From NCBI RefSeq assembly GCF_021134715.1, contig NC_060022.1, positions 253,001-317,000 of the forward strand: DNA of 64,000 nucleotides. The letters are read 5' to 3'. Source of the DNA: Daphnia pulex (Eukaryota > Arthropoda > Branchiopoda > Diplostraca > Daphniidae). Made by a program: the position numbers and the translations under genes. Positions 1 to 64,000 of this stretch are shown here, piece by piece; positions within the stretch are counted from its first letter, which is position 1; each line of letters begins with the position of its first letter. The notes under the pieces were generated by a model. The model did not search any database. It was not told the origin of the DNA and saw only the letters and a list, made by a program, of their open reading frames with translations.

Positions 1-366
1 GTCATCATCGGTAAATAAGATGTGTGTTATTCCTTTCGGTTTTGTATAAGTCTATGATTTCGAGGAGAGAGAAAACACACACACAGCGCAGACGTCCAAA
101 AGAAGAAGAACTCTCACTCTCTCTTTCGATCCAATCATTTTTTTCTGTTTTTATAATATCCTGACCCATCCCCAGTACCCCCCTCGTCCTTCCTCACGAC
201 CATCTGAACGCTCTCTCTCTCTCTCCGCCATCAATCGATGTCTTAATTCTCTTCTGCCAAAAAATTCTCAATCATCGACAGTGATGGTGATCGAGAGATT
301 TCCTACTCCCTCCCACACACGCACACATACAAAATTGAACGGAAAAATAAAAATTTCGGGACTTAC

Positions 367-3106
367 CGTGAGGCGCAGTGTCGACTTCATAATTGTCCTC
401 CGAATCGGAATTGGCACCACCGGATCTTAAATAAAAACCTGCTCCCTCCTTCCCTCAATAGAAGAATCACTTGGGAGGGAATGTGAACCGCGTTGAAACC
501 CAATACAGAAATGATGTACCAGGGAAAACTGTGGAGGGAATATAAGAGAGAGTTGTTGTTGTTTTAAGTGTACGACGACTGGAGGAGGACGACGATGCAA
601 CACACTAGACAGACTCGGATGGAGTGAACGTACGTCTTTGATGACCAACTGAGCTTTATACACAACCGGCGGGACGTATAGTGCGTCTATAAAAACCTAT
701 ACACCTTGGGTGCTGCTGCTGCTGTAGCGACGTCATAAGACTTATGTCTCTATGCTAGAAAGGCAGAGCTAGAGAGAGAGGGGGGATAGACATACACTGT
801 GCAGCACAGAATGCACATTGGTGCAGATCGTGTGGGCGGCTCTCTTCACTCTCTCTCTCTCTTTCTCCGGTGGATGGATAAGTCACTCCCACCAAACGAC
901 TACTGCAGCACTATCAAGCAAAGTTTCTGCTGGTTCTCTTTTTCGCCTTGGTGCTGTTTTGTTTTGCAACATTCCCAGAAGAGATGGAATGACGGGGGGA
1001 GGGGGGATATATGTCATCCCATTATGTTCTTTTGTTTGATACACACACCCGGATTTTTTCCATCCATCCAACCAAGGGCTACACCGCTAATTACAGTCTT
1101 AGATCTTTTTGTTTTTTTTTGAAGTAGGATATACTACCTTCTTCTCATCATCATCGTTGTGGCTTCTGGGTATTTTTAGGTCCTCGCCGGTTATAACTAT
1201 CAAAGAAGAATTGCAGTCTGAGTAGAAAGAAATGCGACGACAAATCCGGAAGTGTGCTGCAAAGTACTGCGCTGTTGGTTTTTTGGCTGGCGCTTGCATC
1301 CGCTTTCTGTCTCTTTATTCCGAGAGAGAGGATAGGAAGACGAACAACTTCCCACACCGTCTGAATAAAACAAGAGATTGTTAGATTTGATGACGAAGAA
1401 AAAACCAAAAAAATTCCGAGAAAATTGAAACAAAACAAATAAATATTATGATTGTCTTCCGGCTCTGATGGAAATCAACTCAAAGTCAACATCTTTTTTT
1501 ATATAAACTAAACTAAAAAACGACTGGCTACCGGCTATACAAATAAAGAAGTAAAATAAATAATAATAATCATAATTCTCGGTCACTTTTCCCTGTTGGA
1601 TTTATTTTTATTTGACCGATTTCACTTATAGGCAACTTAGATATTTTCTCTCCCCGGAGCTTTTCATTTCCTTTCTTGCATGTCATTCAGGCAGAAAAAT
1701 ATAAAAGAATCTTTTTTGACATTTTCGGTTGAAAAAAAGGGAAAAAAGATTTCTCCTCTCGTAACGTGAAAGAAAAACACGTCCGGACTCGATTCGGATG
1801 ACACATTCTTCTCCGGCGAACAAACACAATGTCTAATATTTTGTTAGGTATGTATAATACTCTCCCAAGTATAGACGCACCCAGCAGCAGCAACCATATA
1901 GGCTACACTTTAGTGTCACTCACGTCACGTTGCAACGGAGCAGTCCGTCTCCAGCACTGCAATATTATGCAAAAAAAGAGCTGCTGGTGCCTGCGGACTG
2001 TGTAACACAAGCAAGGAGACCAAACACCCGTAATAAAAAATAAATAAATCTGAATATAATGGAAATAGATTTTCCCGATACTTTTATGCGTTTTGGTGTT
2101 GCAGGGACGATATATTGGGGAGGGCTGTCACGAGCGCGCGGGGAGAAAACGAGCTCAACACGGAAAAATGATTTGTAGCAGACGACAGTCCTCCGTGATC
2201 TACTGTGTGATGTCAATACACCGAATAAGGTGAAACTCTTTTATTCTTTTTGTTGTTTTCAAGCTGGAAAAAATTTTCGATTTGGCTGTTGGCTATTCTG
2301 CCATTTTTGTGCGCGGCGGTTTTTCCTGGTATACTTTTTGCCTGGACGTTTGTTCTTCTTCATTCGGAGAATTCCAAATTTATCGTCTTTCTCTTTTCTT
2401 CGGTCGTCGCCGGTGTCTCTCGTCTTTTCTCCGTTTCCGAAGACGATAAAGACCCATAGCTACACACACACATCAGCTGTGTGTAGTATAGAGATAGTCT
2501 TCTTCACTATACGAATGTTACGTCGTCGTGTGTTGCCACTCCACCCGGTCAGAGAAATCTCCTCCCTTTCGCTCCTATATAGTATCAACCGTAAACAACG
2601 AACGTCCATCAACTACACACAACTGATGCGATTGCCGTACTATCCCAAACGGTATTCGTTTTGTCTTGTCTGTTTCTGTCTCTGCTCTTTTCTCCTTGTT
2701 GGCTGATTGGAATGCAAATTTCCACGTAACACACAGAGAGAGAGAGATTCAGATGCCGTAACAGACAACCTACCCCCTCTCTTATTTTTTTTTGCAACAC
2801 GTTTCCCATTTCGCTTTGACCATTTTTGGCCATTCAAAATCGATGCGGCGCTTTCTTCTTCTTCCATTTCTCATCGAATCGTTTGATTTTAATTTTCTTC
2901 ACCTGCGCAGTGTCGGTCACTTGACACCGTGTAGCAACCGATAATGTTGACTCACGCTGGCGTCAAGTGAGCCAATGTATTACGTCGCGCGGGATAACCG
3001 TCATTTGTTAATTCAATTTCCGTTTGGGAATTAGGCAAGAGATGTAAATTTGCGGCACTCACGACATACTCGTTGGCAAGCAGCGAACGGCGCTCGAGGC
3101 GACCAT
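367..3106 (-). CDS. 5' end of an unidentified gene, first two coding exons (continues off the left edge)
   Basis: I do not recognise this protein. The first coding exon is 3106-3063: an ATG in good context (ACAATGG), nine bases downstream of an in-frame TAA, encoding MVASSAVRCLPTSM before a GTGAGT donor. The second exon is 425-367, a short 59-base exon with a TTATTTAAG acceptor and a CACG|GTAAGT donor, encoding a Ser/Gly/Asp/Glu-rich acidic stretch (SGGANSDSEDNYEVDTAPH). The two exons join in phase: two bases plus one base make TCA, Ser. The intron between them is 2.6 kb and rich in microsatellites; bases 1-366 are the start of the next intron. A possible 5' UTR acceptor (CTGAATTCCAG) lies near 3280. 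An intermediate exon could have been missed. The exons are well supported by splice consensus and phase, but the function is unknown. Confidence 0.5.
426..3062. other. Large first intron, low-complexity rich
   Basis: Between the two exons above I see no coding signal. The stretch holds GA/CT tracts, CTG and CAG triplet runs near 710-725 and 1885, and AT-rich segments around 1440-1600. Open frames here are short, low in complexity and lack splice context. Confidence 0.4.
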
Positions 3107-5004
3107 TGTCACTGATTATATCGACGCCCTCTCATCTTTGGCTTCACACTCTTCTTTTCACTTTTCAATTCTCCCCTTTTTTCGCCTTGGAAGGCGAATC
3201 CGAATTTTCGGTTGAACCTTCGGATGATTTGACGGGCGAGCGGTTCTTCTCTCAAAAAAAGCGAAGGTCGACACTGGAATTCAGAGAAAGAGAGAGAGAA
3301 CATTTCATCGTGACCTCATTATGAAATCCATCATGAGAGCACACCACCCACGCCGCCTTGGACTTGTTTATTGCGTCGGTGGGGGCCGCGAGACCAGCGC
3401 CAAGTTCAATTGACGCTCTCCGCATCCACCGCAAATAAGAATTCCCGGACGAGGACGACTGAACCGATTTCAAACCGCCGTCCCAAAAAAAAAAAAGAAA
3501 CGAAAAAATTTGTCAATTCCTCCTCGCTCCGTGTCAGTGATTTAGAATTCCGCTGGATATATTCATCGCACGAAATTCCCATCTACGCGCGAGGCCCGGG
3601 AATGACTGGCGCAGTGATCTCTTGAACCCGTAGATTTATTCACGTTTATGTACGTGTGCGTCTCTGTATAGACACTACACAAGGCGGCAGGTAGCTGCTG
3701 TCTACAAGGTAGGAAAGAGTCGAGAGAGAGAGATAACAAAAGGGAAAAGCCAGAGCTTTTTCTCACCTGCACTTCGTGTGCGGATATATGTATGCAGCAG
3801 CGGCACAGCATATAACGGAGCGCATCACACAAATTACCCCGGCGACTACAGTGCGCGATTTCACGTTGACGGGCGATCCGCTCCCGTGTTGTTTTTGTTT
3901 TCTCTCTCTCTATCCCCTGCGTGCAACAGACAAAAGAGAGAAGAAGAAGAAGAAGAGTCTTATCAAAATAGTGTGGATAAAAACAGCGACAACAACGCAA
4001 TAGAGAGAGAGAGAGATGTACACACGGTCCGTGTTAAATTCGACTGTTAAAAAAGAACCCGGCTGAGATAAATTTCACGAAGTGGATAGAGAGGGGGGGG
4101 GGACATTTTGATTTCACGAAGGGAGAAAATGTTTGTAATACCGTGTAAGAAAAGGCGAAGACTGAAAAGAAGGCGAAGAAGAAGATTAATGACGTAGAAG
4201 TAAAAATGTGTGGAGGAAAGCGGGACCCGGCGCGTTGCGCTCTGTGTGTGTGTGCAAGTTTGCGTTCGCTCGGCCAATTATCGATGCTGGGTCTCTTCTT
4301 CTTCTTCTTCTTTCATTCCTTTTGAACATGTAATTTGCTCGTCACTCCTCGATGGGAAGAACCGACCACCCCTCCACCCATCTCTCTACTCTTTCACCAG
4401 CCCCCATCGTCGCCGACGTCGTCCTCTTTGATTTGTTCCACAAAAACATAATAACAGCCACGGGCAGAGAGAGACTGTTAATTCACGAGAAAGAAGAAAG
4501 AAAAAAGAAAATAAAATAGCTAATACAAGATTTGTTGCTGTTGTTGTCGTGTTATTATGCTGTTGTGGATGGATAAAAGCCTCGCCTGGACGGTTTTTGG
4601 ATTGTTCTCCCAGAAAAGGGGAGAAAAGAAAAGAGAGAGAAAAAGAATAACCGAAAGGTGAGAACCGCCACGGCCACGCGTTGATGGCGACCGCGATCGA
4701 ATCGCATAGCGTCGCCGATTCAGAATGTCTAAAATTACGAAACGATTGACTCACGCTCAAAACTGCGCGGTCTAATTATATTGACTTTTATTTCTTTTTC
4801 TTTTTTCTTTGCTAGTGTGCGGGGGTTTGTTTTCAAGTGCTTTCCTCTCGTTAGACACCGTCGTCCGCTCTGCCAACTAGCGTTGCAAATATTAGTTTGA
4901 AAAAACAAAATAAAACTTCAATCATTTGGTTTTTCTAAAAACGTAATACAATGAATCAGCTTTGTCTTGTTTTTGAACTAAATAAAAAACTCGACAAGTA
5001 AACT
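3107..5004. other. Upstream region of the minus-strand gene; microsatellites
   Basis: This holds the likely 5' UTR and promoter of the gene starting at 3106, then GA-rich and AAG-rich tracts (for example near 3940-3955 and 4005-4015) and a G9 run near 4095. A GTGAGT donor on the minus strand near 4750 could end a further noncoding 5' exon. No coding gene is visible. Confidence 0.3.
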
Positions 5005-5362
5005 TCAAGTAGTCTTCAACGTACTGAAGAAACCTGTTGGTAGTTCTGAGTGTTTAAGTTGCTTCACCAACGAGAACCACCATATGACTTGTTCACATGG
5101 GTGATGTTGGACAAGAATGCCTGAAATGATACCTCCATCATTTTCTTTAAAGTTTTCTCCTAATTTGGCCCATGTAGCCTCATCCTGGTCTCTGGCAAGA
5201 AAAACAGCTAGGTCTGTGTCTGCCCTACCAGCTCTTTACACTACACAATAATTCACTCAGGTTTAGAAAATTAAAGTTAAACATACCTGCCAAAATAGTA
5301 TGATGTCCATTATGAAATGCACAAATGATTTCCAATGATTTCCTAGATTTTATCTCTGATAT
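5005..5362 (-). CDS. Two-exon 3' gene fragment, unidentified protein
   Basis: I do not recognise the protein, but the structure is coherent. Exon 5362-5287 begins after an ACTAG acceptor, reads about 25 codons including CAFHNGHHTILA and ends at GCAG|GTATGT. Exon 5231-5005 begins after AAAGAG, continues in phase (A-G-R-A-D-T-D-L-A-V-F-L-A-R-D) and ends at TGA. The combined 100 residues contain WAKLGENF, ILVQHHPCEQVIWWFSLVKQ and a C-terminal GFFSTLKTT. Composition is ordinary protein, unlike the low-complexity surroundings. No start codon or further upstream exon is obvious, so it is either the last two exons of a truncated duplicate or a decayed gene. Its stop lies 1.9 kb upstream of the next gene's start codon, so it is not part of that gene. 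Confidence 0.45.
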
Positions 5363-8300
5363 CTAGTATTTTCACGTTCAAAATTTAAAAAGACAAAGAC
5401 ATCTCATCATGTGTCGTTCGCTAAATTGTCGTCTGCGATCTGGGATGGCCCTAATTTGCATTTGCCAATTGCCAGATTGCGAAATTGAGTCGAATTGAAC
5501 AAACTCAAAATTGAAAATGTCTAAAAAAACAAATATTCAATAAAAATGATTGGGAAAAAAAACTAAATAACAAAATAAAAATAAATAAATCAAATAAAAC
5601 CGGGAAATACGATAAAACTAGATATTGACAAAATCAGATTTGCAACACAAATTCTAACCAACAAGTTTTTTTCACATGTCTCTGATATTATATGGACACG
5701 AGTCCTGGCTAAAGAGCCAAATTTGAACGGTCACGCGTGAGTTCACGAGATTTTTTTCGGTTATTTAAATTATTCAATTGCGTTTACTTCAACTCTTCCT
5801 TTCAAGTGCCCCCGCTTTCTATTAAGGACGGGCCGCCGCTGTATATTGTTTGAATATTTTCTTAAACCGTCCAGACGGCATAATTTCGTTTGCATCACCA
5901 AAGTCCAGTGGCCAAGGAGTATAAAAGATCTCGGGGGGGACCTGCTATTTACACGAAAATCTGTTTAGTCTATCCCCCAAAAAAAGTTGAATAGAGTGCG
6001 TAATAATGTAATAGCTATGCTGAACTGTGCATCAGCTCATCTTCTTCCATCTTTTGTTCGACTGCACGTTTCCGTTTTTGGTTATATGGAAGACGACATA
6101 CAGACTATTTAATAATAACCGCCGAATAACGACAGCAGTGCTGATTGTCCAGAAGAAGATGAGCCGCCGAGAGAGAAGCCCAGCAGACGTATTGTCTGTA
6201 CAACTATAAAAATATAAATAATGGAGAAGAAGAAAAAAAGTTCCCCGTCTATATTTTCACTTTCACTTTTTTTCTGGCTGGTTGTTGCTGACTCTTCTTC
6301 TTCGCCTTGTACTCAAACCGTTTTGCATAACACAGACAGAGAGAGAGAGAGAGAGATAAGAGTTGTTGTGAGGGAGGCCATCAGCAAAGAGGATTTAGGT
6401 ATAATAACCAAATAAGCGCATTTTTAATTCGGGTTAATCTGCCTTGTTACATCCTATCCGCGCTGTTTTTTGTTCGTCGTCACAATTTTTTCTTGTAAAT
6501 CTCTTTAAGTGCTGCTCAAATGGCGCACGGCAGTAACAGATATCCGTAGCAAATTCCTTCGTATTTATCTCTCTCTCTCTCTCTCCGTAAATGTCTTTTA
6601 CTTGGAAGTCTAATAAATTTTTTTAAAAAAAGGCCCTCGTAATTTATTGTGTACGATATAAGAGATGCAGTTTGCTGCTGCTGCTGCCCGGAGGACACAA
6701 CATAGTCCTCATTTCCTTATCTATACGTACAGCCTTTGGTCATTTTTTGACCGATGTTTTATTCGTTTCATTCTGTTATTCGCTTTTACAGTCCAGTTAA
6801 TCGCCGCTGTATAAACACACACGTACACACATGTGTCCTGATTTCTTAAACGCAATGGCGAAGAAGAACTAGAAGCTGCTGCCTCATTCTGCTACTCCAA
6901 CTGATAAAACCAGCGCACGCAATAAATTATAGCCTACTTGTTCGTTTAAGAAGAAAAGATTACCATCCACGCGACGTGTAACAGCGCCACAGACCCTAAC
7001 ACAACCCAAAACCAAGAAGAAGAAGATGGAATATTAAAATAAAAAGGAAAGAGAGTGAGAGAGAGAGAGAGAGAGTCAAAAGGGAAAACGATTCTTCACG
7101 GGGCGGAGGAGAGAAAAGGCGAGTTTTGTATTTTTCTTTTCTTTTTGATATATTGTCGGGATTGACTGTAAACCGGCGGGAGAAACGACCGTACGTACAA
7201 ACCGAATTTTTATTTTTTTGCGCTACCATTAGACATGACTTTAGCCGGTCCCGCGCGCACCGGTTTGTTATTTGTTCGTTCACGCGGTTTGTAGTCCGCG
7301 CGCGTGAGGTGTCGGGTCCAAACGTCTCAGCACACACAACCCGAGCAAATTTTTTAAAAAAAAGCTCACACGCAGAGAGTATGAAAGCAATAATAAAACA
7401 ATCTGACGAAGGAAAAGTGCGCATCAAGCGTCACCCAAGAAATTCTCCCATTCATTATACAATGCTTGTATATAGGTGCAGTTTCAACCATAGTTGGATG
7501 GCTGGCTGGCTGGCTGCTGCCATGACGAAACAATCGGTGGGAAAAACGAACGGCTTCACGTCGTGTATGTCACCCACTTTTTTTTTTTTTTTTTAACTTT
7601 TACAGCGGGATGGGATCACCAGATTTTTGTTGGTGTGGGCAGAAAATTTTTTGGGCGCGTCGGATGACATGCCACACTTTCATCTTTTTTCCCAGTGCTG
7701 AGAATCATCGTACAGAGGTGAATACCTATGACAAAAGCCAATGGTGAGATAAGACTAGTTTCTCGACATGCCAACTGGTCCGTGCATGTATGTAGTGCAG
7801 AGACTGCTAATACCAAGACTGTCGAAAGCTGCTGACACAAGCAGAAATAAGCAAATAAGCAACAATATGTTTCGAGTCCAATATTAGACAACCAACCGTA
7901 TGGTGGCAGCCATTTTTTCATTGTCGCGGAACAAGTCCCACGGCTTATATTTTTCTTTTCTCTTCTTCAATTTTTTGGCAGAAGATTTCCATCGAATACA
8001 AAAGACTCTTCTTCTTTTTTTTTACTCTCCCTTTCTCTCTGGAAATAAAAAGGGGAGAGTCTTCTTCTACGTACTATGCTGTATAAAGAAAGATTCATCT
8101 TCTTCTTCATCTTCTTGGCGGCTTTTAATACCGCAAGCAGCTAGGCCAATGCGCATTGCAGTTTGGTTGGGGTTGTCCCTGGCACGAACATCTCCACTCG
8201 ACGCGCCCCATAGACGGCGCGCTAATCACTTGCAGCAAAAGCCACAACTGTATAGATGAGAACATATATACGTGCGTATGTACGGGTGCACAATCTAACG

Positions 8301-11300
8301 GGACCTGCGCTGCTGCTGCTGTTGCTCTTGTCCCGCTTTTCTTTTCTTACCTCTGGCTGATGATGATGATATTGTGCTGCGCACTCTAGGCTGCTGCTGC
8401 CCAATTATTGTTCATTAAGTCATCTCTTTTTCCCCTTCTCTCTCTGTCGTGTTGTCTTGGATATTTCTACAGTCGTTCGATGAGAGACCTATAGCTCCTT
8501 ACTTTCTTGTCTTGTACATTCCACGATTGCCTTTTTCGTACTGGCAGAAATGTCGCCCGTTCTCTTTTGGCGAATAAGCCATCCATCAAAAAGTGCCCAT
8601 GTCATCTGCGCCGGCATGATTGGCGGGCCAAGAGTTCACGGACGAGCGGGACACCTTACACGACAATCCTTGGACTCTTGTTATATACATGTAGAACATT
8701 TCACAAAAGAGTTGTATAGTGTGTGAGTCTCTCTTCCTTATTCTACATAGAATGTCATCCACTTTTGCGGTGAAGGTGACAAGGTCCCGTATATACCTGT
8801 GTCTAAATAAAAAGCTGATTCAACGTTTCCTTATTTCCCGCTGGAAATGCGATGCTTTCCTTTCTAAAAAAAAAGAAGCTGGCCACGATTCGACAGTAAC
8901 AGTAGTGCTAGTCAACAATAGCTATAGAGGTGCAATATGAGAGTACAGTCCCGCGTGCAGCGTGTTGATGCCATATCCGTGATGTCAAATGCCAAGAGCA
9001 GAGATCGGGAAAAGAGAAGAAGAAATAGACAACAAACACGACCGCACAAGTTCTCTGCTGTCGTTTTGGCTGATTGAGGTCGAATTGTTCGACCGGCGGG
9101 AAATAAGAAAAAATTCAAATCGGCAATAGAATTATATAGAAGAGAGTCTCTCTCTGTTATTTCTCTGTTGAAAGCTGATGGAATATGCAAGCTCGAGTGA
9201 AATGGAAAAGAAAGGAGAAGAAGAAGATGAGAGAGAAAAGACGGGGGAGGCGAATAGGTTACGTGTATTATCCTGTTGGAGGAATATATTAAATTCATGG
9301 TGCCATTGTGTTGCTGCAATATGGCGGACTTGTACATAATAGACGTATGGAAAGAAAGTGAAAGGGCCCTCCTCGCCAAACTTGTGATGACTGCTAGTCT
9401 CTTCTCTCTCTCTCGTGTGTGTAAAAACCTCTTTTTGGCTTCGACTATTGAACGACGGATCTATCGTTTCCTCAGCACTATAGGGCCGCATCGTGAGCCG
9501 CGCTAGCCAAAATAAACACAAGAGGAAAACAAAATAACATTCCAATACTATATAGCAGCCAAAAAAGAAAAGAGAGAGGATTTGTCTGATATTCGCTGGT
9601 CTTCTTTTATCTGATATGTTATATGCTACACGTGGCCTTAACATTTTTCTGCGGAACGGAGCGCGGGGACCTTAAACAATATTTCCAAGACACTTTCCAA
9701 TTCCCAGCGCCATCATCCAGCTGTGTGTGTGTGTGTGTGTGGGTATATAGTAACATATCCCCTCGAGTTCTTTCGCTAGAGGATGAGCCACACAGCCATA
9801 AAATAAAGTCAAGAAGACAAGCTCAGCCAAAAGAAACAAGGAGACAATGTGAAATCACGGTCATTTCATATGCTGGATAGTATAGTTAGACGCTATAAGG
9901 CCAAAAAAACAAAAGCCGCCCGGAGAACCTCTTCAATCCTTTCGATTTTTTAAGAAAAAGATTGTTCTGGTTACATACACACAACACTCTTTTGTAAAAA
10001 AATCAAATTAGGTCTATCCTTTTATCGAGTTTCTTATTGTCAAGGGCTTCTTTTGAGATTATGTTCGTTAGAGTATTGTTGCCAATGTCGACAACCGTCT
10101 CCAATCTGAGATAACGGCCTATACATACCTTTTAACGCCAAGGAGAACTATCTACTATGCTGCTGCTGCGGTTTTCTTTCTTTTCAGATGAGTCGTGAGA
10201 GATCTTTATCTCTATACTCCACATATAGACACCTGCTGAGACTTACCAAAGCCTTTATATACCAACAATAACAGTACTTTCGTGTAATATTTTGATTGCA
10301 TATGCGGGCTGCTGGCGAGCAGAGAAACAAGTTCTACTTGTTAGATTATTACTGTTTGTCCGCCGATTTCGTCAAGCAGCAGAAACGTTACGTTATATCT
10401 CTACGTAACAACAAACAATAAATAAGGAAAGAAAATAAAAGGGAGAAGAAGAAAACATTCACACGAAGTTACAATTACTATACACCTCAGCAATGTAAAA
10501 CATTGAATCTTTTCCGAGCTGCTGACGACTAAACTCTGAAGAAAATAAAAAAAAAGAGAAAACAGATGGGCCCTTTTTTAAAAAAGTGCATTTTGAAAAA
10601 ATTTGGGTTTGTTTGTTTTATATTTAGTGAAGCGGTGGTAAATGGCCCATCGGCCGACCTTTGGCTGGAACATGTATAAATACACGCGCGTCATTTCTCC
10701 GCCGTGTGTATAATAACAAGTGAGACTATACGCGGGGTATATAGGATATGTAGACGCCGCCTCTGTTTAGATCATTGAGGAAACCGAGACCGCAGTTGCC
10801 CCCTACACGAACAGCAGACATTCAATGATTAGCGAAAGGCGGTTGGCTCCATCTCCTTATTCTATAATTCGCTGGAAGAACTGAAGAAGAAAGGCGAAAA
10901 TCGTATTTTTGGGTGTCGGTCGTCATCGGTTACAACGCCAAAACCTTGTCTCATTAGTATGCCACTCTCATCTTTTTGAACCGATGGAAGATATATACTC
11001 AATTGGTGAAATTCAATACGTGACGTCACAGCGGCTTGGGTCAAAAATAAACGCGCGGCGCGTTCTCTGTGATGCAGATTCTAATTTTCTGTCTGTCTGT
11101 TGTTGTTGTTTGCTGGCCCATGCACGATTTTCTTCAGCAGAGGCGACTCAAATGGTGAAATCACTGGCGAAAGTAAAAAAAAGCAGCAACGTACAGTTTG
11201 TTTTTTTGGGCGCGGGAGATAATCTCGGCCGGGGTTGGGTGCTATAGCTGCTCAAGCGTGTGTCTATTATTTCTTTTGAGCTCTATGTAACGTCTTTTGT

Positions 11301-14300
11301 TGCTTCATTATATAACGACGGGTTTGTGTAGCATATCGCCCAACAGCATCAACTCGAGATTTATGGTGGCGCTCGTTTGGCAACAAACGAGCTGGTCACG
11401 TCTATACGATGCGGACGTTTTATAATAAGAACAAACATTTTTTTTTCCTTCTTCTTTTGGGAGGGAAACATTATCATCATTATTTTGGGTTTTTTTTTTG
11501 GTTTTTGACCGAAACGTTTTTGCGGACGAGCGCATCAGCAGAACGCGCAGTAGACGAGAGTCCAGCAGCAGGGATTTTTCGGTTGGAGTCGTAATGATTT
11601 TAATTGTTATTTTCTACCTAGCCAGTCGAGCGTGGGTAAGATAATAGAGTCCGACTCCCACATTCGACAGTTTTGCATTGGTTTGAATGGGTGTAGTCGT
11701 CAAAATAATTTTTTAAAACATTTACCAACTCGAAAAAAAAAAGAAGATTTCACGGTTGATAATTCACGTACTATACAACGACCAGTAGCTTTAAACCAAA
11801 GGAAAGAAAAAAGGAAAATTTTAATGCTGGGACAGTAGGAGCGGGCAACATGACACCGGCGTTATGCGATACGGTAGACGGACCTCTTTTGGGAAGAAAG
11901 AAAGAAATCGAAAGTGTTTTCAAACAATTCAATCCCACAATTCGCAGGTTGTTCTATCCTTTTATTTTCCCCCGTTGTATTATTTTTCACGGACAATATT
12001 GTTGAACGAAAGAAGGTATCCGTGAGCTCGAGTCGAGCAATACAACAGTGAAAGGAAGAGGGTGGCTCGTAAAATAGATGAACAAGTTGGCAAAGAGAGG
12101 CCTATATAGTATAATCAGTAGCATATCGTGTGACCGCCAACGAACATTGCCGGATGTCGTGTTGGACATACATTGCGGGAATATAGTACGGCATCTCTAC
12201 TATGATTGCATATAGAGCCGCCGCGTTGTCTCCCGCTGGTCTTCTCGCCATTTAGAAACACGACAGATACGACCCATTGTATGAGGAGCGAAAAAGAAAC
12301 AAATAAAACAAAACCCAAAAAAAGTATAGAGGCAACAACAGGTGATGTTATATGGCGATATTATAGAAAGGGTCAGTCCGCGTGTGCTGGCTGCGTTCGA
12401 GAAAAAAAAGCGCCTTTCACGCCGCGAGAGTTGCGTAATGCTCAATAGGTAATATTAGAAAGAGAGAATGGACGAAAGTTGTTTTTTGGATCGATGAAGA
12501 CGACCGAAAAGTCAGGACTCTCATCAGCATTAAAAAAAAATAACCAAATTCTTTTTCTCTCCTTTTTTTAAATAAAATTTTTATGGGCAGATGCCGGCCG
12601 GCCGGTCGCGGTCCTTTTTCTTTTCTCTATACGTGTGTGTGTACATGATGGGGCATTCACGATGACTCTCGCCTAGCTAATACTTGGAAATAACATCAAG
12701 AGAGAGAGAGAGAGAAAAAAAGGAACGTCTGCTGCTGTTGGCTGAGACCTTGACACAACCCACGCCCCACTTACATTCGTGAGCTGCAACTATACACCAG
12801 CGTGTTGTTGTGCGTACAGACCATCCCGAGAGAGATGGACAGATGGATGGATGATTCCCATCGATGCCGGGCATACACACACAGAGAGAGCTGGCGTCGG
12901 TTAGTAACGGAATTTCTTCATAACACAGCAGCAGCAGCAGCAGCAGCAGAGTCTATACTTATAATATAGGCTAGTAGGTTCTACGCGACCCGCCGCAGAG
13001 TGCTGGCCCAACACACCGGCGGTTGCCAAACAAACACACACACAATGGTTTTGCATATTCAATATAGCGGAGAAGACGAAGAAGAAAACAAACATGCTCT
13101 TCTAGCGAGAGACATTCAGCAAGAAATTTAACATTTAATTTTTTAGAAAACGTCCTTGTCCTCTGTGTGTGTATGCTGTGTGAAAGAGACGCGTGTCTAC
13201 ATAAATAATACACCTGGGGTATAGGAGTAGTAGTATAGGCCATCTCTGCCCTGCAGGCTGATGCCTGCGCGTATAAGCATTTGATGAAGAAAAAAAAACG
13301 GGACTCGCAATAATAAAACTGGAACGCGCATCACGTTCCCATGCATTCAAAAACATTTTTCTACATATATCTGCGCGTCAAGTGTATACTTAGCTTATTA
13401 CGGTATAAATATCGGCTTTCATTCAATCTAGGCCAAGAGAAGGTGTCAAGTCAACAGAGCCCTAATGAGTGTTGTGTGTGTGTGACCGCGCTCAAGTCGT
13501 ATGGAAAAGACCAACCAAACACACACACAAACGAATAGAAGGAATCCGCTTGTAGATAATAAATTCTCTTCTGAAAAGTCAAGATAGGTAAACACACATA
13601 CACACACACACAATAGCATCAGCAGCTGAAGCTTGAGCAAGAGAGGGGCGCCATCAAATGCACCCAACAGCAGCGGGAGCGCTTTTTCTCTTCTTCTTCT
13701 TCTTTTTTCGTGAATGGAAATTTATGACATCCTTTATGCGTCTCTGCGGGTTTTCGGCATATCATCATCATCATGTGTACAAGCTTATATATATATATAC
13801 GCTTGGCTAATACTAATAGTACACTGAACTGTGTATAATATTTTCGTTAGAAATCATTTGGCTCTTGCAGTTATTACTTGTGCCAAAAGCGCAATTAGAC
13901 CGGTATATTTTAGCCGACGAACGCGCAGAAAATTGAATTTCCCTGGCCACAATCCGGTAGCTTTCAAATGTCAAATTTAAAAAACGGCTATGGTGGGGAT
14001 TAATAGATTACCACGACACTTTAGCCAATCTGAAAAGTCGACCCTTGTATAGTCTACAGATGGAATTATACAGATAGAGCTCAAAAGATTTTATGCTGGG
14101 GGTGGTGATAACTGATAAGAATGTTTCAATGGAGAATTTTCTCCATTGTTCTCTGGCCACCAGAAGATAACCGCGAGGGATAATAATGGCGCGATATGTC
14201 ACTCAAATCAAAATCGTGTTTGAGATTATCCAACAGGATTGACCATCCGTCGCCATCATTATCCAAGGCGGAATTTCTCATACTATTTGTTGTTATTAGG

Positions 14301-14445
14301 TCCGATGACACGAAATTATTTGACATAGAAAATGGGAAAGCGTTTTCTCGGGTGAATAAATCGTTTCCATTGCATCATCCCCTTATTTCTCGTCACCGGA
14401 CGCTATATATAATGAATGATTTACGGCATATCCCCGCGCGCATAC

Positions 14446-14485
14446 TATATAAACATATGCATCAATGTGAGGGAGAGACAGTCAG
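14446..14485 (+). promoter_or_regulatory. Orphan core-promoter-like TATA plus initiator
   Basis: TATATAAA at 14446 is followed about 34 bases later by ACAGTCAG, close to the arthropod initiator (TCAGT) and at the right spacing. No coding sequence was found just downstream, so this may serve a noncoding transcript or be chance. Confidence 0.22.
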
Positions 14486-16661
14486 AGAGGCCATTTATTA
14501 TTGGCTTCAATAATATTTGTTTATTGCACCGTAGTAACTTTCACTTGCAATTTCCGGTGAATTCAAATCGGTCACTATGAGTTTTTTTTTCTCAAATCAT
14601 CGATTGGAAAGCTGCCCAGGCAGCAGCCCATCTGGTCCTTTTATTTTTTCCCCTTTTTCGTGCTGTGTGAACTAAAAGTTATTTCGATCGATCGCCATCG
14701 ATAAGTACATGCCGTTGTACCAGTCTACCACGACTGATTGTCGGCGTAAATAATTCCAGTGTCATTGCGAGAGGGAGAAAATATTTGCTTGCATAATAAT
14801 TCCATATACGAATGGGAAAACACGAACATGACGAGAGAAAGATAAAGAAACTACCAGCACACAGTAGTAGGGCGCGAGCGGCCTATCTAAAAATGGATGT
14901 ACCTATAAAGCACAGAGTCATCTGGATAAACAATCTTTTTAAAAAAGTCATTCTCTGCTGGGTGCGTGTCCAGAAGGTTCAGCGCATGCCTATAAGCCAT
15001 TTCGTCGGATGTAAGTTGATGTTGGTCTCGTTTCCCTTCTGACTTTTATAAGCTCGTATCTATCTCACTCCTTATAAGACCCTATGAATTCGAGTAACTA
15101 TGCCAACTATAGTCGTTTCAAATGGCTTTGGCGCTTGATCGCAATTAACGTATTATTAACGTAACAAGTTGAGAGAAATCCGGCGAAGCAGTATATCCGA
15201 ACGAAAGAGAAAGATCAGAAACGTTTCCAACCTAATTAAACGACTTTTGGATTTTCCTTCTTACGAATGCACACGACGGAAAACAACAGCACGCTTATAT
15301 GTATAACTCACGGGCATTTATAATAAATGCATGAAGGGGGAATATACAAGATTCTATAAGCTCGTTCGTGTAATGATGGAGCGATGAGAAACTCTGTTCC
15401 TCGAAAATGACACGATAGATTAGGCAGCCTGAAGTGAATGTAGTATGTACGGCTGCGCATCAATTCGAATTTGAGATGAGCAAGGTCGACCTATACCGCG
15501 GGAGCATCACGCACAACGCCAGCAGACGTCGACGGGAACGGGATTGGGGGGGGGGCGGGAGACGCCTGCAGCTGATGCAATTGAAATGAGTTCGAAAATC
15601 GACGGATAGAGACAGAGAAAGGTTAACAGGTGAAAAGAAAAATGTGTTATTTGTATCTAGTATATAAAATAAAAGGCGAGCGCGGCCTTGATGACTCGTG
15701 AGATCCACTTGTGTGTGTGTGTATCTGTTCGGCCCGCCGAGCTACCGGTTCCTTTCTCGATGATGGCGTCACGCAACAACACGAAGGCCGCGTGAGTATA
15801 GAGCGCAAGGGCTTCAATGGGAAATGCGCGTAGGCGCACAACAGAAATTAATCAACAGGTTCCGAGAAGAAGAAGAAGAGTGCACCAGAGTGCACGCTGA
15901 TTTAAAATCTTTTGATTCGTATCTTTTCAACGGCTGTCACCGCAGCGATGAATTATGATTCATTCACGGAGTGTACAAGTACAGTTGCCATTGGGTGAAC
16001 ATTTATTGGATGGCAATCGCTTCGTAAAGCTTCGCAGTGTATGGTAATACAAAAGAGGAAAGATTTTTGCAATAAGTGAATTCTCTAGTTACTGATAGGA
16101 ATCTCACAGCCAAATCTACTGGCGGACAGGAGGTTCACGCGGGAAAAATAATGCCACAAACTCAACGGGGACCTTTTTCCCGTCTCGGTTGTCACATTTT
16201 CATGGAATTTTTCTTTCATGCTGTCAGGTCGTTTACGAGGAGATACCAGTGTGGCGTCAAGTCCCTCTTGGGCAAAGAATTGCACTTTGCTTGAAGTGTT
16301 TAAAAGTTAAAATATTTTCGAATGCGATGGTTTACCCACAGACAAAGTTGTGAGGTACTAAAACAAGCCTGATATGCAGTCGTTCGACAAATGAGATTTT
16401 TAGTGAACCCTTACTGAGAAAAACAAAAACGGCAAGAGAAAAACAGTTGCAGTCAACTCCCTAGCTCAGGAATAAACATACCCCGGTGACTACGTAACGA
16501 TTTATAATCAACGCCACCCAACATTGTCAGAAAAGGAAGAATAGAGATCAATTGTGTCCTACCTTTATGCCTGGGACAAAACAGCCAGGCATCTACGTCA
16601 GTTGCTCCATCCATCAGCTGAAGAGTTTTTTACCACCAGACGGGATAAGGTAAAAAGGGTG

Positions 16662-16702
16662 CCCTCGTGAATACACCCATATTCACATGGGCGTACACGA
16701 GG
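16662..16702. repeat. Short hairpin repeat with a second copy near 40.5 kb
   Basis: CCCTCGTGAATACACCCAT is followed by CATGGGCGTACACGAGG, so the 41-base unit is an imperfect inverted repeat. A reverse-complement relative lies at 40514-40555. Confidence 0.4.
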
Positions 16703-16879
16703 ACATTTTAAGAAAGGGGAAAAGGAGAGAACTCGATTGACATCGGTAGTATTTCCAATGCAATGGGATCTAAATATAAATAGAAAATGGGTTACGAAAA
16801 AATATTGACAGGAACAACAAGCCAGGAAAAGTTGAAAACGAAACACTGGGTTAACCCCTAATTGTTAATAAATAGGAGA

Positions 16880-17125
16880 ATGAAAGGTTTACATGTAATA
16901 GACTGCATTGATGCAGGTAATGCAGCATTAAGACATCTAGTAGGTCACAGGGCAATGAAAGTATTAAAGAAAATCATATTACCCAGCGATGATCCTGATG
17001 AGATTGCTGCTGTCGACAGGTTAACACCTGCACAAGAAAAACTGGCATATTGTGTGGTTATGATGGCTGACTCTGGCCTCAAATCTGCAAAAAAAAAAGA
17101 AAAAGGTTACATATACATATACTAA
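16880..17125 (+). CDS. Possible small ORF, 81 residues
   Basis: An ATG at 16880 opens 81 codons with unusually protein-like composition for this area, including HVIDCIDAGNAALRHLVGHRA and PSDDPDEIAAVDRLTPAQEK, then a poly-Lys and Tyr-Ile tail from an A-rich tract. I do not recognise the family. It could be a decayed transposon or gene exon whose true 3' end lies before the A-rich run. No splice partner, promoter or poly(A) signal was identified. Confidence 0.25.
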   Translation: MKGLHVIDCIDAGNAALRHLVGHRAMKVLKKIILPSDDPDEIAAVDRLTPAQEKLAYCVVMMADSGLKSAKKKEKGYIYIY

Positions 17126-19684
17126 CAAACTGCCATGCATCGACAGGGCAATCACATCATAAATGCTAGTCAGGAATGCCCATTTCACAAATTTAGAACA
17201 GGTTTAACTCTTCTATAGCTACCACAATCATTCGATTTTTATTCTTAGTTTTATTTACCCGCTTACCAGTATGGAGTATGACGGTTATAAAAAAAATAAA
17301 TCAATAAGAATATAAATCTAAATTTTGTCTTTGTCTTTGACTAAACGACAGCAGACGACACTTGTCCAATTTTCTGCTAATCAGCATGCTTGCGATAATA
17401 ATACGATATATCGATAGACATTCATAATTGGAAATGATAAAAAATCAAACTCCCCCCTCAGAATCCAAACCGATCAAAAACGATAAGGGAATAAATTGAC
17501 GGAATGAAATCTAATACCATTTCTGTATGGTTAATTCCCCGGGGCCGGTCCGCCAGTAAGACCCCCTCAGGCCTCAGGCCCTTACCCCAAAAAATCGACC
17601 CCTTCCCTAAATCCAAACCGCAACAAAAGATAAAAGCGGATTAATCGCCAGCGTTCAACATCCGCCGAGCGTATCGGGATTATTTTAGCATGCATAAACG
17701 GCGACAGGCAGTGCTTCAGCCACACACCCTTTCTTCTTATTCAATTGTAGGTAAGGTTACCCTGAGAGCAAAACAAGAAAATATTTTATACTGTTACAGA
17801 CGTTACAGTTACAGTATCTACCGGTGAATTACTACACTGCTCTGAACTACGAATGACGTCTGATGGCGCTAGCCGCTAGGTGGCTTTGTTAATTTTAAAT
17901 TAGAAAAAAAATGTTCTGTTAAATATGTAAGAAGAATAACATGGACGTAACACAAAACAAAGAAGTTGCATTTTTTTTTTAATTATTTTCCGAACAATAC
18001 TTTTATGGCGATTCCGCCAAATGGGTCTAAAAAAATTATCCTTTAAGGTAGTACATACTCTTGATAGTTTTTACAAAAAAGAATTACTCTTCACGTTAAG
18101 TAAAAGTAATTAGTTATTTCTTTAACTTGTTAAGGATTAAAAATTCAACTTTATTGGGGAGCGTAAATTCTTGTGAATAAAATCTATTGTCAGTTGTCAC
18201 GGACGACTATGCGATGGTGCATTACGGTAGTCTAAAAAACACAACAGTGTTTCAGTATTGCTTGATAATGTCTCTGGAATCTGGATCCTATCATGGTGAA
18301 ACTTTATTCACCCATCCCCACCGGTTCAATGTAAATGGTAGACGGCATATTTTGCGGTAAGCGTTTGCAACCGTTAAAAATAACCAATAACGTCAAACTC
18401 AAGAGTCGAGATAACAAACTCTTATTACTGCTAGATGTGTCATACCTCTCAGTTAGGTTGAACGTTCTTATCTGTTGAGTTAGTCTAAGCAGAAAAAGGA
18501 GCAAGGTCATTGCAGCAAATCTGGGGAAACCCCTGTTTTAGAAATGCATTGTATCCAATTGAAATTTAGGTTTCGACACTTAAGAATTCTTTACAAAACC
18601 GCTCGACTGAGGCAGAAGATGATATAAAGAGAATATAAAGAGCAAAGAACATACGAATCCAGTTGAATAATGTTGCATGGAGCCGGATGGAGCTCTACTG
18701 TAGGCTACTGTACATGCACTGAAATCCTAATAACATGTCTATCAAAACAATGAAACTAAAAGTTGGCAAAGCCCTCAAAGAACAAGTTTTTTTCGATTAG
18801 AAAGTTTTACAGCCAACGTTTTCTTTCATAAAGAAAGGAGATATAATTTGATGCGGATTGAACAATTCTGACAGAACCGGTTTCGATGATATAAATCAAA
18901 GAAGTCCCATTTAAGAGCATACATAACTAGCACAAAACTCAAATGTGCCATTCACCGTCTATAATAATGCTTTCTATTTCGTCAATACCTTTACCTTGAT
19001 ATTAAATAATGTTTTAAACGATGGTCCTTGTTGGTAGTTTTAAAAAAACAAAATTGTTCTGTTTAATCGAATCTAAGGGAACTCAAACAATGGCGAATGA
19101 ATGGCAACTGAACAACCTTTATATCTCTATAAATATAGCGCGTTATCGTTTAGTGATAATTTTGCGATAAATCAATGAAGGTTGGTACTATTGAATCATA
19201 AAATCTAAAGCAACCAAGTAAGCGGGATTGTTTCACATCTGGCGAAAAATGAGGAAGAACCTGAACTGAGGAAAAAACTGATGGTTAAAGGAAAAGTTCA
19301 TTTATTCTTGGATAGATTCTTACAAAAAAATAGGGGTGAACGGACGTCTGAACAATTTGCACAAACTCATTTCATTTTTTTCATTATATGGAGAGAAAGG
19401 CAACAAGTTTTGGCATATATAGATCAAAGTTTACTTTCTTCAGTCTCTTTACATTTTCCTCGTTTTCAGCTTCGAAACTTTCTCCTTTTTAGTAAACGAT
19501 TAGAAAGAACACCGTGCGAGTTAAAAGGCGGGGTCGTTGACAAATGGATTACGCTAGCCAATCGAACTCTTCGATGTTTGGGAAGGGTGTTTTTCCGAGC
19601 GATCTTTTAAATAATGAATAAATTTTTCTAACATGAAATATTTCGCTCCAAGGCCACTTTCCTTTCTTTTTAATTCGTACCTCT
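17126..19684. other. Intergenic, no gene seen
   Basis: AT-rich sequence with no convincing exons. A single open frame at 19281-19610 has no supporting motif. A CTCF-like motif is listed separately. Confidence 0.4.
17873..17885 (+). promoter_or_regulatory. CTCF-like motif upstream of the collagen gene
   Basis: CCGCTAGGTGGCT matches 11 of 13 positions of the CTCF core (CCASYAGRKGGCR). It lies 1.8 kb upstream of the collagen promoter. Confidence 0.3.
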
Positions 19685-19690
19685 CGATAG

Positions 19691-19725
19691 TATTTAAAGA
19701 CTGCTCAGTCAATCCAAGTCAGTAT
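19691..19725 (+). promoter_or_regulatory. Collagen gene core promoter
   Basis: TATTTAAA at 19691 and TCAGT at 19719-19723 place the initiator A about 30 bases from the TATA element. A noncoding exon (about 19721-19768) ends at AAAG|GTAGGA, and a second 5' exon begins at 19888 after AATATAG. Confidence 0.55.
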
Positions 19726-19949
19726 TGAGCCTGAAATCACCGGAGCAACACATTTATCGCTAACAAAGGTAGGAAAAAAAACCAACAACGGAGTATAGCT
19801 ACCAGGATTTTTTTTTCAAATTAAAATTCTATTGTTCTATTATTTAAAAAAATTGATGGTGCTTCATACATGTGTTTCAAAATATAGGGCAACTGAAATC
19901 CAGCTGTTGTCAACGAGTTAAGAATCACGAAAAACAGCACCGGATAAAA

Positions 19950-21777
<1,828 letters not shown>

Positions 21778-21783
21778 ATTAAA

Positions 21784-24236
21784 TATCTTTTCTTCCGTGG
21801 AAAGAGTTATTTTATTAAATTAATCCCGGTTTACACCCCTTATTCTCTATCCAGGATATATCCCTTTTTACCTGTCTTTATTTCACTCCCCCTCCTTTGT
21901 TCACAATTAAATACCAGAGCTATACGATAAAGTCTGTCTAAGAATGTATTAATAACAATTAATTTAAAATACATGATTTGAAAGGGAAGTTTTTGGTTTC
22001 TTTTAAAAAGCAGCTGTTTTTGTTTCAAACCAGAGTTCTAGATGTATGGTAGAACCATTTATATGGAAAGGCCTTCCATTGCCTTTTCCTCCTGGAAGTG
22101 CTCTGGCTGGAACCTTAGTTACAGAGCCACAGCGGTTGTGTTGGGAAACACATTTTTTTTCCTAGTACTAAAATTAACAAAGTTTCAGTATATGGCCGCT
22201 GTTGGCGCTGACAATTAGGTCTAAATCGATACTTAAGCACATTTTCCCACTTTCGATTCGCGATATTGGCTGCAACTTTAGGAAAAATTTCCGAGAGGAA
22301 AATTTAACAGGCAGTGTTCTACCATCATCTACAGGGACTATAGCTCTGTTCAAACAATCCAAATAGTTTTTTTTTCGAAATTGGCAGCACCGCATTTCAA
22401 CTTGGGCAATATTGTTATAAACAGGCAACACCGCTTCGTAAAAACTTCATTAAACGTTCGTCTGCTTCTCCCGAAAGTTAGTTGGCACGCACAAGTCAAT
22501 AATTTACGACGTTCGTATTATCCAAGCCTTTGTAGGGCTTTCTACTTTTTAATTCAACATATTGTCAGTAATCGAATTATTTTATAGTAGTGAATTTATA
22601 GTAGTGAACTTACGCTTGTTTTTGTTCATGCCCAATCTGTGGTAGCTCTATCAACGGGTTCCCATTTCTTCTTACACGTGGTTAAAAGTGTAACAGCCTG
22701 GGTATATTACGTATCAAATTACATATCAAATAACATCAATTAAAGACTTAAGTCTGCATTGGATTTTGGCTCTGATGGAAAAGTGACAAGTGCCCAAGTG
22801 TTTCTGTGCATCTCTTTCTGACGTAAGTTGCATCTTCTTTTAGCTCAAACCATCTGCTCAACAGTTCGATAGCAAGAAGTCTGGCCTTTCAGGTGAATTG
22901 TGATGTTGCTAGTCTTCATTTGCAGAACCTAGAAAAAACTTGGATTTATTCTCTTTTACGTAAACCATTGTCTTACATTCCTTAACTATATATTATTTAT
23001 TTTAGTTGTTTCAAATGCTGTTAATTAATATTGTCAATTGTATGTAACTGTTGTCCTGATGTTTTTTCTTTGTCGCAATTATTAGTGAGTGATTATGTAT
23101 TTGTTCTTTTTTCTTTGCCCATAGGTTACATCAGCCAGATAATGTTGAAGCCGTTTTGTGTTGCTGTCCGCATTTGCAGGAATTTGCGACGCTAGCTCTA
23201 CGTCGATAAGGTAGAAAACATAAGAAAACACTGCTCGGCGGTAAACAAGCTTTTGAAAAATAGGAATTATTTTTTAGGATTGAAAATAGGAATTTTTCTA
23301 AGCTGACAGAAAATGCATCATTGTCTTATTTATGGTTAATGGAGATTGCTGTTTTATGTGAATATGAGGGGAAAAGGCCAAAGCACATGTAACAGTTTGG
23401 TAATATTTTATATGGTTAGATTCATATTTTTTGAATCATTTGTGTTTAATTTTGTAGAATAAATGTACCTTGATTTTCGAAATAAGCGTAAAATTATGAA
23501 ACTACTTAGGCTAATCTGATAGGCCCATCTGATGACCATTTCGGACTTATTCTTATTCAACTAATTAGACGCTTGAATGAATTCAGAAGTAGATTATTCT
23601 TCTATTGTAATGTAACTTTGTAAGAAAATTTTTTTAACGATAGATCTGATTAGATGTCGTTCTTTCACTAGGTGGCGTAGTCCATCATCTATTCTAGTTC
23701 TGGGTCGGACGTGGGGTTTATTTTATCCTCCTGATTTACTCTGGATTTACATTTAAATTATTCAAGGCTACCTATCTTAACGGCAGGCAAATCTACTTGA
23801 TTGAAAATCCAGGCTATTTAATACAAATGTGCTTTTTGACAATTTTTCACCAAAAAACTCCAGTAAACGAATAAACAATCAGCTGCTTGCGTTGCTTACG
23901 ATGCGCTCTATACATGTCCACCCAGTACAAATACGCTCAGCGATGTGTTTCTAGCTCAATACAAAACCAAGTATTAAGGAAGAACTGCAGTCCTTAGGCT
24001 GGCTTCACTAGGTGAAATCTTGTTGGGAATTATTATCTTCATCATATTCAGAGCTTTACTGGCAACACCTCATTAAATCATCTAGAGTTTCTTTTATAAT
24101 TATATTCACAATGTTGATTTTCGCCCACCATAAATTTATGGTCAAAATTACGGTGCCTTGTTAATGTGCAAGAATTTGAACCCCAATCATAACGTCTCAT
24201 AGCTTTTTTTGTATTTAATTCGAGTCGAATTTTTAG
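21784..24236. other. Intergenic between collagen and receptor genes
   Basis: No exon I can support. It contains a CTCF-like motif at 23665-23677. A segment near 23822-23880 resembles sequence upstream of the second receptor gene (27215-27285), so the receptor duplication probably included 5' flanking DNA. Confidence 0.4.
23665..23677 (+). promoter_or_regulatory. CTCF-like motif between collagen and receptor genes
   Basis: TCACTAGGTGGCG matches 12 of 13 positions of the CTCF core consensus. Binding is inferred only. Confidence 0.35.
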
Positions 24237-24248
24237 GTAAGCTCAATT

Positions 24249-26537
24249 ATGTCCATTCGTTATGTGATGATTTTGCTGGTGGTGGTCATATCTTATTCTA
24301 TGACGGCTGCTGGTTCCTCATCAATTTTCCACAAAAAGAGATCGGTCAACCTGAACGGTGTTCGTTTGAAATTTGCTGCCACTCATGTAAGTCAGCATTC
24401 CACTATTATACTAGGCTTCTAGTTTGCATCACATGTCTTCTTTAGTCTTGTACACTGTGTGACTTACATGTATACTTATATGTATTTTATTTGTGTTTTT
24501 AATTATTATTATTATTTCACCCGAAATCCTCCAGTTCCCCCCTCATAACATACTGACTTTATTGCCCGACGGAAACTACAGCGACATCGGTAGCACTCCA
24601 TTATATTTCGCCTGGCTCACAGAAAAACTCAACTTTACGTACGCTGAACTTGAAATGGTTTTATTTTATTTTTTAAAGAAAGTTAAACCCTTCTTATTCT
24701 AGCAATTAACATGATTCTTGCAATCGAATTTTTTAAAATTGTTTGAACGCAAAATTTCGTTTAAAAATGAACTTCTGATTATGTTTTTATTTGCCTTGGT
24801 TTAATATTCAACGTACGTAGAATTACTTACGATTATTTACCCAACAAAATGACCGAATCTCAGTACGGGAATTTGGGCGACATTGCTCTCGTTCTCAAAC
24901 TCGTCGAGGACAAGGTAAAAGATAATAATATTTATTTTAAATTGTTACACTAAGCTCAGTGAGTAAAAATACTCTTCATCTGTGTATTTAAAAAAAGGAA
25001 CTTGACGGATCATCTAGATTTATTATTGCGACTTACGAAAGAATGAAATCGACAGACTTTGCATTTTTCATGTGGGCGGAACCGCTAGCTATGGTTGTTC
25101 CACGACCTGGAGAAGAGCCCAGAATCTTTGCATTCGTCCATCCATTTCAATCAACGGTAACTCATTGTGTATTAGTAATTTATGTGCCAGCAATGCGGTG
25201 GGTTAATTACTATTATGTTTCGCACAGGTATGGTTACTCATCTTCATTGCCAGCTTCACCGTTGTTATCTTCATGACAATGTTTTCGGGAATTTACTGGA
25301 AATTGTTTTCATTCCTTGATCCTGACGATACAAGCCTCACCACAAATTTTACGATATATGGGCGGATCACATATTACTCAGTTTACATGATTAACACCGT
25401 GACAAGTCAAGGTAGTATATATTACTAAAATATCGTTTAGTCGTCACTCGTGGCCCGCACTATGCAAAATCACATTATTTTACTGTGGATGTATACTTCC
25501 ACTTCTCATTGCCAACATTTTTCTTTAAGGAAATGCAATTCCTCTTCGTCGTCTCTCTTTCCGGATACTCGTCGGAGTTTGGGTGCTAGTCGCCACTGTC
25601 TTGGTCAACAGTTATTCAAGCACTGTCACTTCTTACCTGACAGTCCCAAAAATGAAACCACCCATCAACACCTTCGAAGATTTGGTCGCAAGCGAAAACG
25701 TAGAACTTATTCTTCTAGCTGACACTATGACCAAGAAGCAAATACTGGCAAGTTTGTCATCGTCGTCATCAAACATTTTTTTTTTGTCTTGCTCTGTCAG
25801 TGTACAGCAGTTTCAAGTTTTGATTTTGATTTGCAAATTTCATTTCATATTTCAGGAAGCTACACATGGCGCACAAAAGCTCTTAGGCGATGATATTCGC
25901 AATCATCCCGATCGAATATTGAGCAGCATTGAGAAAGTGAACGTTCGCTTGAAAACTGAACGTTATGCTTTTGCAAATGTAAGTGGAAATCACAAGTTTA
26001 TATGATGAAAAGCCTTTAATACTTGAAATTCTTTATCAGCCCCAGTCGTTTTGCGACAACTTTGTCGCCAGTCATTTCCAGGAAAAGGGCAAGTGCCGAT
26101 TTAAAACAACAGATTGTTATTCCATGACCATGTTTTTTTCTATGCCCTTACAAAAGAACAGCAAGTACACGCCGATTTTTAAAGACGCGTAGGTTACTTT
26201 ATTATTACAATAACCTTGTTTGATGTTTTCCTAAGCAGCACAAATAATTGTTTTTTATGCTAAAACTTCTTTGTTACGCAGTTTTATGGAACTCTGGGAA
26301 ACTGGACTTCCTCAATATTGGGTGAAAAACAGCATACCGCGAGCGTCGCAATGCTTTGAAAAAACCAATCTACGAAAATCCGCCATCCCCAAACCCATTC
26401 GACTGGATGACTTGGCAGGTGCATTCTTGATTTTGGGCGTCGGCGTCAGTCTAGCAACATTCTTCTTTCTCATGGAGAATATTTTTATTCATGCCCTATC
26501 TCCAGCGACGTCAAAAGCAGCGATTGAAAAAAAATAA
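24249..26537 (+). CDS. Ionotropic receptor (variant glutamate receptor), copy 1
   Basis: Nine exons: 24249-24386, 24535-24638, 24821-24914, 24998-25156, 25228-25411, 25530-25747, 25856-25978, 26040-26188 and 26282-26537, about 474 residues. A signal peptide (MSIRYVMILLVVVISYSM) leads into the first half of a ligand-binding lobe (LPDGNYSDIGSTP, FAWLTEKLNFT, GDIALVLK). Next come M1 (VWLLIFIASFTVVIF, about residue 166), a pore segment ending TSQGN, and M3 with SYSSTVTSYLT, the counterpart of the SYTANLAAF signature. The second lobe includes FEDLVASENVELI, then M4 (AGAFLILGVGVSLATFFFL). The short extracellular part without an amino-terminal domain fits the IR subfamily of chemosensory cation channels. 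Intron 6 starts with GC (CTG|GCAAGT). AATAAA lies at 26630. Ligand is unknown. Confidence 0.85.
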
Positions 26538-27505
26538 AATTTGATGGCCTTGTTCGATATCGTTTGAATATAACTAGTCTATTATAATTTTGTTTTTTCG
26601 CTAAGCCAGTTAGGCTTCTTTTGTTTTGTAATAAATTTTAGCTTTTAGAATTTTTACATCTATCGTCTTCAGTCGTTTCCCTTTCTTTTTGCCCTCAGTT
26701 TACCACTCCATAACGGATTACGAAATATACATTTGCCTCGTTTGTTGAGTTGCTTATAGCCCACACACTCGATGTATTAATCTTATACCCTTTAATGTCA
26801 GTACTTGTATAGTGAATAGTGCAGTTAAATTGGAGAAGCTAAAATATACTTTTGCAATTTTGCCAATTTTCTCTTATAAAAAATCTTATTTAGGCTATAT
26901 CGTTTCCTCACATCCCTCTTTATCGTTCGATAAGCATCCCATGGATGAACAAGAAACGGTTGAAACAGCATATTTAATCATGGGATTTCTGCATCTCATT
27001 AAAATAAATTAATCATAACAGAGAAACTTTGTTAATTACGAAAACACGATTAGACTTTGTCGTAGAATTACATGTTTGCAGCATATAAGCCTACATTGCA
27101 GGGAGATTAAAATCGAATTTTTTAAATTTGCATTAGAGTTTATTAATTATTATTCATGGCTCAACGAATTGGTTTTTCTGACAGGCCTTTAATTGCAAAG
27201 CTATCAAGCTATTAATACAAATGTGATACTGGTACGACTCGCTTTTTTTTAGACAAGTTCAATAAACGAATAAGTAATTAGATTCTTACCACACTGATTC
27301 TCTGCGTCACATTGGTAGCCCCCTCCCCACTACCGCTATAAAACCCAAACTCTGTGGAAAACATTGTACATGATTTCAGCAAACATAAACGAGTGAGCAT
27401 CTGAATACGTTTAATTATCTTCGTGAAGATTTCGTCTATAACAGATTCTCGGCCTGTAAGAAAGTATTGCAGCTAGCTGTACGATTTGATTCTGAGTTCA
27501 CGTTT
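26538..27505. other. Spacer between receptor paralogues, with 5' UTR of copy 2
   Basis: This contains the 3' end of copy 1 (AATAAA 26630-26635). A TATAAA near 27338 and a noncoding exon ending at about 27506 (TTTT|GTGAGT) belong to copy 2, whose coding exon starts after TTTTTTTAG at 27540. Confidence 0.4.
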
Positions 27506-27542
27506 TGTGAGTAAATAATAATTCAATGATTTTTTTTAGACG

Positions 27543-29720
27543 ATGTCATTCTGCTTTTCAATGATCTTGATTGTGGTGACCAAATCTTTTGCTGCAGGCA
27601 AACTGCTGAATGGTGCCAATTTAAAATTTGCAGCAACGGATGTAAGTCAGTAATATTTTTGTTTTGACGCATTTTTTCCTTTGCAAATCAATTAATTTTA
27701 AGCTAATTTTAATTCAATTGTACTTGATAACAAATACAATAATAATACATAATATAACAATATGATGGTGGCCTATAGATAATATAATATGTGAAAATCC
27801 GATAACATGTACAGTTCCCGCCGTATAACGTTTTGACTTTGATGCCCGACGGAAATTACACGGACACCGGAAGTTCACCATCTCATTTCGCTTGGCTCGC
27901 AGAAAAACTCAACTTTACGTATGCTTAAAACATAATATGAATTCTAACTTTATTTTGCACACATAGAGATTTGATTTGGTACTCACGAAGTTTTTGGGAT
28001 CGGTTTTTTGTTGAACTAATAGCCCCTAATCGAAAGAATATCTATGCTGTTGATAGCATCATCACAACAGATTTTTTTTTTTTTTTTTTTTAATTTCTGA
28101 TGACAGAATTTCCTATTATTACTTACCGAATGAATTGACTGAAATTAAATATAAAAACATGGGCGACATTTCTATCCTCCTGAGTCTCATTTCAGACAAA
28201 GTAAAATCAATATTCCACTTTGCTCATTGTTTTAAGGAAAAGTACTAATAAACCAAAATTGAACTGTCACAACAGAAAATCGATGGATCATCTAGAATTA
28301 TAATCGAGAATTTAGAGAGGAGAAAATTGGTGGACTTTGCGAATTTCATGTGGGCGGAGCCTTTTGCCATGATTGTCCCTCGACCGGGAGAAGAACCTCG
28401 TCGACTCTTTGCCTTCGTATATCCATTCCAATTGACGGTACTTAGTTTAACATTGAAAATACAGTGTAGCTGTATTTCTAATCTGCAACGTATTGAGTCC
28501 AAAGGTCTGGCTTTTTATCTACATAGCAATGTTCACTACTGTGATTTTCATGGCTCAGTTCGCTAGAATATATTCAAATTTATCCACAGTCATTGACTCG
28601 GTTAGCAGATCGAGACGAATTTCAGTGATTGAACGTTCCATTGATTATTCGATGTATTTGGCCAGCATAGTAACAAATCAAGGTAACAACTTCGTAACAA
28701 TTAATTTTAAACTTATCGTCGTTTTATACGAGTAACGAGTTTTATTATGTATTTCTTGAAGGGAACATTTTAGCTGTTAACCGCCTCTCGTTCCGGTTCC
28801 TTGTTGGGACTTGGGCATTGGTTGCCACTGTTTTGGTCAACAGTTATTCAAGCACAGTCATTTCTTACATGACCGTTTCGAAAAATAAACCAGCCATCAA
28901 CACGTTCGAAGATTTGGTCGCAAGCGAAAACGTAGAGCTCATTGTTCTAGCTGACACCACGACAAAGAAGCAAATCATGGCAAAGAATGATTAATTGGCT
29001 CATCTGTTATTGTAGTTACAATGTTGTCTTAATACGGTTTTAATTGCACATTTAAGGAAGCCGAATCCGCCGGAGCGATGAAGACCCTTGGTGATCAGAT
29101 ACGTAACAACCCAAGTCGCATACTAAACAACCTACAGAAAGTTAGCGACCTCTTGGAAACCGAACGCTATGCTTTCCCCAATGCAAGGACTTCTCTTTGA
29201 GTCTTTACAATATTTTTTTTCTGACATCACCATAACTCTGAATCAATATTATTTCAGCCTCAATCGTTTTGCAACAACTTCGTCGCCAGTCAATTCCAGA
29301 AGAAGGGCCAGTGCCGTTTTAAAACAACCGACCCACTGTCGATGAACATATTTCTGTCTGTGCCTTTACAAAAAAACAGCAAATTCACGCCGATTTTTAA
29401 ACACGCGTAAGTTTATATTTCTGAATTAATTTTGATTTTGAAAGCAACAATTGTATGTACTCTGTCGATATAGTCTGTTGCAACTGTGGGAGACCGGACT
29501 TCCTCAGCACTGGGTGAAAAGCAGTATGCCGCAAGCGCCGAAATGCTTTCAGAAAACGAATCTACCAAATACCGCGATCCCCAAACCCATTAAGTTGGGT
29601 GATTTGACTGGCGCGTTCTTGATTCTGGGTGTCGGTTTTGGTCTAGCAACATTCTTCTTTCTCATGGAAAATATTATTCGTTGCAGATCCCTTAGGACAG
29701 CCACGATTGGCCAAAAATAA
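27543..29720 (+). CDS. Ionotropic receptor (variant glutamate receptor), copy 2
   Basis: Nine exons in the same positions and phases as copy 1: 27543-27641, 27815-27918, 28107-28200, 28276-28437, 28505-28682, 28762-28979, 29057-29182, 29258-29406 and 29474-29720, about 458 residues. It has a signal peptide (MSFCFSMILIVVTKSFAA), ligand-lobe motifs (LMPDGNYTDTGSSP, FAWLAEKLNFT), M1 (VWLFIYIAMFTTVIFMA), a pore region ending VTNQGN, M3 with SYSSTVISYMT, and M4 (TGAFLILGVGFGLATFFFL). Exon 6 (218 bases) and exon 8 (149 bases) match copy 1 in length. Two introns begin with GC: ATCATG|GCAAAG and CCCAAT|GCAAGG. It faces the Kunitz/VWC gene tail to tail. A chemosensory channel role is inferred from family. 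Confidence 0.85.
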
Positions 29721-29940
29721 GACCGAATAAGACAATAGATGTGCGATCACATTATGTATATCCGCTTTGCGCCGCTTTGTTAGCAAAGCAGGCATAAGAA
29801 CTTAAACAGACGTCAATTTAATCTTGTTGAGTTGCGAGATCTTATTGTAATCCATTTGCACGCAATTCGTGTTTAGCGCATCAGTAAATGTTTTAGAAAT
29901 TTACCAAACGATCGTCACAAAATGAAATAATAACGGTCAG

Positions 29941-29969
29941 TTTATTGCTCAGCTTAAAACAATAAATTT
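29941..29969. terminator. Convergent poly(A) signals
   Basis: TTTATT at 29941-29946 is an AATAAA on the minus strand, about 120 bases after the Kunitz/VWC stop codon. AATAAA on the plus strand near 29964 could serve receptor copy 2. Confidence 0.4.
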
Positions 29970-30068
29970 TCAACAAAAAAAGAATAACGATTGAAAAAGT
30001 AATTAGATTTACTGGATGACAAAAAAAATGTTCTGGAAGGTTCAATTGACAATGATGGCTCTCATCTG

Positions 30069-33000
30069 TTACAGCGGAATGGAAGTCGAATCTGTTATGC
30101 AGACACCAATTGGTGGCAACCAGCTTCCGTCTTGGCTTTCTTGAGCTTGAACTTCGCAGTGCTCGTCCTCATCGCAAATGACTTCCTATACTCGATTAAA
30201 ACAAAACATTTTAATATAAAGACTCCCATGGCAATAATTAAGAAAGTTAATATACCTGGCAAACGTTGATTGATGGAGGATTAGCTGACACGCAAGAGTA
30301 GGACGGGCAGCACTGGCCCGGAATGTTCACCGGTCGACAAATGGCTGATCCTAACAAAGGCGGTGGCGGGCAGAATTCTTTCGCGCACTTATTGGTTTTC
30401 ACGGGACTTACAGTAGCGAGGGATTCAGCTAAGGAAAAAACCAATTGAAATTTAAATTAAACTGGTTTCAAATTTACGGAATAATTTCCATGATACGAAT
30501 TACTTGTGAATTCGGTAGTTTCTCCGGCAGCATCGTCGGCCAACATGGCGTTTTTCACGCAGATGCCGATCGGTGGTAGCCACTCCCCATCAACACTTTC
30601 TTGTGACTGAACTTCACAATGTTCTTCCTCTTCGCACTTGACTCCCTGTAAAAATCCAAATAAACAACAAACGATATACGAAACGGAATTATTTGAAAAG
30701 GTCCACATCAGTTTCGTATTATGTATAATACCTCGCAAACATCGATTGACGGAGGATTGGCAGATACGCAGCCGTAATTAGGACAACATTGGCCGTCGAC
30801 AAACTCTGGCTGGCAGATGGCTGAATCCACCATAGGGGGAGGTGGACAGGATTGAGTGACGCAAGTCAATTCCGGCGGAGTCGAGCAATGGCACTCTTCG
30901 CAAGGCGTTTCGGAATCCACCAAACGTTCGCCAACTTTCACAGTCACATTGCCAAATTGGCACGTGCCCTCGGCCGATGTATCGATGACGTCTGCAGGGC
31001 CCAAAGAATTAAGTTAGTACAACTGGAAATATTTTAGAACTTTATTTGAATCTATACTTGTCGTAACGGGTTCCTCATCACCGGGTATTCCAAACCTGGC
31101 ACGGGCTCGGGCACGGGCTCTAGCTTTAGCTGAAAACAAAAGAGAGCAATTAAAATGAATTTAAAATGTTACGCATTAATTCTAATCGAAGCTTTACCGT
31201 CAATCACGGGCGGTGCGCAGGCCGAAAGGCATTCCTCTTGAGAAGGGAAATTGTTTGCGTTGCCTAGACAACCACCGTACGTGAACGGTTTGCATTCTTT
31301 ATCGGCGCCGTCGTAGAAGAATCTCTGCGCGAAACCTCTGCACATTCCAACGTCAGCAGGCAGTTTGCATCGGGCGAATGGATCTACGAATCAAATTAAA
31401 TTTTTAATTATAACTTATTGAGTATTGGATGAATTGAAATGAGGTTTTTTACATACCGACGGGCTCGTTGACAATTTCACCGCAGACTTGGCGGCATTTC
31501 TCCAACGTTTCGAATCGATTTTCATTTCCCTTTGAATTTCAGAAAACATCACGTTAATAAGTTATTTAGATAACGTAATTAATTTGGGGTTTTTGCTTTT
31601 ATACCTCGCAGCCGCCGTAGTTGAACGCTACGCATTTCTCCTTTGTCGAATCGAAGAAATAATTGGTTTCCAGTCCACGACAAGATCCCGTTACTTTGGG
31701 TTGGAGACAAACTGACGGCCTTGTTCTAGCGCTGCTTTCTGGCTGGACATTTCTGCTTCGGGACAGAGCGATAGGCAACGTAGCAACACCTTTTCTGCCA
31801 GGCTCAGGTTGGACATTGATGACCCTGCTAGGGCTATCTTCAGATCCAAGAGCGAAGGGCAATGTAGTCACACCTTGATGTCCAGTTTGGGGTTCGATGC
31901 GGATGACTCTTGTTCCAGGGCTTGCGACAGAGCTGCAAGTATCGAGACAGGCTTCCAAGGTTTCGAAACGGTTTTCATTTCCCTGTTATGGAGAAAAATA
32001 ATCCATCACAATGTATATACAGTTAGAAAAGATAAGGATGTCGCTTATATAATTTTGTTTTACTTTGCAGCCGCCGTAAAGGAACGGGCGACAATCTCCT
32101 TTGGTGGCGTCGAAATGGAACGACGGCCGGGACATTTTACACGGTCCAATCACTTTGGGCAGAAAGCAGAGGTCAGCACTGTTGATGACTTTGGGTGCAA
32201 CCGATCTGGCTTTGCCGAGTTCCATCGGCAACGTCGTGACGCCCTGTTTGCCGGACTCGGGTTGAATTTGAATAATCCTCGTCTTGTTTTCCTTCAGCTC
32301 GGTAGCGCTGACTAAAAATAATAGCAAATGAGATATACCGTAAACATCAAAAGTTAAATAATCAAACGTGAATAAATTAAAAGGGTTCCGTACTGCATTT
32401 GTAGTTGATTGGGCAACACACTCCGGGTGCGTAGACGGGCACGCAGCCTATCCTGTTGTCTACCACGCAATGGGCTTCCCGACAACCTGGACCATCCAAA
32501 CCTGTTTAATATTCCACAGTAAAACAAAACAGTCAGCAATAATTTAAAATAAATAAACAACGATGACATTAGCTTATTATTAGAAAAACTCACCATTGAA
32601 TCCATCGACACAGGTACACCATTTGCAAGGCTGGCCAGAAGGAATGGATTGTCCCTTGAGGTACTCTTTGCCATTGAAGACGCAAATATCATCACGCGGA
32701 CCTTCCTGCTCTGGGCGCTTCTCGGCTATTAGTATACAACGCCAAAATTTCAATAATAATGGGCAAAACAAACATCGCATTGATTATTCTTTTTTTGGGT
32801 GGCTTACGGCATTTGTAAGATGGGCAGCAGGCGCCGGGTGGCGTGACAAGAACGCAGCCTTCCTCTTGAGGCGGGAACGGCATGTCGCAATAAATCTGAT
32901 TGCATTTGATTTTGGCGCCACCTCGACTGCGATAAAAAAACAAATGATTATAACAGACTGCAAAGTGCTGGTGAAAGTTAAGACTGTATAGATATGATGA

Positions 33001-36000
33001 GATATCGGCACTTACTGATGCTCGCTCGCCTCGCAAGTGCAACCTGTTTTGCATGCGTCGTCCTGGTTGAGTTGGGAAATCTCTTGGCCAATGAGGTAGG
33101 AGACATCGCGGTACCGGCAAACTCCTTCAACCGATTTCTCCTCAGCTGTTTTTTAAAAAGTCACAATTGTTTGTTTTGAAAGTACTACAGCACAAATTAA
33201 AATAAATAGAAAACTTACGACAGACAAATCTGGTTGGGCAACACGCTTTCCCTTTGTACTCTGGCCGGCAACCTCTTTCGATAAAGCGCTTGTTGGAGAC
33301 GGGACACGTCACTTCCGAACACTCTGGCGCTATATTTGACCAAATTTTTAATCAGTTTGACTCATTTTGCGTTAATCACTTTAGTTATTACTCGTGTTGG
33401 GTTCATCTCCGCCGCAGGTTTTGTAACAATCGTCGGCCGTTCTGAAATTATTTCGGTTGCCCTGGCAACCGCCAAAGTAGAACAATTCACACCTGTTCTT
33501 CTCCTTAACAAAGGCGAATCGCTTCCATAAGGCGAAACACGGGCCCTTGACGACAGGCGATTGACAAATTTCTTGGCGAGGCTGGAGAATTCCTATTCAT
33601 TATTTGAACAAGGTAAATTAATTCTCCTTTTCTATAAATGCGTGTCCTTTATAACAAAATTTGCTTATAGTACTGGGTTTAGGACCGCAAGCTGCGTTGC
33701 AATCGTCCTGTGAGCTGAACAGATTGGCCGTCTTGCCACAACCGCCGTACATGTAACTCTCGCACTTGCCGGCCGTCGAATTAAACGTCCACGACGGAAT
33801 GGCCGCCAGGCAACTAAACGGACTCGGCGTAACGGGAGGCAAAGTGCACTTGCCATCCGGCTTCATCAGTTCGCTTGGCTCTGTGGGTAATATCACTACA
33901 TAGGGGCGAAATAATACGTATACATATGTAGTATAATCATGATGAGTAGTTATTCACGATTCATGAAGCTTGACTTAATTTTGCCTTCCGGGCATCTGAA
34001 TCGAATAATTACCATATTATAATATCCCCAAGCCAGTTTAGCAAAACAAAAGGACGATCATGCAACAAACAGCCAGGTCCTATAATGTTTAAATATGTAA
34101 GCAGCCAAAATGCAGTGTATTCATTAAAGCAGCGAAATTTCCATCCAGCGATTGAATAGAGGAATAAAGGAGGAATATTTATATTATTTGTTCAATAACA
34201 CATGTAACAGGATGGATCAACTGTGACGTCATGCAGCATCAAGTCAAATGGGAATATAAGATGGGAAAAAAAAAACAATTCGATATCATCGGATCTGTTT
34301 TTGTGGATTATTCCTGGACGGATCATTCCGGCATTGAGGTTGAGGAAGGCAGGAAGGTATACAATTACATCAACTCAGGCGTCAATGATTTCGATCTTTG
34401 CTAAATCTAGAAAACGACAAGAACAGACCAAGCGGAAAAAAAGCATGCTCATCAAATCTTCAGTAACAGCAGCGCATAACAAAATAGTGTCCTAATATAA
34501 TTACTATAGACTTATTATCGAATTTCATTATGACGGAAAAAAAGCCAAAAATATAAGCACGTCGATCAGCCAATAGAAAATAAATAATTCAATAATCAAA
34601 AGGGTTTTGTCTTACCACTGGGATCAGGTCCGCAGGCAGTGTTGCACTCGTCCTGGGAATTGTACAGGTTGGCCGTTTTACCTGGAATCAGGGGAAAACA
34701 AAAATTGCATTTAGTAATTAATTTGGAAAATGACTCGATTGTTTGTTTTTTAAATGAACTTACCACATCCTCCATAAACATAGCTCTGGCACTCGCCAGT
34801 AGTGGAATTAAATGTCCACGACGGAATGAAAGCCAAGCAGCTGAAAGGGCTCGGATTAACTGGTGGCAAACTGCATTTCTCCTGTTTCGTCAATTCTTTT
34901 TCGGCTGCACGTTGATAAGAAAAATATATGAGTGTCATATATAAGTCGATTATGCTGACGTATACCCAAAGTATATTTTTTATACCTGCGACAAGTGGTG
35001 ATGCGGCTGAATCATCCGCCGCTGTGGCGGGTGGCGGCTTGACGGGTCCTTGCAGACCGTTACACTTGAGGTCGCATTCGTCCTCCGAGCTGAAATTGTT
35101 GTCGTTGCCGCCGCACCCGGTGTAAGTGAACGACGTGCAGAGGCCGGTTTGAGTGTCGAAAAAGAAACTGGGGATAAAGGCCCGGCAATTACCGGTGGCT
35201 TTCGGTTGCATGCAGGGAGCAGTAGCGTCGATTTCGCTGATTTTCTTTTCCAATCCTGCACAATTGAAATTGTTATGTTGAATTGCGTCATTCGTTTGGG
35301 TATTAGGCTATAAATTATTATGCAATAGTACCTTCTTTGTTGCATTTGGCCAAACAGGCGAATTCATTTTTGAATAGATTGTCGGTTCCGAAGCATCCGC
35401 CGTAAGTGTATTTCTCGCAGACGCCGGCCTTGGCGTTGTAAGTCCATCGGGGTATCAGGCCACTGCAGGCGATTGGGCTCGGGTTGACGGGCGGCAGTGA
35501 GCAAACGTCCACATCGGCCTTGATTTCTCCTTTGACACCGGGACCTATATATATGATTTGATGGATTATAGGATCAACAGAGTTAAAATACTATACACAG
35601 CGACAAGCAGCAGCAAACTTTGAAACTTGGCGCTATAAATAAATTCGATTCAAAATTTAAAAAGAAGCTTTGGGAAAATGGAGATGGTTAGCAACAACAC
35701 GAAAAAAGCTTCATCTAGAATGACGCCTTTTTGTAATTGAATACCCCGTCTGCGTCCGGCATTGAATGAAGGACGAACGGTCATCACACGTGCTCTCTAT
35801 GCTTGTATACATGTTGTTGGGTTACACTCTGATAGCAATGGTGCTGTGAAAACATGTTATATACGATCAATAATCACGATTCTTATAGCTAGTTCCACAT
35901 TAGAAGAGGTTATACGATAATTCAAACTCGGTTACACCGATTCCCATTCGAAACTCGATCGAGTATCTGCGGATGTAACCTAACGGCAGATTGAATTTCC

Positions 36001-36177
36001 CAGCGCACGATAACGAAATAAGATTGCGCTTGTATGTGTATATACATTCAAAAGGACTTGACTCCAAACGATTCGACTATCCAGACTTGTAATAAAATGA
36101 ACAGAAATCGATAACTCACGAGGAATGGCGAGAACAGCGGATGTAGCGCAGAGCAGGAAAACGATTTTCCGCAACAT
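30069..36177 (-). CDS. Large secreted Kunitz/VWC mosaic protease inhibitor
   Basis: Twenty-one in-phase exons give about 1134 residues: 36177-36120, 35544-35332, 35255-34986, 34904-34764, 34681-34616, 33880-33674, 33592-33392, 33329-33219, 33145-33016, 32926-32808, 32725-32594, 32501-32394, 32311-32064, 31982-31605, 31529-31457, 31383-31198, 31129-31058, 30991-30732, 30645-30504, 30428-30256 and 30185-30069 (the boundary at 30256 is uncertain by one base). A signal peptide (MLRKIVFLLCATSAVLA) precedes five Kunitz domains, then cysteine-rich VWC-like modules (CCPTRFVC, CCPSYKC, CCPINYKC), three more Kunitz domains, an Ala-Arg linker and two repeated VWC/follistatin-like modules ending in LPPIGVCITDS. 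P1 residues in order are S, R, L, L, F, K, R, R. Most introns are phase 1, typical of shuffled extracellular domains. A role as a matrix or hemolymph protease inhibitor, papilin-like in layout, is inferred. Confidence 0.85.
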
Positions 36178-36325
36178 TTTCAGCTGATTCAATTGATTTG
36201 AGAAGTATATAAAACAATTTCAAAGTGAATTGCTATATAGTAGAGTTGTTCTAATAAACGTTCAGTGATTTTCTTCGCGGTTTGTACCGGCGCCGATATT
36301 CTTCTTTAGCGGCTGGCTGGGTTCG

Positions 36326-36360
36326 ACTGAAGAACGAAAGCGACTGGCGGGGTCTTTATA
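36326..36360 (-). promoter_or_regulatory. Core promoter of the large Kunitz gene
   Basis: On the minus strand TATAAA begins at 36360, and TCAGT lies at 36330-36326 with its A at 36328, 32 bases downstream. The start codon at 36177 follows with no intron needed. Confidence 0.6.
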
Positions 36361-38253
36361 CCGCCGGCAACTGAAACGTGCTGCGTGCTTTTTTTTTGTC
36401 GAGCACTATAGCAGCCAGACATCAGCTCTCGCCTTGGAAATTTCCAGCTAGTCAAAGTCAACAACAACAACAAACAGAAAGATCAACGAAGCAAAAACAC
36501 ACACGAAAAGAAGGAGGTCCCACCAGCAAAAAAAAAGGAGTTAAATGACAACCGTGACGTATATACGCTCTTTCATTATCGTCTCGTATTAAATACACAC
36601 ACAAACGCGCTGTGCAATGTTTTACTGTTTGGGTTTTTCTGCTTCGTCTTGTCCTTCTTGAATTTTATTCTTCGTATCACCGTCAATTTCCTGTAGTTGT
36701 GATTGCGCAATTAACTTTTGGATAACTAAATAATAGATTTCTCTATTGTACACACAGCACACATCAGCATCCAAATCGGGATCTTAACCGATTGTTTACC
36801 AATGAAATTCATCCCCAAAACTCGGGAATATAGGTCAACGCTACGGTCCTCTTTTATGGTATATTCAAATCACTTAAAAAGGGAAAAAGAAAATGAGAAA
36901 CTGAAGATGAGGGCAACCAGCAAACGGTATAGGCGACGAAAGTGTGGACGTGAATAATACGCTGCTACCAATTTCACCATAGCTACAGCCAGCGCGCGAT
37001 AGTCTGGTTTTAGCAAAAACAAGAATTTCCACTCAAGCCGCCGGTGCGGGTCATTGTTGACGCACACCGTCTTCGTCAATACCAGCGCAGAAAGTTTCGT
37101 CTTTTTTTTTTTTCGTGAATAAATAAAGAAATAAATTAAGCGCTGCTTTCTTTTCATCCAATATAGTAACTTAATTGACATTAAAAGTTGGGTCGATTGA
37201 TTTGTTTGTTTTAACGGTTATTATAGCTTGAAATTGTTTTCCCACACGGCATTCTATGCCATGTGTCAATAACAAGAAAACAGACTTGATTATTTACGTC
37301 ACACGATGATGTCACCAGGAAGACAGAGAAATCATCACAACGGCAACGTGATCATTCATAACATTAACAACTCAACTGCGTGCTGTGATGACGGAAAAGA
37401 GTCTAAAAGTCATTTTTTAAAAATGTCATTTGTCGGCGGAAAAACCCAGGAGGACTGATGGCTTACGTATATGAGAACTATATATGCGACGTCATATCCC
37501 GATAATTTCCCAATAACATTGACCAACAGCATTCACTTAGAGTGTAAGAGAAAACATGATAAACTCTACTGCGTACACAGTATATTTTTGTTTTCATTTC
37601 GTGACGTCAAAAATTTGTTTCCCGTCATCCGGTCCGCTGAATTTTAATGTTTGTAATTTAGTTTGATCATTTCACTCGGTTTCACTTCATTACAGTCGCA
37701 CTATTTATAACCCTGCGGCCAAATCGGGCCGTCGAGAAAGCGATTACCCTTGACCGATATTTACCTCAATTGAATGCAACAAACCCAGAAATCGCGGTGA
37801 CGCATCGAACGCAGCCGAGCTTGACAATCCTTGTTTGTGTATAGCTATTATACGCACATGAAATAGTGCCTTTGTGGATGACTTTTTTTTTTGTTGGAAA
37901 ATCCCACGACTCTTGCTGCATTATTTACAATAACACAGGAAGTGAAGCAATTGCGTCACTTGACGCGTGATTCCCGCACTGCCCTCACCTTTGTTTACGT
38001 TCAATTTCTCACCCGTCAAGTGCATTGTTGCATACATTAGACATGATTGATGTTTCCGCATCGCTAAAATGGTATTTATTTCAATTAAGAACTTGCAAGT
38101 AAACAACAAAACACTCAGTCTATTAATTACAATTAAATATGAAATAGTTCGGATGTTTTGTTCTCGAAAATTCTCGGGCGCAACTCAGAATCCCCTAACA
38201 ACAAATTTAAATTACCTTATAAGACTATATGCCATAAAATATTTAATTGTTTT
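36361..38253. other. Intergenic between Kunitz genes 1 and 2
   Basis: No coding exon seen. A minus-strand TATAAATAG near 37707 has no gene that I can attach to it. Open frames here lack motifs and splice sites. Confidence 0.35.
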
Positions 38254-38943
38254 CTAGTTATTCTCCTCCGAGTTTGTTGCCGCGGAGCAAGCCAATTGAC
38301 AAGCTTTCTCCGTGGTGAATCTGTTGTCGTTGCCTCCGCATCCGCCGTAGTTAAAAGGTGTGCAGACTCCGGTTGTCGCATCGAAAAAGAAACTCGGAAT
38401 GGCCGCACGGCAAGGTCCGGTAACTTTCGGTTTCAAGCACGCAGATTTAGAAATAGGTTGACCTGAGAATTATACGCACAAACATTTTTTGTTATTGACT
38501 TTTCCAATGAAAACAAATTGTTTTTAAAAAAGTTAAAAAAAGCGAATTGTTTCACCGCTGTTGGATTCAGAACCGCATGCCGCATTGCATTCGTTCTGCG
38601 TGTCGAACAGGTTGGCCGTTCTTCCACATCCTCCGTAAACAAAACTTTGACACCTTCCCAAAGCCGAATTGAATGTCCAGGAGGGGATGAAAGCAAAACA
38701 ACTGATGTTACTGGGATCAACCGGAGGTAAACTGCACATTTCTCCTTTGGTCAGTATGACAACAGAATTCGTTTCGTTGACGATTGGATTTGCTAGTTCA
38801 CATATTCACGAATAACAAATTTGTTGAAAGAAATTGTTTTTAAAAAATAAAGTGAAATAATTGTGGTTTTACTTACGCTGTGGCCTGGCACCGACGGCAA
38901 TCACGCAGAAAAGGAGCACCACTTTGCCAGATGGTTTCAACAT
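38254..38943 (-). CDS. Secreted two-domain Kunitz inhibitor
   Basis: Three coding exons, 38943-38877, 38792-38556 and 38462-38254, in phase, about 170 residues. A signal peptide ([19 protein letters not shown]) is followed by Kunitz domain A ([13 protein letters not shown] to CNAAC, P1 Phe) and Kunitz domain B ([10 protein letters not shown] to CQLAC, P1 Arg), then a short tail (NSEENN). The first domain carries the local CSLPPV signature and the [10 protein letters not shown] core; the second carries the [13 protein letters not shown] and [12 protein letters not shown] pattern. Both are shared with the neighbouring Kunitz genes, which points to tandem duplication. Each domain is preceded by a phase-1 intron. 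An Arg P1 predicts a trypsin-like target for domain B; Phe suggests a chymotrypsin-like target for domain A. Confidence 0.85.
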
Positions 38944-39051
38944 GATGACGTTTAGCACACAGAATCGGAAATATTTCAATCAAAGCTGAAGGGGAATAAA
39001 ATGAGAAGATGAATTTGCTGGATGTCCGCGTTCAGTTTTGATTTCCTCACC

Positions 39052-39101
39052 TGCTGTTGTTTCCTCTCAACTGCCGTGAACCAGCAGCAGCCAACTTATA
39101 G
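39052..39101 (-). promoter_or_regulatory. Core promoter and noncoding exon of the two-domain Kunitz gene
   Basis: TATAAG begins at 39101 on the minus strand, and CAGTT lies at 39074-39070, about 28 bases on. A short noncoding exon appears to end at 39051 (AGCAG|GTGAGG). The exon carrying the start codon begins near 38985 after TTCAG. Confidence 0.45.
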
Positions 39102-41398
39102 AAGTCTGTCGGCGAGATTGTCCTTGTTGGAAACGAGTTTTCAATCAGAAGGGAGATTGTAAAATCAACAACATATTATTCCCTTGGCCCTTTTCTTTAC
39201 ATTTTAATTATGTCACGGGCGGTGAGGTCTACGGATGGAATTAATCTTTTCCCGACGAAACCAGAGTAGAGTTATCTTTTGTTTTTCACTGTAAACCATT
39301 TAGACTCGTTGTTGACAAGTTGTTGAATCCAATTAATCGTTCCGTTTCTTTTCCCTGCAAGTGTTTGCGGATTTCCACAAAATTAACGACTCTGTCCGTG
39401 TGTTGTTGATTGCAGCTAACCTTGTATGGATACATTTTAATGGAATATAAGGGAACAACAAAAACAACAAAAAAATTTTACGCTCATTACTCATAGTTGG
39501 ATTTGTTTTCCGTGTCTATCCAAGTGTGAAATAAGAATTTTGGGTTCACTGTAAAACAGTTTTTTATTTGTTTTGGGAGGAGATCGATTTTTTAAATTTG
39601 GCTATCGATATCTTAAAGATGACTAATTAGAAGATTAGTGTCGTCTGCTCCCGAGTGGCCGAGTCTCGTTTTGTTGTAAAAGGCCCTAAATTATAAGCAT
39701 GTAAAAGTTTCGATAAAGAGGCGAAGTTCAATATTCTAAAGAAAACGGAACGCTAACTTTTTTGGAAACGTGCCTGTACGAAACAAATAAAAAGTTTACC
39801 CAAATAAAATTATAAAAATCAACTACTCAAAAATGACAAGTGATCGTCGTGGGAACTCGTCGCTGCTGAGCACTCACATGCTCTCCACTCACGTGCTGTT
39901 GGTAAATAAAACTAAGAATACAAATAGAATGATGATTATGAGACCTTAAATAGAAAAGTTAAATATTTTCCAGATTTGAGAAATGTTGAATTCTGACTAG
40001 CATTTTTCATGTAGGCCTAAGCCACCTGTCGAATATTAATGCATGGCAGTTTGTTTGTACCAGCACATTATTCCATGGTTTGCGCTATGTAACCTTTTCC
40101 TTTTTACAGATTTGAAGCCTGAGCAAGCCATCATCACTGACTAAAAATGCCATCATAACCGCAAAGTATGCCAGTTTTGCTTTTGCCAGACCTGTCATCA
40201 GCATCACAGTCTCAGTATCATCGCTAGGGTAATGATTTTCACTACTTTTTATTCCTGTCTCCTGCTAGATATTTTAATGACGCATAACTTGTATAAATGC
40301 AGAGTATTACGTGAGATTCTCCCATTTCTTAAAAATTAGGGTTTATTTACTGTCTGATTTTCAACTTCTCCTTACTTGTTGTTTGCAAATAATTTTCGTA
40401 ACCCATTTCTATATTCTTTCTTAGATAAACAGCATCCTGATTGGAGAAACAGAACCGGAGGAACTACCGATGTTGGCCGAGTTACGAATCTCTTCTTCCC
40501 CTTTCTTTGAATGTCCTCGTGTACACCCATGAGAGTGTGGGGGTATTCACGAGGGTATTCACACGGGTGTGGGGTTATTCACTGTCCTGCCTGGTGGATT
40601 CAACTCTTCTACGGATGGAGCCCTTGTGGATGCCTGGCAGTGGATTTCCCAGGCTTAAAGGTAGGACAAATTATAATCTCTATTCTTCGTCTTTGATTAT
40701 TTGCTGATGTTGATTCTAAATCGTTAGATAGTACGGAATACGATTATTCCTGAGCTAGGCGGTTGACTGTTTTCTCTTGCCGTTTTTGTTTAACTCAGTT
40801 AGGTTTCCCTCATTTGTAGAATGACTGCAAATCAGGCTTGTTTTGTTTTGTACCTCATAATTTTGTCTGTGGCTAAACATTCGAAAATATTTGAACTTTA
40901 AACAATTGATGCAAAGTGGAACTAGAAATTTTATGGTCAAGAGGGACCTGCCGCCACACCGGCATCTCCTCGTTGTCTTCAAAATTTTGTTTTCAGTAAG
41001 AAAAGTGATTTGGTGGCAGACTTGCGCGCCCATGTCATGTACGTATGGGCCTAAATATCTTGGGCGCACTTCTTCTGCACATCATATCTCAGCATGTACT
41101 GTAACGCAGTATAAAACTACCTGTCACGAAGCATATGTTTGTAGTTTGTACACAAACAACTCCCAATCGCCTGGTATACATGGCCAGCCACTTTTTCGCT
41201 CTTCGCCATTTATTGACAATCGCGACCGATACTATTCATATGTATCCGATCGACTTTCTTTGAAGGGGGTCATCATGAAATGGAGAAATTTTTAAACCTC
41301 TTCAAAATCTGACAAAGGTTTGTAAATCCCTTATTATAAAAGAAAAATTTCTATCACATGTTTCAGCTATTAGTCAAATTTTGAAACCTTTTTGTAGA
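39102..41398. other. Intergenic upstream of the GPCR
   Basis: No supported coding exon. It holds the second copy of the small hairpin repeat at 40514-40555. TTTTTGTAG just before 41398 looks like a splice acceptor, so one or more noncoding GPCR 5' exons probably lie here. Confidence 0.35.
40514..40555. repeat. Short hairpin repeat, second copy
   Basis: CCTCGTGTACACCCATG is followed by GGGGTATTCACGAGG. It is the reverse-complement relative of 16662-16702. The end unit (GAGGGTATTCAC) is repeated next to it. Confidence 0.4.
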
Positions 41399-42511
41399 AT
41401 GATGAATCATATTGAAGAGCTTGAAAGTATTCTCGATTTCCAGAATGCAACCAGCGGTAGTGTGAAGGCCATCCAAATCAATGTATTTATTATGTTTGCT
41501 CATTTTATCTGTTGCGTCATCGGCATCCCACTGAACGTGTTTATAGCCAGCGTCATCGTTTCCATGCGGAGACTGCGGAGCAAACCACGCAACATCTTAC
41601 TCCTTGGGCTCATACTCTCCGATCTCTCAGCGTTCGTGCCGGTGCTTATGGAATTCGCTTATTTGCATTTCCCAAGTTTAGAACTCTGCCGTACGTACGT
41701 CGCCATCTCCGGCTTGCCGTACATCCTATTCTTGATCCATACGCTTTTAGCTTTGGTTGACAGGTACACTGCTATAGCGCATCCACTTTGGCATTTCAAT
41801 CAAGTCACGCCCGTTTTAATTGTCCGTTGCCAGCTCGTAGCCTCGTTAACCGCTTCTTTCGTCTACAAATTCCCTTACGTCGTTCAGTTTTTACCGCTCA
41901 GCTGCGAATTGCAATTGCTCCAAGAGTTCAACTCCATCGCGATTACGTTGATGATTTTGTTCTCTAGCTGCATCCTGGCCCACGTCATCGTCTACCGACA
42001 GACGAAGAGAGTCCTTGCCAATTACGTACCAAAAGGGTGGAAGCGAGGGACTTTCACGAGTTCCAAGAATGATAAGCGAGTAGCAGCAGTCGTCACGCGT
42101 TCCGAAGGTGTCCAATCTCTCCAACAGCAGCCATTGCCGATTTTCCAGCATCAGCCTCTTTCTTCGATGAATAGCGAAGGTAATACGCAGCAGCAACGGC
42201 AGCAGGTGCCAGCTGACGAGATGAGCATTCACATATCCGATCGCCGAGTCAGCCAGTTGGAAGTGGAGGCGACTCGGACGATGATAGTCAACGTGACGTC
42301 CCTTTCCATTATGACAGGTCCCTTTATATTGTTCACCTTGACCGTCTTCCTCTGCCGATTTAGCGGCGAGGAACAAGTCTGCAGTTCTCTTGCGTGGCTG
42401 GCTCCCTATTTGAAAGAATTGGTAGTTTTACACGCCGTTTATCACCCAACAATTCAATTATCCCGCAGTTCGGAACTCTCGTCAGCTCTGAAGCAGTGGC
42501 TCAATAGGTAA
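41399..42511 (+). CDS. Rhodopsin-class orphan G protein-coupled receptor
   Basis: A single coding exon of about 370 residues. The ATG at 41399 (or 41402) directly follows a likely acceptor, TTTTTGTAG. Seven hydrophobic helices are visible. A glycosylation site (NATS) precedes TM1; TM1 has the conserved Asn (GIPLNVFIASV), TM2 has LILSDL, and TM3 ends in DRYTAIAHPLW, a DRY motif. The disulfide pair is likely ELCRTY with LSCELQL. The third intracellular loop is long and Gln-rich (QSLQQQPLPIFQHQ). TM7 reads VYHPTIQL where most class A receptors have NPxxY. It resembles peptide or orphan class A receptors, but I cannot name the ligand. Its neighbours are secreted inhibitors on the other strand, with no evident functional link. 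Confidence 0.85.
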   Translation: MMNHIEELESILDFQNATSGSVKAIQINVFIMFAHFICCVIGIPLNVFIASVIVSMRRLRSKPRNILLLGLILSDLSAFVPVLMEFAYLHFPSLELCRTYVAISGLPYILFLIHTLLALVDRYTAIAHPLWHFNQVTPVLIVRCQLVASLTASFVYKFPYVVQFLPLSCELQLLQEFNSIAITLMILFSSCILAHVIVYRQTKRVLANYVPKGWKRGTFTSSKNDKRVAAVVTRSEGVQSLQQQPLPIFQHQPLSSMNSEGNTQQQRQQVPADEMSIHISDRRVSQLEVEATRTMIVNVTSLSIMTGPFILFTLTVFLCRFSGEEQVCSSLAWLAPYLKELVVLHAVYHPTIQLSRSSELSSALKQWLNR

Positions 42512-43436
42512 CGACCTCCAGTTGTTTCTATTACCCAACAGCAAGTCCCAAAACCCTTCGATATTGCGCGTTTTTTTGTTTCCTGTTACCTGTGAAAACC
42601 GCTTTAACAATTGTTATTCTCATGTCTTTAGCACTATATATCATTCGATGTTTATCAATAGCGGACACTGGAATTGTTCAGGAAGCGTGGCTATATTATC
42701 GCCAGTATGTGATAAAGTGACGGCATTGCTATATTTGTTCCATATTGTTCAATGTAAACTTGAAGCTTAAAGAATAACAAATTTCAGAATTTGAAATGTT
42801 GAACCTTTTTAGAGTTTCTGCTGATTTGTTTACACAGCGTCACAATGGAGCAAAACTAGATGTTAAGTCGGGATTCAGTTTATAGAATAATTCCTTTCGA
42901 CATGCTTTTCATTCCCATCACACCACATCACCTGGAATTTCTCACGGTGTAAACTTCGAGAACACGTTTCCTTTTACGTCTTGAATATCACATTTTCTTA
43001 TATAAATTTGCCATTAAAACTTTCTCTAACTGTGTAATCTTCTTTTCCTCTGTCAGCAGACCATTTTAGAAATCGATCGACTTCGGCGACTCACAAAGCC
43101 TCTTATCAACTTCAAGTTAAGATTTTGACGCTCAATATAGTCACTTGTCCAAGTTTATTAGTTTTTTTTTTTTTAACTTTTAACTGAATGACGTATTAAT
43201 TTCAGAATAGTAGAGTACCGGTAGTAGACTAGTATTAGAACGAATAGAAATAAGTGTATTGAGATTTATCGAGAATAAGGTCAGTCTATTATAGTAAACA
43301 GGAATTTGAAAACTGAGCCAGGAGAATCATGTAATATAATCGTGAGAACAAAAGGCATCGATTGGAAAGGGAAATTAAATATCCGTTTTAATCAGTCATT
43401 TAGAATTTGAAGGCTAACGATGACTATCTTTTTTTT
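42512..43436. other. 3' flank of the GPCR and tail-to-tail spacer
   Basis: No gene seen. It is the spacer between the GPCR stop and the stop of the four-domain Kunitz gene on the opposite strand. Confidence 0.35.
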
Positions 43437-44848
43437 TTAAATCTCTTCCGACTCAGCCGAGACTGGTAGTAGTTCGTCCTCGGACATGCCCAATCCGACA
43501 TCTGAACCGGAGCAGGCCAATTGACAAGCTTTCTCCGATATGAATCTGTTATCGTTGCCGCGGCAACCGCCGTAGTTAAAAAGTGTGCAGACTCCAGTCG
43601 TTGCATCGAAAAAGAATCTCGGAATAGATGCCCGGCAAGGTCCGATGACTTTTGGTTGCAAACACGGAGGTGGAGGACTTAATGCTGGGCCTATAATTCA
43701 TCCAAACAAAAATTACCTGTGATGCCTTGAGATATTTCAATGAAATGGTATCATACCACTAGTAGTAGGTTCAGGACCGCAGGCCGTATTGCATTCGTCC
43801 TCCGAGTTGAATAGGTTGGCTGTTTTACCACATCCCTCATACAGGAAAGGCCTGCACTCACCGGCTGTCGAATCGAAAGTCCAGGAAGGAATGAAAGCCA
43901 AGCAACTGGAATTATTAATTAGCTCAACCGGAGGTAAACTGCATTTCTCCTCTTTCGTCATTTGGACAACAGTTACTTTCTCCGCTGCAGCGCAATCAAA
44001 GTCGTTGGCAAGAAGAGATTAAAAAATTGAAAGTTATATACTTTAATGTCACTAATTAAACTTTTTTTACCTGCAGCAGAAATTGTGACGGCGGACGCAT
44101 TGGTTATCGAATTGGCGAATTGCGGCCGAGTGAGAGGGGCTTGCTCTATGCGATTACACTTGAAATCGCATTCGTGGTACGATTTAAATCTGTTGTCGTT
44201 GCCACCGCATCCACCGTAATTAAAAGGCGTACATTGTCCCGTTTGCATGTCGAAAAAATAACTCGGAATGGAGGCACGACAAGAGCCGACGGCTTTCGGT
44301 TGCATACACGGAGTTGATGGGTCGCTTTCACTGATTTTCTGCTGTAATCCTGTATTATTATTATGCCATCAAGTTTCAGAAAATTGTTAGACTAAAAATT
44401 CAAAGCTCTATGCCAGGATAATATAAAGTTGTTTTTACCTTGTTTGTTGCATCTAGCCAGACAAGCAAATTCATTTCTGAATAGGTTCTTTGTGCCCCAA
44501 CAGCCGTCCCAGAAAAACTTTTTGCAAGAACTTGACTGGACGTGGTAATACCATCGCGGAATAAATCCACTGCAGTGTCGCTGATTCGTGGAGTAATTGA
44601 TGGGAGGTAATTTGCAGATTCCAACATCGGTTATACTTTCGCCGTCGGTTACATTGCCGTCGTCGTCTTTAGCGGCAACACCGTCAACGTAATTCTCTTC
44701 AGACGATTCTGATAAGGCTATACACAGGCAGCAACACGTAATGAGTAAATTAAAATTCCAAATTTAAAATAATTGAAATCTTACGGAGGTTCGCCGCTGC
44801 AGTTGACGTTAACACGCCAACAAAAATTATCCACTTGAGCGAGTCCAT
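43437..44848 (-). CDS. Secreted four-domain Kunitz inhibitor
   Basis: Five exons, 44848-44785, 44717-44439, 44349-44071, 43984-43757 and 43690-43437, in phase, about 367 residues. A signal peptide (MDSLKWIIFVGVLTSTAAA) is followed by an acidic linker and four Kunitz domains. Domain 1 is divergent: CSGFIPRWYYH, then FFWDGCWGTKNLF in place of the usual YGGC. Domains 2 to 4 are canonical, with P1 Arg, Leu and Arg. Domains 1 to 3 match the first three domains of the large Kunitz gene in order and wording (SGxIPRW, then MQPKA and CRA, then CSLPP and CLAFIPSW), and domain 4 matches the second domain of the two-domain gene. The tail is acidic (SEDELLPVSAESEEI). One exon per domain with phase-1 introns. 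An inhibitory role is inferred. Confidence 0.85.
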
Positions 44849-46759
44849 GAAAAAATCGCAAATTTCCGAGGTTAAAAATAATCAATGCACTCAACTGAAT
44901 TTTCCAAACGAAATTGAAACTATGTTCACTTTCCTACAGCTAGTCGTTGGTTCCGTTCGACTGGGCGAACGACCGACGGCTTTCTGTAGTCATTACTATC
45001 GAAATCACGCCGATGTTATTGCAAACCAGTTTATTCCGTTATTAGTCGGAGAAACCTGAAGTCCATTTTCACTTTTCCCTTCTCTTTTTTTTTAAAGAGG
45101 CGTATCAAAATAGTGTTCAGATTCCATCACATAGGCATTCAAACCAAAACGTATTCATAAAAAAGGGATGTGCGTTCTTATTAGTTACAGTGTAGTGTTA
45201 CAAATGGTGTCGCATAGTCGTTCGTTCCACATTTCACGGAAAATATTAGAGTAACAGCGACGCAAGTTTTAATGCCAATTGCAAACAACTCATTAATGCG
45301 CAATAAGTTTTTTAAATTCACCGTTATTGAAGGTTATGCAGAGCGTGTCCGTCCGTTAAATCGTTAACGGTTCAGTAAACCTTTTACTCAAATGCCCCAC
45401 CCTAGATGGCGAAGTCGTCGAGCCCTCTGCCCCTCTCGCGGCAGTCATGGGAAATTGTTGTCGGAAGTGGACCTTCTTTGTTCTTTCTTTACCTTTAAAC
45501 AAATATGGCGGGCAGACCAGCAGACCACCTTGCATGGTGTCGGAGTGCAGTGGGCTGTCGGAGTGTCGGGTATGAGGTGAATTACCAGTTTACCACTTAC
45601 AATTAGTAATCTTAGTTATGAGACACTTACCAATAGAAATAGTGTCTTAAGTAGCTGGAGTGTGGATTGTGGTCGGAGAGAAGAACAGTTTTAATCAATT
45701 ACTTAATTAAGAATTGTTGAATTTCATCTAATGAATAGTGTAGTAACAATTGAAGTTAAGAAATTAAAATCTTTGAATAATTAAGAAGCTGCTATTAATA
45801 ATTTTTCCCTTTATTCTTTTTATGTTTCAGGGTTTCAGATGTAGAACATTTTGTTGTTTTAGCCAGAATAATGGGAGTAACAATGGTGAAGCAAATATAG
45901 GAGAACAGGTATTGCTTTCAACTTCTTATATATCTGATGGCGAAAGTTGCTGAATATTTGTTAAGTTAACAGTTTAAGTGTGTGAAGTGGACAGAGGAAA
46001 AAGGGCACTGTATTTTGAGAGGACATAAACATACAGTTACAAGGAGATTTTGTGTTGGAATTTATTGGTAGTTAAAACATGGTTAAACATGTGTGAGCTG
46101 CCAAACTCAAAGTTAACTTCTACAGAAATTTTTCTTAAATTGATTAACCACTGAAGCCTTATTGTCTCTTTATAGCATCTGATTGTGTGTAAGGTCTTTT
46201 TAGATACTAATTAAATTTTTTATGAAAGATATAGAAAGATGTAGGGAACTGTTAGCATATCTTCTTCAAGAAAAAAAGTGCAATTCAAGTAAGAATCTTA
46301 GGTAGAATTGTTATTTATTTGTTCCAACTCCTCAACAAACAAAAGAATGATTAAAATGAAATAAAAATTGGTTTTTTGTAAGGTTGTGTGTGTACATGTT
46401 TTTTTTTTTTTTTTTTAATATTTACTGAATATTTTAATGGAATTCCTCATTTGTTTCCTCATACTCTGTAATATTTCGATAGGAAATCTGGAAGAAATCG
46501 GTGGTGGTGGTTGGTGTGAAGAAACTATTGCCCTGGAGTGCTGTAAGATGTTGTAGTAGTGGTACTACTCAAGCTGTCCATCAATTCTAACAGTTGATTA
46601 GAGTTTTGGCCACGACAAAATTTGAAGAGGCCCCATCCAATCTGAACCAAGAAATTGAGACAGGTAGCAACCAATATAGTTGACAAAAGAATGTGAAGGT
46701 ACATACAATAAAACTACTTTGTATTTGTTATAAAGCACGCTAATATTTCGTTATAATTT
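44849..46759. other. Intergenic, AT-rich
   Basis: No gene supported. A CTAGATGGCG element lies near 45403-45412, and a long T tract lies at 46400-46418. Confidence 0.35.
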
Positions 46760-47520
46760 AGGCACCAGCCAATCTCATCGTGAATTTTGCTTATCTTTTT
46801 GATGCCTTTAAAATGATCGCTAGTGTTGAGAAAGAAGGAAAATCTGAACCCAAAGTAAAGCTTGAAGAACCATCTGCTACCGGTATACCAATAACCAACG
46901 GAACTTATTCCATGCGCTCCAAGCCGGCATTATTATGGCGTGCTCTTGCAGACTCATGACAATGACTTACGACGGTTCTGGTGGAGTCATCAAGGAGGAA
47001 AGCAGTGGTAACCCACACCAAATCAAAATCCTTCACCAACCGACATCATTTTCAAGTTCGGCATGGAAGGCCGGCATCTGTTTGCGGTATGTAAGAGCAT
47101 GGCGTCTGAAGAGACATCGTAAAGGTTACTTGTTCAAGTTCCCTTAAGCAAACCTTTATTACTTCCATATCCCAGACCAATTGCCTAAAGTACCAGGTAA
47201 TGATAAACAATTTTATTTCTTTTCAAATCCATATCTAAAGAACATTTTATTCTTTTCAACAGCAGATCTAGAAACCCAAAGTTGATGAAATTTGTCTTGA
47301 GGATTAATTGAGTTCTACAGTATCACGACGAAAAGCATCTAGCACGATGTCGTTTAAGACTTCCCATTGGCCAGACCTCTGTTCAGAATGTCTCGGTTTT
47401 CCACGCAAACGACATCAAATCGTTGAGCGAATTATCTTTGAAAGTTCGAACACTCTGTGCATGTCCCGCTGAGAAGAAATGGTGACTAAAGCCGGCAGCC
47501 TAGGCAGAGACAGTAAAATT
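46760..47520 (+). pseudogene. Decayed coding exons, unidentified
   Basis: Two stretches read like real protein but are broken. At 46760-46960 an open frame gives APANLIVNFAYLFDAFKM, an acidic Lys/Glu linker and SMRSKPALLWRALADS before a TGA. At 47320-47490 a frame gives QYHDEKHLARCRLRLPIGQT and SLKVRTLCACPAEKKW before a TGA. Intervening sequence has stops in every frame. LCACP recalls the CACP of the p53-family DNA-binding domain, but the rest does not align, so I do not assign it. It lies just outside the left arm of the inverted repeat. Confidence 0.3.
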
Positions 47521-48042
47521 GGACAAGGAATTCAACCCATCTCGTCCACGATTGCGTAAACGCAAGGTACTATTTTGCATTATAACAAGAGGAAGGAAAA
47601 AGCTGCTGCTAATACGACCACCTCATCTTTCTCGACTTAAGGGCCACTAGATACGTTGGGACTGGAGGTAAACCGAAATCTAAGACCATGAAGAAACTTA
47701 ATGCTTATTCCTAATAGCAATTGCGCTCACTACGTAATTCTCTAACCCATCACTAAAGAACACCACTCCTGCAACACAAACGAATGTTGTTCAACTCAAT
47801 TGGTGTTTACGCAGCCGGGACAACTGGAATTCCCATGGGTCGGCGTATTTATCACCATTCATTCACCACCATAAATGGTAAAACATATTTTAGGTTGATC
47901 GCGCAATGATGAGTTCAGCTTCGGGACCCCTACCTGGCTGTACTAATTGCTCTCCATTGCCTCCGCCACTCCAGTAATTATTAAAATTAAAATCTCTCGC
48001 GTGCCAGACCGCAACAATTTTAATTCATTTCCTTACACAGAT

Positions 48043-48640
48043 CAATGTCTTCTGGAAAATACAGTATCGCTTCACTGAGATGTATACTTTGACGTTCCAA
48101 TGGCAAACTTAAAAGGAAATGTGACGATTCGAACGTTGTGATTCGTTCACAGGACAAAGAAATATTAACGTTACCTCCGCAGTTTGAAGGTATCTATTGC
48201 ACATGTTATTTGCATGAATTACTATGAAAAGGTGTTATCTCATTCAGCATTTTTACCTGTAGAATTTCGATCCCAATTCTCAGCGGGTACCAGGTGGTTG
48301 GTCAGCTAAACGGCGGCTAAGCGTGTCCGGATGATAATCAGATGTTGCTGGATGAATGAGACGTTGTGACCATCTCCAAATTCGTGGTAGATCATCATTC
48401 AGCTCAATGTACTCCGGATCGGTTGCTATCAGTAACTGTTATAGACGATTTACTTTTCGTGTCCAATGGACTTGGTTTCTCAACAGAAGTTGTTTTCCTA
48501 ATGAAATAACACGTTTAATGGTCCGTAATATTAAAATAATTATCAATTTTAGTCGTGTGACACCTGCCGAAGTGAAGGACACGAAAATGCAATATGCAAA
48601 ACATAACGAAACGCATTTCGACTTCCAGTGCTGGTGAAAT
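48043..48640 (-). pseudogene. Decayed spliced coding sequence in the left arm
   Basis: Read on the minus strand: an exon with IELNDDLPRIWRWSQRLIH and TSDYHPDTLSRRL, broken soon after in this copy (ADQPPGTR then stop), then an intron-like GTAAAA to AATAG stretch, then an open frame with NVNISLSCERITTFESS and LPLERQSIHLSEAILYFPED. A stop (TAA) interrupts the first exon in both arms. The family is not recognised. Confidence 0.35.
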
Positions 48641-50077
48641 TTAAAGTTAAAAAAAACAAAACAATTTCTATTACAAACTTCTCAGAAGTTGGGTGTAACG
48701 AAAAGTCCCTCAAAGTAACATTTTTCTTTATAAATTGAAATAGTAGATCTCATTAAACATTGAAAAATTCATTTCTAGGAAGTATGTAAGCTTATTCTTC
48801 ACCTGGAAGCATCCAAAGTTCTTCAAGGTCTAGGCTGCGTTAAACGTTGTTGGCTCAGCCTCTCCAGCGGAAACCTACTATGACTAATTGCTCCCTAGTA
48901 AAACTGGCCTCGCTCTCTTCTTCCTTCTTCAGGTAATCTCCCTGAGCACAATGAAACAAGGCATAGTCTCCCCTGTCTTGATTGACCGAACTGTGCAAGG
49001 AAATTTCATATTGATAAAATTAATATATTGAAGGTAAAATATAAACATGTATGATGAGGGATGATAAAAATATTTATAAAAAAGTGTCAATAAGATTGTC
49101 AGCAGTTAATTTTCTTTATGATATTTTTAAAATATAGTGCTGTATAAATATCTTCAACATCCCAACACATGATCTGTTGCTTTCTTCATTTTTTTCCATT
49201 TTCATAACATACTGCACTAATCAATTAAATTAAACACAAGACCCATAATTTTATTTGATGGCAGGGGGCCTGTTGCTTTCCCAACCGCGATTATAACACA
49301 ACGTCATTATTTGTTTGGTGCATAAGGTTTCTTGATCTAGCAGTTTTCAATTGAAGCACTCCTAGATCATGTAAGATCAGGTTACCTCAATCGTAAATGC
49401 ATGGATGAGATTTGAGTGACAGAGATGGGAGAGATTTGACATGACAGACAAATTAATGAACAACACATTGAACTGTGACACCAAAGACAGCAGCAGCAGC
49501 AACAACTTTAAGCACACCTTTCGACATCTCTTCATTAGGCAGCATCTCCATTAACAGCCTGAACATCAACGGCCATTGAAACCTACAGAGAAAAATAAAG
49601 ATTCATCACAAGTAAGGCAAAGTGCAGAATAACAGGAATGAAGTTAAAAGTCGAAGTGATATTTTGTCAACAATCTGGAATCACTAAAAGATGCCATAGA
49701 CAGGGCACAGAAACGAATGTCAACTGTTAAGCTGCCTTCTCATTATACTACCTTTTAGGGATTTTGTCTGTTGTGATATGTGATGCTGCAGTGGAGACTT
49801 TTTGGTGAAGACGAGATATAAATTTGGAGAGGAGTATATGCCGTGAGTATCGAAGTTAATTGCCTTTGTTTGTTCCTTCTTTCAATTGAGTGTCAACGAG
49901 CTAGAGCGGACATTGTTTTCATGTAAAAGTTTCTTTTTTCTGACGCTAGACGTCATAGCCTTTGATAATTTTACACTCAGTTTAATAACGTTTACTTTGC
50001 ACATCTCTGAAGAAATTTCTCGCTGCTACTAAAAGAAACTTTTGTGTGATAGCTGTCAGTTTCTGTTTCAGCAACAA

Positions 50078-50457
50078 AGCTCACTTGTTAGTTTTTAATA
50101 ATAATGTCCTTTTTTTCTACTTCCGGTTTTCTTATTTCAGTCAGTAGTTTAGTAAATATTTATTTGACGCACAAAAGAACCACATATTCGTGATCCTCGT
50201 CAAATTTGTGGTAAAGTTCATGTTTTTTTTTGTACGTACGCGTACTTCCGGTTTCGAACATTTTCCTGAACTATAGTTCAGGAAAATTCTCGATTTTGGC
50301 CAAATTTTGGATTTCGTTTAAATCACACTTAATCGACCCCAAATTTCATGGAGATCACAAATATATGGTTTAATTTGATGGCAGCTCAATGGTTAAGGTG
50401 CTGTGGCTTACTTCCGGTATACTTCCGGAAAATTTGCATAAAACTAGCAAGTGAGCT
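50078..50457. mobile_element. MITE-like element, 380 bases, left-arm copy
   Basis: Ends are AGCTCACTTGTTAGTTTT and the reverse complement of AGCTCACTTGCTAGTTTT, 17 of 18 bases alike. Inside are four ACTTCCGG motifs arranged roughly symmetrically and a perfect 26-base palindrome at 50261-50286. No coding capacity. The mirror copy is at 61582-61961. Confidence 0.5.
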
Positions 50458-50698
50458 CTGTTTTCTGTACAGTTCTAAGGATTGAATGCTAGGTTTTAGC
50501 AAACAAATATGAACTTTTCAAGTTTTGTGAGTATCTTAAGACCAGTCCTTCAAATATTGAGTTTTGAGACGTGTTAAATAGATGGCGTGTTGATTGTGTC
50601 AGTTATGGAATGGCGGTTTGCTGTCAAAAGTTTCTTCGAAAATTACCAATGAATTCATAGGTAAATTCAAGTGATTTCGTCTCTAACTTGTCGGTGAT

Positions 50699-50893
50699 GT
50701 GTTCTATTCCGTGTATATGTTGGATAACCTTAATGTTTCTCATCAACTTACAGGAGGAAATGTGAAAGGTCGTGGTCGTCGTGCAGCCTACCGTCAACTA
50801 TTTTGTTCAAAATCATTGTATTCTACTGAATGTGCCATTGAAATGATACAGGTAATAACCAACTCTAGCTTTATGCATTTCATGTATTGCTGA
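50699..50893 (+). other. Coding-like exon in the left arm
   Basis: An acceptor (TTACAG) near 50753 and a donor (ATACAG|GTAATA) at about 50851 bracket a stretch reading GNVKGRGRRAAYRQLFCSKS. An upstream piece near 50610-50662 starts ATGGCGGTTTGC but hits an in-frame TAG at a GTAAAT donor. It could be a noncoding transcript or a pseudogene. Mirrored at 61146-61340. Confidence 0.2.
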
Positions 50894-51854
50894 AACATAT
50901 TCTTCTCGTCTTTTATTAGGAGTCATAATTATCTGCTGTTTGTATTGGACTTGCTAGATCACCAACCCCAGGCCCCCAGCATAGACCAATCTCTCATTTC
51001 ATCTTCTCGAGAGAAGATTGGATAACTGATTGGTGGTTTTATGTGTAAGTTCACTTATCATGTCACTGAACTATTTCCATTGCAGTCTAATATGTATTTA
51101 AAGTATTGATCTCCACTTACGTCTATCGTCTAATGTTTAAGAGACACTTTTGAGTGTATACTGATAATTGTTTATTCTTTTAGATCACATTGATGACACA
51201 AATTATAAACAATGTGACCTTTTTTTATATACAGGTTCTAAACTCCAGGTTTCTAAATTTGCATGGCAGACTTTATGAAAAGTCCTCCTATCAAGAAAGT
51301 CAACAAGGTCCCTTGTTTACTAACCTGTTGGCTGCTACCTTTGAATCTCCCTTTTTACTTTCTAAAGCGGGCATCTTTACTTGAGGTATTGCTTTCTGTC
51401 GCTACAATCTTGTTTGAATATTATTGCCATCCAAATAAATGTTCATTATGCTTACAGGGTAATCCTTCGCTACTGATCATGGACTTCATCCACTGGTGAA
51501 AACCGACAAGTGAATGCTGTAATTCAAGACTGATAAATTGTGTAGTTAATTAGATAAAATTATCAGTGCATATCTGGGCTCCCTTCTTTTCTGTGGCCCC
51601 GTTTCCCTAACTAACCACTAACCAACGCCCGCCGGTGGTCACTCACCCGCTGTGAAACCAGGAGGAGGGGAGGGCTCTGGTCGAACGGGGACTTGGAAGG
51701 CGCATGATCCGATGAAAACTTTTGGAGGGTCATGAGTCTAACCCGGAAGCCTAGTATGACTACATCTCCCCGGAAAAAACTTGCCTCGTACTTCTCTCTT
51801 CTTCTCGGTCCAGATAAATATCTCTGGGGGCCGTAGACATATCCTATAACAGCA

Positions 51855-52296
51855 TGTGCGAGTTAAACAAAGCAACCCACTACCCAATGAAACAAAAAGC
51901 CATGGTTTATTATTTGCGCAAATCTCCGTCAGTCAAGTTACAAATTTTTCTAATTCAACAACTCGCGTAAAATTTTGCATCTAGTCTATTAGTGCAAATC
52001 GCGATTCCATCATGTGTTTGGTAGTTAAGAAAATGGTTGTTTAAAAAACAAACAATGGGGTGTTCTGTGTAGCCAAAAAAACTCACCATTGTTTGTTTGT
52101 TTTTTAAACAACCATCTTCTTAACTACCAATCACATAGGATCGCTATTTGCACCAGTAGATTAGATGCAAAATTCGACAGAAGTTGTTGAGTTTGAAAAA
52201 TTTGTAACTTGACTGACGCAGATTTCCGCAAAACTAAACCATCGCTTTTTGTCTCATTGCCGCAGCGGTGGTGGCGGGTTGCGTTTAACTCGTACA
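51855..52296. repeat. Foldback element (about 440 bases), left-arm copy
   Basis: An imperfect inverted repeat: TGTGCGAGTTAAAC, CAATGAAACAAAAAGCCATGG and GGTTGTTTAAAAAACAAAC on one side return in reverse complement on the other, around a loop near 52057-52085. No coding capacity. The mirror copy is at 59743-60184. Confidence 0.55.
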
Positions 52297-52957
52297 GTAG
52301 AAAAACATCTTGAACCGGACGCTCTATTTATTGAATTTTTTGAACATTATAACAAGAAAATAAAAAAATGGGTTCATATAATATATTTATTTTTATTTAT
52401 TACAGATATTACATGGTTAAGGTTTAACATTGGTTTATAGGGTTAAGGGTATAAATTTAAGGGTTAGTGGTGTATGTTTTCGGGGTTTGAAGGATTGGAA
52501 GGTATATGTTTGTGGGGTTTGGAGATTAATTGGTAGGGCAACATTTGTAGGGTTATAGATTAACAGATTTTTTATCCAAACTTGAAATATCCTCCCCCTC
52601 TCCAACATCCTCCACTTTCCTTTCCCAATCCCGAAAACATGTTTATTATTTGTTGACATAAATATCCCATATTTGTTTTTGTTGCTTCTTAACTTCTTAA
52701 CGGTAAACTGCAGTCACGATGACAATTTAACAAAATAATGATACAATTTCGGTAACACGACACCAGCAGTCCAGCACCAAGGAACGGCTAATTGAATTTG
52801 ATGCAGAAAGATCTATCACCAGCAGAGGCTGAAACAACGTACCACAGCGGACAGCAACAACGCGAACAAACACGATAAACCTGTAACCATAATGAAATGA
52901 ATTAATTTTCAGCATCAATGGAAATGCTGTCAATGAAAAGATGAATAAATGTCACTT

Positions 52958-53975
52958 TATATGGTTTTAGTTATACCAAATATTCGGAAAACAATATCTG
53001 ATAGCTATTGTTCAAACAAAAACAAAATGTGCGATTTAGATTGCAACAACGAATATGTTATGTTAATCCTGCTTTAAAAAAAAATTAGTTACTATCAAGC
53101 AATGAATTCTCATGCGACGATAACAAAAATGACACAAGTACAGCTAAACATCTCTCATTGTCAGTTAGCGAGCTTTTTGAAACCTCCAGACAATAAGAAG
53201 GTTGATTGAAATAATTACTTCAGTTGTTCATTTTTCTTCATTTGACGAAACACACAGCAGTACAGGTAGCAAGAGGAACACCTGGCTGCATTAAATCCAT
53301 GTGTACATTGGCAGCAACGACGAAGCTCAGACTTTCCCAGACTGTTAATCACAAAAAAAAACTCAATTACTATCAAGGACACAAGCATCTCAAATGACAA
53401 AAACAAAAATGACAGAAGTTAAAGTTAACTACACAATCCTTCAGAAAAAACGTTGCAAAGGAACCTACAGCTAGCAAGCTTTTCCAAGGTAGACAACTAA
53501 AGTTCTATGACAGGCAAGTTAAGACATAGTCAGTAGTCACCAACTAACTAAGTCTCACAGTTAGAAAATTCAACATATTTACCTGATTTGTTCTGAAGTG
53601 ATTCTTACAAACAGCCGGTACAGGAAAAAGAGACGACATCTTGGCAAAATTTACAGATGCTCAGGTTCTGCTCAGGCCACATGATCAGCTGGAATTTCCA
53701 AGTAGAAATTATAGGCTAGGTTACCACACAAATTACTAAATTCACACACAAATAATTAGGATTCAGTAACATCTAACAATCAAAACGGGAAATACCATTT
53801 TTATGAAGAAAAATGTGAGGAAGGAAAATACGCCGTACGGATACGGATAACGATACGCTTTCAATCAGTGCTCGAATAAAAATGGCGGCTGTCTTTCGTA
53901 ACGAAGACTTATTGTTCCATATCAGTAGTTGTAAATGTGAATCATAGATGGCGATGAATTTTTTATGTTAGTCTG
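52958..53975. other. Left inner spacer of the palindrome
   Basis: Not part of the near-identical arm, but about 53225-53345 is a diverged reverse-complement relative of units at 58215-58345 and 58605-58735. AAAATGGCGGC near 53880 matches the YY1 consensus. No coding gene seen. Confidence 0.4.
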
Positions 53976-53984
53976 CTAAAGAAG
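53976..53984 (+). repeat. Target-site duplication, left copy
   Basis: CTAAAGAAG immediately precedes the 3.77-kb element and is repeated exactly at 57755-57763. Confidence 0.65.
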
Positions 53985-53991
53985 GGATAGC

Positions 53992-54439
53992 GACATTGGG
54001 ACTAATAACCACAAGGACTAATCGAATGCGTCACTAGAACGCGACACTAGAACGTCCTTCCGACACTAGAACGTCCACATTTTAGCCACGACATTAGAAC
54101 GGAAAAACCTCTAAATTCCGCTGCGACACTAGAACGTCCACATTTAAGTAACGACAATAGGACGGAAAACCTCTAAATTTCTCTGCGACAGTAGAACGGA
54201 TTTAGCGACATAAGAACTTGGGGAATGATTCTTTGCCGCTAGATGTATTTCGAATGCGTCACTAGAACGCCCACCCGACTCTAGAACGTCCATATTTAAG
54301 CGACGAAACTAGAACGGGAAAAACTATTGCGACACTAAAACGGCTATAATAAAATAAGGTGGGGTTTCATTCTTTACCGCTAGATGTAGGAGATGTATAA
54401 AGTTTCCGATTAGGTTGCGCGAATTTTAAAACATCGAAT
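53992..54439 (+). repeat. Left terminal inverted repeat with motif array
   Basis: It starts GACATTGGGACTAATAACC and ends AAAACATCGAAT. About 54030-54350 holds roughly a dozen copies of a GACACTAGAACG-like motif spaced 15-40 bases, several followed by TCCACATTTAAG. Confidence 0.8.
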
Positions 54440-55049
54440 GGATGGATTGGTACAGCTAACTCGCAGCTAGAGCTAACAGAGAAAAAAGACAGGATAAGAA
54501 CGGCAAAGTATAGCGAATCTTATATTTTAATCCCTAAATAGACTAGAACGGATAGGGGTAGGGATAGGGGAAACTATGAACGAAAATCGGTCTTGGAAAA
54601 AAAAACGCAGTCTTCAATTACTCCATTACAAAAAAAAATTCACTAACTTTTGCTTCTGCAATCCTTAAGAAAGCTGCGTTGCTCTTTGAGGTATGCAAAC
54701 GCCGCAAAAATACCGTGCGGTACACAATCTTATTCCTGAAATTGTAACCGAATTCAGTGTTAGAAATTTTGAATTCTCTGCGATTCTCTGTAATGCCGTA
54801 TCTATCTGACACACTAAATTGCTCCACCAGGAATGAGTGACTCCCACAGGGGGATTTCCAGATATTTGTAAACAGAATTTGTCAACATTTGAAAAGAATA
54901 GTCCCTCGCCATCAGTTTTCATGATGTGTAATCCGGCGAATTATGAAAACTCGCCGGACAATTGCAAGCATCATTCCTTCAATCTGGTTATAAACCTAAA
55001 TGCTCTGCAGGGTTGTCGTTCTTGTTATTACTGTTTTCTTACACATTCT

Positions 55050-55337
55050 TCATGATAAAATGACGTGCTCGATGAACTGCGTATGTGATTTGTTAACTAC
55101 AACCTGACCAGTGTGATAAAAAAACTTTTCCACGAGTGCCTTAATTTGGTCAAAGAGGATAGGGTACATAGCAGCCTGGGCCATTTCGTGGCCTACTAGT
55201 TCCTTGATGTTTCTGGATTTGAGCACCAAATTTGTCGTTGACGCACAACAACAGCCGCAGAATGTGTCCCACGAATGAAGTAACCGGGCAGTACTGATTA
55301 TATTATCTTGCATTTGACTTAAATTGTTCGCCACAAG
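55050..55337 (-). CDS. Second coding segment of the element, 3' part of a reading frame
   Basis: It follows a good acceptor (TTTTTAATGCAG) and reads 95 codons to a TGA. Visible features are QMQDNIISTARLLHSWDTF, a CGCCC cluster, KELVGHEMAQAAMYPILFD and VVVNKSHTQFIEHVIL. Composition is clearly protein-like. I could not connect it in phase to the upstream six-exon frame, which ends at a TAA at 55721. It may be a separate gene, an alternative 3' end, or the remains of a longer transposase broken by mutation. A further open frame at 54618-54830 is possible but ambiguous. Confidence 0.4.
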   Translation of the reverse strand, partial: LVANNLSQMQDNIISTARLLHSWDTFCGCCCASTTNLVLKSRNIKELVGHEMAQAAMYPILFDQIKALVEKFFYHTGQVVVNKSHTQFIEHVILS

Positions 55338-55720
55338 CTGCATTAAAAACAAGAGTTAATCAACATCGTTTAAATTAGTTGTGAGCTTTAAAGAAATTAC
55401 GTTTGATTTCCGGTCAATTACTCCGCCTGAAGGGGTAGACGTCGATGATAAAATCGATCGGGGAGAGCGTCATCGCATATACAAACGTCTCCGAGCGCAC
55501 AAAGGAAGCCCGTCACGTTAGCCCACTCGTTGACTTGATCCTAGTTTGAGTAACAGTGTAATAAACATGCCTCGGGTATTTTCCCAACAAAAAAAAAAAC
55601 AACCCTCAAGTTCCATTCGTGTTCCGTGCTCTAATGAGATGCTCTCCGGTTGCCGGCTGATCGGTGAAAAGATTCATTGGTTTGCCCTTCTTCCGGCAGG
55701 CGAGCTTTCGGATCAGTTCC

Positions 55721-57251
55721 TTAATTGTAGACGTGGTAATCAACGATTGCGGCCATTAACAGCTCGGCGAAGATAGAACTGGAGGGAAAGTGAACTACCG
55801 ATGGGTGTGCGGACAATTAATGGGAGGGATGAAGAAGATAGGAAAAAAAACGGGTTGGGTTGAAAAAAATGAGAAGCATAATACATTAGTGGAGCTAGAC
55901 TATAACATACCATCGATAGCGCCAAATGTAATAGTGTATAGCTCGCTGTTTTTTTTTTAACAGCCTCCGCTATCTTTATTACGTAAGCCAGTTTGAATAA
56001 TTTACATTTCTATAGACTATAGATGCGCTGGGCGATTTTGTGTGCAAAAAACCAAGCTCTTTAATGATTTCGCTATTGAATCTGTGCGAAACTATAGAGA
56101 CGATAGCTTGGGTTTCGTTTTCCCATGTCGATAAAAAGTCAAAGATTCTTTTTTTTTTATCGCGTTATTTTATTCGATTTTATTAACATAATCGATTGTT
56201 GGCGTTGAGCAGATAAGCACAGACCCGGATATAGAAACCTCCCACGCTCCTTGAACACAAATAATAAGAGAGAGTCATCACAGCCAAATTGGTATACATA
56301 AAGCTTCTTATCTTCTCATTACTTGAGATGTTTTTCTTCTTCATCTTCGGTGCTGAATAAATCGTCAAACCCAGTGTTGTTTACCTTCTTACGTATCTTC
56401 GTCCCATGCTGGCGCGTTTTTTCTATAATATTACATGCGCTGCACACAGTGATAAGTGTTGGTATACTGTGTATGGTTTATATTACGCGCGACAGCCAAC
56501 ACTATGGTCCTTCAAGAAAGGAGGGGATGAACATGACGTAACGCCTCAATTAAGTATTCAGCGTGATGCGGATAATCCAAAGCGCCTTCCGCACCGCTTC
56601 AAATATACAAAAGCGACGACACCTTGTTCTATTTTATTTATTTCGACCTGCTGTGGAAATCGCGGTGGGAACAGAACTTCAACATTCCGGTCGCTAATTA
56701 ATTCAAAGACATCATCGCCTCTCTGTATACCTTACGACCTTACGGCACACAGCCTTTGATAGTATAAGAACTAGGGCCGACATCTAGATCACTTTAGATT
56801 CCTTTTATTATTCTCATACCTCTTCCTTTATGTAATATAGGACGCAGAGTTGCCGCAGGATCTTGTATAACCGAAAGTTGGAAGCTCCAAAACTCATGTC
56901 CTCTTTGCTCGCAAATTTACAGCAGCTCCCGCGTCCGGCACTTGTTTTCCCCCCCTTTCAACGCCCTTATATTGGCAAGCCATCTTTTATTAGGATATTG
57001 AATAAATTATTATATGTGCTACAAAAAGGGGAAGAGTCAGCATTTCGGAGCTGGGATTTTCGACTATAAATGAAAATGCGAATAACTGTCAAAGTGTCAA
57101 TGGGCATCATCGGAGACGAAAGCCAAAAAAAGAGAAGAAGACTCACCGTTCCAACTGGCAAACATTTTATCTTCGAAATGAAGACATGGTCTTCTTGACG
57201 GGCCTCCCGCATTTGATAAGGCAGTCTCGAGCAATGGCTGCAACTCTCCAT
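55721..57251 (-). CDS. Six-exon gene inside the transposon, about 220 residues, family unknown
   Basis: Exons 57251-57147, 56954-56820, 56722-56623, 56422-56323, 56147-55983 and 55778-55721 have GT-AG borders, fit in phase and total 663 bases ending in TAA. The N terminus has clustered cysteines (MESCSHCSRLPYQM, KIKCLPVG, GSCCKF). The middle has FRLYKILRQLCVLYYIKEE and DDVFELISDRNVEVLFPP, then a basic stretch (KTRQHGTKIRKKVNN) and an acidic one (FSTEDEEEKHL). The C-terminal part has WENETQAIVSIVSHRFN and SIFAELLMAAIVDYHVYN. The exon 3 donor is the least certain choice. The protein is short for a transposase, so it may be an accessory or captured protein, or a truncated form. The start lies 46 bases inside the right terminal repeat, which could hold its promoter. 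Confidence 0.45.
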
Positions 57252-57296
57252 TCGAGCGGAAATGTTATTTATACCCTTGTGGTATGCAGATGTAGT

Positions 57297-57746
57297 ATTC
57301 GATGTTTTAAAATTCGCGCAACCTAATCGGAAACTTTATACATCTCCTACATCTAGCGGTAAAGAATGAAACCCCACCGCAGATTTTATTATAGCCGTTC
57401 TAGTGTCGCAATAGTTTTTCCCGTTCTAGTTTCGTCGCTTAAATATGGACGTTCTAGAGTCGGGTGGGCGTTCTAGTGACGCATTCGAAATACATCTAGC
57501 GGCAAAGAATCATTCCCCAAGTTCTTATGTCGCTAAATCCGTTCTACTGTCGCAGAGAAATTTAGAGGTTTTCCGTCCTATTGTCGTTACTTAAATGTGG
57601 ACGTTCTAGTGTCGCAGCGGAATTTAGAGGTTTTTCCGTTCTAATGTCGTGGCTAAAATGTGGACGTTCTAGTGTCGGAAGGACGTTCTAGTGTCGCGTT
57701 CTAGTGACGCATTCGATTAGTCCTTGTGGTTATTAGTCCCAATGTC
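57297..57746 (-). repeat. Right terminal inverted repeat with motif array
   Basis: This is the reverse complement of 53992-54439 with a few small differences, such as CCCCACCGCAGATTTT against the left-side AAAATAAGGTGGGG. The motif array occupies about 57390-57710. Confidence 0.8.
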
Positions 57747-57754
57747 TACATGCC

Positions 57755-57763
57755 CTAAAGAAG
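57755..57763 (+). repeat. Target-site duplication, right copy
   Basis: CTAAAGAAG, identical to 53976-53984 and in direct orientation. Confidence 0.65.
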
Positions 57764-59081
57764 AAGAGCTCTTACTCTTAGTTTTATCGATTGCTCAATC
57801 GTAGTTCGTAGCCTCGTAGGATCCTCCCGTCCTTCAACAATGTGGTTAAAACAAAGCAGGCAATGTTCTAAATGTTTGAAATAGCCCAGGACTATCCTGA
57901 AGAGGGTTCAACAACATAAAAAATCATATATATCAAGTTAAGAGGAAACATTTTCATCTCTTTCCAAATCCATATCTAATGAAATTTTATTGACTTTTGC
58001 AGATATGACAACACTTAAGATGAAGAATTTAGCCCTAACTGTTGATGTGGAGTTGGTGCTAATTTGCTGCCATTCCCTTTCGTGATGTTTTCAATGTCAA
58101 GTAATGCACATTAATAGCTGGACGCTGACAAATTGTCACTCACACCTGAGGTAATTTTGCAGTTAACTGTTGTGATGAGCATTTAACTCAATGAATCGTT
58201 TTTTTTTCATATATTTCTTAGAACAGGCTGGTGAATTCTGAGCTTCCTTGTGTCAGTCCAATATGTGCTATGTGCAAATGGGTTTGTTAAAGCCAGCCGG
58301 TGATAGGTGCTCTTCTTGCTACCTGTACCAGCTGTATGTTTCATATCGTAAAAAACACTGAACAGAATGAACTGAACTTCAGAAGAATGAAGGTAATTAT
58401 GTTGAACAGCTTTCTAACTTGAATGCTACTGATATTATTAGTTGATGACTAGTTCTTTGCTGATGTTTGCTTTTTATGATGGTAATATCATTCATTCTGT
58501 TAAGTGTTTTTGTATGACACACTTCAGAACAATGAAAAAAACTTATCTTCTCTAACTATGCTGTCACTTACTGTTTTCTGTTGGTATTTTTTTTTTCTTA
58601 ATAGGATTAACAGCCTGGTGAAGTATGAGCTTCTTTGTTGCTGCCCAATGTTCACACGGATTTGACATAAGCGGCAGGTAAAGGTGGTTTTTCTCTTGCT
58701 TCCTGTGCTGCTGTGTGCTCAGTCCCTTGAAGAAACACTTAAGAACTATTGAAGTAATTATTTTAATAAATTTTTAAATTGTATTTCTCATTAAAGCTAG
58801 TCAACTGTAGATTCTTTTGTTACAGTTCTAAGAATAGTTCTGAGAGCACGTGTAGTTAAGCTATACTTGTCATTTTTGTGAGAATAACATCAGAATTAAT
58901 TCCTCAATAGTAATTAGTTTTTACAAGCATGATTAACAGCTAGTTGAAGTCTTGTCTTCACCTTCTTCTCCGTTCCAGTCTTATTCACACATGGATTTTT
59001 TCAGTCAGAATTTTGAATTTGACATGTACAATTTTCTTAATGGTAAGCTAATGATTTGTGATAACTCTTGTAAATAACATT
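57764..59081 (+). repeat. Right inner spacer with diverged tandem units
   Basis: Related segments begin near 58225 (CTGGTGAATTCTGAGCTTCC), 58611 (CTGGTGAAGTATGAGCTTC) and 58937 (AGCTAGTTGAAGTCTTGTC), roughly 330-390 bases apart. Each is followed by an ACACATGG- or ACACGG-like segment and a GCTTCCTGTGCTGCTG-like segment. One unit is mirrored, diverged, in the left spacer. No coding sequence seen. Confidence 0.4.
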
Positions 59082-59742
59082 AAGTGACATTTATTCATCT
59101 TTTCATTGACAGCATTTCCATTGATGCTGAAAATTAATTCATTTCATTATGGTTACAGGTTTATCGTGTTTGTTCGCGTTGTTGCTGTCCGCTGTGGTAC
59201 GTTGTTTCAGCCTCTGCTGGTGATAGATCTTTCTGCATCAAATTCAATTAGCCGTTCCTTGGTGCTGGACTGCTGGTGTCGTGTTACCGAAATTGCATCA
59301 TTATTTTGTTAAATTGTCATCGTGACTGCAGTTTACCGTTAAGAAGTTAAGAAGCAACAAAAACAAATATGGGATATTTATGTCAACAAATAATAAACAT
59401 GTTTTCGGGATTGGGAAAGGAAAGTGGAGGATGTTGGAGAGGGGGAGGATATTTCAAGTTTGGATAAAAAATCTGTTAATCTATAACCCTACAAATGTTG
59501 CCCTACCAATTAATCTCCAAACCCCACAAACATATACCTTCCAATCCTTCAAACCCCGAAAACATACACCACTAACCCTTAAATTTATACCCTTAACCCT
59601 ATAAACCAATGTTAAACCTTAACCATGTAATATCTGTAATAAATAAAAATAAATATATTATATGAACCCATTTTTTTATTTTCTTGTTATAATGTTCAAA
59701 AAATTCAATAAATAGAGCGTCCGGTTCAAGATGTTTTTCTAC

Positions 59743-60184
59743 TGTACGAGTTAAACGCAACCCGCCACCACCGCTGCGGCAATGAGACAAAAAGCGATGG
59801 TTTAGTTTTGCGGAAATCTGCGTCAGTCAAGTTACAAATTTTTCAAACTCAACAACTTCTGTCGAATTTTGCATCTAATCTACTGGTGCAAATAGCGATC
59901 CTATGTGATTGGTAGTTAAGAAGATGGTTGTTTAAAAAACAAACAAACAATGGTGAGTTTTTTTGGCTACACAGAACACCCCATTGTTTGTTTTTTAAAC
60001 AACCATTTTCTTAACTACCAAACACATGATGGAATCGCGATTTGCACTAATAGACTAGATGCAAAATTTTACGCGAGTTGTTGAATTAGAAAAATTTGTA
60101 ACTTGACTGACGGAGATTTGCGCAAATAATAAACCATGGCTTTTTGTTTCATTGGGTAGTGGGTTGCTTTGTTTAACTCGCACA
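59743..60184. repeat. Foldback element, right-arm copy
   Basis: Mirror image of 51855-52296. Confidence 0.55.
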
Positions 60185-61581
60185 TGCTGTTATAGGATAT
60201 GTCTACGGCCCCCAGAGATATTTATCTGGACCGAGAAGAAGAGAGAAGTACGAGGCAAGTTTTTTCCGGGGAGATGTAGTCATACTAGGCTTCCGGGTTA
60301 GACTCATGACCCTCCAAAAGTTTTCATCGGATCATGCGCCTTCCAAGTCCCCGTTCGACCAGAGCCCTCCCCTCCTCCTGGTTTCACAGCGGGTGAGTGA
60401 CCACCGGCGGGCGTTGGTTAGTGGTTAGTTAGGGAAACGGGGCCACAGAAAAGAAGGGAGCCCAGATATGCACTGATAATTTTATCTAATTAACTACACA
60501 ATTTATCAGTCTTGAATTACAGCATTCACTTGTCGGTTTTCACCAGTGGATGAAGTCCATGATCAGTAGCGAAGGATTACCCTGTAAGCATAATGAACAT
60601 TTATTTGGATGGCAATAATATTCAAACAAGATTGTAGCGACAGAAAGCAATACCTCAAGTAAAGATGCCCGCTTTAGAAAGTAAAAAGGGAGATTCAAAG
60701 GTAGCAGCCAACAGGTTAGTAAACAAGGGACCTTGTTGACTTTCTTGATAGGAGGACTTTTCATAAAGTCTGCCATGCAAATTTAGAAACCTGGAGTTTA
60801 GAACCTGTATATAAAAAAAGGTCACATTGTTTATAATTTGTGTCATCAATGTGATCTAAAAGAATAAACAATTATCAGTATACACTCAAAAGTGTCTCTT
60901 AAACATTAGACGATAGACGTAAGTGGAGATCAATACTTTAAATACATATTAGACTGCAATGGAAATAGTTCAGTGACATGATAAGTGAACTTACACATAA
61001 AACCACCAATCAGTTATCCAATCTTCTCTCGAGAAGATGAAATGAGAGATTGGTCTATGCTGGGGGCCTGGGGTTGGTGATCTAGCAAGTCCAATACAAA
61101 CAGCAGATAATTATGACTCCTAATAAAAGACGAGAAGAATATGTTTCAGCAATACATGAAATGCATAAAGCTAGAGTTGGTTATTACCTGTATCATTTCA
61201 ATGGCACATTCAGTAGAATACAATGATTTTGAACAAAATAGTTGACGGTAGGCTGCACGACGACCACGACCTTTCACATTTCCTCCTGTAAGTTGATGAG
61301 AAACATTAAGGTTATCCAACATATACACGGAATAGAACACATCACCGACAAGTTAGAGACGAAATCACTTGAATTTACCTATGAATTCATTGGTAATTTT
61401 CGAAGAAACTTTTGACAGCAAACCGCCATTCCATAACTGACACAATCAACACGCCATCTATTTAACACGTCTCAAAACTCAATATTTGAAGGACTGGTCT
61501 TAAGATACTCACAAAACTTGAAAAGTTCATATTTGTTTGCTAAAACCTAGCATTCAATCCTTAGAACTGTACAGAAAACAG

Positions 61582-61961
61582 AGCTCACTTGCTAGTTTTA
61601 TGCAAATTTTCCGGAAGTATACCGGAAGTAAGCCACAGCACCTTAACCATTGAGCTGCCATCAAATTAAACCATATATTTGTGATCTCCATGAAATTTGG
61701 GGTCGATTAAGTGTGATTTAAACGAAATCCAAAATTTGGCCAAAATCGAGAATTTTCCTGAACTATAGTTCAGGAAAATGTTCGAAACCGGAAGTACGCG
61801 TACGTACAAAAAAAAACATGAACTTTACCACAAATTTGACGAGGATCACGAATATGTGGTTCTTTTGTGCGTCAAATAAATATTTACTAAACTACTGACT
61901 GAAATAAGAAAACCGGAAGTAGAAAAAAAGGACATTATTATTAAAAACTAACAAGTGAGCT
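61582..61961. mobile_element. MITE-like element, right-arm copy
   Basis: Mirror image of 50078-50457, including the 26-base palindrome at 61753-61778. Confidence 0.5.
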
Positions 61962-63398
61962 TTGTTGCTGAAACAGAAACTGACAGCTATCACACAAAAG
62001 TTTCTTTTAGTAGCAGCGAGAAATTTCTTCAGAGATGTGCAAAGTAAACGTTATTAAACTGAGTGTAAAATTATCAAAGGCTATGACGTCTAGCGTCAGA
62101 AAAAAGAAACTTTTACATGAAAACAATGTCCGCTCTAGCTCGTTGACACTCAATTGAAAGAAGGAACAAACAAAGGCAATTAACTTCGATACTCACGGCA
62201 TATACTCCTCTCCAAATTTATATCTCGTCTTCACCAAAAAGTCTCCACTGCAGCATCACATATCACAACAGACAAAATCCCTAAAAGGTAGTATAATGAG
62301 AAGGCAGCTTAACAGTTGACATTCGTTTCTGTGCCCTGTCTATGGCATCTTTTAGTGATTCCAGATTGTTGACAAAATATCACTTCGACTTTTAACTTCA
62401 TTCCTGTTATTCTGCACTTTGCCTTACTTGTGATGAATCTTTATTTTTCTCTGTAGGTTTCAATGGCCGTTGATGTTCAGGCTGTTAATGGAGATGCTGC
62501 CTAATGAAGAGATGTCGAAAGGTGTGCTTAAAGTTGTTGCTGCTGCTGCTGTCTTTGGTGTCACAGTTCAATGTGTTGTTCATTAATTTGTCTGTCATGT
62601 CAAATCTCTCCCATCTCTGTCACTCAAATCTCATCCATGCATTTACGATTGAGGTAACCTGATCTTACATGATCTAGGAGTGCTTCAATTGAAAACTGCT
62701 AGATCAAGAAACCTTATGCACCAAACAAATAATGACGTTGTGTTATAATCGCGGTTGGGAAAGCAACAGGCCCCCTGCCATCAAATAAAATTATGGGTCT
62801 TGTGTTTAATTTAATTGATTAGTGCAGTATGTTATGAAAATGGAAAAAAATGAAGAAAGCAACAGATCATGTGTTGGGATGTTGAAGATATTTATACAGC
62901 ACTATATTTTAAAAATATCATAAAGAAAATTAACTGCTGACAATCTTATTGACACTTTTTTATAAATATTTTTATCATCCCTCATCATACATGTTTATAT
63001 TTTACCTTCAATATATTAATTTTATCAATATGAAATTTCCTTGCACAGTTCGGTCAATCAAGACAGGGGAGACTATGCCTTGTTTCATTGTGCTCAGGGA
63101 GATTACCTGAAGAAGGAAGAAGAGAGCGAGGCCAGTTTTACTAGGGAGCAATTAGTCATAGTAGGTTTCCGCTGGAGAGGCTGAGCCAACAACGTTTAAC
63201 GCAGCCTAGACCTTGAAGAACTTTGGATGCTTCCAGGTGAAGAATAAGCTTACATACTTCCTAGAAATGAATTTTTCAATGTTTAATGAGATCTACTATT
63301 TCAATTTATAAAGAAAAATGTTACTTTGAGGGACTTTTCGTTACACCCAACTTCTGAGAAGTTTGTAATAGAAATTGTTTTGTTTTTTTTAACTTTAA

Positions 63399-64000
63399 AT
63401 TTCACCAGCACTGGAAGTCGAAATGCGTTTCGTTATGTTTTGCATATTGCATTTTCGTGTCCTTCACTTCGGCAGGTGTCACACGACTAAAATTGATAAT
63501 TATTTTAATATTACGGACCATTAAACGTGTTATTTCATTAGGAAAACAACTTCTGTTGAGAAACCAAGTCCATTGGACACGAAAAGTAAATCGTCTATAA
63601 CAGTTACTGATAGCAACCGATCCGGAGTACATTGAGCTGAATGATGATCTACCACGAATTTGGAGATGGTCACAACGTCTCATTCATCCAGCAACATCTG
63701 ATTATCATCCGGACACGCTTAGCCGCCGTTTAGTTGACCAAACGACCGCCAGTCTACCCGCTGAGAATTGGGATCAAAATTCTACAGGTAAAACTGCTGA
63801 ATGAGATCACACCTTTTCATAGTAATTCATGAAACAATGTAACATGTGCAATAGATACCTTCGGACTGCGGAGGTTAATATTTCTTTGTCCTGTGAACGA
63901 ATCACAACGTTCGAATCGTCACATTTCCTTTTAAGTTTGCCATTGGAACGTCAAAGTATACATCTCAGTGAAGCGATACTGTATTTTCCAGAAGACATTG
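63399..64000 (+). pseudogene. Decayed spliced coding sequence in the right arm
   Basis: This is the counterpart of 48043-48640. In this copy the IWRWSQRLIH exon stays open longer (LVDQTTASLPAENWDQNST up to a GTAAAA donor), while the next exon lacks four bases (GTTA) relative to the left copy and is shifted out of frame. The shared internal TAA shows that the sequence was already broken before the arms diverged here. Confidence 0.35.

What the first reader, a model, noticed from the sequence alone, without database searches (positions are those of the whole stretch)
48043..64000. Giant, nearly perfect inverted repeat with at least 4.9-kb arms
Paired positions sum to 112039 over 4.6 kb with no net indel, and six separate reading frames recur identically or with one change on the opposite strand. 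Arms this long and this similar mean a very recent inverted duplication, ongoing arm-to-arm gene conversion, or a haplotype-joining assembly error. If real, it is a candidate hairpin or cruciform-forming rearrangement hotspot.
Basis: seen in the sequence. Interest (0 to 1): 0.85.

Follow-up and report, generated by a model that had tools for sequence, protein, structure and literature searches.

The report
Gene-converted palindrome family in Daphnia
This stretch is a real mirror-image duplication in what looks like a water-flea genome, one of a family of related mirror-image loci whose two halves seem to keep copying themselves onto each other, at one relative even carrying part of a neighbouring gene along.

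Summary
The inverted repeat is real and longer than reported. Arms 46406-52960 and 59079-65650 (just past the window) share an identical run of 4,437 bp, fading outward to 97-99%, then 85-90%. The 6.1-kb spacer holds a separate Mutator-like insertion with a 9-bp target duplication. The genome (133.19 Mb, 13 contigs) is probably Daphnia pulex. The locus belongs to a dispersed family: a 26-bp noncoding word from the arm occurs 315 times (up to 3 mismatches; control 0), and exact copies within 12 kb of each other (contigs C2-C8) lie in the same inverted arrangement in 22 of 23 cases.

In 10 of 11 two-armed loci read, the two arms are each other's closest relatives. Yet four loci share the same two-part spacer, so that palindrome is older than those loci. 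[quoted passage not shown] Recent duplication and assembly error fit poorly, though no reads could be checked.

How the family spreads, and why one noncoding module stays almost invariant, is unknown.

The parts
46406..52960 (+). Left arm (48043-52960 is the part first reported; 46406-48042 pairs with sequence beyond the window end)
59079..64000 (-). Right arm, inverted copy; continues past the window to 65650 in window numbering (C6:318650)
52961..53984 (+). Left spacer half: older inner part of the inverted repeat, now strongly diverged from 57755-59078
   Evidence: shared with C4, C6:216k and C6:360k loci
57755..59078 (-). Right spacer half, diverged partner of 52961-53984
53985..57754 (.). 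Separate insertion in the spacer with 450-bp inverted ends (53992-54439 / 57297-57746, 98.9%) and 9-bp target duplication CTAAAGAAG (53976-53984 and 57755-57763); Mutator-like by these features (class recalled)
   Evidence: empty site with one copy of the target at C6:216k and C6:360k
51566..51854 (+). Near-invariant noncoding module, left copy
51855..52296 (+). Long imperfect hairpin next to the module, left copy (core 51885-52259)
60185..60473 (-). Near-invariant noncoding module, right copy
   Evidence: mirror of the left copy
59743..60184 (-). Long imperfect hairpin, right copy
   Evidence: mirror of the left copy

Best explanation
An old palindrome, one member of a dispersed family of palindromic loci, whose arms are kept alike by repeated arm-to-arm gene conversion. 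Shown by sequence: arms of one locus are more alike than arms of different loci although the palindrome predates at least four of those loci; identity is patchy, with edges at different places in different loci. Inferred: the inverted arms pair and one is copied into the other; copying can run past the shared part into one flank and replace the opposite flank, so that the palindrome lengthens, once duplicating most of a neighbouring gene without its start; an occasional crossover flips the spacer. How the unit reached different gene neighbourhoods is not resolved.
For: Tree of 22 arms from 11 two-armed loci: left and right are sisters in 10 of 11. Window, C4, C6:216k and C6:360k share the same two unlike spacer halves. 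Mismatches are patchy: 4.4 kb identical then 2% then 10-15% in the window; in C3:11748k the middle 2 kb identical but 65 differences in the innermost 500 bp. Three-way comparison with C6:216k: outermost 500 bp of the left arm has 73 private differences against 15 (right arm) and 9 (216k); inward the two window arms nearly agree, which reads as a right-to-left tract. C4's right arm carries left-type sequence to 53507, so its inner edge lies 0.55 kb further in. Spacer inverted relative to the shared right flank between window and C6:216k. C6:1129k: 9.35-kb arms, 99.78%; a gene with ERAP1_C matches mirrored on both arms, the right copy cut at the arm edge inside the first coding frame, and window-type flank starting 8 bases beyond that edge; the C3:11.75-Mb relative has the gene match only on the left.
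Against: No reads, other individuals or other species were compared, so conversion is inferred from one assembly. At C6:216k the right arm groups with the window arms, not with its own left arm (support 84/83). Only 4 of the 11 two-armed loci clearly share both spacer halves, so for the others independent origin is less excluded. Not every locus is two-armed: C6:1000-1012k has one arm. Direction of the tract rests on one comparison locus.
Confidence: 0.78

Rival explanations
1. The unit is a non-autonomous DNA transposon with giant terminal inverted repeats (foldback-like). Arms match because each copy arrived recently as a unit, or because transposition homogenises them. It need not exclude conversion afterwards.
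For: Related copies lie in different gene neighbourhoods on many contigs; the inverted arrangement is constant (22 of 23; 19 of 19); some pairs are nearly the same distance apart (positions).
Against: Arm ends differ from locus to locus and outer arms fall into unlike types; no target duplication seen by eye at the arm edges of four loci; no transposase among Pfam matches of 77 window ORF pieces and 86 of 119 listed pieces from other loci; ages differ within one arm.
Confidence: 0.14
2. A very recent inverted duplication made this palindrome, independently of the others.
For: A 4,437-bp identical run.
Against: Outer arm 85-90% identical, inner continuation strongly diverged; the same spacer halves at three other loci.
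Confidence: 0.04
3. Assembly artefact: two haplotypes or read ends joined head to head.
For: No reads available here; very long identical arms are hard to assemble.
Against: Arms differ by indels and by 10-15% at their outer ends; the spacer holds an insertion whose empty site exists elsewhere; the architecture recurs at ten other loci with identities from 91.6 to 99.9%.
Confidence: 0.04

Closest known systems
Arm-to-arm converting palindromes of mammalian sex chromosomes (human Y P6, PMC3723533; primate X, PMC8981503; abstract openings seen in search listings)
   Same: Long inverted arms near or above 99% identity; conversion tracts; occasional inversions
   Different: Here a repeat family of many loci on at least ten contigs; no sex chromosome identified; arms of this member hold no recognised gene
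Maintained inverted repeats of Caenorhabditis (PMC1803023; abstract and Discussion read)
   Same: Long near-perfect inverted repeats (99.7% in one case) in an invertebrate, with gene conversion proposed; gene pairs in the arms, as at C6:1129k
   Different: There separate gene pairs with intergenic repeats compared between species; here one dispersed noncoding family, one species, no orthologues examined
Foldback and other long-TIR transposons (for example Tetris, PMC4079207, and Tm1, PMC3169594; listing only)
   Same: Dispersed units with long, partly repetitive inverted arms
   Different: No constant termini, target duplication or transposase found
Mutator superfamily of D. pulex (PMC2884549, passages), for the spacer insertion only
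   Same: 9-bp target duplication and long inverted ends (criteria recalled)
   Different: No transposase domain recognised; not compared with the published families

Membership tests
Gene-converting palindrome | Long inverted arms near or above 99% identity | tested here: met
   (window, inner 4.9 kb); 5 of the other 10 two-armed loci at 99% or more, C6:1321k at 98.98%
Gene-converting palindrome | Arms of one locus more alike than arms of loci sharing the same ancestral palindrome | tested here: met
   (10 of 11; exception C6:216k)
Gene-converting palindrome | Patchy identity with tract edges | tested here: met
Gene-converting palindrome | Ongoing conversion seen between individuals or generations | not testable with these tools
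   one assembly only
Foldback-like long-TIR transposon | Same terminal sequence at each copy | tested here: not met
Foldback-like long-TIR transposon | Target-site duplication at the ends | tested here: inconclusive
   none seen by eye at the arm edges of four loci; true unit ends unknown
Foldback-like long-TIR transposon | Transposase or autonomous partner | tested here: inconclusive
   no transposase match; partner elsewhere not sought
Mutator-like element (spacer insertion) | About 9-bp target duplication and long inverted ends | tested here: met
Mutator-like element (spacer insertion) | Mutator transposase | tested here: not met
   no Pfam match in ORF pieces of 54-57.7 kb; could be non-autonomous
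Structured hairpin RNA gene | Unusually stable fold | tested here: met
   z -18.75 against 20 shuffles (module plus hairpin)
Structured hairpin RNA gene | Compensatory changes in the stem | tested here: not met
   14 distinct full-length copies: 0 two-sided, 13 one-sided kept, 46 broken cells; little variation, low power
Structured hairpin RNA gene | Transcription or small RNAs | not testable with these tools
   no expression data

The most novel reading that the evidence does not exclude
The palindromes are maintained chromosome elements. Paired, inverted, near-invariant noncoding modules, set roughly every 100 kb along certain chromosome regions and above all on C6, act as DNA-level anchors such as domain boundaries, homologue-pairing sites or replication landmarks; the surrounding arms repair themselves by conversion, which protects the module and now and then duplicates a neighbouring gene.
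Probability: 0.1. Interest if true: 0.88.

Novelty: new variant of a known kind. Interest (0 to 1): 0.62.

Why it matters
Self-converting palindromes are best known from sex chromosomes. A family of related loci on several chromosomes, each at a different stage, lets the life history of a palindrome be read: conversion, outward spread, spacer flip, gene duplication and decay. One relative (C6:1129k) suggests how spreading can give a neighbouring gene a mirror copy without its start. The near-invariant noncoding module (an 88-bp word exact in 83 places) beside faster-changing arms is an open question that can be tested in a laboratory animal with mutation-accumulation lines.

Tried and rejected
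Protein-coding arms: no Pfam match in 77 ORF pieces of the window. A 106-aa stop-free frame across the module is open in eight loci but shifted in the window and in a diverged copy while the DNA stays conserved, and substitutions show no three-base rhythm.

Known RNA: nothing at Rfam gathering level and no tRNA by ARAGORN with the bacterial code; with relaxed thresholds seven weak matches, four of them microRNA-like hits on the hairpin, all below their gathering scores. The module alone folds no better than shuffles (z 0.39 and 0.27); module plus hairpin does (z -18.75), but without compensatory change.

Spliced-leader RNA as a taxon marker: uninformative, the control rang nowhere either. Virus link: no exact match of the 26-bp word in viral contigs.

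Segmental array of about 100-kb units: window 8000-14000 matched only itself; no other interval stretch was tested.

Regular spacing, kept only as a lead: 22 loci on C6 below 2.3 Mb, collected by hand, have a smallest interval of 50 kb (4e-5 of 50,000 simulations) but a weaker CV signal (0.56, p 0.014). Exact-match loci alone: 20 loci, CV 0.53, p 0.00125; sub-region 0.69-2.3 Mb CV 0.27, 0 of 20,000. The regions were chosen after looking, the lists are incomplete, one interval is 335 kb, and closer loci exist elsewhere (C3, 16 kb).

Full report
What was checked. Self-comparison of the window finds 48043-52960 against 64000-59079 at 99.5%, with a gapless inner pair of 4,670 nt; the longest identical run is 4,437 bp. 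The window is C6:253001-317000 of a 133.19-Mb genome in 13 contigs. Contig C13 carries nad2-, cox1- and cox2-like frames; I recognise the cox1 protein as Daphnia from memory. One paper gives 133.2 Mb for D. pulex and names the assembly KAP4, GCF_021134715.1 (PMC12926508, passages). D. pulex is therefore probable, not proven.

Extent. Past 64000 the arms run on to 46406-52960 / 59079-65650 (6.6 kb, 97.5%), with a last faint pair 45351-45459 / 66419-66521. Per 250 bp from the inner edge, identity is 99.2% in the first bin, 100% in the next 17, 97-99% in six, then about 90% and 85%. Inside the perfect edge the two spacer halves still align as an old inverted repeat. With D. pulex rates of 2.30-4.53e-9 per site per generation (cited in PMC12926508), a 4,437-bp identical run would gain one expected difference in about 25,000-49,000 generations, with a 95% bound of about 75,000-147,000.

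Spacer. 53985-57754 is a separate insertion with 450-bp inverted ends and the 9-bp duplication CTAAAGAAG; the C6:216k and C6:360k loci show the empty site with one copy. Without it the spacer is about 2.3 kb.

A family. The stretch 52000-54000 has many matches, densest on C6 (125 matches from the 40 candidates scored of 383). A 26-bp word from the arm matches 315 places with up to 3 mismatches, control 0; only the first 100 are listed. An 88-bp word is exact in 83 places on C2-C11, none on C1 or C12. On C2-C8, 96 exact 26-mers form 73 loci; 22 loci hold two or more exact copies, and 22 of 23 neighbours within 12 kb are left-plus, right-minus, one is plus-plus. With the 88-mer it is 19 of 19. 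The other loci show one exact copy; whether a diverged partner exists was not checked for most. C6:1000-1012k truly has one arm.

Twelve loci were read at length, eleven two-armed. Arm identities: window 99.5% (inner 4.9 kb; 97.5% over 6.6 kb); C4:2.01 Mb 99.49%; C6:690k 99.91%; C6:1129k 99.78% (9.35-kb arms, 367-bp spacer); C6:1321k 98.98%; C3:199k 97.2%; C3:699k and C3:1042k 99.87% (both cut by the fetched ends); C3:11748k 95.6%; C6:216k 95.2%; C6:360k 91.6%. Between eight loci the core is 89-99% identical. The first 10 kb of C6 were also fetched and gave no match.

Conversion rather than recent duplication. In the maximum-likelihood tree of 22 arms, left and right are sisters in 10 of 11 loci; at C6:216k the right arm groups with the window arms. 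Window, C4, C6:216k and C6:360k have the same two unlike spacer halves between their arms, so these four descend from one palindrome and their arms were homogenised later. The clean stretch lies at different places in different loci; in C3:11748k the middle 2 kb are identical while the innermost 500 bp have 65 differences. Against C6:216k the outermost 500 bp of the window's left arm are the odd one out (73 private differences against 15 and 9); inward of about 46.9 kb the window arms nearly agree and 216k is mostly the odd one, which reads as a right-to-left tract. At C4 the right arm carries left-type sequence to 53507. Between window and C6:216k the spacer is inverted relative to the shared right flank, as a crossover between arms would do.

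Outward spread over a gene. At C6:1129001-1157000 ERAP1_C matches lie at C6:1135819-1136124 and 1136469-1136753, mirrored at 1150587-1150892 and 1149958-1150242. I read the gene as an M1-type aminopeptidase (recalled; only ERAP1_C was matched). The left arm begins inside its first coding frame, so the right copy lacks the gene start. Eight bases beyond the right arm edge begins sequence 68-75% similar to the window's outer arm and flank, 65325-66262. The C3:11.75-Mb relative has the gene match only on the left. The simplest reading is that left arm and flank were copied onto the right and replaced what was there; this is inference.

The conserved module. Across eight loci the 100-bp bins from 51563 to 52262 are 97.8-99.9% identical, against 77-97% for the other bins; with four C3 loci added, 51601-51850 stays at 97-100%. 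It is not coding, has no Rfam match at gathering level and does not fold specially alone. The adjoining hairpin is strong, but all four C3 loci lack its middle and it shows no compensatory change. A DNA-level role and homogenisation between loci are both open.

Surroundings. Left of the palindrome are ordinary-looking genes, named from the frames by recall and not searched: collagen-like (20.0-21.8 kb), ionotropic-receptor-like (25.5-26.0 kb), Kunitz-type (31.6-44.8 kb) and GPCR-like (41.3-42.5 kb). Flanks of other loci carry other genes (ankyrin, AAA_33 and SAP domain matches), so the family sits in different neighbourhoods.

Novelty. Searches on Daphnia with palindromes, inverted repeats, gene conversion, foldback elements, concerted evolution and hairpin repeats listed no title or abstract opening that describes this family; the library holds open-licence papers only and I looked inside three: PMC12926508 (passages), PMC1803023 (abstract, Discussion) and PMC2884549 (passages). 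I rate it a new variant of a known kind.

Noticed in passing
window 53985-57754: Mutator-like insertion in the palindrome spacer with 9-bp target duplication and empty sites at two relatives; no transposase recognised.
   Followed up: partly
C6:1129001-1157000 (L041, L033, L018, L032, L042): Palindrome with 9.35-kb arms and a 367-bp spacer that holds mirror copies of an aminopeptidase-like gene, the right one without its start.
   Followed up: partly
C6, first 2.3 Mb: Family loci lie at fairly even distances of about 50-170 kb, with one gap of 335 kb; chosen after looking.
   Followed up: partly
contigs C1 and C12: No exact 88-bp word on C1 or C12, while C6 has by far the most copies for its length.
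   Followed up: no
L022 (C6:1000001-1010000) and the loci at C6:690k, 1129k and 1321k: The inner arm edge carries head-to-tail copies of a unit of about 390 bp (window 53351-53726) in varying number.
   Followed up: no
C6:216001-234000 (L016 and L017 joined), 12833-13056: A diverged copy (81%) of the conserved module without the hairpin, in the outer arm.
   Followed up: no
C9:1336130-1364747: Five copies of a 680-bp piece of the outer arm with equal scores, two on one strand and three on the other.
   Followed up: no
C11:6254056-6254226 and C3:12924026-12924100: Short cox1 fragments in nuclear contigs, perhaps nuclear copies of mitochondrial DNA.
   Followed up: no
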